Source: Geothrix sp. | GTDB lineage: Bacteria; Acidobacteriota; Holophagae; Holophagales; Holophagaceae | Assembly (NCBI RefSeq): GCF_030219325.1 | Contig: NZ_CP126625.1 | Span: forward strand, 3,212,857-3,276,856 | Reading direction: 5' to 3' | DNA length: 64,000 bases | Made by a program: the position numbers and the translations under genes | Shown: positions 1 to 64,000 of the stretch, piece after piece | How positions within the stretch are numbered: position 1 is the first letter of the stretch | Layout of the letters: each line of letters opens with the position of its first letter | The notes under the pieces: model-generated | Database searches by the model: none | What the model saw: the letters and a program-made list of their open reading frames with translations, nothing else | Told to the model about the DNA's origin: nothing

Positions 1-779
1 GCGGGAGCGTAGACCCGCAGGGACATCCGCGTGTGGGTGGCATCCAGGGGGATCTTCCCTACGGACTGGTTCGCGCCGGTGGAGACGGTGGTACCGGCCC
101 AGGTCTCGGCCGTGGCGGACCGGTTGACCTTGCCCACCTTGTTGGAACCCCCGGCCGGATCGGTCACCACGGTGGAGTCCTCGGCGCCACCGAAGCCCGT
201 CAGGGTGTAGGTCAGGGCGGCGTCATCGAAGGTGATGGCACTGAACCCCGTGGCACCACCGCCACCGCCCGTCCCGCCAATGAACGCCACATCATCGAAG
301 TAGTAGGTCTTGGCGCCGGCCGTGGCTCCGCTCACGCCGAAGTTGAAGAAGATGGTCGCCTTGTCGTAGCTGCTGGCCACGTTCAGGGCAGTGGTTCCCG
401 TCGCCTGGTGGGCAAAGTCAAAGGTCAGGGTCTCCCAGGTGTTGGACACCGTGGTCACGGCCTCGGTCTCCACCGAAGTGGCGGGGGTGGTGTGGTCCTC
501 GACCTTGAGCCGGACGGGAATGCCTGCATTGGGGGAATAGACCCGCACGGTCATCCGGGTGTTGGCCGCATCGAAGGGGATCTTCGCAGCGAAGCCAAGG
601 GTGCCATCGGCCGTCAGGGTGGTGCCGGCCCAGGTCTCGGCCGTGGCAGACTTGACGACCTTGGCCACCTGGTTGGTGCCGCCTGCGGGATCCAGGACGA
701 TGCTGGAGTCGTCGGCGCCCCCAAACCCGAGCAGGCCGTAGTTCACGGTGGCCGAGTCGAACGTGACCGGCAGGCTCAT
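1..779 (-). repeat. Tandem protein-domain repeat inside the lipoprotein gene
   Basis: Two in-frame copies of a module of about 165 codons: copy A lies at about 779-292 and copy B at about 240 down to the window edge. Shared signatures include GFGGA(D/E)DS, DPAGG(T/S)N and SATAETWAGTT. A glycine-rich linker (GGTGGGGGATG) separates them. The divergence between copies suggests an old duplication. Confidence 0.7.
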
Positions 780-1217
780 CTGGGTCAGCACCACCGGGCG
801 GGTATCGAAAGCCTGGGTGACACTGGCGCCGCTGGTGTTGGCTACGCCGGCGGCGCTGTGGAACGCGCCCGCAGCCACGCTGACGGTCAGGGTCCCGACC
901 GAATTAGCGGGGGGAGTGACCACCAGGGTGTACTGGTTGGCCGAGACTTTGGTCGTGCTGGCAGCCCCCGTGCCGCTGGTGACCGTCACGGCCGAGGCCG
1001 GGAAGCTGCTCACGGGTTGGCTGAAGGTGAACATGAAAGTCACGGGGCCTTTGGCTGCGGTGCCGCTGGTCCCCCCGATGACCACGGCCGGCGCCGGGTT
1101 GTAGGTCTGGACGGGGGCGGGGTGAGTGGCCTTGCCGCCGCAGCTGGTCAGCAGGATCAACGGGGCTGCCAGGAGCGCCAGCGGAACCAGGAATCCTCGC
1201 AGTCGACGGCGTGTCAT
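1..1217 (-). CDS. Lipoprotein with Ig-like and tandem CBM-like domains (3' end cut by window)
   Basis: The reading frame opens at an ATG at 1217 preceded by GAGGAG and runs off the window start, so the C-terminus is missing. The N-terminus is a lipoprotein signal: basic start MTRRRLRG, hydrophobic stretch, lipobox LTSC with the modified Cys at residue 26. Residues about 35-140 resemble a bacterial Ig-like domain, rich in Thr/Val and containing TFTFSQPVSSFP. Then come two related blocks of about 165 residues, each starting with (V/I)TFD and containing LxGFGGA(D/E)DS, DPAGG and SATAETWAGTT; they look like beta-sandwich carbohydrate-binding modules. Divergent from the XylR-like regulator and next to beta-glucanase genes, so I infer a surface glucan-binding protein or glucanase. 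A catalytic domain could lie beyond the window; none is visible. Confidence 0.75.
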   Translation of the reverse strand, partial: MTRRRLRGFLVPLALLAAPLILLTSCGGKATHPAPVQTYNPAPAVVIGGTSGTAAKGPVTFMFTFSQPVSSFPASAVTVTSGTGAASTTKVSANQYTLVVTPPANSVGTLTVSVAAGAFHSAAGVANTSGASVTQAFDTRPVVLTQMSLPVTFDSATVNYGLLGFGGADDSSIVLDPAGGTNQVAKVVKSATAETWAGTTLTADGTLGFAAKIPFDAANTRMTVRVYSPNAGIPVRLKVEDHTTPATSVETEAVTTVSNTWETLTFDFAHQATGTTALNVASSYDKATIFFNFGVSGATAGAKTYYFDDVAFIGGTGGGGGATGFSAITFDDAALTYTLTGFGGAEDSTVVTDPAGGSNKVGKVNRSATAETWAGTTVSTGANQSVGKIPLDATHTRMSLRVYAP

Positions 1218-1618
1218 GGGGTCTCCTCGGATGGGTCATGGCTCATGGGCCGATGGGTGCAATCAGATGGGTGCGGGACTTGGTTCCGGCGAGCAGGCGC
1301 CGTGCGGACACTGGGCTGATGGAGGGCTGGTCAAGGTTGGGTTCTGGAAAGTGGGTTGTATATGATCTTTTTTCGTAATCTAGAATGAATTTTCAGCGCC
1401 CGCCCCTATTGTGCCTGCCCAGCTTCGAACCCTTTGCGCGTTCCCGAATCAATGGCTCAAATTCATGGATTATCTATTTTTTATCAATCAAGACCGGTGC
1501 CCTGGGCCCCCGCCCAACCCTGCCAGCCTGGGCCCCACAGAGGGCTGGTCACCCGCCAGGCTGGGGCGGTCCGACCTCCCCGATTGCCAAAAATCTAGAC
1601 AGGCTGCAATCTCTTTTC
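1218..1618. promoter_or_regulatory. Divergent intergenic region between lipoprotein and regulator
   Basis: About 400 bases without a supported gene. Most is GC-rich, but two AT-rich patches stand out, around 1357-1395 and 1455-1490, unlike the surrounding sequence. They are the likely places for divergent promoters and operator sites of the XylR-like regulator. I see no convincing -35/-10 pair. The frame of the regulator stays open back to 1385, but that part has no family resemblance. Confidence 0.4.
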
Positions 1619-2797
1619 ATGCCCAAGAACCGCCACATCGCCCTCCTGGTCCCCGCCTCTGGGGGCTACAGCCGCGGCGTCTGCCAGGGTGTGGCCACCT
1701 ATGCCCTTGAGCACGATGACTGGCTGATCTTCCCCTACGAGCGGGCCGAGGTTACCAAGCTGCCGGCCTGGCTCAAGAAGGGCCACATCGACGGGCTCAT
1801 CGGTTTCATCTCAACGCCCGAGCTGGGCCGCCAGATCTCCTCCCTGGGCGTCCCAGTGGTGGACGTGCAGGGAGAGGGTAACTGCCCCGCCTCCCCAGTG
1901 ATCGACACCGATGCCGAAGCGGTGGCCCAGCTGGCGGCGGACTTCTTCCTCCAGGCTGGCTTCAACAACTTCGCCTTCGGGGGCTATCCCGGCATCTTCT
2001 TCTCGGACCGGCGGTCAGCCGCCCTGGTGAGGATTCTCGAGGCCCAGGGCCGGCAGGTGCACTGCTACGCACCCCCTGAGAAGGTGGCGGCGACCATCAA
2101 GATGCAGTTCCAGGAGCTGCGTGGCCTGGAATACGAGGCGGCCCTGGCCGCCTGGCTCTCGAAGCTCCCGAAGCCCGTGGCCATCCTCGCCTGCAACGAC
2201 ATCCGCGGCCAGCAGATCATCACCGCCTGCCGGGACCTGGGCATCTCCATGCCCTCGGATGTCTCCGTGATCGGCGTGGACAACGACGAGATCCTCTGTC
2301 GCCTCTGTCGCCCCACACTCACCAGCATCGCACCCAACATCGAGGGCATCGGCCAGATGGCCGCTGACATGCTGAACCGCATGCTGGACGGCGAGCCCGT
2401 CCCGCCGATCCTGCACCGCGTGGCCCCCTTGCGCATCGTCGAGCGGCAGTCCACGGACATCACCACGGCCCAGGATCCCCTGGTCCTGGCGGCATCTCGC
2501 CTCATCCGCGACCGGGCCTGCCACGGTATCTCGGTGGACCAGATCTGCGAGCTGGTGGACTGCTCCCGCTCCACCCTGGACAACCTGTTCAAGAAGCACC
2601 TGGGCCGGCCCGTGGCCCAGGAGATGCTCCGCATCCGGCTGAACCGCGGCATGCGCCTACTGGAGGACTCCAGCCTCGCCATCGAGGAGGTGGCCAGGGA
2701 ATGCGGGTTCACCTCGGCCACCTACTTCTGCCGGTTCTTCAAGCGGGAGGCGGGCACCACTCCGGCCCTCTACCGGACGCAGTTTGCCCGGCGCTGA
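1619..2797 (+). CDS. XylR-like AraC-family transcriptional regulator with sugar-binding domain
   Basis: Product of 392 residues, the same length as E. coli XylR. Residues about 5-270 form a LacI/periplasmic-binding-protein-type sugar sensor (starts MPKNRHIALLVP; contains ACNDIRGQQI and VIGVDNDEILC). Residues about 285-390 are an AraC helix-turn-helix pair, including IEEVARECGFTSATYFCRFF. The ATG at 1619 was chosen because the open frame upstream (from 1385) is proline-rich and unlike the family; no clear ribosome-binding site precedes it. It sits between the lipoprotein (divergent) and the GH81 gene (convergent), so it probably controls the beta-glucan locus in response to a sugar. The real ligand is unknown. 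Confidence 0.88.
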   Translation: MPKNRHIALLVPASGGYSRGVCQGVATYALEHDDWLIFPYERAEVTKLPAWLKKGHIDGLIGFISTPELGRQISSLGVPVVDVQGEGNCPASPVIDTDAEAVAQLAADFFLQAGFNNFAFGGYPGIFFSDRRSAALVRILEAQGRQVHCYAPPEKVAATIKMQFQELRGLEYEAALAAWLSKLPKPVAILACNDIRGQQIITACRDLGISMPSDVSVIGVDNDEILCRLCRPTLTSIAPNIEGIGQMAADMLNRMLDGEPVPPILHRVAPLRIVERQSTDITTAQDPLVLAASRLIRDRACHGISVDQICELVDCSRSTLDNLFKKHLGRPVAQEMLRIRLNRGMRLLEDSSLAIEEVARECGFTSATYFCRFFKREAGTTPALYRTQFARR

Positions 2798-2815
2798 AGC
2801 TTTGCATCCTGCGGC

Positions 2816-5107
2816 TCACGGCACCCCGGCAGGTGGGGCAGCCGTGGTCTCCGCCAGGCTTCGCGGGGGAACTGGGAGCTGCGTGCCATCGCTGAACCGC
2901 ACCGGGAGGGGCGCACTTCCCGCATTGAAGGCCAGGTAGGTCCGCCGGCCGTCGGGTTTCCGGAACACGGCGTAGAGGGCCGTATCCGCAGTGACCGAGA
3001 CATCCGGCAGCCCCATGCGCTCCAGGTTCAGCAGCCAGTGCAGCGTGTGGGACCGGGTGTTGCCGAGTTCCACGGCGCCCCACCGGTTCCACTGGGCCAG
3101 CGCGGCGGGGGGATCGGCCAGGGCCAGGTACTCGGCAAAGACATCCTGCCAGATGTCGGGCGGGTCGGGGCGCCGGCCGCGGGTGGCCCAGGCGGCACTC
3201 TGGGCCGGCAGCTCCGCCAGGCTGCGCTTCACGAAGCCCGGGTCCTTGCCCAGGTAAAGTGAGGCTGTCGTCAGGGGCAGCAGGTTGATGCCCTTGATCT
3301 GCCTTGGCTCGTCCGTCCACCAGGTGTTGTGAGCGAACTTGCCGCCGAAGAGCATGCTCACCTCGCTGTTCCGGTACTCGGGTGGCAGTACCTGGCGGTC
3401 CAGGTCGAACCAGTAGGTCTGGATTCCCTTGATCTCGCTTGAATACAGCCAGATGCCGAGGTCCCGCAGGGCCCGGTCGCCGGTGACCTCCGCCCAGAGG
3501 ATCAGGCCCGCCCAGGCGTTCACCGCCTCACTGGAGCTCTCCTGGTTGTTGCCGAAGGGGCCGAGGCCGACGCCCGAGGCCCAGGAGTGGCTCTCATAGG
3601 GGTCAAAGTTCCGCAGGAAGGGAAATTCCGAGCCCCCGCGGGTGGGCGTGGCGATGTCGGCCACGAGCTTGTCCACCAGCCCGCCCCACCTGTCCTTGGC
3701 GGCCCAGGCGGGGTCGCGCAGCGCGATCTGGGCCATGGCGAAGATCCAGTAGCCGTAGTGGAAGTGGTGGTCGTTGACCTGCTCGACGCTGAAGTACTCC
3801 TCGGGATAGGCGACCAGGGTCCCGAGTGTCCGGGTATAGCGGAAGTAGGTCTTCCGGTCCGTGCCCGAGAACCACTGCTCGACCCGGCCCTTCAGCAGCT
3901 TGAGCAGCGCGTCGCGCGCCTCGAGGTCACCTTGCTGCTCCGCGACATTCATCAGCTGGATGATGCGCTGCAGGCCCTTGCCCTGCCAGTAGGGACCGTT
4001 GCCGATCTCCAGCATCATAGGCCGGGCCCGGCGCACATCAGCCTTGAGGAGGTCGGCCAGCTCGGCCGCCCGGGGGGTGCCCTTCACGCCGGGCCACCAG
4101 GGCAGCAGCCCCGGATAGGCCACCCGGGTGGTGAAGCCCGCGGCTGGGAGCACCAGGATGCGGCCCCGGAGGGTGTCATAGCCCGGCCCCAGCTGGCCCT
4201 GGATGGCGGCATTCCCGGACCACTGGTGGGGGTAGAGCCCCAGGAGCGGCCTGGCCTCCGCCCCCTCCACGGCCAGCACGGTTGCCTCGAAGCGTGTCTC
4301 GACGGTGCTCGTGGCGGCGTCGTAGTGCCAGGAAACCCGCGTGTCCTCGAGGAACGCGTAGGCATGGCGGGTGAAGAGGGCAAGGGTTTCCGGCCGCTCA
4401 TCGGGCAGGGCCGCCGCGGAGAAGTGCTCCCGGCCGGTAGGCATGCGCGCCAGCCACTGCCGGTCGGAAACCTGCTCCCAGCGCACCCCCGTGGGACCGA
4501 AGAACGCGTACACCTTCCCCTTGACCCGCAGGGCCAGGACCCGCGGATCCTCCTGGGAGGGCAGGCGGACCCCGACCTCGGGCAGGCCGACCTGCACATC
4601 CCCCCGCGAGACCCGCAGGTAGGCGTAGGGACTGCCGTGGGCGATGGTGGCCTCCATCCGGTCTTCGCCCCTGGAGAAGTCGATGCCGATGGACCAGTCG
4701 CCGGCCTTGCCCAAGCGCGCCGGTCCGGGCACGAAGGCCACCGGGCTGATGAGGACCGGATCCGCATGCGGGTAGTGGATCTCCGTGTCCTTGCGCTCAG
4801 TGGCGACCACGGTCTTCACGGGCAGGGACATCTCCAAGCCCGCGGCGACAGCCCTGAAGGTGAGGGGCTGAGCGAAGATGGCCTCCGGCGTCCGGTTGAA
4901 GATGAGGGTGGAATACCACTGGCTCGTCTGGGCCGCGGTCTTCAGCAGCGCCTCCGTCCTCATGGGGGCGGGCGGCACGTCCTTGTCGCTGCCCAGGGCG
5001 TCCAGCCGGTAGGCGCCGGCCCCGACCTTGACCGTCTGGGATGCTCCCGTGACCGTCAGCAGCAACCCGAAGAGCCCCAGCCGCAAGAACCTCCAGGTCG
5101 AGTTCAT
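2816..5107 (-). CDS. GH81 endo-beta-1,3-glucanase, secreted
   Basis: Predicted to hydrolyse internal beta-1,3 bonds of laminarin-type glucan outside the cytoplasm. Product 763 residues, opening with a signal peptide (MNSTWRFLRLGLFGLLL). GH81 hallmarks: YSTLIFNRTPEAIFAQPLTF near residues 65-85, NDHHFHYGYWIFA near 444, and the catalytic region NNQESSSEAVNAW near 518-530, where the Glu residues belong. The start at 5107 has AAGGAG seven bases upstream; an in-frame ATG 26 codons earlier has no such site. It is transcribed divergently from the porin and GH17-like genes, which fits a shared regulatory region. A short Pro-rich C-terminus shows no extra module. Family assignment is firm; exact substrate is inferred. 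Confidence 0.88.
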   Translation of the reverse strand: MNSTWRFLRLGLFGLLLTVTGASQTVKVGAGAYRLDALGSDKDVPPAPMRTEALLKTAAQTSQWYSTLIFNRTPEAIFAQPLTFRAVAAGLEMSLPVKTVVATERKDTEIHYPHADPVLISPVAFVPGPARLGKAGDWSIGIDFSRGEDRMEATIAHGSPYAYLRVSRGDVQVGLPEVGVRLPSQEDPRVLALRVKGKVYAFFGPTGVRWEQVSDRQWLARMPTGREHFSAAALPDERPETLALFTRHAYAFLEDTRVSWHYDAATSTVETRFEATVLAVEGAEARPLLGLYPHQWSGNAAIQGQLGPGYDTLRGRILVLPAAGFTTRVAYPGLLPWWPGVKGTPRAAELADLLKADVRRARPMMLEIGNGPYWQGKGLQRIIQLMNVAEQQGDLEARDALLKLLKGRVEQWFSGTDRKTYFRYTRTLGTLVAYPEEYFSVEQVNDHHFHYGYWIFAMAQIALRDPAWAAKDRWGGLVDKLVADIATPTRGGSEFPFLRNFDPYESHSWASGVGLGPFGNNQESSSEAVNAWAGLILWAEVTGDRALRDLGIWLYSSEIKGIQTYWFDLDRQVLPPEYRNSEVSMLFGGKFAHNTWWTDEPRQIKGINLLPLTTASLYLGKDPGFVKRSLAELPAQSAAWATRGRRPDPPDIWQDVFAEYLALADPPAALAQWNRWGAVELGNTRSHTLHWLLNLERMGLPDVSVTADTALYAVFRKPDGRRTYLAFNAGSAPLPVRFSDGTQLPVPPRSLAETTAAPPAGVP

Positions 5108-5397
5108 GGAAACTCCTTGGTAATTTTGATCATTGCATGAAGTTTTTTGTGTTTCGGTCGAGCATCGTATACCCAAAATACTCAATCACCCAAGGGATAA
5201 AGCGCGATGAAAAATCGACCATAAAAATGAAAAAAGACAATTTACTTCCCCTATTTTTGAATCACCCTTGATCAGCTTCTGCACCATCCATCCTCGATAC
5301 TCGCGAACCAGCGGGGGGCGCTGTACGGGTTTGATGGCCCCCCTGCACCCTCCATCCCGCCCCTCTCCATCACCGGACCTTTCTGAGAAGGCTCCCC
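5108..5397. promoter_or_regulatory. AT-rich divergent promoter region of GH81 and porin genes
   Basis: A 290-base intergenic region that is strikingly AT-rich from about 5110 to 5275. It contains an interrupted dyad: GGTCGA at 5156-5161 followed by CATCG, mirrored by CGATG at 5205-5209 and TCGACC at 5215-5220, a candidate operator between the two transcription units. It must hold promoters in both directions. Exact -35/-10 boxes could not be fixed. Confidence 0.45.
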
Positions 5398-6771
5398 ATG
5401 CACACGCCAACCCTGCGGACCGTCACGGAACGCGACCAGCCCCCCCTCCCCCGCTTGAGCCCGAGCCGCCTGGGCACCTGGGCCGTCCTCCTGCTCGTGG
5501 GCTGCTGGGGCGGGCCGGTGGCCCGGGCCCAGCAGGCCCTCCAATACGGACCCTTCAGCCTGAACGCGTTTGCCAAGTACGAGGGCGCCCGCACCAGCAA
5601 CTTCAACGAAAACCTCCAGCTCTACCCGGAGGCGACCAAGCAACAGCAGTGGGCCGACCAGCTGGTGCCGGGCACCCGCTACGGCACCGAGCCCACCAAC
5701 GTCTGGCTCTTCCAGCCCTGGCTGGGCGTCAAGTTCGACCTGGGCGGCGGGTTCAAGGCCTCCGCCATGCTGAGCCAGCGCTGGCGGGGCGGCATGGGGG
5801 TGCCAAGCACGGTCGACGTCCCCGGCTTCCTCTATGAAGAGAATGTGGCGATCAGCCACGAGGACTACGGTCGGCTGGCCGTGGGCAAGATGGTCGCCCG
5901 GGGCTGGAGCGTGGCGGACTACCCCTACGGCACGGCCGTGGGACTGGCCAATGAGTGGGCTCAGAGCGGCGCCGGTTACGGCCTGCTCACCAAGGCCATC
6001 CGCTACACGTCCCGCCCCTTCGACATCTTCAACGGCGATCTCGTGCTGGAGGCGACCTACGACCAGGGCAACACCGCCTTCAAGATCCACAAGCCCCGGT
6101 TCTGGGAGTTCTATGGGCAGTACCACAATGCCGGTCTGGTGGTGGATGTCATCGTCCAGGACACCCGGAACGGGAATCCCCAGGCCTGGGGCCACGGCCC
6201 CTTCACGGGGCTAACGCCCTTCCCCCAAGACGATGCCAAGATCGGCGGCGCAGGCCAGGGCATGGCCATGGTGATGGCCCGGTACGACCTCGACGCGCAC
6301 TGGCAGGTGTCCGGCGGCCTCCGGTCGAACCGCTGGAGCGGCGCCGACGCGGTGATCACCGTGGCCGGCCCCCCCGCCCAGTGGAACGACATGTTCAACG
6401 TGGACTGGGGCGGCACCCGGGACGGAGTCGCCAACCCCGGCTACTCCGCCACCTCCACGGACGGCTTTGCGGCCCTGCGGTACCGACGGGAGAAGTGGTC
6501 CGCCTGGCTCGCCGGCCAGATCCTGGGCACCGCCTCCACCTCCAACCCCTCCGAGCGGGGCCAGAGCAACTGGGCCAACTTCAACACCCTGGGGTTCCAG
6601 TACGAGTTCGGACGCGGTCTCTCGGCCTATGCCGGCGTCGGCATGGTCCGCTATGGCCGCCTGGGCCTCTCTCCGATGTCCATGCCCACGAATTCCGCCT
6701 TCACCGGGGTCGATTCCCGGGTCAGCAGGAGCGGCAACTGGGCGCTGTTCGGCCTCCTCTACGTCCTCTGA
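5398..6771 (+). CDS. Outer-membrane beta-barrel (porin-like) protein of the glucan locus
   Basis: Product of 457 residues. The N-terminus is a long signal sequence with a hydrophobic core (TWAVLLLVGCWG) and a likely cleavage after ARAQ near residue 45. The rest is alternating hydrophobic/polar sequence rich in Gly, Tyr, Trp and Asn (YGPFSLNAFAKYEGARTSNF; FQYEFGRGLSAYAGVGMVRY), typical of outer-membrane barrels, and it ends in a strand-like segment (GNWALFGLLYVL). The start has GAGAAGG upstream. It precedes the GH17-like gene by 19 bases, so the two are co-transcribed. I infer a channel for gluco-oligosaccharides released by the glucanases; no specific porin family was recognised. Confidence 0.7.
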   Translation: MHTPTLRTVTERDQPPLPRLSPSRLGTWAVLLLVGCWGGPVARAQQALQYGPFSLNAFAKYEGARTSNFNENLQLYPEATKQQQWADQLVPGTRYGTEPTNVWLFQPWLGVKFDLGGGFKASAMLSQRWRGGMGVPSTVDVPGFLYEENVAISHEDYGRLAVGKMVARGWSVADYPYGTAVGLANEWAQSGAGYGLLTKAIRYTSRPFDIFNGDLVLEATYDQGNTAFKIHKPRFWEFYGQYHNAGLVVDVIVQDTRNGNPQAWGHGPFTGLTPFPQDDAKIGGAGQGMAMVMARYDLDAHWQVSGGLRSNRWSGADAVITVAGPPAQWNDMFNVDWGGTRDGVANPGYSATSTDGFAALRYRREKWSAWLAGQILGTASTSNPSERGQSNWANFNTLGFQYEFGRGLSAYAGVGMVRYGRLGLSPMSMPTNSAFTGVDSRVSRSGNWALFGLLYVL

Positions 6772-6790
6772 GTCCAAAGGAACCCCAGCC

Positions 6791-8524
6791 ATGTCGAACA
6801 ACCTCCTCACCGTGGTCCTCCGTTCGTTCCTTGGACTCGCCCTCGTCGCCGCCCTCACCTCCTGCGGCGGCGGCGGGGTGGTGCCCGGCACCGTCGATGC
6901 CAAGTCCATCCGGCCCCTGCCCACGGAGTACCTCACCCGCACGGCCGTCGCCTACTCGCCCTACCGGACCGGCAACAACTCGACCGAGACGCCCACGGCC
7001 ACGCAGATCGCCCAGGACCTGACGCTCCTTGCCCAGGGGAACTTCACCCTGATCCGGCTGTTCGACAGCTCCGACAAGGTGGCCAAGCAGACCCTGCAGG
7101 TCATCCAGAACAACCACCTGGACATCAAGGTGCACCTGGGCTGCTGGATCTCCAGCACCAAGTACACCGCGCCCGCCGATGTGCCTGCCATCGAGAACGC
7201 CAACCAGACGGAAATCGCCCGCTGCATCGCGCTGGCGAACGCCTACCCCGACCAGGTGCTCGTGGTGAGCGTCGGCAACGAGTGCATGGTCAGCTGGGCG
7301 GGCAACCCGGTCTCCCCGGCCCAGATGGCCTCCTACATCACCCAGGTGCGGTCGGCCATCGCCCAGCCGGTTACCAGCGACGACAACTACGCCTTCTTCG
7401 CTTCTGCGCCGACCTACCTGCTCAACACCCTCGACTTCGTCTCCATTCATTCCTACGCCCTGCTGGACACCCTGTACGGGCAGCCGTGGGATTGGAAGCA
7501 GACGGACGTTCCCGCCTCGGGCCGGGCTGCCGCGATGATGGGTGCCGCGCTCGCCTTCGAGCAGCAGAACTACAGCGAGGCCCGCACCTACCTGGACAAG
7601 ACCGGCTACGCCGCGCTGCCCATCGTCATCGGCGAGACCGGCTGGAAGGCCTTGCCGACGGGGGGCGAATACGAGCGGGCCCACCCGGTCAACCAGCAGA
7701 TCTTCTTCAACCTCCTGGCCGCCTGGCGCATCTCCGGCACGGGCCCCAAGAACATCTTCTGGTTCGAGGCCTTCGATGAGCCCTGGAAGGGTGGTGACGA
7801 CGGCTGGGGCCTCTTCAATGTCAACCGCCAGGCCCGCTACGTCGTGCGCGGCCTCTACCCCGCCTCCGTCTGGGAGCCCGGCACCTACAGCGGCGCGGAT
7901 GCCCTGCACTACCTCCCCACGGTGCAGAATCCCGCGGTGACCGCCGGGAGGTACACCCTCTATGCGGAAGGCGCCACCTCCGGAGAGGCCCTGCCCGCGG
8001 CGCCCCTGGCCTGGGCCGGCTGGACCTGGAACACCTCGGCGGTGCCCACCACCACCACCGCCGCGGAGGGCACCACCAGCCTGCAGATCACGCCGGGCCC
8101 CCAGCCCTGGGGCTGGGGTGCGGCCCTGGCCTACACCAAGCATGCGGATGATCTGAGCGCCTTTGCTTCTTCCGGGTACCTGAACTTCAGCATCAAGACC
8201 ACCTACCCGGGCACCATCCTCGTCGGCTTCCAGACCGGCAACCCCATCGACCTCACCCTCTACAACGTCTTCCTCCCGCTGGCATCGGGCAGCTACGGCT
8301 ACCTCAACGACGGCGCGTGGCATGACGTGAAGATCCCCATCAGCGCCCTCACGCCGTGGGGTGTCATGGGCTCAGGGATGCCCCTGGCGTCGCTGTCGAA
8401 GCTCGACATGACCATGGTCTCCAATCCCTTCGTGGTCGCGGACGTCTTCAGCAGCACGGGCAAGCCCGCCAACAGCAATCCCACGAATCCCATCTACGTC
8501 GACCGCATCTTCTGGTCGAAGTGA
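6791..8524 (+). CDS. GH17-like beta-glucanase lipoprotein
   Basis: Product of 577 residues. Lipoprotein signal with lipobox ALTSC (Cys25). Residues about 45-365 form a GH17-type TIM barrel: LIRLFDSSDK near the first strands, acid/base Glu in VVSVGNE (about residue 163), FVSIHSYALLD, and nucleophile Glu in VIGETGWKALP (about residue 282). Residues about 385-577 look like a beta-sandwich binding module (GYLNFSIKT; DGAWHDVKIPIS). GH17 enzymes act on beta-1,3- or mixed-linkage glucans, by hydrolysis or transglycosylation. Being lipidated, it is probably anchored to a membrane. ATG at 6791 follows AAAGGAA. It lies in the operon porin-GH17-mutarotase-symporter-phosphorylase. Confidence 0.82.
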   Translation: MSNNLLTVVLRSFLGLALVAALTSCGGGGVVPGTVDAKSIRPLPTEYLTRTAVAYSPYRTGNNSTETPTATQIAQDLTLLAQGNFTLIRLFDSSDKVAKQTLQVIQNNHLDIKVHLGCWISSTKYTAPADVPAIENANQTEIARCIALANAYPDQVLVVSVGNECMVSWAGNPVSPAQMASYITQVRSAIAQPVTSDDNYAFFASAPTYLLNTLDFVSIHSYALLDTLYGQPWDWKQTDVPASGRAAAMMGAALAFEQQNYSEARTYLDKTGYAALPIVIGETGWKALPTGGEYERAHPVNQQIFFNLLAAWRISGTGPKNIFWFEAFDEPWKGGDDGWGLFNVNRQARYVVRGLYPASVWEPGTYSGADALHYLPTVQNPAVTAGRYTLYAEGATSGEALPAAPLAWAGWTWNTSAVPTTTTAAEGTTSLQITPGPQPWGWGAALAYTKHADDLSAFASSGYLNFSIKTTYPGTILVGFQTGNPIDLTLYNVFLPLASGSYGYLNDGAWHDVKIPISALTPWGVMGSGMPLASLSKLDMTMVSNPFVVADVFSSTGKPANSNPTNPIYVDRIFWSK

Positions 8525-8578
8525 GGCCTGCATGCTGACGCAGGGGACGCCGGCGCCCCAGGACCCTGGGGTGCCTCG

Positions 8579-9511
8579 GTGACCCAGGGGGTAGTGACCA
8601 CCTCTCTCGAGCAGGGCTACCTGGTGAAGGGCCTCCGCACGGACGCGGCCGAGCTTCGGATGGTCCCGGAGCTCGGCGGACGGGTCATCAGCCTGCGCAG
8701 GCTCAGCTCCGGCCGGGAGTGGTGCTGGCACCAGCCCCACCCGGACTGGCTCTGGCGCAACGGGCCCGGGGATTCCTTCGGGGCCAGTCCCCAGGCGGGC
8801 ATCGACGAGTGCGTGCCGACCGTGGCGCCCTGCCGGGTCGGCGACCGGGACCTGCCCGACCATGGCGAAGTCTGGTTCCAGTGCTGGGAGCTGGAGCCCG
8901 AGGCCCTGGCCCGGCAGGAACTCTCGGCCACGGTGCGGCTGGCGGTCACACCCTTTCAGTTCCGCCGGTCCATCCGGGTCGGCACGGACGGTGCCTTCCT
9001 CTTCGATTACGCCCTGACCAACCTGGGCGACCGCCCCGAGCCATACCTCTGGTCCTTCCATCCCCTGCTGACCCTGGAATCGGGGGATCGCCTCGACCTT
9101 CCGGAGGAGGTCCGGAGCCTGCGTCTGAACGGGGGCCTTGGGGTGACCATCTCCCAGGGCGATGTGTGGGCCTACCCGGAACCGTTCCCCGGGGTGAGGC
9201 TCGATGCCGGCGAGCTTCCCGGAATGCCCGGCGCCTGCCTCAAGGGCTTCGCCGGCCCCCTGAAGACGGCCCGGGCGGGCATCGTGAACGGCCTGACCGG
9301 TGACCGCCTGGAGCTGGCATGGGATGGGTCCACGCTCCCCTTCCTCGGCGTGTGGATCAACCGCGGCCACGGCGGCTTCCACCACCTGGCCCTGGAACCC
9401 TGCAGCGGTGCACCGGATTCCCTCCTGGACGCCGTGGAGTCCTGGCGGCAGTACCGAGTCATCCCGCCGGGTGAGACGGTGCGGTGGTCCATCAGCGTCA
9501 GCCTGTCGTGA
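8579..9511 (+). CDS. Aldose 1-epimerase / galactose mutarotase-like protein
   Basis: Product of up to 310 residues with the galactose-mutarotase beta-sandwich pattern: MVPELGGRVISLRRL near the N-terminus, a His in DHGEVWFQCWEL (about residue 95) and a Glu in HHLALEPCSG (about residue 273) matching the acid/base pair expected of the superfamily. No signal peptide, so cytoplasmic. It may interconvert sugar anomers, which would help a beta-specific phosphorylase. The start is uncertain: GTG at 8579 gives the longest form, while GTG at 8594 has a G-rich stretch just upstream. It sits between the GH17-like gene and the symporter. Confidence 0.72.
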   Translation: MTQGVVTTSLEQGYLVKGLRTDAAELRMVPELGGRVISLRRLSSGREWCWHQPHPDWLWRNGPGDSFGASPQAGIDECVPTVAPCRVGDRDLPDHGEVWFQCWELEPEALARQELSATVRLAVTPFQFRRSIRVGTDGAFLFDYALTNLGDRPEPYLWSFHPLLTLESGDRLDLPEEVRSLRLNGGLGVTISQGDVWAYPEPFPGVRLDAGELPGMPGACLKGFAGPLKTARAGIVNGLTGDRLELAWDGSTLPFLGVWINRGHGGFHHLALEPCSGAPDSLLDAVESWRQYRVIPPGETVRWSISVSLS

Positions 9512-9524
9512 TGTGGGGGTTCCC

Positions 9525-11015
9525 GTGAACGCAGCCGAAGCCAATTCCACTCCTGCCACCGCCATGCTGGAAGACGGGCGCCTGTCCTTCGGAGAGAAGG
9601 TGGGCTACGCCCTGGGCGATGCCGCCTCCAACTTCTATTGGAAGACGTTTGAGTTCTTCATCATCTTCTTCTATACCGACGTGTTCGGCATCTCCGCCGG
9701 AGCCGTCGGCACCATGATGCTGGTGACCCGGGTCATGGACGCCGTGGCCGATCCGGTCATGGGAACCATCGCGGACCGCACCAAGACCCGCTGGGGGCAT
9801 TTCCGGCCTTACGTGCTCTGGTTCGCCATCCCGCTGGCCGGTGCGGGGGTGCTCACCTTCACGACCCCCAGCCTCGGCGGAGGGGCCAAGCTCCTCTACG
9901 CCTATGCGACCTACTGTCTCCTGATGCTCCTCTACACCGCGGTGAACATCCCCTACAGCGCCCTGCTCGGCGTCATGACGCCCAACTCGAAGGAGCGCAC
10001 CTCCCTGGCCTCCTTCCGGTTCGTCGGGGCCTTTTCCGTGGCGGTCCTGGTGCAGTACTGCACGCCCAGCCTGGCCCAGTGGTTCGGGATGTCATCGGCC
10101 CTGCGTGCCCAGCACAGCTTCCTGGCCCACCCCATCGACTGGGTGCGCTGGTTCCTCTCCCGGGACTTCCTCACCCTGCCCTCCGACCCGGCCAAGGGGT
10201 GGCAGATGACCATGGTCCTGTACGGCGCCTTCGCAGTCGTCCTCCTGATCCTCTGCTTCGCCACCACCCACGAGCGGGTCACTCCGCCCGAGGACCAGAG
10301 CCCGGACTTCAAGGAGGACCTGAAGAGCATGCTCACGAGCCGCGCCTTCGTGGTGATGCTCGGGGTCCTGATCATCATGATCATGTCCTTCGTGCTCAGG
10401 GGCTCGGTCTCGGCCTACTACTTCAAGTACTACGTCCAGCGCAACGACCTCCTCGGCCCCTTCCTGGTGGCCAACGCCCTGGCCTTCCTGGCGGCGGTGG
10501 TCATCACGCCCACCATCGCCCGGCACTTTGACAAGAAGACCCTGTTCATCGCCGCCATCGGCATCGGCGGCCTCATCATCGGCGGCTTCTGGCTGGCCAA
10601 GCCCACGGACATCGGGCTCATGTTCGGCCTGCAGATCCTCGCCAGCTTCATCATCGGGTTCAACTCGCCCCTGGTCTGGGCCATGTTCGCGGACACCGCC
10701 GACGACGCCGAGTGGCGCCTGGGGCGCCGGAACACGGGGCTGGTCTTCGCTTCGGCCGTTTTCGGCATGAAGATCGGGCTGGCCCTGGGTGCCTGGGTGA
10801 CGGGGCTCCTGCTGACCGGCTTCGGTTACCTCGCCAACCAGGAGCAGTCGGCCACCTCGCTGCTGGGCATCCGGCTCTCCATGAGCCTGATCCCCGCCCT
10901 GATGCTGGTGGTGGCTGCCGTCCTCATGAGGGCCTACCCCCTCGATGACCAGAAGATGGTCCAGATTGAGAAGGACCTGGCCAGCCGCAAGAAGGGGCTC
11001 GAAGGCGAGGCCTGA
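9525..11015 (+). CDS. GPH-family sugar:cation symporter (MFS superfamily)
   Basis: Product of 496 residues with about 12 hydrophobic segments. The signature DAVADPVMGTIADRTKTRWG after the second segment identifies the glycoside-pentoside-hexuronide:cation symporter family. GTG at 9525 was chosen because it has GGGGG seven bases upstream and gives a normal family length; ATG at 9564 is an alternative. Given its neighbours, it probably imports gluco-oligosaccharides (laminari-type) across the inner membrane. Its stop overlaps the start of the phosphorylase gene (TGATG), suggesting translational coupling of import and phosphorolysis. Confidence 0.87.
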   Translation: MNAAEANSTPATAMLEDGRLSFGEKVGYALGDAASNFYWKTFEFFIIFFYTDVFGISAGAVGTMMLVTRVMDAVADPVMGTIADRTKTRWGHFRPYVLWFAIPLAGAGVLTFTTPSLGGGAKLLYAYATYCLLMLLYTAVNIPYSALLGVMTPNSKERTSLASFRFVGAFSVAVLVQYCTPSLAQWFGMSSALRAQHSFLAHPIDWVRWFLSRDFLTLPSDPAKGWQMTMVLYGAFAVVLLILCFATTHERVTPPEDQSPDFKEDLKSMLTSRAFVVMLGVLIIMIMSFVLRGSVSAYYFKYYVQRNDLLGPFLVANALAFLAAVVITPTIARHFDKKTLFIAAIGIGGLIIGGFWLAKPTDIGLMFGLQILASFIIGFNSPLVWAMFADTADDAEWRLGRRNTGLVFASAVFGMKIGLALGAWVTGLLLTGFGYLANQEQSATSLLGIRLSMSLIPALMLVVAAVLMRAYPLDDQKMVQIEKDLASRKKGLEGEA

Positions 11016-14000
11016 TGGATCCACGGAGAGATGAGCGTATGCCAGCCACCCATGCAGCAGATGCAACCCTGAAGCACCCCGGCTCGCCGGCCGAGGGCTC
11101 CATCGTGGAATTCGAAGGCGAATCCTATTACCGCATCACCAACCACGACGCGATGGCGCCCTTCTTCATGAGTCTGGTGAGCGACTCGGACCACTGGCTC
11201 TTCATCTCGAGCAATGGCGCCCTCACGGCCGGGCGGAAGGATGCGGAGCACGCGCTCTTCCCCTACTACACCGACGACCGGATCCATGACAGCCAGGATC
11301 AGACCGGCAGCCTGACCCTCTTCCGCATCACGCGCCGGGAGCGGACCTTTCTCTGGGAACCCTTCAGCCAGCGGCTTGAGGGGCTGTACCAGGTCACCCG
11401 CAGCCTGTACAAAAGCGTCCATGGCAACAAGATCCTGTTCGAAGAGGCCAACCACGACCTGGGCCTCACCTTCCGCTATGCGTGGATGAACAGCGAGCGC
11501 TTCGGGTTCGTCCGACGGGCGATGCTCACCAACCAGGGGGACGACGAGGTCCATGTCCTGCTCGTCGATGGCATCCAGAACGTCCTGCCTGCGGGGGTCG
11601 AGCGGCGCTTCCAGGTGGAGTTCAGCACCCTCGTCGACGGGTACAAGCGCACGGAGCTGATCAGGCCCTCGGGCCTCGCCCTCTTCCGCCTCAGCTCGGT
11701 ACCCGTGGACAAGCCCGAGCCGAGCGAGGCCCTGCGGGTCAACCTGGCCTGGTCCACCGGGCTGGAGCCTGCCCAGCGCCTGCTCTCCACCACTCAGCTC
11801 AAGGCCTTCCGGCTGGGGGCGACGCTTCGCGAGGAAAGCGACATCCGTGGGCAGCGTGGCGCCTACCTCCTGCACGGTGGCTTTCCCCTGGGCGGAGGCG
11901 AACAGAAGGACTGGCTCGTCGTGGCGGAGCTCAACCAGGACGCCACGGCGGTCGTCGCCCTGAAGCATCGCCTGGAGTCCGAATCCAGCCTGAAGGCTGA
12001 GGTCCTGAGTGATGTCGCCAGAGGCACCCGGAACCTGCTGCGGATCGTGGCCTGTTCCGACGGACTCCAGCTGACGGGCGACCCGTTGAACGCCCAGCGG
12101 CATTTCTCGAACACCCTGTTCAACCTCTTGCGGGGCGGCGTTCCCGACGATGGCTACCGGATCTCCCGCAGCGACCTGGCGTCCTTCCTGGCCCAATCGA
12201 ACAAGACGGTGGCCCGGCGGCATGCGCTGTTCCTGGAGCAGCTCCCGGACCACCTGCAGCACCGTGACCTGATCGACCGGGTGACCGCCCTGGGCGATCT
12301 GGACCTCGAGCGGCTCACCAAGGAGTACCTGCCCCTCACCTTCAGCCGCCGACACGGGGATCCCAGCCGGCCCTGGAACAGCTTCTCCATCGAGGTGAAG
12401 GACGAGTGGGGCGAGAAGATCCTCAACTACGAGGGCAACTGGCGGGACATCTTCCAGAACTGGGAGGCCCTGGGCCATTCCTTTCCCGGTTTTCTGGAGA
12501 GCATGATCTTCAAGTTCGCCGACTGCTCGACGGTGGATGGCCACAACCCCTACCGCCTCATGCGGATCGGCTTCGACTGGGAAGTGAGCGATCCCCAGGA
12601 TCCCTGGTCCTTCATCGGCTACTGGGGCGATCACCAGGTGATCTACCTGCTCAAGCTGCTGGAGGCCTCTCGACGCTTCGACCCAGGCCTGCTGACGGGC
12701 CTGCTGGACCGACCGATCTTCACCTATGCCAATGTCCCCTACCGCATCAAGCCCTACCAGGACATGCTCGCCAACCCTCACGACACCATCGCCTTCGACG
12801 CGGCGGCTCACGAGGAGGCGATGGCACGGGCGAAGGCCCTGGGAGCGGATGGCCTCGCCGTGCTGGGCGCCCAGGGGACGGTCCTCCGGGCCAGCCTGGC
12901 CGAGAAGCTCCTGCTGGTAGCCCTCTCCAAGCTGGCGAATTACGTCCCGGAGGCCGGGATCTGGATGAACACCCAGCGACCCGAGTGGAACGACGCCAAC
13001 AACGCCCTGGTGGGCTACGGCGTGTCCATGGTGACCCTCTACTACCTTCGCCGGTACCTGGCCTTCTGCCGGGAGCTCCTGCCGGAAGCGCCCGGGGGAT
13101 GGCTCGAGCTGGCGGAGGAGCTCCACAGATTCCTGGAGGACGTGGATCGCGCCCTCGCCGGGCATCCACCGACGCCCGGCCAGGCCATCTCCAACTGTGA
13201 GCGGAAACAGGTCCTGGATGCACTGGGGCAGGCCGGCACGGTCTATCGGACCGAGATCTATGACCGGGGGTTCTCGGGATCCAGGGTCCAGGTGCCCGTG
13301 GAGCGCCTCCTCGGCTTCCTGAATGGGGCGCTGGAGCACATCGACCACGCCATCCGGCTGAACCTGCGGCCCGACGGCCTCTACCATTCGTACCACGTGA
13401 TGAAAGTCGTCGGGGACGGGATCGAGATCCGCCCGCTCTACGAGATGCTGGAAGGCCAGGTGGCCGTGCTCAGCTCCGGCGTCCTGTCGGGAGAGGCGTC
13501 CGTGGCCGTGCTGGATGCCCTGCGGTCGAGCCAGCTCTACCGGACCGACCAGGCCAGCTACCTCCTCTACCCGGACCGTCCCCTGCCCCACTTCCTGGAC
13601 AAGAACATTCTCCCGGCCCAGGCCGTCGCCTGTTCGCCGCTGCTGACAACGCTCCTGGCCGATGGGAATGAGCGTCTCGTGACCCGGGATGTCGAGGGCC
13701 AAGTCCACTTCAATGCCGACTTCAGGAATGTCTCGCACCTTCGGGAGGCACTGGACAGGCTGAAGCATGGTCCCTACCGGAGCATGGCGGAAACCGAGGA
13801 AGCCCAGCTGCTGGCCCTCTATGAGCAGGTCTTCGACCACCAGTCCTTCACAGGACGCTCTGGAACCTTCTACAAGTACGAAGGCCTGGGTTGTATCTAC
13901 TGGCACATGGTGTCGAAGCTGCTCCTGGCCGTCGACGAGACGAGGCAGCGCACCTGCGATGAGTCCCAGGCCGTCGGGGACCGTCTCAGCGCGCACTACC

Positions 14001-14497
14001 GGGCCATCCGCGAGGGGCTGGGAAGCCACAAGCCGCCCTCCCTGCATGGGGCGATTCCCATCGACCCCTACTCGCACACAACCGGGTTCGCCGGCGCCCA
14101 GCAGCCCGGCATGACAGGTCAGGTCAAGGAGGACATCCTCAGCCGCCTGGGCGAGATGGGAGTTCAAGTCTCGCAGGGGCGCATCGCCTTCCTGCCCTGG
14201 CTCATACGTGACGGAGAGTTCCTGAGCCAACGTGCCAGATTCGCCTTCCTGGACGTGGAAGGTCACCCTGAACACCTGGACCTTGAGCCAGGAACGTTTG
14301 CCTTCACGCTCTGCCAGGTTCCGGTCGTGATCCACCGGTCTGGGTCCCCTGGCATCCAGGTCCTCCGCCAGGCAGGTTCCGTGGATGTTGTGGAGGGACT
14401 GCGGCTGGACACTGATGCCAGCAAGGCCATCTTCAGTCGCAGCGGTGAGGTCAGGCGGCTGGAGGTCTGCCTGGGCCGCTCCAACCCTGGCTCCTGA
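11015..14497 (+). CDS. GH94-clan glycoside phosphorylase, probably GH149/GH161-type beta-1,3-glucan phosphorylase
   Basis: Product of 1160 residues, much longer than classical GH94 cellobiose phosphorylases (about 800) but close to GH149 and GH161 beta-1,3-glucan phosphorylases. The candidate catalytic Asp lies in RPEWNDANNALVGYG (about residue 660), matching the WNDA motif of the GH94 clan. Near residue 1018, YSHTTGFAGAQQPGMTGQ may form the phosphate/substrate site. There is no signal peptide, so it is cytoplasmic. Predicted reaction: beta-1,3-glucan(n) + phosphate to glucan(n-1) + glucose-1-phosphate. The start is either ATG 11015, overlapping the symporter stop, or ATG 11039 (eight codons later), which has GGAGAG before it. 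The exact GH family is inferred from length, motifs and neighbours. Confidence 0.72.
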   Translation: MDPRRDERMPATHAADATLKHPGSPAEGSIVEFEGESYYRITNHDAMAPFFMSLVSDSDHWLFISSNGALTAGRKDAEHALFPYYTDDRIHDSQDQTGSLTLFRITRRERTFLWEPFSQRLEGLYQVTRSLYKSVHGNKILFEEANHDLGLTFRYAWMNSERFGFVRRAMLTNQGDDEVHVLLVDGIQNVLPAGVERRFQVEFSTLVDGYKRTELIRPSGLALFRLSSVPVDKPEPSEALRVNLAWSTGLEPAQRLLSTTQLKAFRLGATLREESDIRGQRGAYLLHGGFPLGGGEQKDWLVVAELNQDATAVVALKHRLESESSLKAEVLSDVARGTRNLLRIVACSDGLQLTGDPLNAQRHFSNTLFNLLRGGVPDDGYRISRSDLASFLAQSNKTVARRHALFLEQLPDHLQHRDLIDRVTALGDLDLERLTKEYLPLTFSRRHGDPSRPWNSFSIEVKDEWGEKILNYEGNWRDIFQNWEALGHSFPGFLESMIFKFADCSTVDGHNPYRLMRIGFDWEVSDPQDPWSFIGYWGDHQVIYLLKLLEASRRFDPGLLTGLLDRPIFTYANVPYRIKPYQDMLANPHDTIAFDAAAHEEAMARAKALGADGLAVLGAQGTVLRASLAEKLLLVALSKLANYVPEAGIWMNTQRPEWNDANNALVGYGVSMVTLYYLRRYLAFCRELLPEAPGGWLELAEELHRFLEDVDRALAGHPPTPGQAISNCERKQVLDALGQAGTVYRTEIYDRGFSGSRVQVPVERLLGFLNGALEHIDHAIRLNLRPDGLYHSYHVMKVVGDGIEIRPLYEMLEGQVAVLSSGVLSGEASVAVLDALRSSQLYRTDQASYLLYPDRPLPHFLDKNILPAQAVACSPLLTTLLADGNERLVTRDVEGQVHFNADFRNVSHLREALDRLKHGPYRSMAETEEAQLLALYEQVFDHQSFTGRSGTFYKYEGLGCIYWHMVSKLLLAVDETRQRTCDESQAVGDRLSAHYRAIREGLGSHKPPSLHGAIPIDPYSHTTGFAGAQQPGMTGQVKEDILSRLGEMGVQVSQGRIAFLPWLIRDGEFLSQRARFAFLDVEGHPEHLDLEPGTFAFTLCQVPVVIHRSGSPGIQVLRQAGSVDVVEGLRLDTDASKAIFSRSGEVRRLEVCLGRSNPGS

Positions 14498-14761
14498 GCC
14501 AGAACAAACTTGTACAGGACGCACAAATCGTGAGAAGACGCGGTTCAGACATCGTGATCCGCTGCGATTCCCCGATGGGCTTGTCCTGACCCATGGCAAG
14601 CAGGGGACGAGTGATCCGGTGGATTGCGATCGGGAGGGGAGGACGCGCCCGAGTGGGATTCGTGAGTGGCACCACCAGCCGAGCCACAGCTCCAGAGGTA
14701 GGGGCGGTCCATGCTTCCGTTCCCGGTCATAATCTGGTCCACAGTACAGGAAGGAGTCGTC
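14498..14761. promoter_or_regulatory. Intergenic region before the molybdenum hydroxylase genes
   Basis: 264 bases without a supported gene. CATAAT at 14728-14733 is a possible -10 box 28 bases before the next start, but no good -35 is seen. Two loosely similar stretches (GTGATCCG followed by GCGAT) occur around 14553 and 14619. No terminator-like hairpin with a T-run follows the phosphorylase gene. Confidence 0.25.
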
Positions 14762-15235
14762 ATGGCCAGGACCCTTTCGTTCACGCTGAATGGCAAGCAG
14801 GTGGTCACAACCGCCGACGGCTCGCGCATGCTGGCCTGTGTGCTGCGCGAGGACCTGGCCCTCACTGGCACCAAGATCGGCTGCGGGCAGGGTCTCTGCG
14901 GCGCCTGCACGGTGCTCGTCGACGGGGAGGCCGTGCGCTCCTGCTCCACGCCGCTGGCCGCCGTGGCGGGCAAGGCGGTGCTCACCATCGAAGGCCTGGG
15001 CCTGCAGGAGAAGCTCCACCCCGTGCAGGAGGCCTTCCTGGATCACCACGCCTTCCAGTGCGGCTTCTGCACCCCGGGCATGATCCTCAGCGCCTACGCG
15101 CTGCTGAAGAAGACACCCAGACCGGATCGCCGTCAGGTGGCCGAGGCCCTGGATGGCAACCTCTGCCGCTGCGGCGCCCACGTGCGGATCCTGGCCGCGG
15201 TCGAAGCCGCCGCCCAGAAGGGAGGTGCCAAATGA
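14762..15235 (+). CDS. (2Fe-2S) small subunit of a xanthine dehydrogenase-family hydroxylase (IorA-like)
   Basis: Product of 157 residues carrying both iron-sulfur clusters of molybdenum hydroxylases: a plant-ferredoxin-type site CGQGLCGACTVLVDGEAVRSC, written here as Cys-x4-Cys-x2-Cys-x11-Cys near residues 40-61, and a C-terminal helical site with FQCGFCTPGM and GNLCRCGAH. It passes electrons from the molybdenum site to an acceptor. The ATG at 14762 follows GGAAGGAG, a strong site; an earlier in-frame ATG at 14711 is poorer. The gene ends with an ATGA overlap into a 25-codon ORF, then the large subunit. As in isoquinoline 1-oxidoreductase-type enzymes, no FAD subunit gene is next to it. Confidence 0.9.
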   Translation: MARTLSFTLNGKQVVTTADGSRMLACVLREDLALTGTKIGCGQGLCGACTVLVDGEAVRSCSTPLAAVAGKAVLTIEGLGLQEKLHPVQEAFLDHHAFQCGFCTPGMILSAYALLKKTPRPDRRQVAEALDGNLCRCGAHVRILAAVEAAAQKGGAK

Positions 15236-15309
15236 GGCCGGAGCAGGAGCGGAGGGCCACGGGCCGAAGGCCCGCCCCGCAGGGGTTTGGCGTAGGAGGT
15301 GCCAAATGA
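15221..15309 (+). repeat. Direct repeat GGAGGTGCCAAATGA flanking a two-hairpin insert
   Basis: The 15-base sequence GGAGGTGCCAAATGA occurs at 15221-15235 and again, identically, at 15295-15309. Each copy supplies a ribosome-binding site and an ATGA stop/start. Between them lie a perfect hairpin, CGGGCC-GAA-GGCCCG at 15260-15274, and a smaller one, CCCC-GCA-GGGG at 15275-15285. The layout resembles a small palindromic (REP-like) element that duplicated the intercistronic junction. Confidence 0.75.
15232..15309 (+). CDS. 25-residue micro-ORF wedged between hydroxylase subunits
   Basis: ATG at 15232 overlaps the small-subunit stop (ATGA) and TGA at 15307-15309 overlaps the large-subunit ATG at 15306 (ATGA again). 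GGAGG lies six bases before its start. The predicted peptide starts MRPEQERRATGRR, is Arg/Gly/Pro-rich and ends GGAK, the same as the small-subunit tail, because the junction is duplicated. It has no recognisable domain or membrane segment. It may be translated simply to keep coupling across an inserted palindrome rather than to make a functional peptide. Confidence 0.5.
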   Translation: MRPEQERRATGRRPAPQGFGVGGAK

Positions 15310-17408
15310 ACCGGCGCGACTTCCTCAAGGCCACGGGGGCCGTGGGCCTCTTCGTCACCTTCCCCATCCCGGCTTTTTCGCAGGAACCTGAGAAGATCCC
15401 CAACGACGTGCCCGAGTACCCCAAGGACTTCAACGCCTACCTCAAGATCGGGCCCGATGGCCGCGTGGGCTGCTTCGTGGGGAAGATCGAGATGGGCCAG
15501 GGCAACATGACGGCCCTCGCCATGCTGGCGGCCGAAGAGCTGGATGTGCCGCTGGATCAGGTGGACATGCTCATGGGCGACACGGACCTCTGCCCCTGGG
15601 ATGGCGGCACCTGGGGCTCCCTCAGCATCTGGCAGTTCGGTCCCGTGCTGCGGGGCGCCGCCGCCGAGGCCAGGGCCGTGCTGATCCAGATGGCCTCGGA
15701 GCGGCTGGGCATCGCCGCCGAACGCCTCCAGGTGAAGGCTGGCGTGGTGTCGTCGCTGGGCGACCCTTCGAAGCGCGTGTCCTATGGCGAACTGGTGCAG
15801 GGCAAACGGATCGAGCGGCACCTGAAGGACGTGAAGGTGAAGCCCGTGGCCGAGTTCACGCTGGTGGGCCAGGAGGTGCCTCGCAAGGATGGCCGGCTGA
15901 AGGTCACGGGCGGCGCCAAGTACACCGCCGACATCGTGCCCGAAGGCACCCTGTACGCCGCCATCCTCCGTCCACCGGCGCACGGCGCCAAGCTGCTGTC
16001 CGTGGATGTCTCCGCCGCCGAGAGGCTGCCGGGGGTGAAGGTGATCCAGGCCGGCGACCTGGTGGCCGCCCTGCACGCGCACAGCGACCAGGCTCGCGAG
16101 GCCCTCGGCCAGATCAAGGCCACGTTCCAGCCCTCACCCTCCACGCTGACTAACGACAACATCTTCGACCACCTGCTCAAGGCCGCACCGCCCGCACGGC
16201 AGCTGGCCGCCAAGGGCGACCTAAAAGCGGGCGAGGCTTCCGCCATCCACCAGGTCGAGGCCACCTACCTGGACAACTACATCGCCCACGCGCCCATGGA
16301 GCCCCACACGGCCGTGGCCCAGTGGGAGAGGGGCAAACTCACGGTGTGGGCCTCCACCCAGGCACCCTTCCTGCTGCGGGGGATGCTGGCCAAGGCCCAC
16401 GGCTTGTCCGCCCGGCAGGTGCGCGTCATCACGCCCTTCCTGGGCGGCGGCTTCGGGGGCAAGGGCATGGCCCCCCAGGCCCTTGAAGCGGCGCGACTGG
16501 CCAAGGCGGCGGGCTGCCCGGTGCAGGTCACCTGGAGCCGCAAGGAGGAGTTCTTCCTCGACAGCTTCCGCCCCGCGGGCGTCGTGAAGATCCGCTCCGG
16601 CCTCACGAAGGAGGGGAGGATCGCCTTCTGGGAGCACCAGGTCACCGCCGCGGGCGAATCCGAGGCGGAGACCATGTACGACATCCCGCACCAGCGCAGC
16701 ACCTCCGCCGGCACCTGGATGGGGGGCAACCCCGCCGGGTTCCACCCCTTCGCGGTGGGCGCCTGGCGGGCCCCGGCGGCCAACACCAACGTGTTCGCCA
16801 AGGAATCCCACATGGACATGCTGGCCGCCAAGGCGGGCGTGGACCCGCTGGAGTTCCGCCTCCGCCACGTGAAGGATCCCCGCATGGTCACCGTGCTGAA
16901 GGCCGCCGAGAAGGCCTTCGGGTGGACCCGCAAGCCCGGCCCCAGCGGCCGGGGCTTCGGCTTGGCCTGCGTCAACCACCGCAGCACCCTGGTGGCCGCC
17001 ATGGCTGAAGTGGCCGTGGACAGGAAGACCGGGGAAGTGAAGGTCAAGCGCGTGGTGATGGCGCAGGACATGGGGGTGGTGGTGCATCCCGACGGCGCCC
17101 GCCAGCAGGTGGAGGGCTGCGTCACCATGGGCCTGGGCTACAGCCTCTACGAGCAGATCCGCTTCAGGAACGGCCAGGTCCTCGACGAGAACTTCGACAC
17201 GTACCAGCTGCCCCGCTTCTCCCAGATGCCCACCATCGAGACCATCCTCATCCCCAACCCGGACGTCCCGGCCCAGGGGGGCGGTGAGCCCGCCATCGTC
17301 GTCATGGGCGCCCTCATCGCCAACGCCATCCACGACGCCATCGGCGTGCGCATGCTGCAGATGCCCATGACGCCGGAGCGGATCAAGCAGGCGCTTGAGA
17401 GGGCCTGA
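15306..17408 (+). CDS. Molybdopterin-binding large subunit of a xanthine dehydrogenase-family hydroxylase (IorB-like)
   Basis: Product of 700 residues with an N-terminal Tat signal (MNRRDFLKATGAVGLF), so the mature enzyme acts in the periplasm, the small subunit presumably travelling with it. It contains VGKIEMGQGNMTALAML near residue 57, FLGGGFGGKG near 377 for the molybdopterin, and near the C-terminus the GGGEPA motif with the catalytic Glu. Length and the Tat signal match the isoquinoline 1-oxidoreductase beta-type group, which oxidises aldehydes or N-heterocycles; the real substrate cannot be told. AGGAGGT precedes the start. No maturation gene (XdhC-like) or FAD subunit is adjacent. Confidence 0.88.
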   Translation: MNRRDFLKATGAVGLFVTFPIPAFSQEPEKIPNDVPEYPKDFNAYLKIGPDGRVGCFVGKIEMGQGNMTALAMLAAEELDVPLDQVDMLMGDTDLCPWDGGTWGSLSIWQFGPVLRGAAAEARAVLIQMASERLGIAAERLQVKAGVVSSLGDPSKRVSYGELVQGKRIERHLKDVKVKPVAEFTLVGQEVPRKDGRLKVTGGAKYTADIVPEGTLYAAILRPPAHGAKLLSVDVSAAERLPGVKVIQAGDLVAALHAHSDQAREALGQIKATFQPSPSTLTNDNIFDHLLKAAPPARQLAAKGDLKAGEASAIHQVEATYLDNYIAHAPMEPHTAVAQWERGKLTVWASTQAPFLLRGMLAKAHGLSARQVRVITPFLGGGFGGKGMAPQALEAARLAKAAGCPVQVTWSRKEEFFLDSFRPAGVVKIRSGLTKEGRIAFWEHQVTAAGESEAETMYDIPHQRSTSAGTWMGGNPAGFHPFAVGAWRAPAANTNVFAKESHMDMLAAKAGVDPLEFRLRHVKDPRMVTVLKAAEKAFGWTRKPGPSGRGFGLACVNHRSTLVAAMAEVAVDRKTGEVKVKRVVMAQDMGVVVHPDGARQQVEGCVTMGLGYSLYEQIRFRNGQVLDENFDTYQLPRFSQMPTIETILIPNPDVPAQGGGEPAIVVMGALIANAIHDAIGVRMLQMPMTPERIKQALERA

Positions 17409-17438
17409 ATCGTGCGGCTTTCCTGACATGCTGGCGGC

Positions 17439-17918
17439 ATGGCGCCCCGTTCCCTCAGCTTCGCCACGGCCCTCGGCCGGATGCACGTCGCGTGGACGAC
17501 GGAGGGCGTCTGCGCCTTGCGCTTTGCCGATGGGATCAACCCCCGCGAGTCACCGAAGGCACCAGCCTGGGTGCTGAACGCCGTGCACCAGCTCATGGCC
17601 CACCTGGCGGGCCAGCCCCAGGATCTGGGCCGCCTCCCCCTGGACCTGTCGGGCCTGACGCCCTTTCAGCGCCGCGTGGCCGAGGTGCTGCGGGCCACCC
17701 GGCCCGGCCAGACCATCAGCTACGGCGAGGTCGCCCTGCTGGCCGGCCGTCCCGGCGCGGCGCGGGCCGTGGGTCAGGCCGTGAAGGCCAACCCCCTCCT
17801 CATCCTCGTGCCCTGTCACCGCGTGGTGGCCGCCCATGGGCCCGGCGGCTGGAGCGCCTTCGGAACGCCGGAACGCAAGGCGCGGCTGCTGGAACTCGAA
17901 ACCCTCAAAGGCGGTTGA
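17439..17918 (+). CDS. ogt: Methylated-DNA-protein cysteine methyltransferase (O6-alkylguanine repair)
   Basis: Product of 159 residues. It removes alkyl groups from O6-alkylguanine in DNA by transferring them to its own Cys. The active site is VPCHRVV with Cys126; SYGEVALLAGRPGAARAVG and NPLLIL match the DNA-binding helix-turn-helix and Asn hinge. No AdaA/AraC part is attached, so this is the stand-alone Ogt type. The start has only a weak ribosome-binding site. The 3' end overlaps by 14 bases with the convergent Rossmann-fold gene, leaving no room for a terminator. Confidence 0.92.
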   Translation: MAPRSLSFATALGRMHVAWTTEGVCALRFADGINPRESPKAPAWVLNAVHQLMAHLAGQPQDLGRLPLDLSGLTPFQRRVAEVLRATRPGQTISYGEVALLAGRPGAARAVGQAVKANPLLILVPCHRVVAAHGPGGWSAFGTPERKARLLELETLKGG

Positions 17919-18564
17919 TGTCGCGCATCTCCAGCACCGGCCGCGGCGCGCCTTCCAGACCCGCCTGGATCATGGCCCGGCCCAGCTGCTCCGTGGTGGT
18001 GAGGCTATCCGGCGAGATCGCCTTCAGCAGCGGCAGGAAGGGCCCCAGCACGCGATACAGCAGCCGGTACAACGGCGTCCGGGAGGTGATGCCATGCAGG
18101 GGCCGGATGGCTCCGGGACGGAACAGGTACACGGCCTTGAAGGGCAGCCGCAGCAGGGCATTCTCGATCCGCCCCTTCACCCGCGCCCACATGACGCGCC
18201 CCTTCTCCGTGCTGTCGGCGCCGGCGCCGGAGATGTAGCTGAAGGTCATGGCGGGATTCAGGCGGCTGAGGGTGGTCGCGGCGGCCAGCGTCAGGTCGTG
18301 GGTGATGCGGCGGTAGGCCGCTTCGGTCATGCCTGCCGAGGACACGCCGAGGCAGAAGAAGCAGGCGTCCAGCCCCGTCAACTGGCCTTCGATGGCCGTG
18401 TAGTCGAAGTAGTCCTGAGGCAGGATCTCCTTCAGCTTGGGATGCGTCACGCCGGAGGGTGTCCGCACGAGGGAGCGCACCTCGGTGATGCGGGGATCCC
18501 GCAGGCACTCCCGCAGCACGCCCCGGCCGATCATGCCCGTGGCGCCGAACAGCAGGACCTTCAT
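17905..18564 (-). CDS. NAD(P)-binding Rossmann-fold protein, NmrA/HTATIP2-like
   Basis: Product of 219 residues with the nucleotide-binding motif MKVLLFGATGMIGRGV at the N-terminus and FSYISGAGADSTEKGR near the middle, as in the atypical short-chain dehydrogenase group (NmrA, HTATIP2, YwnB-like). The Ser/Tyr/Lys triad of classical enzymes is not clearly present, so it may be a redox sensor or a reductase of unknown substrate. The start at 18564 has GGGGAGG upstream; the frame stays open far beyond, but that part looks like a shadow of the opposite gene. Transcribed alone, convergent with ogt. Confidence 0.8.
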   Translation of the reverse strand: MKVLLFGATGMIGRGVLRECLRDPRITEVRSLVRTPSGVTHPKLKEILPQDYFDYTAIEGQLTGLDACFFCLGVSSAGMTEAAYRRITHDLTLAAATTLSRLNPAMTFSYISGAGADSTEKGRVMWARVKGRIENALLRLPFKAVYLFRPGAIRPLHGITSRTPLYRLLYRVLGPFLPLLKAISPDSLTTTEQLGRAMIQAGLEGAPRPVLEMRDINRL

Positions 18565-18735
18565 GATCGACCTCCCCGTATCGGCCCCGCGGGTCGACAC
18601 TCCCAGTGTGCCGTGAACGGCACCCTCCAGTCCCGGGGGCCCGGCTCCGGCGACCGATCCGGCTGGCGCCCCCCCGGATCGCCGGTGGATCTTTCGCCCC
18701 AATCCTTCATCATGGGGGCACGCCCGGGAGCCGCT

Positions 18736-20550
18736 ATGGAAATCCGCGTGATGGCCGTCCTGCTTGCCATGGCCCTGGTGGCCCCATCCAGCCTTCGGGC
18801 GGAAGCCCCCAGGACCGACTTCAACCCGGTGCAAGTGACCTGGGACCAGAAGGTGCCCATGCGGGATGGCGTGAGGCTCAGCGCCACCATCTACCGCGAT
18901 CCGAAGCAGCTGAAACCGCTGCCGGTCATCCTCACCATGACGCCCTACATCGCCGACCATGCGGCGAAACAGGGAACCTACTTCGCGCAGAACGGCTACG
19001 TCTTTGTGGCCATGGACCTGCGGGGCCGGGGGAACTCGGAAGGTGCGTTCGTACCCGGCCAGGTCGAGGCCAAGGATGGCTACGATGCCGTGGAGTGGCT
19101 GGCGAAACAGCCCTGGTGCGATGGGCAGGTCGCCACCTGGGGCGGGTCCTGGCTCGGCTTCAACCAGTGGAGCCTGGCGAAGGAGTTCCCACCCCACCTC
19201 AAGGCGCTGGCGCCCACGGCGGCGGTGCATCCTGGCGTCGACTACCCGCAACCCAACGGGATCCCGATGTCCTACATGCTGCGCTGGCTGGCCTACGTGC
19301 ATGGGCGGGCCCTGAACAGCGCGCTCTTCGGGGCCACCACCTTCTGGAACAACGCCGAATGGGAGCAGGTCTCCACCGGGCGCCCCTTCAAGGATCTGGA
19401 GGCCATCACCGGCATCCAGGGCACGGTGTTCCAGACCTGGCTGCGGCACCCGCGGGAGGATGCGTTCTGGCAGGCCATGACGCCGCGCCCCGAGCACTAC
19501 GCCAAACTCCGCATCCCGATCCTGACCATCACGGGCCACTACGACGACGACCAGACCGGCGCCCTCACCTACTATGAGCGGCACATGGCCCACGGGCAGC
19601 CTGACATCACCCAGCGGCACTGGCTGGTCATCGGCCCCTGGGATCACTATGGCACTCGACGGCCCAAGGCGGAGCTGGGCGGCGTGACCTTCGGCTCCGG
19701 TGCCGTCATGAGCATGGAGGACCTACACAGGGCCTGGTACGACCATGTGCTGAAGGGTGGCCCGCGACCGGCATTCCTCGAGAACCGAGTGGCCTGCTTC
19801 ATCATGGGGCGCAACACCTGGATCCATGCCGCAGCCCTCAGCCAGATCGAAGGGTCTCCCCTGAAGCTGGAACTCGACCTGGCGGGGGCCCAACCGGGAG
19901 ACGTCGCCCGGGGCGGGTTGCTGTCCCCCAATCCACCCTCGGGCCCTGGACATGTGACCTTGGTGGCCGACCCCGCCTATCTGCCGCCCCGCGCCGATCT
20001 CGAAGATGAGAACGCGCAGTATCTGAAAGACCAGAGAGATGCCTTCAAGCAGCTCCCGGGCCAGGTGGTCTGGCACAGCGAGCCCTTGAATGAGGAAACC
20101 ATCCTTGCGGGGCGTCCCAAGCTGGCGCTGCGCCTCACCTGCGATCAGCCCGATGCGGACCTGCGGGCAACCCTCCAGGAGGTGCTTCCGGACGGCAGTG
20201 CCGTCGCCCTTTCCGGCGGCTCGCTCCGCCTGCGCTACCGTCGTGGGGGTACAGAGCCGGTCCTCATGTCCCCTGGCCAAACCGAACTGGTGGATTTTCC
20301 GGCCCTGGATTTCTTCGCCCGAGCGCTGGCCAAGGGCAGCCGGCTCCGGCTTCTGGTGAGCGCGGCCCCTGCCTTCGGCTCCCAGCGCAACACCCATACC
20401 GGAGGCGACCTGGCCGCCGAGCCCCTGTCCGCGGCCAAGGTGGCGCACCTTACGCTCTTGACCGGGCCGGGGAGCGGCAGTCTGCTGCAGCTGCCCCGGC
20501 CGGAGGCCGCACTCCTCAAAGCCAAAGAGACCCCGGCCCAGTCACACTAG
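18736..20550 (+). CDS. CocE/NonD-family (peptidase S15-like) alpha/beta hydrolase, exported
   Basis: Product of 604 residues. A signal peptide (MEIRVMAVLLAMALVAPSSL) directs it out of the cytoplasm. Catalytic triad candidates of the X-Pro dipeptidyl-peptidase/cocaine-esterase family are visible: Ser138 in ATWGGSWLGF, Asp270/271 in TGHYDDDQ and His304 in IGPWDHYG. A C-terminal jelly-roll domain (about 390-590) follows, as in the family. Members hydrolyse esters, acyl-amino acids or proline peptides; the substrate here is open. GGGAG precedes ATG 18736; an in-frame ATG at 18712 is possible but would spoil the signal peptide. Four bases separate it from murB. Confidence 0.85.
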   Translation: MEIRVMAVLLAMALVAPSSLRAEAPRTDFNPVQVTWDQKVPMRDGVRLSATIYRDPKQLKPLPVILTMTPYIADHAAKQGTYFAQNGYVFVAMDLRGRGNSEGAFVPGQVEAKDGYDAVEWLAKQPWCDGQVATWGGSWLGFNQWSLAKEFPPHLKALAPTAAVHPGVDYPQPNGIPMSYMLRWLAYVHGRALNSALFGATTFWNNAEWEQVSTGRPFKDLEAITGIQGTVFQTWLRHPREDAFWQAMTPRPEHYAKLRIPILTITGHYDDDQTGALTYYERHMAHGQPDITQRHWLVIGPWDHYGTRRPKAELGGVTFGSGAVMSMEDLHRAWYDHVLKGGPRPAFLENRVACFIMGRNTWIHAAALSQIEGSPLKLELDLAGAQPGDVARGGLLSPNPPSGPGHVTLVADPAYLPPRADLEDENAQYLKDQRDAFKQLPGQVVWHSEPLNEETILAGRPKLALRLTCDQPDADLRATLQEVLPDGSAVALSGGSLRLRYRRGGTEPVLMSPGQTELVDFPALDFFARALAKGSRLRLLVSAAPAFGSQRNTHTGGDLAAEPLSAAKVAHLTLLTGPGSGSLLQLPRPEAALLKAKETPAQSH

Positions 20551-20554
20551 CGGG

Positions 20555-21442
20555 GTGGCGCACCCTTTCCCAGATGACCTGCTCGCCGTCCCGCACCGCC
20601 GGGACGTGCCCTTCTCCCGCCTGACCACCCTGGGCGTTGGGGGCGTGTGCCACTGGCTCTTCGAGCCGAAGACTGAGGCCGAGGCACAGGCCTTCGTCCG
20701 CGCCTGCGCCCGGGAGGGCCTGCCCTGGCGGGTGCTGGGGGGCGGCTCGAACCTGGTGGTGCTGGGGGATGTGGCGACGCCAGTCCTGCGCCTGGCATTG
20801 CCGAAAGAAGTCCGGCGCGACGGCAACCGCATCACGGCCCCCGCCAGCCATGGCCACATCGCCCTGGCCGAGGCCGCGGCGGCGGCTGGGCTTTCGGGTC
20901 TGGAGTTCGCCAGCGGCATCCCCGGTTCCCTGGGCGGCGCCATCCGCATGAACGCCGGGGCCTACGGCCGCGAGTGGGTGGACGTGCTCACGCGCTACCG
21001 CTTCCTGACGCCCGGAGGCGAGCTGGTGGAGAAGGCGCCGGAAGCGGGCGAGTTCCGCTACCGCTGGAGCTTCCTGACCGGCGGCCACGTGGTGCTGTCG
21101 GCCACTGCGGATCTGGTGGAAGGGGATCCGGCCACCATCCGTGCCCGGGTGGCCGAGTACCGCGAGAAGCGCGGCACCAGCCAGCCCCTGTCGAAGCGCA
21201 ATGCGGGCTGCATCTTCAAGAACCCACCGGGCCTGAGCGCGGGGCGGCTCATCGACCAGGCCCACCTCAAGGGCCTGCGCATCGGAGATGCCGAGGTGAG
21301 CCCAGAGCACGGCAACTTCCTCGTGAACCACGGCAAGGCCACCGCCGCGGAGTTCGCCGAGCTGATGGAGACCGTCCGGACGAAGGTCCGTGACATCCAT
21401 GGCGTGGAGCTCGAACCCGAGGTGGAGATCTGGCGGGAGTAG
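20555..21442 (+). CDS. murB: UDP-N-acetylenolpyruvoylglucosamine reductase
   Basis: Product of 295 residues catalysing the NADPH-dependent reduction to UDP-N-acetylmuramate in peptidoglycan synthesis. FAD-binding motifs are clear: VLGGGSNLVVLGD and GIPGSLGGAIRMNAGAYG. The proton-donor position, usually Ser in AGSxFKNP, is Cys219 here (NAGCIFKNP); the C-terminal Glu is in ELEPEVEIW. It starts with GTG at 20555, with only a weak ribosome-binding site. It heads the cell-division run murB-ftsQ-ftsA-ftsZ; the ddl gene often found between murB and ftsQ is absent. Confidence 0.93.
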   Translation: MAHPFPDDLLAVPHRRDVPFSRLTTLGVGGVCHWLFEPKTEAEAQAFVRACAREGLPWRVLGGGSNLVVLGDVATPVLRLALPKEVRRDGNRITAPASHGHIALAEAAAAAGLSGLEFASGIPGSLGGAIRMNAGAYGREWVDVLTRYRFLTPGGELVEKAPEAGEFRYRWSFLTGGHVVLSATADLVEGDPATIRARVAEYREKRGTSQPLSKRNAGCIFKNPPGLSAGRLIDQAHLKGLRIGDAEVSPEHGNFLVNHGKATAAEFAELMETVRTKVRDIHGVELEPEVEIWRE

Positions 21443-21451
21443 ACTGACTGC

Positions 21452-22240
21452 ATGTCCATGCTCCCCCGCACCCGCCCCAAGCGTCCCTGGCTGCCCTGGG
21501 CGCGGGCCGGGATCACCGTGGCGGTCATCGGCCTGGCGGGCTGGGGCCTCATGGAGCTGGGCACCCGGTACCTGGGCCTGCAGAAGCTGGTCATCGAGCA
21601 GGTGAACGTGAGCGGCTGCCGCGGCGAACGGCAGGCCGAGGTCCAGAAGCTGGCGGAACAGCTGGTGCTGGGCAAGCCGCTCTTCTGGGTGGATGCGGAG
21701 GAGCTGCGGACCCGCATCGAGGCCAAGCGCTGGGTGCGGGGCCTGCAGATCCGCAAGGACCCCCCGGATCGCCTCAGCCTCGCCATCGAGGAGCGGCGGC
21801 CCGTCCTCTGGCTGGTCCGCGCCAACGGCGTATTCCTGGTGTCGGATGACGGCGTGCTGCTGGATCGCGTCAACCAGGCCAACCTAAATCCCATTCCCGT
21901 GGTCGTGGACCCCTCCAGCCAGACAGACCAGGGATTGGCCCATCTGGTGAGCGCTGCACGCACGCTCCGGGAAAAACAGCAGGGTTTTTACGAGCGGATC
22001 ACGGAATTGAGGGATAGCCCAAAGGGGCCTGTGGCCTACATCGAGGGATTATTGGCCCCAATCTACCTTTCGCGCAGGGATGTCACGAAAAACGTGCCCA
22101 ATTTCCAGGGCCTCTTCGTGGACCGCCTCTCCCAGCGGCCGGATCTCGCCCGGCTGAGGTACATCGACCTGCGCTGGGACGACGAGGTGGCCGTGGGCGA
22201 ACCCGAAGACGAATCGGCCCCCGCAAAGCCGCGGCGCTGA
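21452..22240 (+). CDS. ftsQ: Cell division protein FtsQ
   Basis: Product of 262 residues. A short basic cytoplasmic tail (RTRPKRPW) is followed by one membrane segment (about residues 20-42) and a periplasmic POTRA domain ([19 protein letters not shown] onward), then the FtsQ core ([32 protein letters not shown]). FtsQ links early and late divisome proteins. The C-terminal tail is acidic then basic. Two in-frame ATGs (21452, 21458) are possible starts. It sits ten bases after murB and 93 before ftsA. Confidence 0.9.
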
Positions 22241-22256
22241 ACCCCGGAAGGACTAT

Positions 22257-22320
22257 TCCGCGTTTTTCCCGCCACGAATCCTCGATTTCGTGGGCGGAAC
22301 TGGTATAAACCTAGAGCAAG
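22257..22320 (+). promoter_or_regulatory. ftsA: Hairpin and extended -10 promoter candidate upstream of ftsA
   Basis: An imperfect hairpin (CCGCCACGAA at 22270-22279 pairing with TTCGTGGGCGG at 22287-22297, one bulge) lies in the ftsQ-ftsA gap. Directly after it TGGTATAAA (22301-22309) reads as an extended -10 box. The -35 region is weak. This suggests a separate promoter for ftsAZ, possibly with the hairpin ending or attenuating read-through from ftsQ. Confidence 0.45.
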
Positions 22321-22333
22321 GAAAAGGATCTTC

Positions 22334-23551
22334 ATGCCGCAGCGCGCCGTACTCCTCGGACTCGACCTAGGTGCAAGCAAAGTGGTGGCGGTGGTCGCCG
22401 TCCAGGAGGAAGACGGGACCCTCAACGTGACCGGGACGGGCCAGGCCTCGCCCCAGGGCGGCATGACCCAGGGCCAGATCACGGACATGGACCTCAGCAC
22501 CCGCGCCATCGTGCGGGCCGTCGAAGAGGCCATGAACACCGCCGGCCAGACCAAGGTCGATGGCATCCGCGTGGCCGTGGACGGCATCCAGTTCAAGGGT
22601 GAGAACCTGCGGGATTCCATCACCATCTCCAGCGGCGACAAGATCATCACCGCCGGCGACCGGGACCGCGTGCTGGAACAGGCCACCAACAGCTGCAAGC
22701 TGGCCAAGGAGGAGCTGGTCCTCCACCGCATCCCGCAGATCTTCCACATCAAGGGCCAGCGGGACATCCGCAACCCCGTGGGCATGTTCGGCGAGACGCT
22801 GGAGGCTGAGGTCCGCATCATCGTGGCGCCCAGCCCCGTGATCATGAACATCCAGCTGGCCCTGAAGAACGCCGGGCTGCATGGTTCGGAGCTGATGTAT
22901 TCGCCCCTGGCCAGCGCCGAGGCCGTGCTGAGCCGCGAGGACCGCGAGAACGGGGCGGTGGTGGTGGACATCGGCGAGCAGCTGACGCACCTGGGGATCT
23001 TCCTGCACGGCACGCTCTTCCACTCCGCGATCATCCCCATCGGCGGCGCCCACTTCACCCGCGACCTGGAGATCACCAAGCACCTGGGCGGCATCGCCGC
23101 CTCGGAGCGCGTCAAGATGCGCTTCGGCACGGTCCTGCCCAGCCACGTGCCCGCGGAAGAGTCCATCGAGCTCGAGGAGGAGGGCCGCCTGGTCTCCCGC
23201 CGCGAGATCGCCGAGGTGCTGCAGGCCCGTGCCGCGGAGCTGCTGAACCATGTTCTGGCCGAGATGGGCCGGACGGGCCTCATGCATGAGATCCACGGCG
23301 GTGTGCACCTGGTGGGTGGCGGCGCCCTGCTCACCCACCTGCCCATCCTCGCCCAGACCCTCCTGGGCCGGCCCCGCGTGGTGCTGGGCCGCATCCAGGG
23401 CGTGCTGGGCCTGCCCCAGGCCACGGGCAACCCCTTCTTCGTGAATGCGCTCGGCGCCGTGAAGGCCCTGTCCCGCGACCTGAGCGAGACCCGCGGCAAG
23501 CAGGACCGCAGCGACGGTTTCCTGGGCCGCTTTTTCAGCCGTTTCTCGTAG
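22334..23551 (+). CDS. ftsA: Cell division protein FtsA
   Basis: Product of 405 residues, an actin-like ATPase that tethers FtsZ filaments to the membrane and recruits later divisome proteins. Actin-fold motifs: [16 protein letters not shown] at the N-terminus (phosphate 1), [16 protein letters not shown] (phosphate 2) and [12 protein letters not shown] (adenosine). SHS2/1C-domain sequence lies at about 85-165. The C-terminus [10 protein letters not shown] is a short amphipathic helix of the kind that binds membrane. AAGGA lies before the ATG. Followed 30 bases later by ftsZ. Confidence 0.94.
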
Positions 23552-23581
23552 TACTTCCAGCCGATCCCTTCGGGAGCCCCG

Positions 23582-24838
23582 ATGTCTGAGACCCCCTTCC
23601 TGCCCTGCCCCCACAGCCTTCCCGGCGCCAACATCAAGGTGCTGGGCGTGGGCGGCGCGGGCTGCAACGCCATCAACCGCATGATCGACAGCGGCGTCAC
23701 CGGCGTGCAGTTCATCGCCATGAACACCGACCAGCAGAGCCTCGCCCACAGCAAGGCCCACCTGAAGCTGCCCCTTGGCCCCCAGAGCAGCCGGGGCCTG
23801 GGCGCGGGCGGCAATGCCGAACGCGGCGCCGTGGCGGCGGAGGAAAGCCGGGAGGAAGTGCTGGCGGCCCTCCAGGGCGCCGACATGATCTTCATCACCG
23901 CGGGCATGGGTGGCGGCACGGGCACCGGCGCCGCCCCCGTGCTGGCCAACTACGCCCGCGAGCTGGGCGCCCTCACCGTGGCCGTGGTCATCACCCCCTT
24001 CGCCTGGGAGGGCCGCAAGAAGGGTGATCTCGCCCTCGCCGGCCTGGCGAACCTGCGCGACACCGCCGATACCGTCATCGTGGTGAGCAACGAGCGGCTG
24101 AAGAACGTCTGTGATGCCCGCGTCACCATGAAGGAGGCCTTCCGCGTGGCGGACGGCGTCCTCATCCAGGGCGTGCGGGGCATCGCGGACCTCATCCTCA
24201 AGCCCGGCATCATCAACGGCGACTTCGCCGACGTGGAGGCCGTGCTGCGCAACGGCGGCGAGGCCCTCATCGGCACCGGCGCGGGCCGCGGCGAAGAGGC
24301 CGTCATGGATGCCCTCCGCAAGGCCCTGGCCTGCCCCCTGCTGGAGCGTGCGCAGAGCGGCGCCGCCGCCAACGTCATGGTGTCCATCACCGCCGACTGG
24401 GAGGTCATGGAGGCCTCCGCCATCGAGACCGCCATGAACTACCTGCAGGACCACTACAGTGGCCGCCCCGACATCAAGGCCTGCACCGTGGAGGGCGAGG
24501 GCATGGAGGACCGCGTGCTGGTCACCGTCCTCGCCAGCGGCTTCGACCAGGAGGAGAAGCTCCTCGAGGAACGGCGGAACAGCCTGCACCTGGGCGGGGC
24601 TGATGCCCCCCTCCAGGTCTACACCACGGCGCTCCCGATCCAGTCCCAGCCGCTCCCCGCCAACGTGGTGAGCGGCCGCGTCTACGGCGAAGTGCCCGCC
24701 GGGGAGCTGCAGGGACCGACGCCCACCCGCCTGCTGCCCCAGGCCCCCACCCCCAGCGGTGAGCTGCCGGGCGCCGCCGATGACCTGCACGTGCCCGCCA
24801 TCATCCGCATGGGCCAGGGCCGGCTGGGGATCGAGTAG
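23582..24838 (+). CDS. ftsZ: Cell division GTPase FtsZ
   Basis: Product of 418 residues that polymerises into the division ring. Visible: [17 protein letters not shown] at the N-terminus, the tubulin signature GGGTGTG at residues 110-116, and NADF/T7-type residues ([13 protein letters not shown]). After the globular part (to about 325) comes a variable linker and a C-terminal peptide ([19 protein letters not shown]) that should bind FtsA. One departure is GEQ-like acidity in FtsA binding not testable here. Tightly linked to ftsA, probably one transcript. Confidence 0.95.
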
Positions 24839-24859
24839 GCCCCACCACGCCGCTCCCCG

Positions 24860-27800
24860 GTGGCTGAAGCCCCCATGCCCCTCCCCGCCATGACACCGCC
24901 TCCGGGCGCCCAGCTGCTCCGCTTCGTGGGGGATCGGGTGGCCTTCGGACTGGCGCACCCGGCCCCCGGATCCGCCGGTTGGCAGGCCTTCCTGCGCACG
25001 AACCTGACCCGCGGCGCCAGGATGCGCGCCGAGACCCTGGCCCTGCTCGGGGAGGGCGACCGCGATCCCGGGGGCTCCTCCTGGCGCGACATCCCGCTGC
25101 GTGAGACCGGGGACGGCTGGTCCCTGGATCTGCCCCTCACCGAGCCCGGCTGTTTCCGCGCCAAGGCCTACTGCGTGGACCTGGAAGGGTTCCAGCACTG
25201 GCCCGAGGGCGAGGACCTCAGCCTCTCGATCCATCCCGACCGCCTGCGCACCGCCAACACCATCTACTGCGCCTTCCCGCGCATGTTCGGCGGGGCCGCG
25301 GCGCGCCAGGTACCGGACCTTGCCGGGGCCATCCAGACCCTGGATGCCGCCGGCTATGCCGTGATCCCGCCCTCGGGACGCCTGCGGGACCTCACGGCCG
25401 CCGTGCCCCACATCTTCGAGCGCCTGGGCAGCCGCATCCTGCACCTGCTGCCCGTGGGCCCCGTGCCCGCCACCTACGCCCGCATGGGCCGCTTCGGCAG
25501 CCCCTACGCCCAGCTGGACCTCACGGCCATCGACCCCGCCCTGGTGGACTTCGACCGCCGCACCACCGCCGAGGAACAGTTCCGTGAGCTGACGGAAGCC
25601 GTCCACCGGCGGGGCGGCCAGGTCCTCCTCGACATCCTCGTGAATCACACGGGCTGGGGCTCGCGCCTGCTGGAGAGCAAGCCGGACTGGTTCCGGCGGA
25701 ATCCCGACGGCACCTTCCACAGCCCCGGCGCCTGGGGCACCACCTGGGAGGACCTGGTGGAGCTGGACCACGGCAGCCCGGCCCTGTGGGACGTGGTGGC
25801 CCGGGCCCTGCTGGTGTGGTGCGGGCGCGGCGTGGACGGCTTCCGCTGCGACGCCGGCTACATGGTGCCCCTGCCCGCCTGGCAGTACATCACCGCCAAG
25901 GTGCACCAGGCCTACCCGGAGACCGTCTTCCTGCTGGAGGGACTGGGCGGCGGCTGGGAGGCCACCGAGGCCCTGCTCACCCGGGGCGGCATGCAGTGGG
26001 CCTACTCGGAGCTGTTCCAGAACCATCACCCCATCGAGGTGGCCCACTACCTGGACCACTGCCTGCGCCAGGGGGAACGGACGGGCCTGCTGGTCCACTA
26101 CAGCGAAACCCACGACAACCTCCGCCTGGCGGGCCGCGGCGTGGCCTGGTCGCGCCTGCGCAACCGGCTCTGCGCCCTGGCGACGCAGAACGGAGCCTTC
26201 GGCTTCACCGCGGGCGTGGAGTGGCTGGCCACGGAGAAGGTGGACGTGCACGAGGCCCGGGATCTCGCCTGGGGCGCGGAGCCGAACCTGGTGGACGAGC
26301 TCGCCACGCTCAACCGCCTGCTCGCCCAGCACCCCTGCTTCTTCGATGGCGCGGAGATCCGCCGCCTCAGCTCGGACGACGCCCCCGTCCTGGCCCTGCT
26401 GCGGCGCTCCGCCGAGGGCCTCGATGCCATGCTCGTCCTGGTCAACCTGGATCAGGACCGACCTCAGGCCTGCCCCGTGGGCGCCGCGGACTGGGCCAAC
26501 CTCGGGGAGGCGGGACTCGACCTGCTGGGCCAGCCAGCCCCCACCGCCCGTCTCCTGCCCAACGGGGACCGGGAGCTGAGCCTGCCGCCCGGCGCCTGCT
26601 ACTGTCTGTCGGCCCACGCCACACCCCAGGGTCTGGCGGGCGATGCCTACCGCCAGGCCCGGGCCCAGGCGGCCTGGGGCCTCCAGGCCCTGGCGGCGGT
26701 CCACCCGGCCGAGGCCCTCGGCCCCGCACCCTGGCGCGGCCTGGCCGAACGTGTGGCTTCGGATCCGGAAGCCTTCCTCGCGGCCCTGCCCCATCTGGAT
26801 CCGGACCTGCTCCGGGAGGACCTGCTGGCGGCCCTCGACGCCGCCCTCGCGGCCCGGGCCTTCCCCCTGGTGACGGTCTGGCGGGTCGAGGACGCGCGGC
26901 GCGTGAGCCTCGTGGCGCCGCAGCACTGGCTGCTGCTGCAGTCCCCGGACCCCTTCGACGCCACCCTCCAGTTGGCGGATGCCCCGGACCTGCACCTGCG
27001 GAGCATCCCCGCGCAGCGCGGATTCATCGCGGCCTTCCCGCCCAGCCCCCCCCGCCAGGGCCCCGCCACGCTCACCCTGCGCCGCCATGTCGCCGGCGCC
27101 GAGAACCTCCGGACCGACCTGCTGTTCCTGCCGAAAGTGCCGGCGCCACCGCACCCCGTCCGGGAGGGGCTGGCCCTGCTCACCAATGGCCGCGGCGGCA
27201 TGGCCCGGCTGCATGCGGATCTCGGCGCCATCGCCTCCAAGTACGACTGCCTGCTGGGGGCGAACCTGCACCCCTCGGCGCCCTCGGACCGCCACGTGCT
27301 GGCCAAGCGGCTGCGCGCCTGGGTGAACGCGGACGGCTTCATCACGCCCCTGGACGGCCACAACCTCGTGAGCTTCGAGGCCGGGCCCCCAGCCCGCTGG
27401 GTCTTCCAGGCCAGCGCCGGCGATGGCCGGCGGGTGGAACTCTGCCTCGAGGCGGAGATGCCCCTGGACCACAACGCCGTGCTGCTGCGCTGGTCCCGCC
27501 CGGCCAACGCCGGCGCGGACACGGACCTGCCCTTCGGCCATTCCGTGCGCGTCACCGTGCGGGTCGACCTGGAGGACCGCTCCTTCCACGGCGAGACCCG
27601 TCTCGATGGCGCCGCCGAGGACCACTTCCTGTCCCACACCAAGGCCCTGCCCGGCCGCGCCGGTTTCCGCTTCGAGCCGGCCCCGGATCGCCACCTGGAG
27701 GCCTGGGTGGAGGCCGGGACCTACCACCCGCAGCCCGAGGCCTGCCGGGGCATCCCCCATCCCATCGAGGGCTCGCGCGGACTGACGGACTCGGGCGATG

Positions 27801-29116
27801 CCTGGAGCCCCGGCTGGTTCGACCTGCCCCTGCCCCCGGGTTCCGACCTGCGCATGGTGGTCCATGCCGACGCCACCGCTCCTGCCCCCTCCATCCGTGC
27901 GGCGCACCCGAAAGTCCCCGATATCCCGGGGCGGCTGCGCCAGGCCCTCCAGGCCTTCGTGGCCCGCCGTGCCAGCGGCCTCACCATCATCGCGGGCTAC
28001 CCCTGGTTCCTGGACTGGGGCCGGGACACGCTCATCGCCTGCCGGGGACTCCTGGCGGCCGGACAGGTCGAAGACACGGCCCTCATCCTGCGCACCTTCG
28101 CGGCCCTGGAAGATGGCGGCACCCTGCCCAACATGCTGGGCGCCGACCAGACCGCGGACCGGGACACCTCGGACGCCCCCCTCTGGCTGGCCGTGGCCTG
28201 CGAGGAGGCCGCCGAACGCCTGGGCGCGGCCTTCTTCCAGGCCGAGGCTGGGGGTCGGAGCATCCTCGCGGTGCTGACCTCCCTGGGCGAGCACCTGCGG
28301 GCCGGGGCGCGCAACGGCGTCCGGATGGATCCCGCTTCGGGCCTGCTCTGGAGCCCTGCGCACTGCACCTGGATGGACACCCGCTACCCCATGGGCACCC
28401 CGCGCGAGGGCTACCCCGTGGAGATCCAGGCCCTGTGGATCCGCCTGCTGCGCCTGCTGGATCGGCTCTGCGCGCCCAGCGATGGCGAGCCCTGGGCCGC
28501 CACCCTGGCCCGGGCCGAGGGGTCCCTCGATGCCTTCTGGCTGGAGGACCGGGGCTGGTTCGCCGATGTGCTGCTGGCGGCCAAGGATGTCCCGGCCCAG
28601 GGGGCCCTGCCCGCCGATCACCTGCGCCCCAACCAGCTGTTCCTGGTCTCGCTGGGGCTGGTGAGCGGTGATCGGGCCCGGCGCTGCGTGGCCGCCTGCG
28701 CCCGCCACTTGCTGGTGCCCGGCGGCCTGCGCAGCCTGGCGCCCCTGCCGGTCGCCGTGCCCCTGCCCATCCCGGCCCCCTGGGGCGGCACCCTCAACGA
28801 CCCCTCGCTGCCCTACCAGGGCCGCTACGAAGGGGACGAGGACACCCGCCGCAAGCCCGCCTACCACAACGGCACGGCCTGGGCGTGGCAGCTGCCCATG
28901 CTCTGCGAGGCCCTGGACCTGGCCTGGGAGGGCGATCCCGCCGCCCGCGCCACGGCCCGCGCCTGGCTGGGCTCCCTCGCCCCGCTGCTGGACACGGGCT
29001 GCCTCGGCCAGCTGCCCGAGCTCCTCGACGGTGACGCGCCCCACACGACCCGCGGCTGCGATGCCCAGGCCTGGAGCGTGAGCGAGGCGCTGCGGGTGTG
29101 GAAGCTCCTGAACTGA
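24860..29116 (+). CDS. Bifunctional glycogen debranching enzyme (GH13 transferase + GH133 glucosidase)
   Basis: Product of 1418 residues. Residues about 130-560 are a GH13 alpha-amylase-type barrel with the conserved regions DILVNHTGW (258), GFRCDAGY with nucleophile Asp331, acid/base Glu360 in LLEGLGGG and HDN at 418-420. Residues about 960-1418 are the GDE C-terminal (GH133) amylo-1,6-glucosidase domain with YPWFLDWGRDTLIACRG near 1047. This two-in-one order is that of eukaryotic-type debranching enzyme (4-alpha-glucanotransferase plus 1,6-glucosidase). GTG 24860 gives the longest form; ATG 24875 is an alternative and neither has a clear ribosome-binding site. It opens the glycogen cluster. 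Confidence 0.85.
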   Translation: MAEAPMPLPAMTPPPGAQLLRFVGDRVAFGLAHPAPGSAGWQAFLRTNLTRGARMRAETLALLGEGDRDPGGSSWRDIPLRETGDGWSLDLPLTEPGCFRAKAYCVDLEGFQHWPEGEDLSLSIHPDRLRTANTIYCAFPRMFGGAAARQVPDLAGAIQTLDAAGYAVIPPSGRLRDLTAAVPHIFERLGSRILHLLPVGPVPATYARMGRFGSPYAQLDLTAIDPALVDFDRRTTAEEQFRELTEAVHRRGGQVLLDILVNHTGWGSRLLESKPDWFRRNPDGTFHSPGAWGTTWEDLVELDHGSPALWDVVARALLVWCGRGVDGFRCDAGYMVPLPAWQYITAKVHQAYPETVFLLEGLGGGWEATEALLTRGGMQWAYSELFQNHHPIEVAHYLDHCLRQGERTGLLVHYSETHDNLRLAGRGVAWSRLRNRLCALATQNGAFGFTAGVEWLATEKVDVHEARDLAWGAEPNLVDELATLNRLLAQHPCFFDGAEIRRLSSDDAPVLALLRRSAEGLDAMLVLVNLDQDRPQACPVGAADWANLGEAGLDLLGQPAPTARLLPNGDRELSLPPGACYCLSAHATPQGLAGDAYRQARAQAAWGLQALAAVHPAEALGPAPWRGLAERVASDPEAFLAALPHLDPDLLREDLLAALDAALAARAFPLVTVWRVEDARRVSLVAPQHWLLLQSPDPFDATLQLADAPDLHLRSIPAQRGFIAAFPPSPPRQGPATLTLRRHVAGAENLRTDLLFLPKVPAPPHPVREGLALLTNGRGGMARLHADLGAIASKYDCLLGANLHPSAPSDRHVLAKRLRAWVNADGFITPLDGHNLVSFEAGPPARWVFQASAGDGRRVELCLEAEMPLDHNAVLLRWSRPANAGADTDLPFGHSVRVTVRVDLEDRSFHGETRLDGAAEDHFLSHTKALPGRAGFRFEPAPDRHLEAWVEAGTYHPQPEACRGIPHPIEGSRGLTDSGDAWSPGWFDLPLPPGSDLRMVVHADATAPAPSIRAAHPKVPDIPGRLRQALQAFVARRASGLTIIAGYPWFLDWGRDTLIACRGLLAAGQVEDTALILRTFAALEDGGTLPNMLGADQTADRDTSDAPLWLAVACEEAAERLGAAFFQAEAGGRSILAVLTSLGEHLRAGARNGVRMDPASGLLWSPAHCTWMDTRYPMGTPREGYPVEIQALWIRLLRLLDRLCAPSDGEPWAATLARAEGSLDAFWLEDRGWFADVLLAAKDVPAQGALPADHLRPNQLFLVSLGLVSGDRARRCVAACARHLLVPGGLRSLAPLPVAVPLPIPAPWGGTLNDPSLPYQGRYEGDEDTRRKPAYHNGTAWAWQLPMLCEALDLAWEGDPAARATARAWLGSLAPLLDTGCLGQLPELLDGDAPHTTRGCDAQAWSVSEALRVWKLLN

Positions 29117-29122
29117 CTGGCC

Positions 29123-30319
29123 TCAGGCGGGCCTGTCCGCCGTCCACTGGCCGATGCGGAAGATGACGAACTCCGCCGGCCGCAGGGGCGCGACGCCGAT
29201 GAGGCAGACCAGCCGGCCCTGGTCGAGGTCGCTCTGGGTCATGGTGCTGCGGTCGCAGCGCACGAAAAACGCTTCGTCCGGCTTGGTCCCCAGCAGGGCC
29301 CCATTCTTCCACTCGTTGGTGAGAAAGTCCTGGATGGTGCCTTTGATGTTGGCCCACAGCGCTTCGCCATTGGGTTCGAACACGGCCCACTGCGTGCCGC
29401 GGTCGATGGAGCCCTCCAGATAGTTGAAATACCGGCGCAGGTTCAAGTACTTCCACTCGGGATCACTGGAGACCGTGCGCGCACCCCACACGAGGTTGCC
29501 CCGTCCTTCGAAGAAGCGTAGGCAGTTGATGCCCTCGGGATTGAGGAGGTCCTGCTGGCCCTTGGTGATGGCCTGCTCCAGCCCCAGGGCGCCGCAAAGC
29601 ACGGCATTGGCCGGCGCCTGGCTCACCGACCGGGTCACGTCGGTCTCTGCGTAGATGCCGCAGAGAAAGCCGGAGGGCGGCAGGCTGAGGGTTGGGGGCT
29701 GGCGCGAGGACGTTCCAGCCAGGGGATTGGCGACCGTCACCCAGGGGTAGTAGAGGGCGGCATGGCTGGAATCGAGCCGGCTCCGGATGTCGCGGATGTC
29801 GCTCAGCGTGCAGGCGGGAGGCGCGTCCAGCACGGCGAAGCGGTAGGCGCCGGACTGTTCCGCGAAGGCCACCAGCTGCCCCTGGATGTCCGCCCAGGCC
29901 GTCGGGTCTGTGGCCTTGCGGGCGGAATAGCCCGGGGCCGCCACCGTGGAGAGGTCTTCCAGCGGCTGCAGGGTGGCCAGGGCCGCGGCATGGTCCGCCG
30001 GCGTCGGTAGGGTCCGCGTCCGGTTGGGTCGGGTGCGCGCCACGTACAGGCGCCGGCCACCGTTGGCGAAGTAGGCCTGCGCCGCGTGGGCGATGTGATT
30101 GCGCTTCTGCTCCGGCGAACCTGAAACCGGCAGATCGGCGAAGCTGCCGTAGATGCGCTGGAAGTCCGCCAGGCTGGTGAGCAGCGCGGGGCGCCTGCCC
30201 CATGGCCCCTTGCGGGTCGGCCCCACGAAGGCCGCCGTGGTGGTATCGATGCCCTGGATGGCCTGGGACCGGAAGCTGCTCTCCTCGATGAAGACTCCGG
30301 GAGCGAGGTACTCGGGCAT
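29123..30319 (-). CDS. Orphan contractile-tail sheath protein
   Basis: Product of 398 residues beginning MPEYLAPGVFIEE, the classic N-terminus of phage/tailocin/contractile-injection-system sheath proteins. It also has TTTAAFVGPTRKGPWG, ANGGRRLYVAR and the sheath C-terminal domain (NLRRYFNYLEGSIDRGTQW; AVFEPNGEALW; VIFRIGQW). ATG 30319 was preferred because GGAGG lies six bases upstream; ATG 30325 overlaps that site. No tube, baseplate, spike, ATPase or lysis gene is nearby: it is flanked by the debranching enzyme (six-base gap, convergent) and glgB (divergent). It may be a stray piece of a phage-like particle or a part of one encoded elsewhere. Confidence 0.85.
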   Translation of the reverse strand: MPEYLAPGVFIEESSFRSQAIQGIDTTTAAFVGPTRKGPWGRRPALLTSLADFQRIYGSFADLPVSGSPEQKRNHIAHAAQAYFANGGRRLYVARTRPNRTRTLPTPADHAAALATLQPLEDLSTVAAPGYSARKATDPTAWADIQGQLVAFAEQSGAYRFAVLDAPPACTLSDIRDIRSRLDSSHAALYYPWVTVANPLAGTSSRQPPTLSLPPSGFLCGIYAETDVTRSVSQAPANAVLCGALGLEQAITKGQQDLLNPEGINCLRFFEGRGNLVWGARTVSSDPEWKYLNLRRYFNYLEGSIDRGTQWAVFEPNGEALWANIKGTIQDFLTNEWKNGALLGTKPDEAFFVRCDRSTMTQSDLDQGRLVCLIGVAPLRPAEFVIFRIGQWTADRPA

Positions 30320-30492
30320 GGCCATCCTCCACGGGATCAGCGAGGGCCCATTCTGCGCCGCACCGGGTGCGGTGGCAATCGAGCTGGCCGCGGGTTTGCC
30401 GGACAGGTCCATCCTCAATGCACGAGGTTCGGGATCGCCAGATCCACTGAATCCGTGAGTCCGGGAACACGCTTCACACCCTAGAATGGTCC

Positions 30493-32400
30493 ATGGAAGC
30501 ACCCCGCGCCCCTTCGACCTTAGGCGACCTCGATCTGCACCTGCTTGGCGAGGGGACTCACTTGCGGGCCTACGAAAAGCTGGGCGCCCACCTGCGGACG
30601 GTGGACGGCAAGGCGGGCGTGAGCTTTGCGGTCTGGGCGCCGAATGCGAAGGCCGTGAGCGTGGTGGGCGACTTCAACGGCTGGGATGGAAGGGCGAATG
30701 CCATGGCCCAGGTGGGGCCCAACGGCTTCTGGGAGACCTTCGTGCCGGGGCTGGTCCCGGGGATGCTCTACAAGTTCGAGCTGCACGGACCGAATGGAAA
30801 GCTGCTGCCCCTCAAGGCCGATCCCTACGCCTTCCGCTGCGAGCGCGCCCCGGGCACGGCCTCGATCATCCACGGCCTTCCCGCCCATGAATGGCGCGAT
30901 GGCGCCTGGATGGAGGCGCGCCGGAAGGCCAGGGCCCATGCGGCACCGGTCAGCATCTATGAGCTGCACCTGGGTTCCTGGCGGCGGCGGCCCGACGGCT
31001 CCTTCATGAGCTACCAGGAGATCGCCGCGGACCTGGCTCCCTATGCCAGCTGGCTGGGCTTCACCCACGTGCAGCTGCTGCCCGTGACCGAGCATCCCTT
31101 CGATCCCTCCTGGGGTTACCAGCCGCTGGGGATGTTCGCGCCCACCAGCCGCTTCGGGGGCCCCGAGGACTTCAAGGCCTTCGTGGACACCCTGCACCAG
31201 GCGGGGCTGGGCGTGATCATGGACTGGGTGCCCGCCCACTTCCCCGAGGATGCGCATGGCCTGGGCAGCTTCGACGGCACCCATCTCTACGAGCATGCGG
31301 ATCCCCGCCAGGGCCGCCACATGGACTGGGGCACCCTCATCTACAACTACGGCCGGGTGGAGGTGCAGAACTACCTCATCTCCAACGCGCTGTTCTGGCT
31401 GGACCAGTTCCATGTCGATGGCCTGCGGGTGGATGCGGTGGCCTCGATGCTCTACCTGGACTACAGCCGCGAGCCCGGCCAGTGGATCCCCAACCGCGAT
31501 GGCGGACGAGAGAACCTCGAGGCCGTGGCCTTCCTGCGCCGCCTCAACGAGGTGGTCTACGCCCAGTTCCCGGACGCCTTCACGGTGGCCGAGGAATCCA
31601 CCGCCTGGCCCGGCGTGTCGCGGCCCACAGACAAAGGCGGCCTGGGCTTCGGCTTCAAGTGGGACATGGGCTGGATGCACGACACCCTGCGCTACCTGGG
31701 CGAGGGCATGATGGCGCGGCCCCACCACCACGATGACATCACCTTCTCGATGCTCTACCACGACGCCGAGAACTACATGCTGCCCCTCTCCCACGACGAG
31801 GTGGTCCACGGCAAGCGCAGCCTCTACGGCCGCATGCCCGGCGATGCCTGGGAGCGCATGGCGAACCTGCGCCTGCTCTACGCCTGGCTCTTCGCCCACG
31901 GCGGCAAGAAGCTGCTCTTCATGGGCGGCGAGTTCGCGCAGGGGAAGGAGTGGAACCACGACACGGCCCTGGACTGGGGCCTGCTGAATGAGCCCGGCCA
32001 CAAGGGCATCCACGACCTGGTGCGCGACCTGAACGGCCTCTACCGCCGATTCCCGGCCCTGCATGAAGGGGACTGCCAGCACGGCGGCTTCGCCTGGATC
32101 GACTGCGGCGACCGCTTCAACAGCGTGCTCACCCTGCTGCGCCGGGCCTCGGACCACCGGGACTTCGTGGCCGTGGCCTTCAACTTCACGGCCCTGCCCC
32201 AGGGCGGCTACCGCATCGGCGTGCCCACCGCCGGAACCTACGTCGAGCTGCTGAACACCGACTCGACCTTCTACGGGGGGCGCAACCAGGGCAACACCGG
32301 GCGGGTCCAGACCGAACCCATCCCCGCCCATGGCTTCCCCCAGTCCCTGAACCTCACCCTGCCGCCCCTGGCCGCGCTCTTCCTGAAGCCCGAAGCCTAG
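30493..32400 (+). CDS. glgB: 1,4-alpha-glucan branching enzyme
   Basis: Product of 635 residues that makes alpha-1,6 branches in glycogen. An N-terminal CBM48 domain ([21 protein letters not shown]) precedes the GH13 barrel, with [25 protein letters not shown] (nucleophile Asp314), [11 protein letters not shown] (acid/base Glu367) and [11 protein letters not shown], and a C-terminal all-beta domain. The length matches short bacterial GlgB lacking the extra N1 module. Only a weak ribosome-binding site is seen before ATG 30493. Followed 30 bases later by glgP, so branching and phosphorolysis are coexpressed. Confidence 0.95.
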
Positions 32401-32430
32401 CTTCACCCTCCGATTTTCCTAGGACCCGTC

Positions 32431-34557
32431 ATGGACAAGCTCCTCCCGAAACTGCAAAAGCTCACCCAGAACCTGTGGTGGACCTGGAAACCCGAGGTGC
32501 GGACGATCTACCGCGACCTCGACCTGGACCTGTACCACAAGGCCCACCGCAATCCCATGTGCGTGCTCAAGCAGATCTCGCCCGACCAGCTGGAAAAGCG
32601 GGCCGCGGACGTGGACGTGCCGGCCCGGGTGGACCGTGCGCTGCGGCAGCTGCAGGAGTACCTCACGGCCCCCACCACCTGGGGCCTGACGCACGCGGGG
32701 GCCATGCGCTCCCGGCCCATCGCCTACTTCTGCATGGAGTTCGGCATCCACGAGTCGCTGCCCATCTACTCGGGGGGCCTGGGCATCCTGGCGGGCGACC
32801 ACCTGAAGGCCGCCTCGGACCTGGGGGTTCCGCTGGTGGGCGTGGGCCTGCTCTACCACGAGGGCTACACCAGCCAGGTCCTCAACGCCGACTTCTGGCA
32901 GCAGGACGTGGTGGAACCCTTCGACATCGCGGACCTGCCGCTGGTGCCCGCGGTGGACCGCTTCGGCGAGCCCGTCCACGTGTCCGTGGAGATGTCCGGG
33001 CGGCTGGTGCATGCCGCCGTGCTGGAGGTCAAGGTCGGGCGCATCCGCCTCATCCTCCTGGACACCCGCGTCAAGCAGAACGACGCCAGGGACGTGGCCC
33101 TGGCTGCGCGCCTCTACGGCGGCGACCAGCGCATGCGCATCGAGCAGGAGCTGCTGCTGGGCGTGGGCGGCACCCGGGCCCTGCGCGCGCTCGGCATCAA
33201 TGCCAGCGTCTTCCACCTCAACGAGGGCCACTCCGCCTTCTCGCTGCTGGAGCGGGCCCGCTACCGCGTCCAGATGGACGGCATGACCCCCCAGCAGGCC
33301 CTGCAGGAAGTCGCCTCGGCCACGGTGTTCACCACGCACACGCCCGTGGACGCCGGCCACGACCGCTTCCCGGCGGACCTGGCCGCCGAGCACCTGCAGC
33401 CCCTGGCCGAAGGATTGAAGCTGCCCCTGGAGGAGGTCATGGGCCTGGGCCGGGTGAACCCCCATGACCACGGTTCCCCCTTCCTGCCCACGGTGCTGGC
33501 CCTCAAGCTGTCCCGGCGTGCCAACGGCGTCTCCGCCCTGCATGGCGTGGTCTCCCGCAAGATGTGGAACCACCTCTACCCCGGCCTGCGGGAGGAGGCC
33601 GTGCCCATCGGCCACGTCACCAACGGCGTGCACCTGCCCACCTGGCTGGCCACGGAGATGAACCACCTCTATGAGTCGCACCTGGGCGTGGACTACCAGA
33701 GCTCCCTCACCCGTCCCGCCACCTGGTCGCGGATCACCTCGGTGTCGTCGGCCGAGATCTGGGAGACCAAGCAGGTGCTGAAGGCCCGCACCATCCGCTT
33801 CATCCGCGAGCGCAACGCCCAGACCCGCGCCCGCCTGGGCCTGCCCGAGATCGAGCCCGCGCCCCTGGATCCGGATGCCCTCACCATCGGCTTCGCCCGC
33901 CGCTTCGTGCCCTACAAGCGGCCCGATCTGCTCTTCTCGGACCTGGACCGCCTGGACCGCCTGGTGAACCACCCCGAGCGGCCCGTGAACCTCATCTTCT
34001 CGGGCCGGGCCCACCCCGCGGACAACACCGGCAAGGGCCTCATCCAGAAGGTCGCCAAGATCCTGGAAGACCCACGTTTCCGCCACCGCATCGTCTTCGT
34101 CGAGAACTACAACATCCACGTGGGCCGCATCCTCTACCAGGGCATCGATGCCTGGCTGAACAACCCCCAGCGCCCGCTGGAAGCCTGCGGCACCAGCGGC
34201 ATGAAGGTGGTCCTCAATGGCGGCCTCCACATCTCGGTGCGGGATGGCTGGTGGGCCGAGTCCTACGACGGCGACAACGGGTTCGCCATCGGCACCGGCG
34301 AGATCCATGCTGACCAGTCCATCCAGGACCACCGCGACGCCGAGGACCTCTTCCGCCTGCTGGAGGACGAGGTGGTGCCGCTCTACTACGAGAACCGCAA
34401 CGGGGCCGGGGTGCCCCGCTGCTGGGTGGAGCGCATGAAGAACTCCATCCGTACGCTGGCCTGGCGCTTCAACGCCGACCGCATGGTCCAGGACTACGTC
34501 GAACACCTCTACCTGCCCGCCGCCATCGGCAGCAGCTGCCAGATGCCCCCGGCCTGA
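32431..34557 (+). CDS. glgP: Alpha-glucan phosphorylase (short GT35 type)
   Basis: Product of 708 residues that releases glucose-1-phosphate from glycogen using PLP. The N-terminus (LQKLTQNLWWTWKPEVRTIY) is the DUF3417 domain of the short bacterial/archaeal phosphorylase type. Core motifs: AYFCMEFGIHESLPIYSGGL, VFHLNEGHSAF, TTHTPVDAGHDRF and the PLP/active-site part EACGTSGMKVVLNGG. This is the alpha-glucan family rather than the longer animal-type enzyme. AGGA precedes the ATG. Forms an operon with glgB. Confidence 0.94.
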   Translation: MDKLLPKLQKLTQNLWWTWKPEVRTIYRDLDLDLYHKAHRNPMCVLKQISPDQLEKRAADVDVPARVDRALRQLQEYLTAPTTWGLTHAGAMRSRPIAYFCMEFGIHESLPIYSGGLGILAGDHLKAASDLGVPLVGVGLLYHEGYTSQVLNADFWQQDVVEPFDIADLPLVPAVDRFGEPVHVSVEMSGRLVHAAVLEVKVGRIRLILLDTRVKQNDARDVALAARLYGGDQRMRIEQELLLGVGGTRALRALGINASVFHLNEGHSAFSLLERARYRVQMDGMTPQQALQEVASATVFTTHTPVDAGHDRFPADLAAEHLQPLAEGLKLPLEEVMGLGRVNPHDHGSPFLPTVLALKLSRRANGVSALHGVVSRKMWNHLYPGLREEAVPIGHVTNGVHLPTWLATEMNHLYESHLGVDYQSSLTRPATWSRITSVSSAEIWETKQVLKARTIRFIRERNAQTRARLGLPEIEPAPLDPDALTIGFARRFVPYKRPDLLFSDLDRLDRLVNHPERPVNLIFSGRAHPADNTGKGLIQKVAKILEDPRFRHRIVFVENYNIHVGRILYQGIDAWLNNPQRPLEACGTSGMKVVLNGGLHISVRDGWWAESYDGDNGFAIGTGEIHADQSIQDHRDAEDLFRLLEDEVVPLYYENRNGAGVPRCWVERMKNSIRTLAWRFNADRMVQDYVEHLYLPAAIGSSCQMPPA

Positions 34558-34666
34558 GTCCCGGTGACTGGGGCCAGCCCCAGAAACGACCGACCGGCGG
34601 AGTGCCACCGCCGTTTCTCATCGCCAGTACCGGCCCTGCCGATACGGGTGGTGAGGAGCGGCGGCC

Positions 34667-35293
34667 ATGGCCGGATCAGCTCATGCCCCATCGAGCACCA
34701 AGCGCCTGGACCTGGAGCGCCGGGCCTTCCTGGACCTGCTCCAGATGGCCAACACCCTGGCCGAGCCCAGGGAATTGGCCCGGCAGCTGGTGGTCCTCGC
34801 CCAGCACCTGTCCGGCTGCGAGGCCGTGGCCGTCCGCCTGAAGTCCGGACCGGGCTACCCCTATGCGGCCCACCTGGGTTTTCGGGACCGCTTCATCTCC
34901 GTGGAGAGCGACCTCTGCGCCACGGACGGGGCCGGGCACCTGCTGAGGGACGCCGACCGCAAGCCGATCCTGGCCTGCCTCTGCGGCAAGGTGCTGTCCT
35001 GCCAATTGGACCGCAGCCAACGGTTCGGCACGGACCGGGGCAGCTTCATCTCCTCCTCCACCAGCGACCTGCTGGCCTCGCCGGAGGCCGGCTGCCTGGG
35101 CCAGACCCGCAACCGCTGCTGTGCCGATGGATACGAGACCCTGGGCCTCTTCCCCATCCGCCGGGACGACGTGACCTACGGCCTGATCCAGTGCAATGAC
35201 TCCCGCCCGGGCCGGCTCACGGCGGAGGGCATCGACCTGATGGAACACCTGGCCGCCAGCGCCGCGCACCTGTTCCAGCTGACCATGGCCTGA
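34667..35293 (+). CDS. GAF-domain sensor protein
   Basis: Product of 208 residues, essentially one GAF domain (about 25-205), with no attached kinase, cyclase or DNA-binding output. Signature parts are LSGCEAVAVRLKSG, CLCGKVLSCQLDRSQRF and GSFISSST, typical of GAF domains seen as sensor modules in two-component kinases. Several Cys (including CLCGKVLSC and NRCCADG) could bind a metal or sense redox. GAGGAG lies before ATG 34667. It follows glgP by about 110 bases and precedes an HDOD gene; it may work as a stand-alone sensor, partner unknown. Confidence 0.75.
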   Translation: MAGSAHAPSSTKRLDLERRAFLDLLQMANTLAEPRELARQLVVLAQHLSGCEAVAVRLKSGPGYPYAAHLGFRDRFISVESDLCATDGAGHLLRDADRKPILACLCGKVLSCQLDRSQRFGTDRGSFISSSTSDLLASPEAGCLGQTRNRCCADGYETLGLFPIRRDDVTYGLIQCNDSRPGRLTAEGIDLMEHLAASAAHLFQLTMA

Positions 35294-35367
35294 GGCCCCA
35301 CCCGAACTCATGTCCCCGCCACCGGATGAAGATGAGTTGGGGGTGAGGCCCTAGCCCCGGATCCGCC

Positions 35368-36216
35368 ATGCCCATGTCTCCGCACGAAGTCATCCAGAAC
35401 CTGGGGGAATTGCCGCCCCTGCCCCAGGTGGCCACCCGGGTCATCCGGATCAGTTCGGATTCCGATACCTCCACCGAACAGCTCCAGAACCTGATCCGCA
35501 CGGACCAGGCCCTCACGTCGCAGATCCTCAAGGTGGCCAACTCCGCCATGTTCGGCCGGATGCGGGAGGTCACCACCCTGACCCAGGCGATCCTGACCCT
35601 GGGCTTCTCCACCACCCGCAGCGTGGTGCTGGCCTCCAGCGTCAAGAACCTCTTCACCCGCGGCCCGGTGGGCCTGCAGGAGCGCATCCTCTGGGAGCAT
35701 GCCCTGGTGACGGCCCTCACCGGCAGCGCCTTCAGCAGGGCCATGCGCTTCCCCATCGCCGAGGAGGTCTTCCTGGCCGGGCTGATGCACGACATCGGGA
35801 AGAGCGTCATGATCCTGAAGTTCCCCGAGAGCTACGGCACCCTGCTCCGGCGCCTCCAGGAGGAGGGGGGCGACGGCCTCAGCCTGGAACTGGACACCTT
35901 CGGCTTCGACCATGCCATGGTGGGCGAGGCCCTGCTGGCGTCCTGGAACCTCGCGGAAGGCATCGAGGCCGTGGCCCGCTGGCACCACGACCCCCTCCAT
36001 GCGGCGATGGAGCACCAGCGGCTGGTGGCCCTGGTGGCCCTGGGCAACCAGATGGCCTTCGACCTGCAGGTGGGCATCGGCATGCCCGATGCCCTCGCCG
36101 GGGCCACCTGGGAGGCCATGGACATCCTGCACCTGAACGACGCGGCCTACCAGGAGCACCGGACTTCGGCCCTGGAGGCCCTCGAGCGGGACAAGGCCCT
36201 GATCACGGATCTCTGA
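35368..36216 (+). CDS. HDOD-domain signalling protein
   Basis: Product of 282 residues. Residues about 10-205 are an HDOD domain (LPPLPQVATRVIRISSDSD; LKVANSAMFG; LGFSTTRSVVL), retaining an HDIGK sequence at 141-145. HDOD proteins are regulatory and generally not active phosphodiesterases. The C-terminal part (about 205-282) lacks a known domain. In-frame ATGs at 35368 and 35374 are both possible. It lies between a GAF protein and the convergent pgi gene, with just 11 bases to the latter. Confidence 0.85.
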   Translation: MPMSPHEVIQNLGELPPLPQVATRVIRISSDSDTSTEQLQNLIRTDQALTSQILKVANSAMFGRMREVTTLTQAILTLGFSTTRSVVLASSVKNLFTRGPVGLQERILWEHALVTALTGSAFSRAMRFPIAEEVFLAGLMHDIGKSVMILKFPESYGTLLRRLQEEGGDGLSLELDTFGFDHAMVGEALLASWNLAEGIEAVARWHHDPLHAAMEHQRLVALVALGNQMAFDLQVGIGMPDALAGATWEAMDILHLNDAAYQEHRTSALEALERDKALITDL

Positions 36217-36227
36217 GAGCGCCCGAC

Positions 36228-37364
36228 TCAGGCCAGGCCGAGCCGCTTGAAGGTGCGCTTCTTCCCGTCCTCCACCTCGGGCTGGTCGAAGGGATCCAGG
36301 TCCAGGGCGAAACCCAGGATCCCGATGATGGCCTGCCACGCCATCATGAAGGCGCCCACCTCATGCTCGGTGAGGGCCGGCATGGGCCAGCGCAGCACCG
36401 GCACCCCGGCGGCCTCCAGGGCCCCCATGGTGCCTTCGGCTTGGGCTCGGAGGATCTCTCCGCCCGTCAAGCTGGCGAGGCCTGGATAGGGCGAGCCTGG
36501 CGGAGGGTCCAGCTTTTCCGCCGGGGCAGCACCGTCCAGGGTCATCACGATCACGCCGAGGTTCCGCGGTCCCGCCATCCAGCGCTGCAGCTGGCTGTGC
36601 TGGTCCACGGGGCCCACGGCGCGGATGGGGGTGTAGCCCTTGCGGGTGCCGTCCTTGGCCACCTTGCCCAGGGACTCGGCCACCAGCTGCACCCACCAGG
36701 CCGAGAGGTTGTCGAGGCGCATGGCATAGGGCATGAGCACCCACTCGGTGATGCCCTTCTGGTGGGCATCCAGAAGCAGCTGCACGGTGGCGGCCACCCG
36801 GTCGCGCCAGGGGCCCTTGTCCGCCTCGAGCTCCGCGGCGACCTCGCGACCTCCGCGCAGGAAGGCCGCGGCATCCCGGCCCATCCAGGCCAGGGGCAGG
36901 GTTCCGATGGGCGTGAACGCCGAGAAGCGCCCGCCGACTTCGACGGGGATCGGCAGGATGCGGCAGCCGTTCGCCCGCCCCCAGGTGGCCAGGGGGTTCG
37001 CGTCGTCCTGGGTGATGAGGATGGGCGCGGCCAGGTCCCCATGGCCCGGCAGGGCCCGCAGCCGGGAGATCCAGGTCCAGAGCTCCAGGGTCTTGCCGCT
37101 CTTGGAGGCCAGGACCAGCTGGTCGCCGGGCTGGAGGCGGAAGTCCGGGGCCGGTTCGGGCGAGGCCAGGGGCACCCAGTTCCGGAAGGCCCGCTCATCC
37201 CCGAAGGCGCGCACCAGGGTTTCGGAAGGCAGCAGGGAACCACCGATGCCGCACCAGAGCAGCCGCCTGGCGGGATCGAGGCCGGGCAGCGCCGGCTCGG
37301 CCAGCTGCCGCCAGCCGCCCATGGGGTGGGCGGCGATGGTCTGCCAGTGCGCGTGGATGTCCAT
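36228..37364 (-). CDS. pgi: Glucose-6-phosphate isomerase, compact form
   Basis: Product of 378 residues, clearly shorter than usual Pgi (about 445-550). It still has two SIS-type phosphosugar-binding halves and the family's residues: GIGGSLLPSETL near residue 39, ASKSGKTLELW, the signature GGRFSAFTPIG near 142, Glu230 in VAESLGK, His256 in GPVDQHSQLQ and the C-terminal signature PFDQPEVEDGKK. It interconverts glucose-6-P and fructose-6-P. GGGGGA lies before ATG 37364. One base separates it from the end of glgA, so the order glgC-glgA-pgi is one operon. Confidence 0.85.
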   Translation of the reverse strand: MDIHAHWQTIAAHPMGGWRQLAEPALPGLDPARRLLWCGIGGSLLPSETLVRAFGDERAFRNWVPLASPEPAPDFRLQPGDQLVLASKSGKTLELWTWISRLRALPGHGDLAAPILITQDDANPLATWGRANGCRILPIPVEVGGRFSAFTPIGTLPLAWMGRDAAAFLRGGREVAAELEADKGPWRDRVAATVQLLLDAHQKGITEWVLMPYAMRLDNLSAWWVQLVAESLGKVAKDGTRKGYTPIRAVGPVDQHSQLQRWMAGPRNLGVIVMTLDGAAPAEKLDPPPGSPYPGLASLTGGEILRAQAEGTMGALEAAGVPVLRWPMPALTEHEVGAFMMAWQAIIGILGFALDLDPFDQPEVEDGKKRTFKRLGLA

Positions 37365-37365
37365 C

Positions 37366-38799
37366 TCAATCCCCCTTCGGTGGAATGGTCGCATAGAGCT
37401 CGAGGTAGGCGCGGGCCGGGCCCTCCCAGCCGAATTCCGTGGCCATGCCGCGCCGCTGCACCTGCCGCCAGGCGGCGGGATCGCGGAACAGCGCCAGGGC
37501 ATCGTTGATCGCCTCGCCCAGGGCCAGGCCGGTGGGCCAGTCGAACTGGAAGCCGGTGGCCGTGTCGGCGGCCAGGGTCTCCGGCGTGGCACCCACCACG
37601 GTGTCGGCCAGCCCGCCCGTGCGGCGTACCAGGGGCAGGGCCCCGTAGGCCTGGGCGTAGAGCTGGGTGAGGCCGCAGGGCTCCTGGCGCGAGGGCACCA
37701 GGATCACGTCCGCCGCCGCGAAGGCGCGGTGGGCCAGGATCTCGTCGTAGCCGATGAAGACGGCGACGCGACCGGGGTGGCGCTGGGCCGCCTGGCGGAA
37801 GGCGCCTTCGGCATGGGGGTCCCCGGTACCCAGGACCGCCAGCTGCCCGCCCTGGCGGACGAGGTGGTCCACGTTGTCCAGCACGAGGTCCAGGCCCTTG
37901 AGGGGATCCAGCCGGCTGATGGCCGCGAAGAGGGGCGCGTCCGGATCCTCCTGCAGGCCCATGCGGCGCTGGAAGTCCGGGCGGTTCGGCGTGCGGCGGC
38001 CCGGGTGCCTCAAGTCGTAGCGACTCAGGATGTGGGGATCCCGCGCCGGGTTCCACACGGTGCGGTCCACGCCATTGAGGATGCCGTGCAGGTCCCCGCT
38101 CCGGTGCGCCAGCAGGCCCTCGAGGCCATGGCCCCCGGCCACCTGGATCTCGCGGGCATAGGTGGGGCTCACGGTGCTGATGCGGTCCGCCAGCCGGAGA
38201 CCGGCCTTGAGGAAGCCGATGTCGCCGTGGAACTCGACGCCCTCGGGCGTGAGGGCGTGGCGGGGCAGCCACAGGTCGCCCAGCAGCTTCGCGGAGAAGC
38301 GTCCCTGGAAGGCGATGTTGTGGATGGTCATCACCGTCGCGGGCCGGGGTCCACTCCCGTAGGCCACGTAGGCGGGCATCAGGCCCGTGTGCCAGTCATG
38401 CCCGTGCAGCACCTCGGCCCGCCAGCCAACCACATCCCCCACCCGGCCCAGGTGGGCCGCCGCCCAGGCCAGGGCGGCGAAGCGCTGGGCCAGGTCCTCG
38501 GGCTGGCCGTAGGGGCCACCGGGGCGCTCGAAGTAGGCGGGCTGATCCAGCAGGTAGAGGGGCAGGCCCGGAGCCTCGGCGCGCAGGATCCGGGCGGGCC
38601 CTCCCCCCATGAGGTCCGGCAGCACCGTGACCTCGTCCTGCAGGGTGACGGCATCGCAGACCGCCGGGTAGGCGGGGAGGAGCAGGCGGACATCGGCGCC
38701 GAGGACGCGCATGGCCCTGGGCAGGGCGGCCATCACGTCGCCCAGGCCGCCGGTCTTGACGTAGGGGAACAGCTCAGAGGCAACAAACAGGATCTTCAA
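37366..38799 (-). CDS. glgA: Glycogen synthase (ADP-glucose, GT5)
   Basis: Product of 477 residues. It extends alpha-1,4-glucan from ADP-glucose. N-terminal KTGGLGDVMAALPRAM is the ADP-glucose-binding loop of GT5; HGHDWHTGLMPAYV and, in the C-terminal half, VPSRQEPCGLTQLYAQAYG are conserved. It starts with TTG (38799), the only start that gives the canonical MKILFVASELFPY N-terminus; a GGAG lies about 11 bases upstream, inside the glgC end. Gap to glgC is five bases. Confidence 0.95.
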   Translation of the reverse strand: MKILFVASELFPYVKTGGLGDVMAALPRAMRVLGADVRLLLPAYPAVCDAVTLQDEVTVLPDLMGGGPARILRAEAPGLPLYLLDQPAYFERPGGPYGQPEDLAQRFAALAWAAAHLGRVGDVVGWRAEVLHGHDWHTGLMPAYVAYGSGPRPATVMTIHNIAFQGRFSAKLLGDLWLPRHALTPEGVEFHGDIGFLKAGLRLADRISTVSPTYAREIQVAGGHGLEGLLAHRSGDLHGILNGVDRTVWNPARDPHILSRYDLRHPGRRTPNRPDFQRRMGLQEDPDAPLFAAISRLDPLKGLDLVLDNVDHLVRQGGQLAVLGTGDPHAEGAFRQAAQRHPGRVAVFIGYDEILAHRAFAAADVILVPSRQEPCGLTQLYAQAYGALPLVRRTGGLADTVVGATPETLAADTATGFQFDWPTGLALGEAINDALALFRDPAAWRQVQRRGMATEFGWEGPARAYLELYATIPPKGD

Positions 38800-38804
38800 A
38801 GTGG

Positions 38805-40070
38805 CTAGCGCTCCAGCTGATCCAGCATCCGCTGGGAGATCAGCGTAACGCCAGCGTCCGTGCGGTAGAAGCGCCGGCTGTCCTCTTCCGGATCCTCGCC
38901 CACCACCAGCCCCTCCGGGATGCGGCAGTCCCGGGCCACGATGCAGCGGCGCAGGCGGGCATGGCGGCCGATGTCGCAGTTCGGCAGGATCATGGCGCCG
39001 TCCAGGCGGGCGTGGGAATGCACGAAGACCCGGCTGGAGAGCAGGGAGTGGTGCACGTGGGCACCGGAGATGACGCAGGCGCCGGACACCAGGCTGGAGA
39101 GCGCCACGCCGTTGCGCATCTCGCCGGCATGGACGAACTTCGCGGGCGGCAGCTGCTCCTGGTGGGTGGTGATGGGCCAGGCCTCGTCGTAGAGGTTGAG
39201 CGCAGGCAACACGCTGGTGAGGTCCATGTTGGCCTCCCAGTAGGAATCCACGCTGCCCACGTCCCGCCAGTAGGGCTCCGGGTGCCCGGCATTCGGGATG
39301 CAGCTGCTCTCGAAGCGGTGGGCGAAGACCCGGGCCTGGGCCACGATCCTGGGGATGATGTCCTTGCCGAAGTCATGGCCTGAGTTCGGATCCTCGGCAT
39401 CCAGCCTCAGCTGCTCGTACAGGAACTCCGCCCTGAAGAGGTAGATCCCCATGGAGGCGAAGGCCCTGTCCGGTTTCCCGGGAATCGCCGGGGGATCGTC
39501 TGGCTTCTCCACGAAGGACACGATGCGGTCCTGGTCGTCCACATGGGCGATCCCGAAGCCCCGTGCCGCATCCCTGGGCACCTCCAGGCAGGCGATGGTC
39601 ATGTCCGCCTGGTTTTCCAGGTGGTCCCGGAGGAACACCTTGTAGTCCATGCGGTAGATGTGGTCCCCGGCGAGGATCAGCACGTTCTTGGGATTGGCCG
39701 ACTGGATGTTGTCCATGTTCTGGTAGACGGCGTCCGCCGTGCCGCTGTACCAGGCGTTCTTGTCGAAGCTCTGCTGCGCCGGCAGCACGTGGACGTACTC
39801 GTTCAGCTTGCCGGGCAGGAAGGTCCAGCCGAACTGGAGGTGTTCGAGCAGCTTGTGCGAGTTGTACTGCGTGAGCACCATGATCCGACGGAAGCCCGAG
39901 TTCACGCAGTTCGACAGCGTGAAGTCGATGATGCGGTACTTGCCGCCGAAATCGAGACCGGGCTTGGAGTAGTGGTCCGTGAGGTCCATCAGGCGCTTGC
40001 CGCGCCCGCCGGCCATCACCAGGGCGATGGTGTGCCGTGGGGAAAGTCGCGATTCCGAGATCGTCTGCAT
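38805..40070 (-). CDS. glgC: Glucose-1-phosphate adenylyltransferase
   Basis: Product of 421 residues that makes ADP-glucose from ATP and glucose-1-phosphate, the committed step of bacterial glycogen synthesis. The nucleotidyltransferase loop ALVMAGGRGKRL near residue 17 is followed by KPGLDFGGKYRIIDF, GTADAVYQNMDNI and HIYRMDY; a left-handed beta-helix part with IGRHARLRRCIVARDC forms the C-terminus, where allosteric control occurs in the family. GAGGA precedes ATG 40070. First gene of glgC-glgA-pgi. Confidence 0.95.
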   Translation of the reverse strand: MQTISESRLSPRHTIALVMAGGRGKRLMDLTDHYSKPGLDFGGKYRIIDFTLSNCVNSGFRRIMVLTQYNSHKLLEHLQFGWTFLPGKLNEYVHVLPAQQSFDKNAWYSGTADAVYQNMDNIQSANPKNVLILAGDHIYRMDYKVFLRDHLENQADMTIACLEVPRDAARGFGIAHVDDQDRIVSFVEKPDDPPAIPGKPDRAFASMGIYLFRAEFLYEQLRLDAEDPNSGHDFGKDIIPRIVAQARVFAHRFESSCIPNAGHPEPYWRDVGSVDSYWEANMDLTSVLPALNLYDEAWPITTHQEQLPPAKFVHAGEMRNGVALSSLVSGACVISGAHVHHSLLSSRVFVHSHARLDGAMILPNCDIGRHARLRRCIVARDCRIPEGLVVGEDPEEDSRRFYRTDAGVTLISQRMLDQLER

Positions 40071-40125
40071 GGGAGTCCTCGGTGGTGGCCTGTGGGAATG
40101 ATAGCCACGCCCAGGCCGGATCTCC

Positions 40126-40806
40126 CTACTGAACTGACCAAGGCCCCATGCGGTCTCCGGCGTTGAGCGCCAGGGCGAGCTCCATCAGGAAGAGTGGCCT
40201 CGGCACGCTCTGGAAGCCGTAGCCGGCCAGCCCCTCATGGGGGAGCTGGCCATCCAGCAGGCTGAAGCCCCAGGCCGCCAGGCGCGCATCCAGCGCCGCC
40301 AGGGCCGCGCGGCTGGCCTCGGGTTCCAGGCTGAACATGCTCTCCCCGAAGAAGGCCCCGCCCAGGGAGACGCCGTAGAGCCCGCCGCGCAGCTCGCCAT
40401 CCCGCCAGGCCTCCACGCTGTGCGCGTACCCGGCGTGGTGCAGATCCAGATAGGCCGAGCGCATCTCCGGCGTGATCCAGGTGCCATCCTGGCCGGGACG
40501 AGGCACCCGGGAACAGTGGCCGATGACCGCTTCAAAGGCCGTGTCGAAGCGGACCTCGAAGGGGCGCAGGCGCAGGCAGCGGCGGGTCCGGGCGGACAGG
40601 TGCAAGTGCCCGGGCCGGAGCAGGGCCCGTTCCGGCGGTGACCACCAGAGGAGGGGATCCCCTTCGCCGTACCAGGGGAAGATGCCGCTGCGGTAGGCCA
40701 GCAGGAGGCGCTCCTGGCTGAGGTCGCCGCCGATGGCCAGGAGCCCGTCCTCGGCCAGCTCCGGGTCCGGAAAGATCAGCTTCGTCGTCAGCCGAAAGAC
40801 AGGCAC
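40126..40806 (-). CDS. aat: Leucyl/phenylalanyl-tRNA-protein transferase
   Basis: Product of 226 residues that adds Leu or Phe to proteins with N-terminal Lys or Arg, creating a primary N-degron. Family signatures: LLAIGGDLSQERLLLAYRSG, IFPWYGEGDPLLWWSPPERA, HSVEAWRDGELRGGLYGVS and GGAFFGESMFS. The start is GTG 40806, inside the last 19 bases of clpA, suggesting coupled translation. With clpS and clpA upstream it completes an N-degron recognition and delivery set. Confidence 0.94.
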   Translation of the reverse strand: MPVFRLTTKLIFPDPELAEDGLLAIGGDLSQERLLLAYRSGIFPWYGEGDPLLWWSPPERALLRPGHLHLSARTRRCLRLRPFEVRFDTAFEAVIGHCSRVPRPGQDGTWITPEMRSAYLDLHHAGYAHSVEAWRDGELRGGLYGVSLGGAFFGESMFSLEPEASRAALAALDARLAAWGFSLLDGQLPHEGLAGYGFQSVPRPLFLMELALALNAGDRMGPWSVQ

Positions 40807-43043
40807 AGCCGGTCGCCCTTGAGGTCCACCTTGGCCTTGCCGCCCTTGGCCAGGGGGCCGAAGAGCAGCGCTTCCGCCAGGGGACGGCGCAGCTCCCGCT
40901 CGATGAGGCGGGCCATGGGCCGGGCGCCGAAGGCGGGGTCATAGCCCTTCTCCGCCAACCAGGCCCGGGCCTTGGGCGTGCAGGTGAGGGTGACGGCCTT
41001 CTCGGCCAGCTGGGTCTCCAGCTCGCGCAGGTGCTTGTCGGCCACGCGCTCCATCTCCTTGCGGCCCAGGGGCGCGAACTGGAGGATGGCGTCCAGGCGG
41101 TTGCGGAACTCCGGGCTGAAGGCCTTCTCGATGGTGCCGGTGGCCGAGCGCCGGCCTCCGGCCTCCGCGAAGCCCACTTGGCGGGCCGACAGCTCGCGTG
41201 CGCCCACGTTGGTGGTCATGACGATCACCGTGTGCCGGAAGTCCGCGCTGCGACCGTGGCTGTCCGTGAGCGAGGCATGGTCCATGACCTGCAGCAGCAC
41301 GCCGAAGAGATCCGGGTGGGCCTTCTCCAGCTCGTCGAGCAGCAGCACCGCGTGCGGCTGCTTGCGCACGGCGTCCGTGAGCAGGCCGCCCTCCTCGTAG
41401 CCCACGTAGCCTGGCGGCGCGCCGATGAGGCGGGCCACGGCGTGTTTCTCCTGGTACTCGCTCATGTCGAAGCGCAGGAAGGCGATGCCGAGGGCCTTGG
41501 CCAGCTGCTTGGAGAGCTCCGTCTTGCCCACGCCGGTCGGTCCCGCGAAGAGGAAGCAGCCCATGGGCTTCAGGGGATCGCGCAGTCCCGAGCGGGCCAG
41601 CTTGATGGCGCTGGCCACGGCCTCGCAGGCTGGATCCTGACCGAAGATCTGCGCTCGAAGCGACGCTTCGAGCGTGGCCAGGGCCTCGCGATCATCTGCA
41701 CTCACGCTGGCCACCGGCACCCGCGCCATGCGGGCGATGACGGCCTCGATCTCTGCCGGACCGACCTTCTTCACGCGGTCCTTCTTCGGCAGCAGCTTCT
41801 GGGCGGCGCCGGCCTCGTCCACCACGTCCAGGGCGCTGTCCGGCAGGCGGCGGTCGGGCAGGTGCTTGGAAGCTAGGCGCACCGCGGCCTCCAGGGCCTC
41901 GGCCGAGTAGGTCACGCCGTGGTGCTTCTCGTAGGCGGCCTTCAGGCCCTGCAGCACGCCCAGGGCGTCCTCGGTGGAGGGCTCGCTCACCTCCACCACC
42001 TGGAAGCGGCGGGAGAGGGCCCGATCCCGGTCCAGGGAGCCCTTCAGGTCCTGGAAGGTGGTGGCGCCGATGCAGCGCAGTTCCCCGGAGGCCAGCGCCG
42101 GCTTCAGCAGGTTGGCTGCGTCCATGGCGCCGCCGCTGGTGGCGCCCGCGCCCACCAGGGTGTGCATCTCGTCCACGAAGAGGATGGCTCCGGCCTGCTC
42201 CGCCAGCGCCTTGAGCACGGCCTTGAGCCGCTCCTCGAAGTCGCCCCGGTAGCGGCTGCCCGCCAGCAGGGCCCCCAGGTCCAGGGCGTAGATGCGGGCC
42301 GCCTTCAGGGGTTCGGGCACGGCACCCTCGTGGATGCGCCGAGCCAGGCCCTCCACGATGGCGGTCTTGCCCACCCCGGGCTCGCCCACCAGCAGCGGGT
42401 TGTTCTTGCGGCGCCGGCACAGCACCTGGGCCATGCGGGTGATCTCCGCGTCCCGGCCCACCAGGGGATCCAGCCGCCCCGCGGCCGCCCGGGCCACCAG
42501 GTCCGTGGCGTAGGCCTCCAGGGGGTTCTCGGCCACGGTGGCCTCGTCCTCCTCCCCGGCAGCCTGCTTCTTCGCCGGGGCCCTGGGCACGCCCTTGTCC
42601 GCGGCGGGACCGTGGCTCAGCACCTTCAGCAGGGCCAGGCGTTTCACGCCGTGGCGCTCCAGCAGCTGGCGGGCATGGCTGGACTCCTCCTCGAGGAAGG
42701 GCGGCAGCAATTCGCCGCCCCGGAGGTCCTGGCGGCCCGAGCTGAAGGCATGGACGAGGGCCCGCTCCACCACGCGGACGAAGCCGAGGGTGCTGTGGGG
42801 CTGGAAGGCCTCGCCTTCCGGAACCGGTTCGAAGAACTGGCCCAGGACGGCTTCCAGATCGGCGCGCAGGCGATCGAGGTTCACGCCGCAGCCCTTCAGG
42901 GCCCGGGCGGCATGGGCGTCGTCCAGCAGCGCCAGCAGCAGGTGCTCCAGAGCCACGTCCTCGTGGCGCCGGGCCTTGGCCAGCTCGAAGGCCCGCTGGA
43001 AGCCCTGGTTGAGCTCGGGGCTGATCTGTGGCGACTCAGGCAT
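40788..43043 (-). CDS. clpA: ATP-dependent Clp protease ATP-binding subunit ClpA
   Basis: Product of 751 residues, the AAA+ unfoldase that feeds substrates to ClpP. Order: N-domain ([20 protein letters not shown]-type double repeat, about 1-145), first AAA module with Walker [16 protein letters not shown] and Walker [16 protein letters not shown], second AAA module with Walker [16 protein letters not shown] and the ClpP-contact region, then the C-terminal D2 small domain. The absence of the long coiled-coil middle domain separates it from ClpB/ClpC. Its ATG overlaps the clpS stop by eight bases. clpP itself is not in the window. Confidence 0.94.
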
Positions 43044-43353
43044 CGTTCTCCTCCACCGTCAGCAGCAGAGGAAAGCCGTCCCGTTCCGCCAGCTGGCGGC
43101 CCCGCTCGGCGCGGGTCTCTGCCACGTCCCGGGTGTAGATGCCGGCCACGCCCACGCCGGCCTTGTGCACCGCCAGCATGATCACCGTGGCTTCGGGCTC
43201 CGGTTTCCGGAAGACCGTCTTCAACAGCCAGACCACGAATTCCTGGGTGGTGTAGTCGTCGTTGTGGAGCAGGACCTTCCACATCCCCGGCTCCCGCAGC
43301 TGCGTGCGCTTGCGGGTGAGGACCTGGCCCTCCTCCTTCACCTTCCTGGCCAT
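43036..43353 (-). CDS. clpS: ClpS adaptor (N-recognin)
   Basis: Product of 105 residues that binds Leu/Phe/Tyr/Trp N-termini and hands substrates to ClpA. Core motifs: MWKVLLHNDDYTTQEFVVWL (substrate pocket Asn-Asp-Asp), VIMLAVHKAGVGVAGIYTRDVAETR. The long shadow N-terminus of the open frame is not family-like; ATG 43353 with GGAGG nine bases upstream gives the usual size. First gene of clpS-clpA-aat; likely transcribed with the PqqD-like gene just upstream (19-base gap). Confidence 0.94.
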   Translation of the reverse strand: MARKVKEEGQVLTRKRTQLREPGMWKVLLHNDDYTTQEFVVWLLKTVFRKPEPEATVIMLAVHKAGVGVAGIYTRDVAETRAERGRQLAERDGFPLLLTVEENDA

Positions 43354-43372
43354 GGATGACGCCTCCGGGGCA

Positions 43373-43726
43373 TCAGGATAGCGGGTCAGGCCGGTGGAAG
43401 AGGTTGATGAACTGGCCCCGCGCCAGTTCGCGGATGAAGAGGGCCGTGCGGTGGATGGCGTCGGGCTCGCCAGGAAAGGCTTCAGCGACCACCTGGGCCA
43501 CTTCGGCCACGGTTCGGACGCCATCGCAGGCTTGCCACACTGCCGTGCCGCGGGCATCCAGCTTCACGCGGTAGTTCGGCTTCTTCATCATCCGCAGCAG
43601 CCAGGTCCAGCGCTTGGAGAGGATCTTGGGGCGGATCAGCACCACCGTGCCGTCCTCGCCGGGTTCGGACGAGAGCGCCTGGAAGGGGACGACGGCTAGG
43701 AAGGCTTCATCGGGAAACGAGTTCAT
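43373..43726 (-). CDS. PqqD-like small protein
   Basis: Product of 117 residues. Residues about 50-110 look like a PqqD/RiPP-recognition-type winged helix: VKLDARGTAVWQACDGVRTV followed by AEVAQVVAEAFPG and a helical end. PqqD proteins bind precursor peptides for radical-SAM modification, but no PQQ gene or radical-SAM enzyme is near. The N-terminal 45 residues contain a basic segment (KILSKRWTWLLRMMKKPN). Start ATG 43726 has only a weak upstream site. It precedes clpS by 19 bases and may be in that operon. Function unknown. Confidence 0.65.
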   Translation of the reverse strand: MNSFPDEAFLAVVPFQALSSEPGEDGTVVLIRPKILSKRWTWLLRMMKKPNYRVKLDARGTAVWQACDGVRTVAEVAQVVAEAFPGEPDAIHRTALFIRELARGQFINLFHRPDPLS

Positions 43727-43747
43727 GTGATTGCTTTCAAAAAAGAA

Positions 43748-43834
43748 CACCGCCAAGCCGCCAAGGGCGCCAAGAAAGGCAACTGAATGAAGAATGTCTT
43801 CTGCTTTTCTTGGCGTCTTCGCGTCTTGGCGGTG
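43748..43834. repeat. Long imperfect inverted repeat of CGCCAAG-type units
   Basis: Left arm 43748-43777 (three spaced GCCAAG units, ending CAAGAAA) mirrors right arm 43806-43834 (starting TTTCTTGGCG and ending TTGGCGGTG); the outer nine and inner ten bases pair perfectly, with a mismatched middle, around a 28-base loop. It lies between the OPT transporter (ends 43856) and the PqqD-like gene, so it may end transcription of the former. Short CGCCAAG repeats of this sort look like a dispersed intergenic family. Confidence 0.65.
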
Positions 43835-43855
43835 AATCTTTACTGCTTTAGCGCT

Positions 43856-45970
43856 TTAGAAATTGGCACTCGGCGGCGCGGGCTCGTCGGCTTCGCCGGC
43901 GTTGGCCAGGGGCACCTTGACGAGGTAGAACGCGATCCCAGCCAGGATCAGGAGGCTGATCCAGAACATGCCGGGGTTGGGGAAGATCTTGTACTTCACC
44001 TCGAAGAAGGCGAGGGAAGCGAAGACCAGGCCCACCAAGGCCTCGCCGGCGATGAGGCCCGCGGCCAGCAGCACACCGTTGTTCTCCACGCGCACCTTCT
44101 GGGCCTCGTTGAGGCCCCGCTTGGCAGCGGACATCTCCACCACACCCTTGATCAGGCCGCCCAGGAAGATGGCGAAGGTGGTTTCCAGGGGCAGATACAT
44201 GCCCACGGACACGAGCATCGGGCTCTTCACCTGCATGAGGATGAAGGCGAAGCCCATCATCATGCCGACGATGATCAGCGGCCAGGCCATCTTGCCTTCC
44301 ACGATGCCGCGGCTGAGCAGGGCCATCAGGCCCGCCTGGGGGGCGGCCAGCTGCTTGGAGCCGAAACCGGCATCCAGGGAGAGCACAGCCTTCTTCTGAT
44401 CGGCGGGGAGCTTCTTCACTTCATCGATGCTGTAGGTCTTGCCATCCGGGGCCGTCACGACCTGCACCTGCTGGGCGGTCAGTTCGGCGATGCGCTTGGT
44501 GCCCTGGGCGGTGATGTCGCCTTCGTGCAGCACCATGAGGGGAATGAACAGCACGACGGAGGCCAGGGCCACGCCGAGAAGATCGCCCATTTCCATGCGC
44601 CAGGGGGTGCCGCCCAGGATGTGGCCGGCCTTGAGGTCCTGCAGCATCTCGCCGGCGACGGCGGCGCTCACGCAGACGATGGCGGCCACGCCAAGCACGG
44701 CGGCCACGCCTTCCCGGCCTTTCACGCCCAGCAGCACCATGACCAGGGCGGTGAGGACGAGGGCGGTCAGCGTCAGGCCGGAGATGGGGTTGTTGCTCGA
44801 TCCCATGATGCCGACGAGGTAGCCGCTGATGGCGGCGAAGAAGAAGCCGAGAATCACCATGACGAGGGCGGCCACGAAGGACACCATGGCCCCCACGTGG
44901 AAGATCTGCCAAGTGATGAGGAAGGTGACGGCGGCAGCGAAGGCGAGACCGCCGAGGACGTAGGTGAAGGGCAGGTCCTTGTTGACGCGGTCCACCACGT
45001 GGTCGCCGGATGCGGCCTTTTTCACGTCGGAGACGGAGCGAGTGAGGCCCGTGGCCAGGCTCTTGCGCATCTTGAAGAGGGTGAAGCCGGCGCCCACGAG
45101 CATGCCGCCAATGGCGATGGGGCGAACGATGAACTTCCACACGGAGTAGGACAGGGCGATCCAATCGCCTTCAGGGGCGCCTTCAGGCAGCACGCCGGGG
45201 GCCAGGAAGTAGGTGATGATCGGGACCAGCAGACCCCAGGCGATGATGCCACCGGAGAAGTTCAGGGCGCCGAGCTTGGGCCCGATGATGTAGCCCACGC
45301 CCATGTAGGCGGGGCTGATGCCGGGGGAGCTGAGCAGCATGCCGCCCGCGACCTTGGCCTTCCAGGTGCCCACGAGGTTGATGGCCGAGGTCTTGAAGAA
45401 GACGAACTTCTCCCAGGCGCTGGCGAAGAGGGAGAGTTGCACGAGCGCCTGGATGCTGGCACCGATGCCCATGGCGCCGAAGAGGAACTTGGTGCCGCTG
45501 CCACCGCGGGCGCCGGCCTTGTGGATCTCGGCGGCGGCCACGCTCTCGGGGTAGGGCAGTTCGGCATCTTCCACCATCACGCGGCGGAGCAGGGCCACGA
45601 ACATGATGCCGAGCACGCCGCCCGTGAACATGATCAGGGAGCTGGTGACGTAGTTCCCGGCCGTGAAGAACTTGGGCCAGATGCCGCTGATGACGAAGGC
45701 GGGCACGGTGAAGATGGCGCCGGCGGCCACGGACTCGCCGATGCTGCCCACGGTTCGGGCCATGTTCTCTTCGAGGATGGTGCCCTTCATCAGCTTGATG
45801 AGGGCCATGCCGATGACCGCCGCCGGATAGGTGGCGGCGATGGTCATGCCGGCCTTCAACCCGAGGTAGGCGTTGGCGGAACCGAGCACCACGGCCATGA
45901 CGAGGCCGATGAGCACCGCCCGCAGGGAGAATTCCCGCAGGTTCTGGTCGGATGGGACAAAGGGTTGCAT
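43856..45970 (-). CDS. OPT-family oligopeptide transporter
   Basis: Product of 704 residues with about 14-16 hydrophobic segments. N-terminal EFSLRAVLIGLVMAVVLGSA NAYLGLKAGMT and the internal PAYMGVGYIIGPKLGALNFSG and ISGYLVGIMGSSNNPISGLT segments are hallmarks of the bacterial OPT branch. Members import oligopeptides or metal-chelate compounds with protons. A soluble loop at about 490-540 includes DGKTYSIDEVKKLPADQKKA. AGGAG lies before ATG 45970. Apparently a single-gene transcript. Confidence 0.9.
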   Translation of the reverse strand: MQPFVPSDQNLREFSLRAVLIGLVMAVVLGSANAYLGLKAGMTIAATYPAAVIGMALIKLMKGTILEENMARTVGSIGESVAAGAIFTVPAFVISGIWPKFFTAGNYVTSSLIMFTGGVLGIMFVALLRRVMVEDAELPYPESVAAAEIHKAGARGGSGTKFLFGAMGIGASIQALVQLSLFASAWEKFVFFKTSAINLVGTWKAKVAGGMLLSSPGISPAYMGVGYIIGPKLGALNFSGGIIAWGLLVPIITYFLAPGVLPEGAPEGDWIALSYSVWKFIVRPIAIGGMLVGAGFTLFKMRKSLATGLTRSVSDVKKAASGDHVVDRVNKDLPFTYVLGGLAFAAAVTFLITWQIFHVGAMVSFVAALVMVILGFFFAAISGYLVGIMGSSNNPISGLTLTALVLTALVMVLLGVKGREGVAAVLGVAAIVCVSAAVAGEMLQDLKAGHILGGTPWRMEMGDLLGVALASVVLFIPLMVLHEGDITAQGTKRIAELTAQQVQVVTAPDGKTYSIDEVKKLPADQKKAVLSLDAGFGSKQLAAPQAGLMALLSRGIVEGKMAWPLIIVGMMMGFAFILMQVKSPMLVSVGMYLPLETTFAIFLGGLIKGVVEMSAAKRGLNEAQKVRVENNGVLLAAGLIAGEALVGLVFASLAFFEVKYKIFPNPGMFWISLLILAGIAFYLVKVPLANAGEADEPAPPSANF

Positions 45971-46054
45971 CGGTGCTCCTGAAAAGGCGCCAGAGGGAAA
46001 TGAGTAAGGCCGGTTGGAGCGGATAGTCTAATACATCGCCGTTTTCCCATTCCC

Positions 46055-46822
46055 ATGACCCCGACCCTCACCAGCAAGGCCAACCCGCGCTTCCGGGCGC
46101 TGCAGACCCGCCTGAAGGCGGGTGGCCTGCGGCGTGAGAGCACCCTGCTGCTGGGGGAGAAGCTCATCGAGGCCTGGGCCGAGGCCCGACAGACCACTGC
46201 CGGAAAGCGCCTGCAACCAGCCCTCTGGCTGCGCCTGGAGCAGACCGATCCCCATCCCTTGGAGACGGTCCTGGGGGTCGAGACCCAAGTGCTGGGCGAG
46301 GTCCTCATGCGGGAACTGGCCGAGGCGGGCAGCCCACCGGAGCATGCCCTTCTGATGGAACTCGGCCCGGAACCCACCGGCTCCCTGGCCTCCCGGGTCA
46401 TCGGCGCCTGGGGCATCCAGGATCCTGGCAACCTCGGCGCCATCCTGCGCAGTGCCGCGGCCTTCGGCTTCCAGGAGGCCCTGCTGGGTCCCGGCTGTGC
46501 CGACCCCTTCCACCCCAGGGCCCTGCGGGGCAGCATGGGCGCCGCCTTCCTCCTGCCCCTGCGCCGGGTCGAGGCCCTGGCTCCGGACGCCGGTCGCTGG
46601 TTCGCCCTGGATGGCGGTCCGGGCGCCATTCCCATGGCCGAAGCGGACCTGTCCGAGCCCCTGCGCCTCCTGGTGGGCAATGAGGGGCACGGCTGGCAGG
46701 GCGTGGACCTGCCCGCGGGCGTCCAGCGCCTGGCCATCCCCATCCGGGGCGTGGAGAGCCTCAACGCGGCCGTGGCCGCGGGCATCGCCTGCTTTGAAAC
46801 GGCGCGGAGGTATTCGGGTTGA
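46055..46822 (+). CDS. SpoU/TrmH-family RNA 2'-O-methyltransferase
   Basis: Product of 255 residues. N-terminal substrate-binding part (LTSKANPRFRALQTRLKAGG; LLLGEKLIEAW) and C-terminal SPOUT knot with the three motifs: GIQDPGNLGAILRSAAAFG, LRLLVGNEGHGWQG and LAIPIRGVESLNAAVAAGI. It should methylate a ribose in rRNA or tRNA; the site cannot be told. The ribosome-binding site before ATG 46055 is weak. Its TGA overlaps the TTG start of lnt; the operon runs on through a GNAT gene to maf. Confidence 0.9.
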   Translation: MTPTLTSKANPRFRALQTRLKAGGLRRESTLLLGEKLIEAWAEARQTTAGKRLQPALWLRLEQTDPHPLETVLGVETQVLGEVLMRELAEAGSPPEHALLMELGPEPTGSLASRVIGAWGIQDPGNLGAILRSAAAFGFQEALLGPGCADPFHPRALRGSMGAAFLLPLRRVEALAPDAGRWFALDGGPGAIPMAEADLSEPLRLLVGNEGHGWQGVDLPAGVQRLAIPIRGVESLNAAVAAGIACFETARRYSG

Positions 46823-48330
46823 AAACAGGCTGGCTCCTCAGTTCCTTCAGTTCCCTGGTCCTCGCGGCGGTCTTCGTGCTGGCCTTCCGCTTCCCCGGCG
46901 CCCTGGGGGGCTGGCTGGAACCCGCCATGGCCCTGCTCTTCCCCCTGCTGCTGCTGGACGGACTGTTCAAGGGGCGCCACGCCGGCTGGACCTGGCTGAC
47001 CCTGGTGGCCGGCCTGGTCCTCCTCTACCTCTGGGTGCCCCAGACCCTGGCCAGCAAGGGTGGCCTGCCCTTCGGCGCGGCCCTGCTGGGCCTGGTGCTG
47101 CTGAGCCTCTGGGAGGGTACGGGGCTCTGGCTGGTGGCCATGGGTGCCCGCTGGATGTTCCGCCGGACCGGAGCCCCGGGCGCTGCCCTGGCGGCGGGCC
47201 TGATCCTGCTCGCCTGGGAGACCTGGGGCTTCCACGTCTATCCCTGGACCTGGGGCGCAGCCTTCGGATCCCTGCCCTGGACCGCCCGCGCCGCGGCCTT
47301 CCTGGGCGCTTCAGGACTCTCGGCCCTGGCCTGGGCCTCCGGTGCCTGGGCTGCGGCCGCCCTCGCAGGAGGCGGCTCACCGCGCCGGGCCCTGGCTGGA
47401 CCAGGGGTGGCCCTGGGGGTTCTCCTGCTGGCCGGCGGCTTCTGGTACCTGCTCCCGCGCCAGCCTGAGCTGCGCCTGGATGTGGCCCTCATCCAGCCCA
47501 ATTTCCCCGCCGGACAGCGCTGGGTGGGCATGGAGGGCGAGATGTGGCGGCGGAGCGATGCCCTGCTGAAGTCTCAGGGACTGCCGCAGGCGGATCGGGC
47601 CACCCTGCTGCTCTGGCCTGAGAGCTCGGTGCTGGGCCGGGATGACCGCCAGAGCGACCCCCGCCTCGCCCGGGAAGCCGCCTCCCGGGGTGTGGCTTGG
47701 CTGTACGGCACCGAGGGCGGGCTCTTCAACCTGGTCCGGGGCGAAGTGGCGGAGCGGCCTGCCTTCCTGTTCGCGAAGACCGAACCCATGCCCTTCGGCG
47801 AGCGCATGCCGGGGCCCGAGCCCGTGCGGCGCTGGCTGGACCAGCGCCTGGGCTTCCTCTCGCAGGAGCCGGGCGAACTGAAACCGGACTGCGCCTTCGT
47901 GGTGCCCTCCGTGGCCGGGGAGGTGCGCGTCCATCCCTTGATTTGCAGCGAGGCCCTGTTGCCGGAGCGGACCCGGCGCGGGCTTGCCCTCAGCGGCGCC
48001 AACCTGCTGAGCAACCACACCAACGATGGCTGGTTCGACCGCAGCATCGCCACCGACCTGCATGCGGCGCAGATCCGCCTGCGGGCCACGGAGCTGGGGG
48101 TGCCCCTGGTGCGGGCCACGCTCACGGGCAAGTCCGGCATCTTCCGGGAGGACGGGCGGTTCGAGCTTTGGGGCAACCCACTGACCGAAGGCGCCTATGC
48201 AGCGACGCTGCGGTGGCGCCCCGTCCGGACGCCGGCGCGCGTCGCGTGGCTGCTGCCCGGCTTCATGGCCATCCTGCTCGCCGGATGCGTCCTGCTAGGA
48301 TGGAAGGTCCTGCCCCGGAACCCCAGATGA
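46819..48330 (+). CDS. lnt: Apolipoprotein N-acyltransferase
   Basis: Product of 503 residues that adds the third acyl chain to lipoproteins in the inner membrane, consistent with a Gram-negative envelope and with the lipoproteins at 1-1217 and 6791. About six to seven N-terminal membrane segments precede a nitrilase domain with the catalytic triad: Glu268 in LLWPESSVLG, Lys320 in FAKTEPMPFGE and Cys376 in PLICSEALLP. A last membrane helix closes the protein. It starts with TTG at 46819, GGAGG nine bases before, overlapping the methyltransferase stop. Confidence 0.92.
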   Translation: MKTGWLLSSFSSLVLAAVFVLAFRFPGALGGWLEPAMALLFPLLLLDGLFKGRHAGWTWLTLVAGLVLLYLWVPQTLASKGGLPFGAALLGLVLLSLWEGTGLWLVAMGARWMFRRTGAPGAALAAGLILLAWETWGFHVYPWTWGAAFGSLPWTARAAAFLGASGLSALAWASGAWAAAALAGGGSPRRALAGPGVALGVLLLAGGFWYLLPRQPELRLDVALIQPNFPAGQRWVGMEGEMWRRSDALLKSQGLPQADRATLLLWPESSVLGRDDRQSDPRLAREAASRGVAWLYGTEGGLFNLVRGEVAERPAFLFAKTEPMPFGERMPGPEPVRRWLDQRLGFLSQEPGELKPDCAFVVPSVAGEVRVHPLICSEALLPERTRRGLALSGANLLSNHTNDGWFDRSIATDLHAAQIRLRATELGVPLVRATLTGKSGIFREDGRFELWGNPLTEGAYAATLRWRPVRTPARVAWLLPGFMAILLAGCVLLGWKVLPRNPR

Positions 48331-48827
48331 ACCGTGATTTCCTCGTACCCGAGCCACTGGCGACGCCCCAGGGCACCGTGGCCTTCTTCGACGAGACCTG
48401 GACGGTGGACCCCCGGGAGCTCCAGATCTTCTTCCAGGCGGAGGAGGTCTACTGGACCGCCTACCGAACCATCGAGCAGTGGCGGCGACTGCTCTCCTGC
48501 TCCCGCATGCTCACGGCCCGCCTGGTGCCCGAGGGCCACATGGGCGGCCGGCTGGTGGGGGCCACGCGCCTCTGGTCCGACCATGCCTACGAGGCCAAGC
48601 TCTACGACGTGGTGGTGGCCCAGGATCTCATGAACTTCGGCGTCGCCTCGGAGCTGGTGAAGTGGGCCCTGCGGCATCCCTGGGTGGGGGAGGTCCACCG
48701 CTTCGTCCTCGAGACCCGGGACGCCACGGAGTTCTATCCCCGCTTCGGCTTCCAGCCGGGCCATGAAGTGGAGAGCTTCCACATGCGCGTGAAGACCGCC
48801 GACCTGCAGGCCCGGGGGCTCCGATGA
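48327..48827 (+). CDS. GNAT-family N-acetyltransferase
   Basis: Product of 166 residues. The central part (LVGATRLWSDHAYEAKLYDVVVA) and the following helix plus VHRFVLETRDATEFYPRFGF match GNAT strands 4-5, with the acceptor part of the fold at the C-terminus; the pyrophosphate-binding loop (QDLMNFGVASELV) is atypical, having lost the usual R/QxxGxG/A order. ATGA overlaps at both ends (lnt stop, maf start) show tight coupling. Substrate unknown. Confidence 0.75.
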   Translation: MNRDFLVPEPLATPQGTVAFFDETWTVDPRELQIFFQAEEVYWTAYRTIEQWRRLLSCSRMLTARLVPEGHMGGRLVGATRLWSDHAYEAKLYDVVVAQDLMNFGVASELVKWALRHPWVGEVHRFVLETRDATEFYPRFGFQPGHEVESFHMRVKTADLQARGLR

Positions 48828-49450
48828 CCGACACCATGCCCGGCCTCGCCGAGATCGCCCTCCAGCCCCTCATCCTGGCCAGCGGCAGCCCCCGGCGGCG
48901 GCACTGGCTGGAGGCCATGCGCATTCCCTTCGAGCTGCAGGCCCCCCAGGTGGATGAGACCCCCCTGCTCGACGAGGATCCCTCCGACCTGGTGCTGCGT
49001 CTGGCCGAGCTCAAGGCCGAAGTCGTCGCCGCCCGCAACCCGGGCCGCTGGGTCATGGCCGCCGACACCACCGTGGCCGTGGACCACCACACCCTGAACA
49101 AGCCCGTGGATGTCGAAGACGCGGTGCGGATGCTCAGCCTCATCCAGGGCCGGGCCCACCAGGTGCACACCGGCTTCTGCCTGCAGCGGAACGACGCCAT
49201 CCACAGCTTCGTGGACACCGCCCAGGTCTTCTTCCGCCCCCTGACCGAGGCCCAGATCCGGTGGTACGTGGGCACCCGGGAGCCCATGGACAAGGCCGGG
49301 GCCTACGCCATCCAGGGCATCGGGGCCCTCTTCATCGAGGCGGTCCAGGGGAGCTTCTCCACCGTCATGGGACTCCCCGTGGAGCGGATGGGGGCCCTGT
49401 TCGGCCATCTGGGACTGCTGAAACCCTGGATGGGATTCCCGAAAGCCTGA
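48824..49450 (+). CDS. maf: Maf-family nucleoside triphosphate pyrophosphatase
   Basis: Product of 208 residues that hydrolyses non-canonical or pyrimidine nucleotides (dTTP/UTP or modified bases) to monophosphates. Signatures: LILASGSPRRRHWLEAM at the phosphate loop, VDETPL, AADTTVAVDHHTLNKP and AYAIQGIGALFIEAVQGSFS. Last gene of the trmH-lnt-GNAT-maf operon. A short hairpin (TCGTCC-TTTC-GGACGA at 49491-49506) follows about 40 bases later. Confidence 0.92.
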   Translation: MTDTMPGLAEIALQPLILASGSPRRRHWLEAMRIPFELQAPQVDETPLLDEDPSDLVLRLAELKAEVVAARNPGRWVMAADTTVAVDHHTLNKPVDVEDAVRMLSLIQGRAHQVHTGFCLQRNDAIHSFVDTAQVFFRPLTEAQIRWYVGTREPMDKAGAYAIQGIGALFIEAVQGSFSTVMGLPVERMGALFGHLGLLKPWMGFPKA

Positions 49451-49838
49451 TGGATTTACTAGGTAATTCGGCGTCCGGTCCTGGAGGAAATCGTCCTTTC
49501 GGACGAGGCCGATATAGACCACCGCAAAATCCTCTTAAATGTCTGGAAACGCCTCAGAAAAAATAGGTAAACATTCGGGTTCCCCTGCCCTATCATCGTG
49601 ATCTGCGACACAACTTGCCGAGTTGTCGCCCTGGGGTGGAAGCCCCAGGTTTGGGTGATGTCTGAATCATTTTTTAGACAAGGCTGAGCCTTCTCGTCCA
49701 AGCGGATCAGCCTGAGGTTGGGGGATCCCCCGCCCACGCCCCGTCGGCCCGCAGGTCCCCGATCTGTCCCACCGAACACCGTTCCCTGATGGCTTCCCGG
49801 CCCCGTCCTGCAAGCCAGCGCTTTCCAAGGGGTTGTGC
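49451..49838. promoter_or_regulatory. Leader region of the respiratory operon
   Basis: 388 bases without a supported gene, less GC-rich than its neighbours around 49525-49605. Holds a hairpin after maf (49491-49506), a -10-like TATCAT at 49591-49596 with no clear -35, two abutting hairpins at 49605-49649 (listed separately), the short palindromes AAGGCT-G-AGCCTT at 49680-49692 and GGGGGATCCCCC at 49720-49731, and a T-run at about 49670. A promoter for actA and a transcribed leader of about 235 bases are the likely contents. No protein-coding gene is supported. Confidence 0.5.
49605..49649 (+). promoter_or_regulatory. Two abutting hairpins in the actA leader
   Basis: Hairpin 1: GCGA (49605-49608) and CAACT (49611-49615) pair with AGTTG (49621-49625) and TCGC (49626-49629), with a two-base bulge and loop TGCCG. 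Hairpin 2 begins on the next base: CCTGGGG (49630-49636), loop TGGAAG, CCCCAGG (49643-49649). With the -10-like TATCAT at 49591-49596 the transcript would begin next to hairpin 1. No known riboswitch consensus was recognised. Confidence 0.5.
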
Positions 49839-50402
49839 ATGCACCGATTCGACCAGGCGTTCCGCTTCGTCCTGCCGGCCGCGGCCGTGGCGGTCCTGGC
49901 CACGGTCCTCAGCGTGGGCTGGTTCACCCAGCCGGACCGCTTCGCCAAGGGCTATGCCCCCGAGCAGCCCATCCCGTTCTCCCACGAGCTCCATGCCGGC
50001 ACTCTGCGGATCCAGTGCCAGTACTGCCACTCGGGCGCGGACAAGTCCCGGGTTGCGGGCATCCCCAGCCCGGACCTCTGCATGGACTGCCACAAGGTCA
50101 CCAAGGTGGACCGCCCCGCCATCCAGAAGCTGGCCCAGATCGCCAACACCGGCGCGCCCCTGCCCTGGCAGCGGGTCCACACGCTGCCGGATCACGTCTT
50201 CTTCGACCACCGGCCCCACGTGAACGCCGGCATCGCCTGCCAGAGCTGCCACGGCGAGGTGCAAACCATGAAGGTGCTCACCCGCGAGATGGGCATGCGC
50301 ATGGGCAACTGCCTGGGCTGCCACCGGGATCCCCACGCGGCCCTGCCCCCGGGCTCGACGATCACCAGGGGCGCCGAGCACTGCGCCGCCTGCCACCGCT
50401 AG
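49839..50402 (+). CDS. actA: Alternative complex III pentaheme cytochrome ActA
   Basis: Product of 187 residues with one N-terminal membrane helix (about 9-30) and exactly five heme c motifs: CQYCH (60-64), CMDCH (81-85), CQSCH (134-138), CLGCH (158-162) and CAACH (182-186), the last ending one residue before the stop. ActA takes electrons within alternative complex III, a quinol-oxidising complex that replaces bc1. ATG 49839 with AAGGGG seven bases before was chosen over the in-frame TTG at 49833. First gene of the respiratory operon. Confidence 0.92.
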   Translation: MHRFDQAFRFVLPAAAVAVLATVLSVGWFTQPDRFAKGYAPEQPIPFSHELHAGTLRIQCQYCHSGADKSRVAGIPSPDLCMDCHKVTKVDRPAIQKLAQIANTGAPLPWQRVHTLPDHVFFDHRPHVNAGIACQSCHGEVQTMKVLTREMGMRMGNCLGCHRDPHAALPPGSTITRGAEHCAACHR

Positions 50403-50414
50403 GAGCCTCCGACG

Positions 50415-50606
50415 ATGGCCGATTCTCCCCGCAAGCCGATCGTGGACCGCGCCACGGCCCTGCTGGCAGGCCCCTTCCTGCTGGGCCAGCGCGCGCTGAG
50501 CCTCGTGTTCGCCTCCGGCCAGGAAACCTCGGCCGAGGCGCCTGCACCCGCCATCTCCCGCCTCACCATCACGCCCCCCGAACACGCCATCAAGCGCCGC
50601 GGATGA
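50415..50606 (+). CDS. 63-residue small protein between actA and actB
   Basis: ATG 50415 has AGGAG upstream and lies 12 bases after the actA stop; the stop is 4 bases before actB. The product starts MADSPRKPIVDRATALLAG. It has a mildly hydrophobic helix (about 14-34: ALLAGPFLLGQRALSLVF) and a Pro/Ala/Thr-rich tail with two Arg near the end. No known domain. Its place in the operon makes it a candidate accessory subunit or assembly factor of alternative complex III; that is inference. Confidence 0.7.
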   Translation: MADSPRKPIVDRATALLAGPFLLGQRALSLVFASGQETSAEAPAPAISRLTITPPEHAIKRRG

Positions 50607-50610
50607 CCCG

Positions 50611-53610
50611 ATGAAGACACGACTTCCCGAACATGGCCCCCTCGAGACCCCGCGATTCTGGCGGACCCTCGAGGAACGCCTCGAGACGCCCGAAGCCCAG
50701 GCTGCGGCCCACGACGAGTTCCTGCCGGGCGCGGTCCCCAGCGCCTTTGACGATGTCCATGGCCTGCCCGTCCAGAGCGGCTTCTCCCGCCGCGACTTCC
50801 TCGGCCTGGTGAGCGCCACGGCGGCCCTGGCCGCCACCGTGGCCTGCGACCGCAAGGGCCAGGGCACCGTGGTGCCCTACACCAAGCGCCCCCTGGAGGT
50901 CGTGCCCGGCGTGGCCAACTACTACGCCAGCGGCACCCATGAAGGCCGGCGGGTCTATCCCGTCCTGGTGAAGACGCGGGAGGGCCGGCCCATCCACCTC
51001 ACGGGCAACGACGAGCACCCCGGCGTGAAGGGCAAGACCAGCCCCCGCACCCTGGCCGACGTGCTGCGCCTCTACGATCCCGACCGGCTCCGCGCTCCCA
51101 AGGCCGAGGGCCGGACCATCGGCTGGGCCGAGGCCGAGAGCCAGCTCCACAGCTCGTTGCGCTCCGCCAAGTCCTCAGGCAAGGCCGTGCTGCTGATCTC
51201 CCCCGCCGTGGTCTCCCCCAGCCGGAAGGCCCTGCTGGCGGACCTCAAGGCCGCCCTGCCCACCCTGGAGCACCTGGCCTATGAGCCTGCGGCCGGCGAT
51301 GCCGCCGAGGAGGCCGCCAAGGCCAGCTTCGGCCAGTCCGTGGATGTGCAACCCCGGCTCGCCAAGGCCAAGGTCATCCTCTCCCTGGGAGCCGATTTCC
51401 TCAACGGCGAGGATCCCGAGGCGCTGGGCGCCTGGGGCGCCCAGCGGAGGTTGAAGAGCGCGAAGGACGAGATCAACCGCCTGTGGGTCCTGGAGGGACC
51501 CCTGACGCTGACCGGCACCAACGCGGATGTGCGGGTGCCCGTGTCGCCTTCACGGATCGGCGCCATCGCTTTCGCGCTGGCGAAGGAACTGGCCGCTAAA
51601 GGTTCCGCTTTGCCCGCAGGCGCGGACTTGTCCGCGATCTCGGCGGGCGCGCCCGCCGAGCTTGGGGGGAACACCAAACTCTGGACGAACCTGCTCAAGG
51701 ATCTCCAGCATGCGGGCCGCCAGGCCGTGGTGCTCTGCGGGGCCCAGATGCCCGCCGAGGCCCACCAGGCTGCCCACCTGCTGAACGCCATGCTGGGTTC
51801 CGAGGGCGTGGCCGTTCGCGCCGCCGAGCCACTGGCCACGGTCAGGGACCTGGACACCGCCGTGAAGGCCATGGCCGAAGGGCGCTACGCCGCCGCGATC
51901 TTCTGGGACGTGAACCCTGCCTTCACCTTCCCGAGGGCCTCGGCCTGGAAGCAGGCCGCCACCAAGGTGCCGTTCCGCGCCTGGATCGGCCAGGTGGAGG
52001 ACGAGACCTCGGCCCAGTGCCAGGTCCTGCTGCCCGAGAGCCACTGGCTGGAGAGCTGGGGCGACTTCAGCACCCCGGGCGCCGCCGTCCTCCAGCAGCC
52101 CACCGTGGGCACCCTCTATGACACCCGTCAGGGCGAGGACATCCTCCTCGGCGCGCTGAAGGCCCTCGGCGCCTCCGCCCCGGACGGCTACCACGCCTAC
52201 CTGAAGGCCCGCTGGCAGAAGAGCCTGCCCGTCGTCACCTCCTTCGAGCAGGCCCTCCACGATGGCCTCGTGAAAGTCGAGGACAAGGCCCCCGCGCCCG
52301 CCTTCAAGGGGGCCTCCGTGGCCGCCGCCGCGAAGAAGGCCGCCGCCTCGCGGGCCGAGGGCCTGGAGCTGGTGCTCGTGCCGGGCTTCGCCACCCACGA
52401 TGGGCGCCACGCCAACAACAGCTGGCTGCAGGAGACTCCGGACCCCATCACCAAGATGACCTGGGACAACCCGGTGGCCCTGTCCGTGCAGGATGCGCAG
52501 GCGCTGGGCATCCAGGAGGGCGACTGGGTCAGCCTCAGCCTCGGGGAGACCACCCTGCGGCTTCCTGCCGTCCTCCAGCCCGGCCAGGCCAAGGGCGTGC
52601 TCACGCTGGCCCTCGGCTACGGCCGCGGCACCGGTGGCGTCGCCAAGGGCGTGGGCGTCAACGCCTTCCCCCTGATGGGCCTGGATCCGGCCAGCGCGAA
52701 CCTCGTCCGGGGGGTGCGCCTCGCCAAGGCCGGCGGCAGGAAGGAGCTCTCCCGCACCCAGAGCCACCACCGCATGGAGGGTCGCGACATCGTCCGCTCG
52801 CTCACCATGGACGAGTTCGAGCACCACCCGCAGGGGCACCACCACGTGCCCGAGCTGGTCACGCTGTATGAGGACCAGAAGTTCCCCGATCACAAGTGGG
52901 GCATGGTCATCGACCTGGCGGCCTGCACCGGGTGTTCGGCCTGCGTGGTGGCCTGCCAGTCGGAGAACAACGTGCCCGTGGTGGGCCCCGAGCAGGTGTC
53001 CCGTGGCCGCGAGATGCACTGGATCCGCATCGACCGCTACTACGAGGGCGAGCTGGAGAACCCCAAGGTGGTGCACCAGCCCATGCTCTGCCAGCACTGC
53101 GACCATGCGCCCTGTGAGAACGTCTGCCCGGTGAACGCCACCAACCACAGCCCCGACGGCCTCAACCAGATGGCCTACAACCGCTGCGTGGGCACCCGCT
53201 ACTGCGCCAACAACTGCCCCTACAAGGTGCGTCGCTTCAACTTCCTGGAGTACACCGCCTACAAGACCGAGCCCGAGACCCTGGTGAACAACCCCGAGGT
53301 CACGGTCCGTCCCCGCGGCGTCATGGAGAAGTGCTCCTTCTGCGTGCAGCGCATCCAGGACGTGAAGATCCGCGCCAAGGGCGAGGGCCGCGGCATCCTC
53401 GACGGCGAGATCACCACCGCCTGCATGGCCGGCTGCGCCGCCGACGCCATCGTCTTCGGCGACCTGAAGGATCCCAAGAGCAAGGTCGCCCAGCTGGTGG
53501 CCGCGAGCCGGGCCTACAAGGTGCTGGAGGAGATCGGCGCCAGGCCGGCCATCACCTACCTGGCCGATCTGAAGAACCCCGCCGTCGAGGGAGGCTCCCA
53601 TGCGCACTGA
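50611..53610 (+). CDS. actB: Alternative complex III iron-sulfur/molybdopterin-like subunit ActB
   Basis: Product of 999 residues. A Tat-type signal (FSRRDFLGLVSAT, about 57-70) follows a cytoplasmic N-terminal extension. The first part (about 90-730) is molybdopterin-oxidoreductase-like; in the family this half has no cofactor. The second part (about 745-990) binds the clusters: CTGCSACVVACQ at 772, CQHCDHAPCENVCP at 827, a Cys-rich segment with ANNCPY at about 859-870, CSFC near 911 and CMAGC at 938. It is the peripheral electron-transfer subunit. ActB and ActC overlap by 11 bases. Confidence 0.93.
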   Translation: MKTRLPEHGPLETPRFWRTLEERLETPEAQAAAHDEFLPGAVPSAFDDVHGLPVQSGFSRRDFLGLVSATAALAATVACDRKGQGTVVPYTKRPLEVVPGVANYYASGTHEGRRVYPVLVKTREGRPIHLTGNDEHPGVKGKTSPRTLADVLRLYDPDRLRAPKAEGRTIGWAEAESQLHSSLRSAKSSGKAVLLISPAVVSPSRKALLADLKAALPTLEHLAYEPAAGDAAEEAAKASFGQSVDVQPRLAKAKVILSLGADFLNGEDPEALGAWGAQRRLKSAKDEINRLWVLEGPLTLTGTNADVRVPVSPSRIGAIAFALAKELAAKGSALPAGADLSAISAGAPAELGGNTKLWTNLLKDLQHAGRQAVVLCGAQMPAEAHQAAHLLNAMLGSEGVAVRAAEPLATVRDLDTAVKAMAEGRYAAAIFWDVNPAFTFPRASAWKQAATKVPFRAWIGQVEDETSAQCQVLLPESHWLESWGDFSTPGAAVLQQPTVGTLYDTRQGEDILLGALKALGASAPDGYHAYLKARWQKSLPVVTSFEQALHDGLVKVEDKAPAPAFKGASVAAAAKKAAASRAEGLELVLVPGFATHDGRHANNSWLQETPDPITKMTWDNPVALSVQDAQALGIQEGDWVSLSLGETTLRLPAVLQPGQAKGVLTLALGYGRGTGGVAKGVGVNAFPLMGLDPASANLVRGVRLAKAGGRKELSRTQSHHRMEGRDIVRSLTMDEFEHHPQGHHHVPELVTLYEDQKFPDHKWGMVIDLAACTGCSACVVACQSENNVPVVGPEQVSRGREMHWIRIDRYYEGELENPKVVHQPMLCQHCDHAPCENVCPVNATNHSPDGLNQMAYNRCVGTRYCANNCPYKVRRFNFLEYTAYKTEPETLVNNPEVTVRPRGVMEKCSFCVQRIQDVKIRAKGEGRGILDGEITTACMAGCAADAIVFGDLKDPKSKVAQLVAASRAYKVLEEIGARPAITYLADLKNPAVEGGSHAH

Positions 53611-55003
53611 CGCCGCCCAGGCCGGCGCCATCCCGGAGGCCCTGCTGGAGCCCGCGCTCACGGTGGGCGTGGTCACCCCCGGCAGCCTCGACGACCAGGT
53701 CCTGGCCTTCCCCGAGATCAAGCCCCCCAGGCAGTGGTATGTCGGCCTGGCCATCACCCTGACGGCACTCTTCATCGGGCTCAGCTTCATCGGCTACACC
53801 TTCGTGAAGGGCATCGGCGCCTGGGGCAACAACAGCCCCGTGTTCTGGGCCTTCGACATCATCAACTTCGTGTTCTGGGTGGGCATCGGCCACGCCGGCA
53901 CGCTGATCTCGGCGATCCTCTTCCTCTTCCGCAAGCGCTGGCGCAACGCCATCGCCCGCTTCGCCGAGGCCATGACCATCTTCGCGGTCATGTGCGCCGT
54001 GGTCTTCCCCCTGATCCACATCGGCCGGCCCTGGCTGGCCTATTGGCTCTTCCCCTACCCGAACCAGCGCGCCCTCTGGACCAACTTCCGATCCCCGCTG
54101 CTCTGGGACGTCTTCGCGGTGAACACCTACTTCTCCGTGTCCCTGATGTTCTGGTACCTGGGCCTGATCCCCGACATCGCCTCCATGCGCGACCGGACCA
54201 CCAGCAAGCTGCGCAAGGTCATCTACACCATCCTGGCCCTGGGCTGGCGCGGCGCCGCCCGGCACTGGCAGCACTACGAGAAGGCCTACCTGCTGCTGGC
54301 GGGCCTGGCCACGGGCCTGGTGCTCTCCGTGCATTCCGTGGTGAGCTTCGACTTCGCCACTTCCGTGGTGCCCGGCTGGCACATGACCATCTTCCCGCCC
54401 TACTTCGTGGCGGGCGCCATCTTCGCCGGCTTCTCCATGGTGGTGATCGTGCTGGTGGTGGTGCGCGAGACCATGCAGCTGAAGAACCTGATCACCGTCC
54501 GCCACCTCGACGTGATGAACAAGGTGATCCTCGCCATGAGCTGCATCATGGGCTACAGCTACATGATGGAGGGCTTCACGGCCTGGTACTCCATGAACGA
54601 GTTCCTGCACCACGGCTTCATGAACATCATCTCCGGCACCTACGGCTGGGCGGGCTGGCTCACCATCTTCTGCAACATCCTCTTCCCCCAGATCCTCTGG
54701 TTCAGGAAGGCCCGCACCAGCTACTTCTGGATGATCCTGGTGGCCCTGGGCGTCACGGTGGGCATGTGGTTCGAGCGCTTCGTGATCATCGTGATCTCGC
54801 TGCACCAGGACTACCTGCCCTCCGCGTGGCGCATCTACCAGCCCACCATGACGGACTTCGGCATCCTGCTGGGCACCTTCGGCCTCTTCTTCACCATGGT
54901 CCTGCTCTTCGCCCGGGTCCTGCCGGTCATCGCGACCACGGAAGTGAAGGCGATCCTGCCGGACGCGCAGCCTTCTCACCATGGAGATGACCACCATGTC
55001 TGA
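53600..55003 (+). CDS. actC: Alternative complex III membrane subunit ActC (NrfD-like)
   Basis: Product of 467 residues with ten hydrophobic segments, NrfD/PsrC-type, thought to hold the quinol site with ActB. GHAGTLISAILFLFRKRWR, RPWLAYWLFPYPNQR and the SVHSVVSFDFATSVVPGWH segment match ActC. The C-terminus ends with a His-rich tail (PSHHGDDHHV). The ATG lies in the last 11 bases of actB with GGGAGG in front, so translation is coupled. Confidence 0.93.
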   Translation: MRTDAAQAGAIPEALLEPALTVGVVTPGSLDDQVLAFPEIKPPRQWYVGLAITLTALFIGLSFIGYTFVKGIGAWGNNSPVFWAFDIINFVFWVGIGHAGTLISAILFLFRKRWRNAIARFAEAMTIFAVMCAVVFPLIHIGRPWLAYWLFPYPNQRALWTNFRSPLLWDVFAVNTYFSVSLMFWYLGLIPDIASMRDRTTSKLRKVIYTILALGWRGAARHWQHYEKAYLLLAGLATGLVLSVHSVVSFDFATSVVPGWHMTIFPPYFVAGAIFAGFSMVVIVLVVVRETMQLKNLITVRHLDVMNKVILAMSCIMGYSYMMEGFTAWYSMNEFLHHGFMNIISGTYGWAGWLTIFCNILFPQILWFRKARTSYFWMILVALGVTVGMWFERFVIIVISLHQDYLPSAWRIYQPTMTDFGILLGTFGLFFTMVLLFARVLPVIATTEVKAILPDAQPSHHGDDHHV

Positions 55004-56138
55004 GACCTCATTCGCCGTCCTCGGCATCTTCGACACGCCCAACGCCCTGATGGCGGCCATCCCCAAGGCCCGCGCCGCCAAGCTCGGCACCGTCGAGGCC
55101 TACACGCCCTATCCCATCCATGGCATCGACGAGGCCCTGGGCCTGCGAAAGTCGCCCCTGGGCGGCATGGTGCTGGTCATGGGCATCATCGGCGCGCTCA
55201 CCGCCTTCGGCTTCCAGTACTGGATCAGCGCCGTCGACTACCCGATCATCACCGGCGGCAAGCCCGCCGGCTCCTGGGAAGCCTTCATCCCCATCATGTT
55301 CGAAGTGACGGTGCTCTTCGCCACCTTCACGGCGGGCCTCGGGATGCTGTTCCTGCTCAACAAGCTGCCCTTCTTCGGGCACCCGGTGCTGTCCTCGAAG
55401 GCCATCACGGGCATCACCCGGGACCGCTATGTCCTGGCCCTGGAGGCCGAGGACGAGGGCTTCGACAGCGCCGCCGCCGCCCAGGCCCTGCGGGCCGCGG
55501 GCGCCGTCGAAGTGGAGGTGCTGCCCGCCCCCGATCGCAGCCCCTTCCTCACCAGCGACTTCATCCTGCGCACCCTGGGCGGCATCTTCGTGGCCTGCTT
55601 GGTGGCGGGCATCGCGATCTACAGCCTCACCAAGTGGTTCCCCATCCTGAAGCCCATGGTCTACATGCAGGACCAGCCCCGCCTCAATGCCCAGAAGGCG
55701 TCGACCTTCTTCAAGGACGGCCACGGCATGCAGAAGCCCGTGCCCGGCACCGTGGCCCGGGGCTACCTGCCCACCGCCACGGGTACCCAGGAGGCCGCCG
55801 CCGCCCTCATCAATCCCCTGCCCCGCACCCAGGAGGTCTTCGCCCTGGGCCGCAAGGTCTTCACCACCCGCTGTGAGGTCTGCCACGGCGCCGTCGGCAA
55901 CGGCTCCGGCAGCCTGACCGCGGCCTACGGGGCCAAGGCCGGCAACCTGCAGTCCCAGCAGTTCCGGGACTACCCGGACGGCAAGATCTACTGGGCCATC
56001 GTCAACGGGAAGAATGCCATGCCCTCCCACGCCCCCTACCTCTCCGAGCGGGAGCGCTGGGCCGTGGTGCACTACGTGCGCGCCCTGCAGCGCGCCCAGA
56101 ACGCCAAGGACGAGGACCTGAAGGTGGTCACCCCATGA
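54996..56138 (+). CDS. actDE: Alternative complex III fused ActD-ActE (DUF3341 + monoheme cytochrome c)
   Basis: Product of 380 residues that joins two normally separate subunits. Residues about 1-175 are ActD (DUF3341): SFAVLGIFDTPNALMAAIPK, two membrane helices (about 55-80 and 95-118) and VLALEAEDEGFDS. A third membrane helix (about 190-212) anchors the second half, an ActE-type cytochrome c with CEVCH at 293-297 and a Met ligand candidate in AMPSHAPYLS. ATG 54996 (GGAG nine bases upstream) is preferred to ATG 54981. It overlaps actC by eight bases and actF by four. Confidence 0.88.
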   Translation: MSETSFAVLGIFDTPNALMAAIPKARAAKLGTVEAYTPYPIHGIDEALGLRKSPLGGMVLVMGIIGALTAFGFQYWISAVDYPIITGGKPAGSWEAFIPIMFEVTVLFATFTAGLGMLFLLNKLPFFGHPVLSSKAITGITRDRYVLALEAEDEGFDSAAAAQALRAAGAVEVEVLPAPDRSPFLTSDFILRTLGGIFVACLVAGIAIYSLTKWFPILKPMVYMQDQPRLNAQKASTFFKDGHGMQKPVPGTVARGYLPTATGTQEAAAALINPLPRTQEVFALGRKVFTTRCEVCHGAVGNGSGSLTAAYGAKAGNLQSQQFRDYPDGKIYWAIVNGKNAMPSHAPYLSERERWAVVHYVRALQRAQNAKDEDLKVVTP

Positions 56139-57283
56139 GCCAGAACAAGCACGCCTCCACCCTCATCTGGGGCGCCACGGCGCTCGGCGCCCTGGGCGTC
56201 GCCGGCACCTATGCGGCGGCCGGTCCCGAGCGCTTCTGGGCCAACTGGATCCTCTGGTTCGTCCTGATGTTCACCCTGGGCCTCGGCTCCCTCTTCATCG
56301 TGGCCCTCGAGCACCTAGTGAGCGCCCGCTGGAGCGTGCCCATCCGCCGCATCCCCGAGCGCCTGGCCACCTTGCTGCTGCCCGCCATCCCCGTGGGCCT
56401 CATCGCCCTGGGCGCCATCCCCGTGCTCTACCCCGGCGCCCGGCCCGAGGCGGCCCACCACCCGATCCTGGCCGGCAAGGCCTTCTGGCTGAGCCTGCCC
56501 TTCTTCTCCGTGCGCACCCTGATCGCCTTCGGCCTCTGCCTCCTGGGCCTGGCCATGCTGGTGGGGGGCTCGCTGAAGCAGGACGGCTCCAAGGACCCCG
56601 CGTTCAACGTCCGCGCCCGGAAGTTCGCCCCAGCCTTCATGGCGATCTTCGCCCTGGTCATCACCCTCATCGCCTTCGACTGGATCTCGGGCCTGACGCC
56701 CGAGTGGTACAGCGACATCTTCGGGGTCTACGTCTTCGCCGGCGCCTTCCTCAGCGGCCTGGCGGCCACGGCGCTGTCCGTGCTCTACCTCCAGGACCGG
56801 AACCGCCTGGAGGGCGTGAAGGGCGACCACCTCTACAACCTGGGCGCCTTCCTCTTCGGCTTCACCGTGTTCTGGTCCTACATCGGCTTCGCCCAGTACA
56901 TGCTGATGTGGTACGCGAACCTGCCGGATGAAGTCATCTACTACAAGATCCGCCTGGCGGGCGCCTGGCGCGCCATCACCATCTCCTTGGCCTTCCTGCA
57001 CTTCATCCTGCCCTTCTTCGCCCTGGTGACCCGGGACTCGAAGAAGGATCCCAGGCGCATGCGCCGCGTGGCCTTCCTGATGCTCGGCGCCCACGTGCTG
57101 GACATGTACTGGCTCATCTTCCCCGCGCTCGGCGCCAAGCCGCTCTTCTCCTGGCCCGAGCTCAGCTTCGCCCTCTTCTTCATCGGCGGGATCCTCCTCT
57201 GGGTCCGCGGCGCCATGCAGAAGGGCGAGGACATGCCCGTCGGCGATCCCTTCCTCCGCGAGGGTCTGGAGTTCCGGCTATGA
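56135..57283 (+). CDS. actF: Alternative complex III membrane subunit ActF (NrfD-like)
   Basis: Product of 382 residues with about ten membrane segments, related to ActC but shorter. Recognisable parts: WANWILWFVLMFTLGLGSLF, PEWYSDIFGVYVFAGAFLSG and FSYIGFAQYMLMW-type sequence (FWSYIGFAQYMLMWYANLPD). It is the second proton-channel-like subunit in the family. ATGA overlaps connect it with both neighbours. Confidence 0.92.
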   Translation: MSQNKHASTLIWGATALGALGVAGTYAAAGPERFWANWILWFVLMFTLGLGSLFIVALEHLVSARWSVPIRRIPERLATLLLPAIPVGLIALGAIPVLYPGARPEAAHHPILAGKAFWLSLPFFSVRTLIAFGLCLLGLAMLVGGSLKQDGSKDPAFNVRARKFAPAFMAIFALVITLIAFDWISGLTPEWYSDIFGVYVFAGAFLSGLAATALSVLYLQDRNRLEGVKGDHLYNLGAFLFGFTVFWSYIGFAQYMLMWYANLPDEVIYYKIRLAGAWRAITISLAFLHFILPFFALVTRDSKKDPRRMRRVAFLMLGAHVLDMYWLIFPALGAKPLFSWPELSFALFFIGGILLWVRGAMQKGEDMPVGDPFLREGLEFRL

Positions 57284-57978
57284 AGCTCAACGACTACCTC
57301 TCTCCCGAAGAGTTGAAGCGCCTCGCCTCCGCCCTGCTGGTGGTGCTGGGCTTCATCGCCATCGCCGCCTTTTTCGGCTTCACCGTGGTGCCTGGCCTGC
57401 GCTACCAGGCCCACACCACCGACACCTCCGTCCAGGCCGTGCAGGGCGAGACCGGCTGGCTGGATCCCACGGAATACCCCGCTGTGGCCCGGGAGGTCAT
57501 CCCCCCCATCGACCCCAGGACCGTCATGACCCCCAATCCCGAACTCCTGGCCCGGGGCAAGGCGCTCTTCGACCAGAACTGCGCCACCTGCCACGGCGCG
57601 GAAGGCAAGGGCGATGGCGCCGCCGGCAAGGGGCTCAATCCCAGGCCCCGCAACTTCTCCGAGAAGGCGGGCTGGAAGAACGGCACGCGGATCGAGGACA
57701 TCTACAAGACCCTGGACGAGGGCATCAAGGGCAGCTCCATGGTGTCCTACAACTACCTGCGCAAGAAGGACCGCATGGCCCTGGCGCATGCGGTGCAGGC
57801 CATGGGCTCCTTCGACCACGGCGCCAGCGACCCCAGGGCCCTCGCCAGCCTGGAGAAGCTCTTCGCCAGCGCCGGCGAGGTCATCCCCAACCGCATTCCC
57901 GTGAGCCGCGCCGTGACCATCCTCTGCCGCGAATATGCGGAAGCCCGTCCCCAGCCCGCCCCATCGACCATCCGCTGA
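57280..57978 (+). CDS. Membrane-anchored monoheme cytochrome c
   Basis: Product of 232 residues with an N-terminal membrane helix (about 15-37) and one heme c motif, CATCH at 101-105, followed by GAEGKGDGAAGKGLNPRP and the Met region SMVSYNYL. The C-terminal 45 residues lack similarity I can name. Since actDE already carries an ActE-like heme, this is a second monoheme cytochrome, possibly the carrier between alternative complex III and the caa3 oxidase. ATGA overlap with actF; four bases to the sco start. Confidence 0.85.
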   Translation: MKLNDYLSPEELKRLASALLVVLGFIAIAAFFGFTVVPGLRYQAHTTDTSVQAVQGETGWLDPTEYPAVAREVIPPIDPRTVMTPNPELLARGKALFDQNCATCHGAEGKGDGAAGKGLNPRPRNFSEKAGWKNGTRIEDIYKTLDEGIKGSSMVSYNYLRKKDRMALAHAVQAMGSFDHGASDPRALASLEKLFASAGEVIPNRIPVSRAVTILCREYAEARPQPAPSTIR

Positions 57979-57982
57979 GCCC

Positions 57983-58795
57983 ATGACCAAGCCCTCGCTT
58001 CGACAGTTCCTCCTCACCTTCACGCTCACGGCCATGGCCCTGAGTCCGACGATGATGAAGGCCCAATCCCCGGCCCCGACTTTCACCGCGGAAGAGGTGG
58101 GCATCAACGAGAAGCTGGGCGCCACCATCCCCCTCGACCTTGAGCTGAAGGACGAGGATGGCAAACGCGTCACCCTGCGCCAGCTCATCGACAAGCCCAC
58201 CATCCTGACCCTCAACTACTTCCGCTGTGCCGGCATCTGCACGCCGCAGCTCGGGGGCGTCGCTGAGGTCATCAACCGCACGGAGGCCGTGCCCGGCCGG
58301 GACTTCCAGGTGCTCACCGTGAGCTTCGACGAGCGGGACGAGCCCGAGGTCGCCGCCCAGAAGCGCACCAACTACCTGGGCGAGATCAAGCGGCCCATGC
58401 CGCCCGCCGCCTGGCGCTTCCTGACGGGACCCGGGGCCACCACCAGGGCCCTGGCGGACGCCGTGGGGTTCAAGTTCAAGCGCGACAAGGATGACTTCAT
58501 CCACGCCGCCGCCATCATCTTCCTCAGTCCGAAAGGACAGGTGACCCGCTACATGTACGGCGTCACCTACCTGCCCGCCGACGTGCAGCTGGCGGCCCAG
58601 GAGGCGGCCCGGGGCGAGGCCCAGCCCACCATCAACAAGTTCCTGAAGTTCTGTTTCAGCTATGACCCCGTCGGGCGCAGGTACGTCCTGAACACCACCA
58701 CCATCGGCGCCACGTTCATCATTCTGGGCGCACTGGTCTTCGTGTTCGCGCTGACCCGCCGCGGGCGCAGGACCCAGTCAGAGGAGGGCCAATGA
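57983..58795 (+). CDS. sco: SCO1/SenC copper chaperone
   Basis: Product of 270 residues that delivers copper to the CuA site of oxidase subunit II. Thioredoxin fold with FRCAGICTPQL (Cys82, Cys86) and His174 in DDFIHAAAIIF, the three copper ligands of the family. The N-terminus is a signal/anchor (about 1-28), and a second hydrophobic helix near the C-terminus (TTTIGATFIILGALVFVFAL) anchors it again. ATG 57983 was chosen since an earlier in-frame start would sit inside the cytochrome gene. Overlaps ctaD by ATGA. Confidence 0.92.
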   Translation: MTKPSLRQFLLTFTLTAMALSPTMMKAQSPAPTFTAEEVGINEKLGATIPLDLELKDEDGKRVTLRQLIDKPTILTLNYFRCAGICTPQLGGVAEVINRTEAVPGRDFQVLTVSFDERDEPEVAAQKRTNYLGEIKRPMPPAAWRFLTGPGATTRALADAVGFKFKRDKDDFIHAAAIIFLSPKGQVTRYMYGVTYLPADVQLAAQEAARGEAQPTINKFLKFCFSYDPVGRRYVLNTTTIGATFIILGALVFVFALTRRGRRTQSEEGQ

Positions 58796-60414
58796 GCACG
58801 CATGCTTCCACGGCGCAGCCGAGCTACCTGGTGGACACCGGGACGCGCAAGGGCCTCCTGGCCTGGCTGACCACCACGGACCACAAGCGCATCGGGCTGC
58901 TCTACCTCTACTCGACCATCACGTTCTTCTTCGTCGCCGTCGGCGTCGCCTTCGTGATGCGCCTGGTGCAGCTGACCACCTTCCAGAAGCTGATCTCGGC
59001 CCAGACCTACAACGCCCTCTTCACGCTCCACGGCGTGATCATGATCTTCCTGTTCATCATCCCGGGCATTCCGGCGGTCTTCGGGAATTTCTTCCTGCCG
59101 ATCCTGATCGGCGCGAAGGACGTGTCCTTCCCCAGGCTGAACCTCGCCTCCTGGTACTTCTACATGGCCGGGGCCATCCTGGCGGTGCTCTCCCTCTTCA
59201 CCGGCGGCGGCGCGCCTGACACCGGCTGGACCTTCTACGCGCCCTTCAGCCTGAAGACCGGCACCAACGTCAGCCTGGCGGTCTTCGCGGCCTTCATCCT
59301 GGGCTTCTCGTCCATGCTCACGGGCATCAACTTCGTCACCACCATCCACCGCCTGCGGGCGCCCGGCATGAAGTGGTTCCGGATGCCCCTGATGTGCTGG
59401 GCCCTCTACTCCACCGCCTGGATCCAGCTCCTGGCCACCCCCATCGTGGCCATCACCCTGGTGCTGGTCATCCTGGAGCGCTTCTTCGGCATCGGCATCT
59501 TCGACCCCGCCAAGGGCGGCGACCCTCTGCTCTACCAGCACCTCTTCTGGATCTACTCACACCCGGCGGTCTACATCATGATCCTGCCGGCCATGGGCGT
59601 GATCTCCGAGATCCTGCCCACCTTCACCAAGCGCCCCATCTTCGGCTACAAGGCCATCGCCTTCAGCTCCATGTCCATCGCCGCCGTGGGCAGCCTGGTC
59701 TGGGCCCACCACATGTTCACGTCGGGCATGAGCAACACGGCCCAGATCGTCTTCTCCCTGCTCACCATGGTCGTGGCCGTGCCCAGCGCCATCAAGGTCT
59801 TCAACTGGGTGAGCACCCTCTACAAGGGCAGCATCGACTTCCAGCCGCCCCTGCTCTTCACCATGACCTTCATCTTCCTGTTCTGCATCGGCGGCCTGAC
59901 GGGGGTCATGCAGGGGGCCCTGGCCATCAATGTGCACATCCACGACACCTACTTCATCGTGGGGCACTTCCACTACGTGATGTTCGGGGGCACCGGCATG
60001 GCCCTCTTCGCGGCCCTGCTCTACTGGTTCCCCAAGATGTGGGGGCGGATGTATTCCAAGAAGGCCATCTACGTGGCCTGGTTCCCCATGTTCATCGGCT
60101 TCAACATGCTCTACTTCGGCATGATGATCGCGGGGGTGCTCGGCATGCCCCGGCGCTACTACGTGCATCTGCCGCAGTACCACACGCTGCACATCGTCAT
60201 GACGGTGGGCAGCTGGTTCCTGATCCTGGGCCTCCTGATCTTCTTCGGCACCCTGCTGCGGGCGATCTTCAAGGGCCCCAAGGCCGAGGACAACCCCTGG
60301 GGTGGCGTCACCCTGGAGTGGACCATTCCCAGCCCGCCGCCCCTGGAGAACTTCGAAGAGATCCCCACCATCACCCACGGCCCCTACCACTTCGAGCAGC
60401 AGGAGGCGAGATGA
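58792..60414 (+). CDS. ctaD: Cytochrome c oxidase subunit I, A2-type
   Basis: Product of 540 residues with 12 membrane helices. Catalytic core of the caa3 oxidase. Residues 255-261 read YSHPAVY: the usual Glu of HPEVY is Ala and a Tyr precedes the Ser, the YSHPxV pattern of A2-type oxidases such as that of Rhodothermus marinus. His257 is a CuB ligand; WAHHMFTSG supplies two more; HDTYFIVGHFHYVM has heme ligands. The N-terminus contains TTDHKRIGLLYLY. ATGA overlaps join it to sco and to the 35-residue micro-ORF. Confidence 0.95.
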   Translation: MSTHASTAQPSYLVDTGTRKGLLAWLTTTDHKRIGLLYLYSTITFFFVAVGVAFVMRLVQLTTFQKLISAQTYNALFTLHGVIMIFLFIIPGIPAVFGNFFLPILIGAKDVSFPRLNLASWYFYMAGAILAVLSLFTGGGAPDTGWTFYAPFSLKTGTNVSLAVFAAFILGFSSMLTGINFVTTIHRLRAPGMKWFRMPLMCWALYSTAWIQLLATPIVAITLVLVILERFFGIGIFDPAKGGDPLLYQHLFWIYSHPAVYIMILPAMGVISEILPTFTKRPIFGYKAIAFSSMSIAAVGSLVWAHHMFTSGMSNTAQIVFSLLTMVVAVPSAIKVFNWVSTLYKGSIDFQPPLLFTMTFIFLFCIGGLTGVMQGALAINVHIHDTYFIVGHFHYVMFGGTGMALFAALLYWFPKMWGRMYSKKAIYVAWFPMFIGFNMLYFGMMIAGVLGMPRRYYVHLPQYHTLHIVMTVGSWFLILGLLIFFGTLLRAIFKGPKAEDNPWGGVTLEWTIPSPPPLENFEEIPTITHGPYHFEQQEAR

Positions 60415-60518
60415 GCGCCCCCTACATTGATTTCATGATTCCCTCCTCGCCGGGGGCCGGCTTCGCGGGCTCCACTGGAGCCCACTCCGCCACCCGGCGG
60501 TCGGGAGGTGCGGAATGA
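60411..60518 (+). CDS. 35-residue micro-ORF between ctaD and ctaE
   Basis: ATG 60411 overlaps the ctaD stop (ATGA), its own TGA (60516-60518) overlaps the ctaE start at 60515 (ATGA), and GGAGG precedes it. Predicted peptide starts MSAPYIDFMIPSSPGAG and ends RRSGGAE; Gly/Ser/Ala-rich, no clear membrane helix. It has a strong hairpin inside (see repeat). It could be a tiny oxidase subunit or a coupled spacer. Confidence 0.5.
   Translation: MSAPYIDFMIPSSPGAGFAGSTGAHSATRRSGGAE
60467..60500 (+). repeat. Two hairpins inside the ctaD-ctaE micro-ORF
   Basis: GGGCTCCA-C-TGGAGCCC at 60467-60483 is a near-perfect 17-base palindrome, followed by CCGCC (60487-60491), loop ACCC, GGCGG (60496-60500). The arrangement parallels the two hairpins at 15260-15285, although the sequences differ. 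Confidence 0.6.
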
Positions 60519-61117
60519 CAGGGCACGTTCACCGCGACGACTTCGGCGCGCGTCTGGGCATGTGGCTGTTCCTGGTCACCGAGATGGTGCTCTTCGGCGG
60601 CCTCTTCATCGGCTACTCCTACATGCGCTACCGCTACCCCGCCGAGTTCCACCATGGGGGCGGCGAGCTGAACGCCACGCTGGGCATCATCAACACCGTG
60701 GTCCTGCTCACCAGCAGCCTCACGGTGGTGCTGGCCATCGTGGCCATCCAGCGGGCCGAGAAGAAGCGGGCCATGGCCTTCCTGGGGACCACCCTGGCCC
60801 TGGGCCTCACTTTCCTGGTGATCAAGGGCTTCGAATGGGGCGCCAAGTTCCACCACGGCATCTACCCCAACTCCCACCACCTGGCCACCCTGCCTCCCGG
60901 GGAACAGGTCTTCTTCGGCCTCTACTTCACGATGACCGGCCTGCACGGCGTCCACGTCATCGTGGGCCTCGGGGTGCTGAGCGTCATGCTCTGGTGGGTG
61001 GCCACAGACCGCGTCCGCCAGGACCGGTACGTCCACCTGGAGAACAGCGGCCTCTACTGGCATCTCGTGGACGTGATCTGGATCTTCCTCCTCCCGCTGT
61101 TCTACCTGGCCGCGTAA
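60515..61117 (+). CDS. ctaE: Cytochrome c oxidase subunit III
   Basis: Product of 200 residues with five membrane segments, the short subunit III of bacterial caa3 oxidases. Marks: FGARLGMWLFLVTEMVLFGG, VFFGLYFTMTGLHGVHVIVG and SGLYWHLVDVIWIFLLPLFY at the C-terminus. It lies in the proton-pumping A-type operon and stabilises the D-channel entry. GGGAGG lies before ATG 60515. Confidence 0.94.
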   Translation: MTGHVHRDDFGARLGMWLFLVTEMVLFGGLFIGYSYMRYRYPAEFHHGGGELNATLGIINTVVLLTSSLTVVLAIVAIQRAEKKRAMAFLGTTLALGLTFLVIKGFEWGAKFHHGIYPNSHHLATLPPGEQVFFGLYFTMTGLHGVHVIVGLGVLSVMLWWVATDRVRQDRYVHLENSGLYWHLVDVIWIFLLPLFYLAA

Positions 61118-61126
61118 GGGCATCCC

Positions 61127-61426
61127 ATGAGCGAACACGCCGCACATCCCACCGAGCACGCCGAGCACCCCGGCTACGGCACCTTCATCAAGATCTGGGT
61201 GATTCTGGTGGTGCTCACCGGCTGCCTGGTGGGGGTCAGCCACCTGGGCCAGACCGCCGCCGTCTGGGGCCTGCTCACCCTGACCCCGCTCAAGGCCGGC
61301 CTGGTCTTCTACTACTTCATGCATTTGAAATACGAGGGGCCACTCTTCAAGGTCGTGGTCCTGGTGACCCTGGGCACGCTGCTGATCTTCTTCGCCCTGC
61401 TGTTCTCCGACGTCGCTTTCCGCTGA
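61127..61426 (+). CDS. ctaF: Cytochrome c oxidase subunit IV (CtaF-type)
   Basis: Product of 99 residues with three membrane helices and a His-rich start (SEHAAHPTEHAEHPGYGT). Match to prokaryotic COX4/CtaF: WVILVVLTGCLVGVSHLG, LTPLKAGLVFYYFMHLKYEG and a final hydrophobic helix. It stabilises subunits I and III in caa3 enzymes. It sits between ctaE and ctaC, eight bases before the latter. Confidence 0.88.
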   Translation: MSEHAAHPTEHAEHPGYGTFIKIWVILVVLTGCLVGVSHLGQTAAVWGLLTLTPLKAGLVFYYFMHLKYEGPLFKVVVLVTLGTLLIFFALLFSDVAFR

Positions 61427-61433
61427 GGCTCCC

Positions 61434-62390
61434 ATGGATTGGATGAACCAAGCCGCCGTATCGGCCCAGAAGTCCGACGCGGTCTTCTTCTACGTGTTCG
61501 GGCTGTCGGTGGTCTTCCTGATCGGCATCACGACGCTGATGATCTACTTCGTGGTGCGCTACAGCAAGAAGCGCCACCCGGTGGCCTCTCAGATCGACGG
61601 CCACGTGGGCCTGGAGATCGTCTGGACGGTCATCCCCCTCGTGATGTTCCTGTCGATCTTCTACTACGGCTGGACCAACTACGAGTACATGAACCAGGCC
61701 CCCCGGGATGCCATGGCCGTGAAGGTGACCGCCCGCCAGTGGAGCTGGTCCTTCGAATACCCCAACGGCAAGCAGAGCCGGGTGCTCTTCGCCCCCATGG
61801 GCAAGCCCATGAAGATGGAGGTGCGCAGCGCCGACGTGGTGCACGGCTTCTTCGTGCCCTCCTTCCGCATCAAGATCGACGCCGTGCCCAGCCGCACCAA
61901 CACCACCTGGTTCCAGGCCACCAAGGTGGGCTCGTACGACATCGAGTGCACCGTCATCTGCGGGGTGGATCACAGCCTCATGCTGAGCAAGGTCATCGTG
62001 GTGCCCGAGGATGAGTTCAAGGCCTGGTACTTCGGGGGCGAGGATGCCCCCGAGCCCGGCAAGAGCTTCCGTGCCGCCGAGGCCCACCCCGACCTCAAGG
62101 GCATGCCCCAGGGCCTGGCCGTGCTCACGGCCAAGGGCTGCCTCGCCTGCCACTCCGTGGACGGCAAGCCCAAGGTGGGCCCCACCCTGAAGGCCCTCTA
62201 CGGCCGCGAAGAGCAGGTCCTCATGGCCGGCACCATGAAGGTGGTCCAGGTGGATGACGCCTACCTGCGGCGATCCATCACGAACCCCACTGATCAGGTG
62301 GTCCGCGGCTACCCGAACGCCATGCCCAGGACACAGCTCACCGAACAGGAGCTGGACGAGGTCGTGCGCTACATCAAGACCTTGAACTAG
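61434..62390 (+). CDS. ctaC: Cytochrome c oxidase subunit II with fused cytochrome c (caa3)
   Basis: Product of 318 residues. Two N-terminal membrane helices (about 16-40 and 61-80), then the CuA cupredoxin with ligands Cys172, Cys176, His180 and Met183 in CTVICGVDHSLM, followed by a C-terminal cytochrome c with CLACHS from residue 236 and Met in YPNAMPRTQL. The fusion defines the caa3 class. It lacks a clear lipobox. AGGC region before ATG 61434. Next gene, ctaB, starts 11 bases later. Confidence 0.94.
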   Translation: MDWMNQAAVSAQKSDAVFFYVFGLSVVFLIGITTLMIYFVVRYSKKRHPVASQIDGHVGLEIVWTVIPLVMFLSIFYYGWTNYEYMNQAPRDAMAVKVTARQWSWSFEYPNGKQSRVLFAPMGKPMKMEVRSADVVHGFFVPSFRIKIDAVPSRTNTTWFQATKVGSYDIECTVICGVDHSLMLSKVIVVPEDEFKAWYFGGEDAPEPGKSFRAAEAHPDLKGMPQGLAVLTAKGCLACHSVDGKPKVGPTLKALYGREEQVLMAGTMKVVQVDDAYLRRSITNPTDQVVRGYPNAMPRTQLTEQELDEVVRYIKTLN

Positions 62391-62400
62391 GAGCGTACCC

Positions 62401-63294
62401 TTGAGCGTGGCCGCCCTTCCCGCCTCGAAATCCCACCCGGTCTCGACCTTCCTGGAGCTGACCAAGCTCCGCATCTCGGGCGCGTCCACCTTCACGGCGG
62501 CGGCGGGCTACGTGGCCTTCCTCCGCGGCGCGGACCTGGGCCTGGTGACGACGCTCCTGGGCATCCTGCTGCTGGCCATGGGCAGCAGCGCCCTGAATGA
62601 AGTGCAGGAGCACCGCTTCGATGCCCTGATGCCCCGCACGGCGAACCGGCCCATCCCCCGGGGGGACCTGTCCCCGGCCCAGGCTGCGGTCATCGCCACG
62701 GTGATGGCCGTCTGCGGCTTCCTGGTGCTGTGGCTCGCCCACAACCTCACCTCGGCCCTGCTCGGGGCCCTGGCCATGGGCTGGTACAACGGCTTCTACA
62801 CCCCCCTGAAGCGCGTCAGCGCCTTCGCCGTGGTGCCGGGCTCCCTCATCGGCGCGCTGCCGCCCGCCATCGGCTGGACGGCCGCCGGCGGCAGCCTGGC
62901 CGACCCCTCGGTGCTGGCCCTCGCCTTCGTCTTCTTCATCTGGCAGGTGCCCCACTTCTGGCTGCTGGTGGGCCTCCACGCCGAGGGCTACGAGGAGGCC
63001 GGCTATCCCACCCTGGTGAGCGTCTTCGGGCGCCCCCGGCTGTCGCGCCTCACCTTCACCTGGACCTGCGGCACCGCCGCCGCTTGCGGCCTGCTGCCCA
63101 TGTTTCGGGTGCTGGCATCCTGGCCTGCGGAGCTCATGCTGGGCCTCGGCGCGATCTGGCTCATCGTCGGGTCCCTGCCCCTGCTGAAGCCCGGACAGGA
63201 CGCGGTGCTCTACCGCCGCGTCTTCATGAACATCAACCTGTTCGCCCTGGTGCTCACCGCCGCCGTGATCCTGGATCCCTTCTTCGCCCGCTAG
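62401..63294 (+). CDS. ctaB: Protoheme IX farnesyltransferase
   Basis: Product of 297 residues, an integral membrane UbiA-type enzyme making heme O for the oxidase. The first Asp-rich site is NEVQEHRFDALMPRTANRP (the family's N/DxxxD form), and the second lies in WQVPHFWLLVGLHAEGYEEAG. Nine hydrophobic segments are visible. TTG 62401 with AGGAG seven bases upstream is the start. No ctaA (heme A synthase) is present in the window. Only five bases separate its stop from the convergent stop of the repeat protein. Confidence 0.93.
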   Translation: MSVAALPASKSHPVSTFLELTKLRISGASTFTAAAGYVAFLRGADLGLVTTLLGILLLAMGSSALNEVQEHRFDALMPRTANRPIPRGDLSPAQAAVIATVMAVCGFLVLWLAHNLTSALLGALAMGWYNGFYTPLKRVSAFAVVPGSLIGALPPAIGWTAAGGSLADPSVLALAFVFFIWQVPHFWLLVGLHAEGYEEAGYPTLVSVFGRPRLSRLTFTWTCGTAAACGLLPMFRVLASWPAELMLGLGAIWLIVGSLPLLKPGQDAVLYRRVFMNINLFALVLTAAVILDPFFAR

Positions 63295-63299
63295 CCCCT

Positions 63300-64000
63300 T
63301 CAGGCCGTCAGGTCGATCCGCGCCCCCTGGGCCTTCGCCCCGTCGCCATCCCGGTCTCCATCGCGGTCCCCCGAAGACGCGGGGGGCGTGGTCGAGGCGG
63401 GTGCGGTGGCTGTGGCGGGAGGAGTGGTCGGAGGCGTCACCGGGGTCGTGCTCCCGGCTTCGTGCCCACGATGGTGATGGTGGTGGCCGCGGGCCTGCTG
63501 GATCTGGCCGAAGGCCTCCTGGGCCGCGGTGAGGTCGCCCTTCTGGAGGGCCGTGGCCAGGGCGGCGAAAGGCCCCTGGGCCGTGGCACCCTGGCCCTCC
63601 CGGGACGAAGGACCGTTCCCCGGCCCCCGGGCCTGGAGTGCCGCGAAGGCGTCCCTGGCCCCGGACAGATCACCTGCCTGCAGGGCCTGCCCGAGCTGAT
63701 CGAACAGGGCCTTCATCTGCTTGAAGGAACCCGCCTCAGAGGCCTCGGCCTCCTCGGTCCGGGGATGATGATGCTCCCGGCGCTGCGCCATCTGGGCGAA
63801 GGCGTCCTGGGCCGCGGCGAGGTCGCCTTTCTGCAGGGCATCCGCCAGGGCCGCGAAGGGGTTCCGGGACGCAGTGCCCCCGGGATCCTGGGATGGGGCC
63901 TCCGGTGCCGAGGCCGGGCGCAGGGCGGCAAAGGCGGTCCGCGCGGCCGAGAGGTCCCCGGCCTGGAGGGCCTGCCCCAGCTGATCGAACAGGGCTTTGC
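63300..64000 (-). CDS. Repeat protein with histidine clusters (5' end cut by window)
   Basis: The reading frame enters from the right edge of the window in frame with the visible ORF (codon starts at 63998) and ends at 63300, so at least 233 residues; the start lies beyond. Two tandem units of about 95-100 residues combine LFDQLGQALQAGDL-type helices with PFAALAxALQKGDLxAAQxAF helices. A His-rich segment follows each: REHHHPR in the first and RGHHHHHRGHE in the second. The tail is Pro/Thr/Ser-rich and then acidic (SSGDRDGDRDGDGAKA). It may be exported or metal-binding; function unknown. Confidence 0.65.
   Translation of the reverse strand, partial: KALFDQLGQALQAGDLSAARTAFAALRPASAPEAPSQDPGGTASRNPFAALADALQKGDLAAAQDAFAQMAQRREHHHPRTEEAEASEAGSFKQMKALFDQLGQALQAGDLSGARDAFAALQARGPGNGPSSREGQGATAQGPFAALATALQKGDLTAAQEAFGQIQQARGHHHHHRGHEAGSTTPVTPPTTPPATATAPASTTPPASSGDRDGDRDGDGAKAQGARIDLTA

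Follow-up and report, generated by a model that had tools for sequence, protein, structure and literature searches.

A GH149 phosphorylase locus for putative beta-1,3-glucan utilisation, with a porin-like gene and a candidate operator, in Geothrix (Acidobacteriota)

The beta-1,3-glucan locus of the Geothrix genome studied here is genuine and includes a GH149 phosphorylase; a first, sequence-only reading of the same DNA had guessed it correctly. The window that we analysed is a stretch of 64,000 nucleotides, bases 3212857-3276856 of this acidobacterial genome, which is 3.73 Mb in size and consists of a single contig. We posit, at a probability of about 0.85, that the locus serves the utilisation of a beta-1,3-glucan (laminarin, callose, curdlan-like or fungal glucan), which would end in phosphorolysis by the GH149 enzyme. 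All genes named in the sequence-only reading were found in their places, the porin and the mutarotase with weaker identities than the rest, and the gene set is more than chance, since it is syntenic in further Geothrix genomes. Gene identities (porin and mutarotase excepted), the active-site motifs of GH149, this synteny and a shared 16-bp motif can be read from the sequence itself. GH149 phosphorolytic systems are already known as a kind; new here are the variant with a porin and GH81, the split into two architectures within one genus, and the candidate operator.

The phosphorylase is encoded at 11015-14497 (+ strand), with a start codon that shares one base with the stop codon of the symporter gene. 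The protein of 1160 residues matched the NCBIfam equivalog NF058639 with 1579.8 bits (cut-off 1150) over residues 26-1153, and the solved GH149 enzyme Pro_7066 (PDB 6hq6) with 1218 bits over residues 29-1154. In the Pro_7066 structure, the WND motif is formed by W651/N652/D653, the RD motif by R470/D471, and the histidine is H959 (PMC6771811). According to offsets from the alignment to 6hq6, all of these are present in the Geothrix protein, namely the catalytic WND motif as W658/N659/D660, the RD sugar-phosphate motif as R477/D478, and the phosphate-site histidine as H964. Membership in GH94 or GH161 was rejected, as GH161 and cellobiose-phosphorylase chains scored about 82 bits versus 1218 for the GH149 structure. 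What had been described as a GH94-clan enzyme, to be placed among GH94, GH149 and GH161, falls in GH149, a family with beta-1,3-glucan phosphorylases, the activity of the two enzymes characterised in its founding paper (PMC5827456). On sequence grounds, we identify the gene product as a GH149 beta-1,3-glucan phosphorylase. The beta-1,3-glucan substrate that had been proposed from the GH81 gene is consistent with this family and with the neighbouring GH81, GH17 and binding genes.

Upstream of the phosphorylase, the locus encodes a set of predicted surface and secreted proteins. GH81 (2816-5107, - strand) is a putative secreted endo-beta-1,3-glucanase with a signal peptide read in the sequence, matching PF17652 (179.7 bits) and PDB 6fop (559 bits) as well as BH0236 chains, with nearly full-length alignments and the motifs NDHHFHYGY and NNQESSSEA. 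A GH17 lipoprotein with a C-terminal binding-type domain (6791-8524, + strand) matched PF00332 with 31.1 bits (cut-off 28.2) and, as nearest PDB chain, the GH17 structure 6fcg with 108 bits; its lipobox LTSCGGGG and the GH17 motifs VGNE and GETGW were read in the sequence. At the left edge of the window lies the N-terminal part of a further lipoprotein with glucan-binding-type repeats (1-1217, - strand). In the genome, the full gene (L002:13161-16217, minus strand) encodes 1018 residues with the lipobox LTSC and five repeats of about 165-175 residues each, as read in the translation, and the full protein matched CBM_35_2 (33.8 bits, cut-off 23) and CBM_4_9 (26.6 bits, cut-off 25.9). No tandem DNA repeats were found in the gene, so the five repeats have diverged.

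Reading the genome beyond the window showed that the locus extends past the left window edge. There, on the same strand as the lipoprotein gene and following it, lie a conserved ORF of 84 aa with no assigned function (L002:12854-13108, - strand, beginning MTKKLRTVRQVMELSIQHH) and then two GH17 genes without signal peptide. In G023, too, a small ORF resembling the 84-aa one comes after the lipoprotein gene (L090:6401-6730). With starts refined by sequence reading (regulator 1619, GH81 5107 leftward, GH17 6791), the lipoprotein and the two GH17 genes run leftward and the porin, GH17, mutarotase, GPH and GH149 genes run rightward, forming two operon-like arms directed outwards with the regulator and GH81 between them. 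Directly after GH149 lie two-subunit molybdenum hydroxylase-like (xanthine dehydrogenase-like) genes (14711-17408, + strand), which had no tblastn match in the related loci compared.

The rightward arm begins with a gene for a porin-like outer-membrane beta-barrel of 457 aa (5398-6771, + strand). It had no Pfam match and no PDB sequence match. An AF2 model from an alignment of four sequences, with a pLDDT of 39, was built of strands, and its best Foldseek matches were outer-membrane porins, the chitoporin VhChiP first (E 9e-6), at a TM-score of about 0.34 on the query for a model of this low confidence. The model suggests that the protein is likely an outer-membrane porin of a family absent from Pfam. 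For the mutarotase-like protein without signal peptide (8579-9511, + strand), DUF4432 matched below the cut-off, a weak PDB profile match was obtained to 3q1n, a 'galactose mutarotase related enzyme' (E 0.0047), and the fold search with a four-sequence model (pLDDT 41) gave noise only; its assignment as a mutarotase is weak. The GPH-family sugar:cation symporter (9513-11015, + strand, exact start codon uncertain) matched TIGR00792 with 388.9 bits (cut-off 231.35) and PF13347 with 324.9 bits. No TonB-dependent receptor was found among the ORFs of the locus or as far as the flanking unrelated genes, and neither gene of a susC/susD-like pair was found in the locus. A TonB-receptor-like gene further to the left, at L002:2-2845, was considered and rejected as a member because unrelated genes stand between. 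As the genome contains many TonB-receptor-like genes elsewhere, uptake could also use an unlinked receptor.

Substrate, cellular locations, transport path and regulation are what we infer from these genes. The repeat lipoprotein would bind the glucan at the cell surface, where the secreted GH81 and the GH17 lipoprotein may cut it into short laminari-oligosaccharides. Because the locus lacks a TonB-dependent receptor, we propose that these cross the outer membrane via the porin-like protein, and the GPH symporter would then move them into the cytoplasm. Here, the two signal-less GH17 enzymes encoded left of the window would probably trim or transglycosylate the oligosaccharides, and GH149 would phosphorolyse them unit by unit into alpha-glucose-1-phosphate and a final glucose. 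Phosphoglucomutase and glucokinase may pass the products to glycolysis, and one ATP would be saved per unit released as glucose-1-phosphate. The genome encodes two phosphoglucomutase-type (PGM_PMM_I) genes and one glucokinase, with no match to ROK. It contains no GH1 and a single GH3, which at 339 aa has the length of NagZ. Lacking GH1 and a full-size GH3, the organism may use phosphorolysis as the main route for short beta-1,3-glucans.

Glycogen genes had been suggested as users of the product. They are indeed present, beginning about 10 kb downstream of the locus (debranching enzyme 24860, GlgB 30493, phosphorylase 32431, GlgA 37366, GlgC 38805). Going by gene order, we rejected them as members of the locus, as unrelated genes lie between, namely xanthine-dehydrogenase-like, murB-like and ftsQ/A/Z-like genes, named from their translations. 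A lone phage-tail-sheath gene (Phage_sheath_1, Phage_sheath_1C) lies between the debranching enzyme and GlgB (29123-30502, - strand), with no other recognised phage genes beside it. The glycogen genes are a possible unlinked sink for the product. One might instead suppose that the phosphorylase works synthetically in the cell, using glucose-1-phosphate to build up beta-1,3-glucan as a store or capsule, given that GH149 reactions are reversible in vitro (PMC5827456) and that glycogen metabolism is encoded about 10 kb from GH149. We regard this as highly improbable, as the GH149 gene overlaps that of an uptake-type symporter and has genes for a sugar-sensor-type regulator and for secreted endo-glucanases as neighbours, and unrelated genes separate the locus from those for glycogen. 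Degradation of an imported glucan by phosphorolysis is the reading that we keep.

The sequence-only reading had also taken a cytoplasmic phosphorylase to be an uncommon end point of such systems. This is wrong, because a scan of genome contigs yielded at least 588 confirmed GH149-encoding relatives, and because Kuhaudomlarp et al. (2018, PMC5827456) had already reported GH149 gene clusters that include PF13347 transporters and cytoplasmic GH17. We compared 89 GH149 loci by tblastn (E 1e-8), with the proteins of this genus as queries; since only matches to these proteins are counted and some loci are short, all neighbour counts are lower bounds. Near GH149, we found at least 65 loci with GPH-type symporters, 51 with GH16, 47 with GH30 and 21 with the lipoprotein repeat, as well as GH17 genes in many. 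GH81 was matched in only two of these outside loci, again a lower bound. These two, a Prolixibacteraceae MAG (L074:19569 onward) and an Acidobacteria gp1 MAG (L009:13875 onward), combine GH149 and GPH with a GH81 relative of about 32% identity and are the only other GH81 matches among the 89.

Among known systems, the type II GH149 clusters of Alteromonadales (PMC5827456) share with our locus GH149, an inner-membrane MFS (PF13347) transporter, a cytoplasmic GH17 and other glucanases. They differ in having a TonB-dependent receptor, an extracellular GH16 and a histidine kinase/response regulator, whereas our locus encodes GH81 and a porin-like protein, together with a XylR-like regulator. Of the type II features, the PF13347 transporter and a signal-less GH17 are present, and the TonB-dependent receptor is missing from the locus. 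Laminarin PULs of marine Bacteroidota (Formosa, PMC6246565; Muricauda, PMC13188888) resemble it in GH149 and laminarin-type glucanases, and many of the Bacteroidota loci compared here also share GPH-type symporters, GH17 genes and the same binding repeat. These PULs, however, encode GH16, in many cases GH30 or GH3 as well, and TonB-dependent receptors paired with SusD-like proteins (Formosa); the locus of the window contains none of these. The GH161/GH94 clusters (PMC6484121) likewise rely on cytoplasmic phosphorolysis of beta-1,3-oligosaccharides by GH149-related enzymes, but these belong to other families and are mostly combined with ABC transporters.

Within Geothrix, GH149 matches were found in 11 of 47 genomes, in one case only as two contig fragments. 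The porin gene was present in six of the 47, all of them among these 11; if the two genes were independent, this would occur by chance with a probability of 462/10,737,573 = 4e-5 (calculated by hand and ignoring kinship). Across the phylum, 15 of 396 sampled genomes had a GH149 match and two had the porin gene. All genomes with the porin gene, in the genus as in the phylum sample, belong to an architecture that we call type A, characterised by GH81, the porin-like gene and the GH17 lipoprotein and represented by the window, G014, G016, G023, G421 and G424. The order lipoprotein, regulator, GH81, porin, GH17, mutarotase, GPH, GH149 is kept in G014 and G016 and, with small changes, in G023. G421 and G424 have a rearranged type A, in which a GH30 gene adjoins those for the porin and GH17.

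Type B comprises the Geothrix loci G013, G011, SG200 and G269 and, from a sister genus, G132 and G408. Instead of the porin and GH81, type B loci encode two small barrel-type proteins and a TonB-type receptor of 1141 aa, which contains a CarboxypepD_reg and a TonB plug domain, and the locus of G013 additionally carries GH16 and GH30. The remainder is similar to the window, with GPH symporters 74-80% and GH149 proteins 58-62% identical, and the four Geothrix B-type loci, whose symporters are 75-80% identical, also share its regulator (72-77% identical) and its motif. In a quick tree, the GH149 proteins of Holophagaceae formed one well-supported set, which includes one sequence from a MAG labelled Demequina. 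A clean split of this tree by porin and receptor was not seen, each label needing two changes. The simplest reading of these sequences is that a surface module has been exchanged around a shared core. GH149 relatives of 57-58% identity also occur in MAGs labelled Brockarchaeota and Demequina (L010, L011), with no other matching gene nearby, and reflect either transfer or mis-binning.

The distribution of GH30 raises the question of the natural substrate, which might be a glucan with branches or mixed linkages, as in the fungal wall or in chrysolaminarin, whose beta-1,3 runs form a partial diet, unlinked enzymes doing the debranching. In a laminarin locus described earlier, a GH30 is implicated in taking off beta-1,6 branches (PMC6484121), and GH30 stands beside the porin and GH17 genes in G421 and G424 and together with GH16 in the B-type locus of G013. 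The locus in the window has neither GH30 nor GH16, though, and its GH81 and GH149 both indicate beta-1,3 runs. We consider a branched main substrate rather unlikely and retain a beta-1,3-glucan as the substrate of the locus.

Within Geothrix, both architectures may be under common control. The XylR-like regulator (1619-2797, + strand) combines a periplasmic-binding-protein-like sensor (PF13377, Peripla_BP_3, 120.5 bits) with an AraC-type DNA-binding domain (PF12833, 68 bits); the XylR N-terminal model PF22177 matched under the cut-off (E 2.6e-4). In Geothrix loci of either architecture, its orthologues are 72-85% identical. A side-by-side comparison of promoters from several genomes revealed a 16-bp element, AAAAAAGAYCATWTAC, of which the 64 kb window contains only two sites at up to two mismatches, both in divergent promoters of the locus (chance expectation 0.00 from shuffles). 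The first, AAAAAAGATCATATAC (1358-1373, - strand), is an exact match between the divergent lipoprotein and regulator genes, upstream of the former, and the second, AAAAAAGACAATTTAC (5230-5245, + strand), has one mismatch and lies between the divergent GH81 and porin-like genes, upstream of the latter. Since these promoters served to define the pattern, finding it in them is by construction; the informative points are that the rest of the 64 kb lacks it and that it is conserved between genomes. The element recurs in every Geothrix locus read, of types A and B, and, overlapping copies of the same loci aside, no site at up to one mismatch was found in about 1.8 Mb of other loci.

We regard the element as a candidate operator, through which the XylR-like regulator, probably sensing an imported sugar, would activate both outward operons. 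Alternatively, it could belong to the core promoters of the two operons rather than being a binding site of the regulator, since it nearly always points toward the lipoprotein or porin genes, is separated in the window from the starts of these genes by about 140-155 bp, and is followed downstream by further conserved bases. A core promoter element fits less well with its absence from the remainder of the 64 kb, and in the sister-genus loci G132 and G408 the regulator match and the motif (at up to two mismatches) are missing together, although these stretches may end too early. We lean towards the operator and hold the promoter explanation to be less likely.

Taken with the two architectures, this leads us to suggest, tentatively and at slightly less than even odds, a TonB-independent system in which the locus-restricted porin and the surface enzymes GH81 and GH17 replace the TonB-type receptor of the relatives under the same regulator and operator, with phosphorolysis as the main route for short beta-1,3-glucans.

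Geothrix is known mainly as an iron reducer. In those parts of the literature on Geothrix and laminarin, Acidobacteria and GH149, laminarin with porin and GH81, and Geothrix and glycoside hydrolases that were accessible to our searches, no such locus is described, and our analysis would place GH149 phosphorolysis in Geothrix, for which the same sources hold no report. The matched loci of a single genus, with a porin-like protein in one and a TonB-type receptor in the other, would allow a direct comparison of two outer-membrane routes, and the shared 16-bp element offers a concrete target for the question of the regulator.

Follow-up and report, generated by a model that had tools for sequence, protein, structure and literature searches.

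A probable start-codon cassette from a palindromic repeat family of Holophagaceae at a subunit junction in Geothrix

The DNA analysed here is a window of 64,000 nucleotides from Geothrix sp. In it, a 25-codon open reading frame stands between a small-subunit gene and a large-subunit gene, inside a stop/start junction that occurs twice. The locus raises the question of whether this frame is a gene, a control device, or a piece of mobile DNA, and of how it came to lie between two subunits.

The junction in the window

The features of the junction all lie on the plus strand. The upstream gene (14762..15235) encodes, by its translation, the [2Fe-2S] small subunit of a molybdopterin oxidoreductase with the C-terminus KGGAK (Pfam Fer2_2, 2.2e-32). 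The downstream gene (15306..17408) encodes a molybdopterin-binding large subunit with a TAT signal (translation; Pfam MoCoBD_2, 2.2e-51, and MoCoBD_1, 1.2e-44). The 15 bases GGAGGTGCCAAATGA occur exactly at 15221-15235, where they end the small subunit, and again at 15295-15309, where they overlap the start of the large subunit, a spacing of 74 bases. At up to two mismatches the window has one further match, with 0.08 expected from shuffles, and the pair is not due to chance. The repeat, its spacing, and the 25-codon frame, all reported by the first-pass annotation, are real.

Judged against empty junctions, the net insertion is a unit of 74 bases (15235..15308) with its own ATG at its end, and not the insert of 57 bases first proposed. 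The family model described below matches 15232-15309 (nhmmer, E 1.7e-11). The stretch 15221..15235, which overlaps the small-subunit stop, comprises the native Shine-Dalgarno and the original large-subunit start (ATG at 15232-15234), and the empty sites of relatives keep GGGAGGTG..RTG here. This ATG is now the start of the mini-ORF (15232..15309), which reads MRPEQERRATGRRPAPQGFGVGGAK in a frame that is open family-wide and ends in ATGA, its stop overlapping the next start. The large subunit now appears to start at the ATG of the element.

The unit is predicted to form four hairpins. H0 (15236..15257; family columns 5-8 with 23-26) is imperfect in the window copy and comes from covariation and RNAalifold. 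Folding and covariation point to H1 (CGGGCC-GAA-GGCCCG, 15260..15274), which is one column off the family majority, H2 (CCCC-GCA-GGGG, 15275..15285), and H3 (TTTGGCGT-AGGAG-GTGCCAAA, 15286..15306; columns 55-62 with 68-75). In H3 the loop is a second Shine-Dalgarno, and the start codon contributes its first base (15306) to the stem. The two hairpins described earlier are both present, but the count was too low, the third being H3 with this second Shine-Dalgarno. Taken alone, the window copy has an ordinary folding energy (z -1.06, matched by 29 of 200 shuffles), so the structure is argued from the family alignment. The window also contains an open frame of 1499 codons on the minus strand (10934-15433), antisense to the genes of the annotated strand, which is probably a GC-rich artefact.

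The repeat family and its reading frame

A 13-base core with at most one mismatch occurs at 30 places in the 3.73 Mb genome and at 33 in the reversed control, and its count is not enriched. The family was revealed by two places where pairs of the core have a spacing of exactly 74 bases. Both hold tandem units, one before an AAA ATPase gene and the other before a ThiS/MoaD-like gene, and the peptides of these units, MSPKQERRATLPQAKPAGRGTGGAV and MSTQQERRATLAKPKPAGRGAGGDA, are comparable to that of the window. As a query, the whole 89-base stretch has a full-length match only to itself and weak pieces elsewhere. A sequence-only model built from 11 units finds 16 matches under E 0.01 in the same genome. 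The insert had been read as a palindromic repeat element in a stop/start junction, to be sought genome-wide. That reading was right, and the layout would keep the coupling. The insert is not unique, and belongs to a dispersed family with copies in 46 of 47 same-genus genomes.

With a structured model, copies are found in 57 of 77 genomes of Holophagaceae, a family of Acidobacteria from soil and groundwater. Copy numbers are high in G024, G029, and G031 and low in G035 and G046. A thinner draw of the phylum, with 12 candidates scored per genome and counts that are lower bounds, gives matches in at least 31 of 396 genomes, 30 from Holophagaceae and one from outside (4% contaminated). The window subtype of H1 is found in four records, solely at such small/large-subunit junctions, and the named relatives that carry it are Holophagaceae MAGs and one 'Acidobacteria bacterium' MAG. 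Rfam has no family for the repeat, with one sub-threshold match elsewhere. The plasmids searched give two weak partial matches, and the phages searched give none. The open-access literature yielded no description of the repeat in Holophagaceae, and nothing that joins MITEs with translational coupling.

The copies studied come from 80 fetched regions and the earlier loci. Repeated nhmmer hits were merged from 188 to 160 distinct matches, 133 of them full. The regions fetched were those that ranked highest by score, so these are the best-scoring copies and degenerate ones are under-represented. A unit spans one RTGA to the next. The length from RTG to TGA is exactly 78 bases in 120 of the 133 full copies, which end in RTGA (125), GTCA (5), or ATGT (3).

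The four hairpins covary in 115 distinct copies of 78 bases. Paired cells amount to 93.2%, compared with 81.5% after shuffling, double-changed cells to 245 (64.2 shuffled), and further pair types to 50 (36.3 shuffled). None of 500 shuffles is as high, and slid control structures are at most 45% paired. Because shuffles ignore relatedness, the argument lies in the size of the excess and not in the zero count. RNAalifold, unaided, predicts H0 and the greater part of both H1 and H3. The H3 loop is AGGAG in 85 of the 115 copies. The A or G that begins the next start codon (column 75) has its partner in column 55 in 113 of the 115, as C-G in 66 and U-A in 44.

The frame of the insert was said to stay open, and this holds across the family. 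The 115 copies differ from the consensus by 10.2 changes on average. They have no premature stop in frame 1, where 8.7 are expected from column resampling with base pairs kept, and nine in frame 3. Of the full copies, 114 are intact to the terminal TGA. Nineteen units are interrupted or irregular, 18 of them complete in their locus. Each of these 18 is longer than 78 bases by a multiple of 3 (27, 57, 75, 90, 123, 132, or 153). The reading frame closes at the terminal RTGA in 17 of them, and in L090 a little further on, across ATGTGCCTGA. Nine of the 18 share one 57-base insert length, so the insertion events are fewer than the copies. The left RTG is present in 112 of 120 clusters, and 95 of these stop at most 7 bases from the terminal TGA (91 exactly). 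The other 17, split by reading the chains, comprise 11 with nested inserts that stop at the next start, one in-frame fusion to the gene (L106), four that end in GTGTC without a stop there, and one that is broken (L181).

Small indels are without frame bias, since the length difference is not a multiple of 3 in 10 of the 13 full copies that depart from 78 bases. Most off-length copies still couple in layout, fuse in frame, enter the next unit, or lie within a gene. This absence of bias is in line with a selfish palindrome that inserts anywhere, the ORF being a by-product of the 74-base length, and whose copies at start codons survive as others kill. Copies within a gene in another frame (L200 and L206), and 4 of 120 clusters counted as lacking the left RTG, agree with it as well. 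Such a by-product would nevertheless hardly keep its frame through this number of changes with no premature stop, or in every complete nested or irregular copy. Survivor bias and coupling are compatible, the conflict being confined to the by-product part, and the reading as a whole is rather unlikely.

Much more improbable is a conserved small protein gene that was duplicated and spread, with a functional peptide of 25 residues. A pattern M-S-x-K-Q-E-R-x-A-T...G-G-A is recognisable across copies, and the codon-position entropy of the 5' part (0.44/0.33/0.62 bits) has a mild excess at the third position. In the hairpin part, however, the positions vary alike (0.69/0.57/0.62), and the sequence changes track base pairing. 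Nested inserts lengthen the peptide by 19 to 51 residues. The entropy by codon position and the lack of an NCBIfam match at E 1 led to the rejection of the peptide as a conserved protein. By these counts the frame is under selection, whereas the peptide does not look it. The idea that entry of the element produced a new gene is not borne out either, as the mini-ORF travels with the element and conservation of its peptide is not apparent.

Several copies depart from the usual form. A second palindromic subtype of 75 bases lies in frame within the H2 loop of a unit at two sites of the Geothrix genome, C1:1712216-1712368 (L131, L133, and L134), which precedes a sugar phosphomutase (glmM-like) gene, and 2246381-2246504 (L129 and L132). 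A 57-base palindrome (GAGGCTCCGCCTCGGC...) lies within H3 loops at several sites. Units in L177 (G030:C1:357534-357919), L122, L190, and L219 end in GTGTCA without the usual stop, and those of L177 form an array with a period of about 155 bases. At C1:1278347-1278423 of the Geothrix genome (L128), the unit is a C-terminal extension of a sigma-70-like protein.

Filled and empty sites

The window junction was compared at 30 loci, of which 23 are counted. L083-L088, distant paralogues and one fragment, are unread, and L071 is without a gene start. Five of the 23 are filled, namely those of the window's own genome, G024, G030, G015 with two units, and G012, and 18 are empty. A paralogue of the junction in G012 is filled too (L161). 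The distribution of filled and empty sites requires at least four changes on a tree of 16 rows. Repeated gain and an old insertion followed by several losses are equally likely, because the window subtype is met solely at such junctions. The direct repeat would allow precise loss of the unit.

Two other junctions were read at 30 fetched loci each, from 45 and 42 genomes with a match. The NADH dehydrogenase 30 kDa junction is empty at 28 loci and filled at 2, and a third filled one, in G025, is seen in L166. The left flank of the empty site L285 equals that of the filled Geothrix site up to the ATG, and the right-hand start of the filled site is the GTG of the element. The ATPase junction is evenly divided, with 15 empty loci and 15 that have one to four model pieces. 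From these empty/filled comparisons, the left RTG is the old start of the host gene and the right RTG belongs to the element. Read in this way, the unit sits on the start codon of a gene and supplies a new Shine-Dalgarno and start. The number of units at the ATPase junction (C1:2807022-2807173 in the Geothrix genome, and relatives) is variable and makes it a possible strain-typing locus; G008 has five equal-score units in a row there.

In the Geothrix genome the downstream proteins belong by Pfam to MoCoBD, AAA_28, Complex1_30kDa, ThiS, YjeF_N, PGM_PMM_I, and SPOR, and the genes so named begin at the RTG of the element. A long ORF follows the terminal RTG in 93 of 102 cases, a count whose control is weak, with 59% at other RTGAs. 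A designed subunit ratio, the other explanation offered by the first-pass annotation, is unsupported. The unit also precedes NADH dehydrogenase, ThiS-like, YjeF, sugar phosphomutase, and SPOR genes, and most relatives have their copies of the window junction without it. The same data make it improbable that the unit is a regulatory switch for tuning, with H3 as the gate of the host gene or the AGGA loops as binding sites for a CsrA-type protein. In favour of such a switch, most copies hold their Shine-Dalgarno in the loop of a covarying hairpin, and unit number varies at the ATPase junction, but the functions of the host genes are unrelated and the presence of the unit is erratic among close relatives, as the changes on the tree indicate.

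Start codons are not the sole sites of the element, because L200 and L206, one orthologous site, have the unit (near 1200-1274) in frame inside a DNA topoisomerase gene, where it is read in an unusual frame. Upstream of the left RTG, 98 distinct stretches, some of them orthologous sites, were compared. A TANNNT box begins 12 bases before the RTG in 24 of them (0.12 expected), and a Shine-Dalgarno-like string is present in 23. Since both occur, leaderless and led starts both seem to be used. The frequency of the box also suggests many leaderless mRNAs in the genus.

The exact 15-base repeat had been explained as a target duplicated by the entry of the element. Exact repeats of this length do occur at the window junction and in G024 (L060), with letters that differ between the genomes. 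In the related filled sites L062, L063, and L067, on the other hand, the two sides differ. The left flank was compared with the end of the element in 92 full copies that have no copy upstream. The two agree exactly over 3 bases in 44 copies, over 4 in 11, and over 5 in 16, which makes 71 with 3-5 bases, and over 13 or more in only 7. Two of these 7 are window-type junctions, and the rest lie behind other repeat pieces. The right-hand letters of the repeat belong to H3, and empty sites natively carry Shine-Dalgarnos of the GGGAGGTG type. Given the short family-wide match, the differing sides, and this native sequence, the long duplication is mostly a native Shine-Dalgarno that resembles the element's own beside it. 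Local conversion between the two stretches has perhaps sharpened the exact repeat; it is proposed because L060 has its own exact pair in other letters, and it would explain the exact cases equally well. A target-site duplication of 15 bases is thus extremely improbable, whereas a duplication of 3 bases, RTG or TGA, on insertion is conceivable.

Translational coupling and comparison with known elements

The insert is very probably a copy of a mobile or formerly mobile palindromic family of Holophagaceae that acts as a translationally coupled start-codon cassette. The dispersed family, the covariation, the empty and filled sites, and the constraint on the frame argue for this at the level of sequence. 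The translation of the mini-ORF, termination-reinitiation, and the mode of movement would follow the scheme set out here. The start codon of the target gene would become the start of the short ORF, whose TGA overlaps the new RTG brought by the element, with an AGGAG Shine-Dalgarno upstream in the hairpin loop. A ribosome starting at the old signal would read the mini-ORF, melt H3, stop at the TGA, and reinitiate on the host gene. An overlapping stop and start couples translation in the systems described in the passages cited (PMC6728339, PMC12548453). As terminating ribosomes would go on to reinitiate on the host gene, insertion would be nearly harmless, or tolerated, and reinitiation at the overlapping RTG would make start codons safe harbours.

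MIRU: The cited passages describe MIRUs as short dispersed repeats inserting at start codons, whose own ORF and the host gene are coupled by a -4 overlap (PMC12548453, citing Supply 1997), and which occur in variable tandem copies (PMC2734929). The Holophagaceae repeat resembles this description, being short, dispersed, at start codons, and variable in tandem, with the -4 ORF layout. Its 74-base unit lies within the 40-100 bp of a short repeat, and its 16 matches in one genome are the many dispersed copies. The internal ORF at -4 from a start codon is seen in layout in the 114 intact full copies and in the empty/filled pairs. In contrast, the host phylum is Acidobacteriota (Holophagaceae) and not mycobacteria, and the repeat has hairpin covariation that includes a start-codon base, a Shine-Dalgarno loop, and in-frame nested inserts. 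The repeat can be regarded as a MIRU-like family in another phylum, likened by its way of working and not by sequence kinship, and for that reason it is not filed as a MIRU.

RPE: Rickettsia palindromic elements are described in the cited passages as mobile palindromes whose frame stays open and which fuse into proteins (PMC2229807, PMC10969869), and those of R. conorii have ends tagged CGTC (PMC3733652). The Holophagaceae repeat is likewise an open-frame palindrome, with two copies in frame within the topoisomerase gene. In contrast, nearly all its copies close with a stop overlapping the next start, and its ends are RTGA. The topoisomerase copies are alone among the 133 full copies in lying in frame within a protein gene.

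REP/RAYT and MITE: The repeat shares with REP elements, as the cited part of PMC3733652 presents them, short palindromes that are numerous and stand in tandem groups close to coding sequence. It differs in its RTGA ends, without the GTAG tag, and in being without a cognate Y1 transposase. The Y1 transposase (PF01797) is absent from the Geothrix genome and found in 5 of 47 relatives, and no repeat copy stands beside it at the 10 loci checked. It was rejected as the mover on these grounds, and no mobilising enzyme came to light. The terminal inverted repeats and target-site duplication of a classical MITE are replaced by four internal hairpins and the short flank matches given above.

Leaderless small ORFs: The coupled leaderless small ORFs of mycobacteria, in the passages cited from PMC4633059, are likewise linked by RTGA, and their linkage is conserved rather than their peptide. 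The TANNNT boxes at the left starts of the Holophagaceae repeat add a further likeness. These small ORFs are not described as a repeat family in PMC4633059, whose text contains neither 'MIRU' nor 'interspersed'. A more specific account is offered tentatively, and is somewhat doubtful as a whole. The start-codon elements may be independent of MIRUs and have their own unrecognised mover, H3 may lock the Shine-Dalgarno and start for finishing ribosomes only, and nested palindromes may accumulate in loops under selection for frame.

The way of life of MIRUs, in which an element lands on start codons and coupling restores translation, would thus exist outside mycobacteria. The Holophagaceae alignments are deep enough to show which parts of the element are under selection. 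Natural pairs of empty and filled alleles, and a tandem series from 0 to several units before one ATPase gene, are available for measuring termination-reinitiation. The family is also a warning for these genomes, in which start sites, VNTRs, and 'proteins' of 25 residues are often made by the element.
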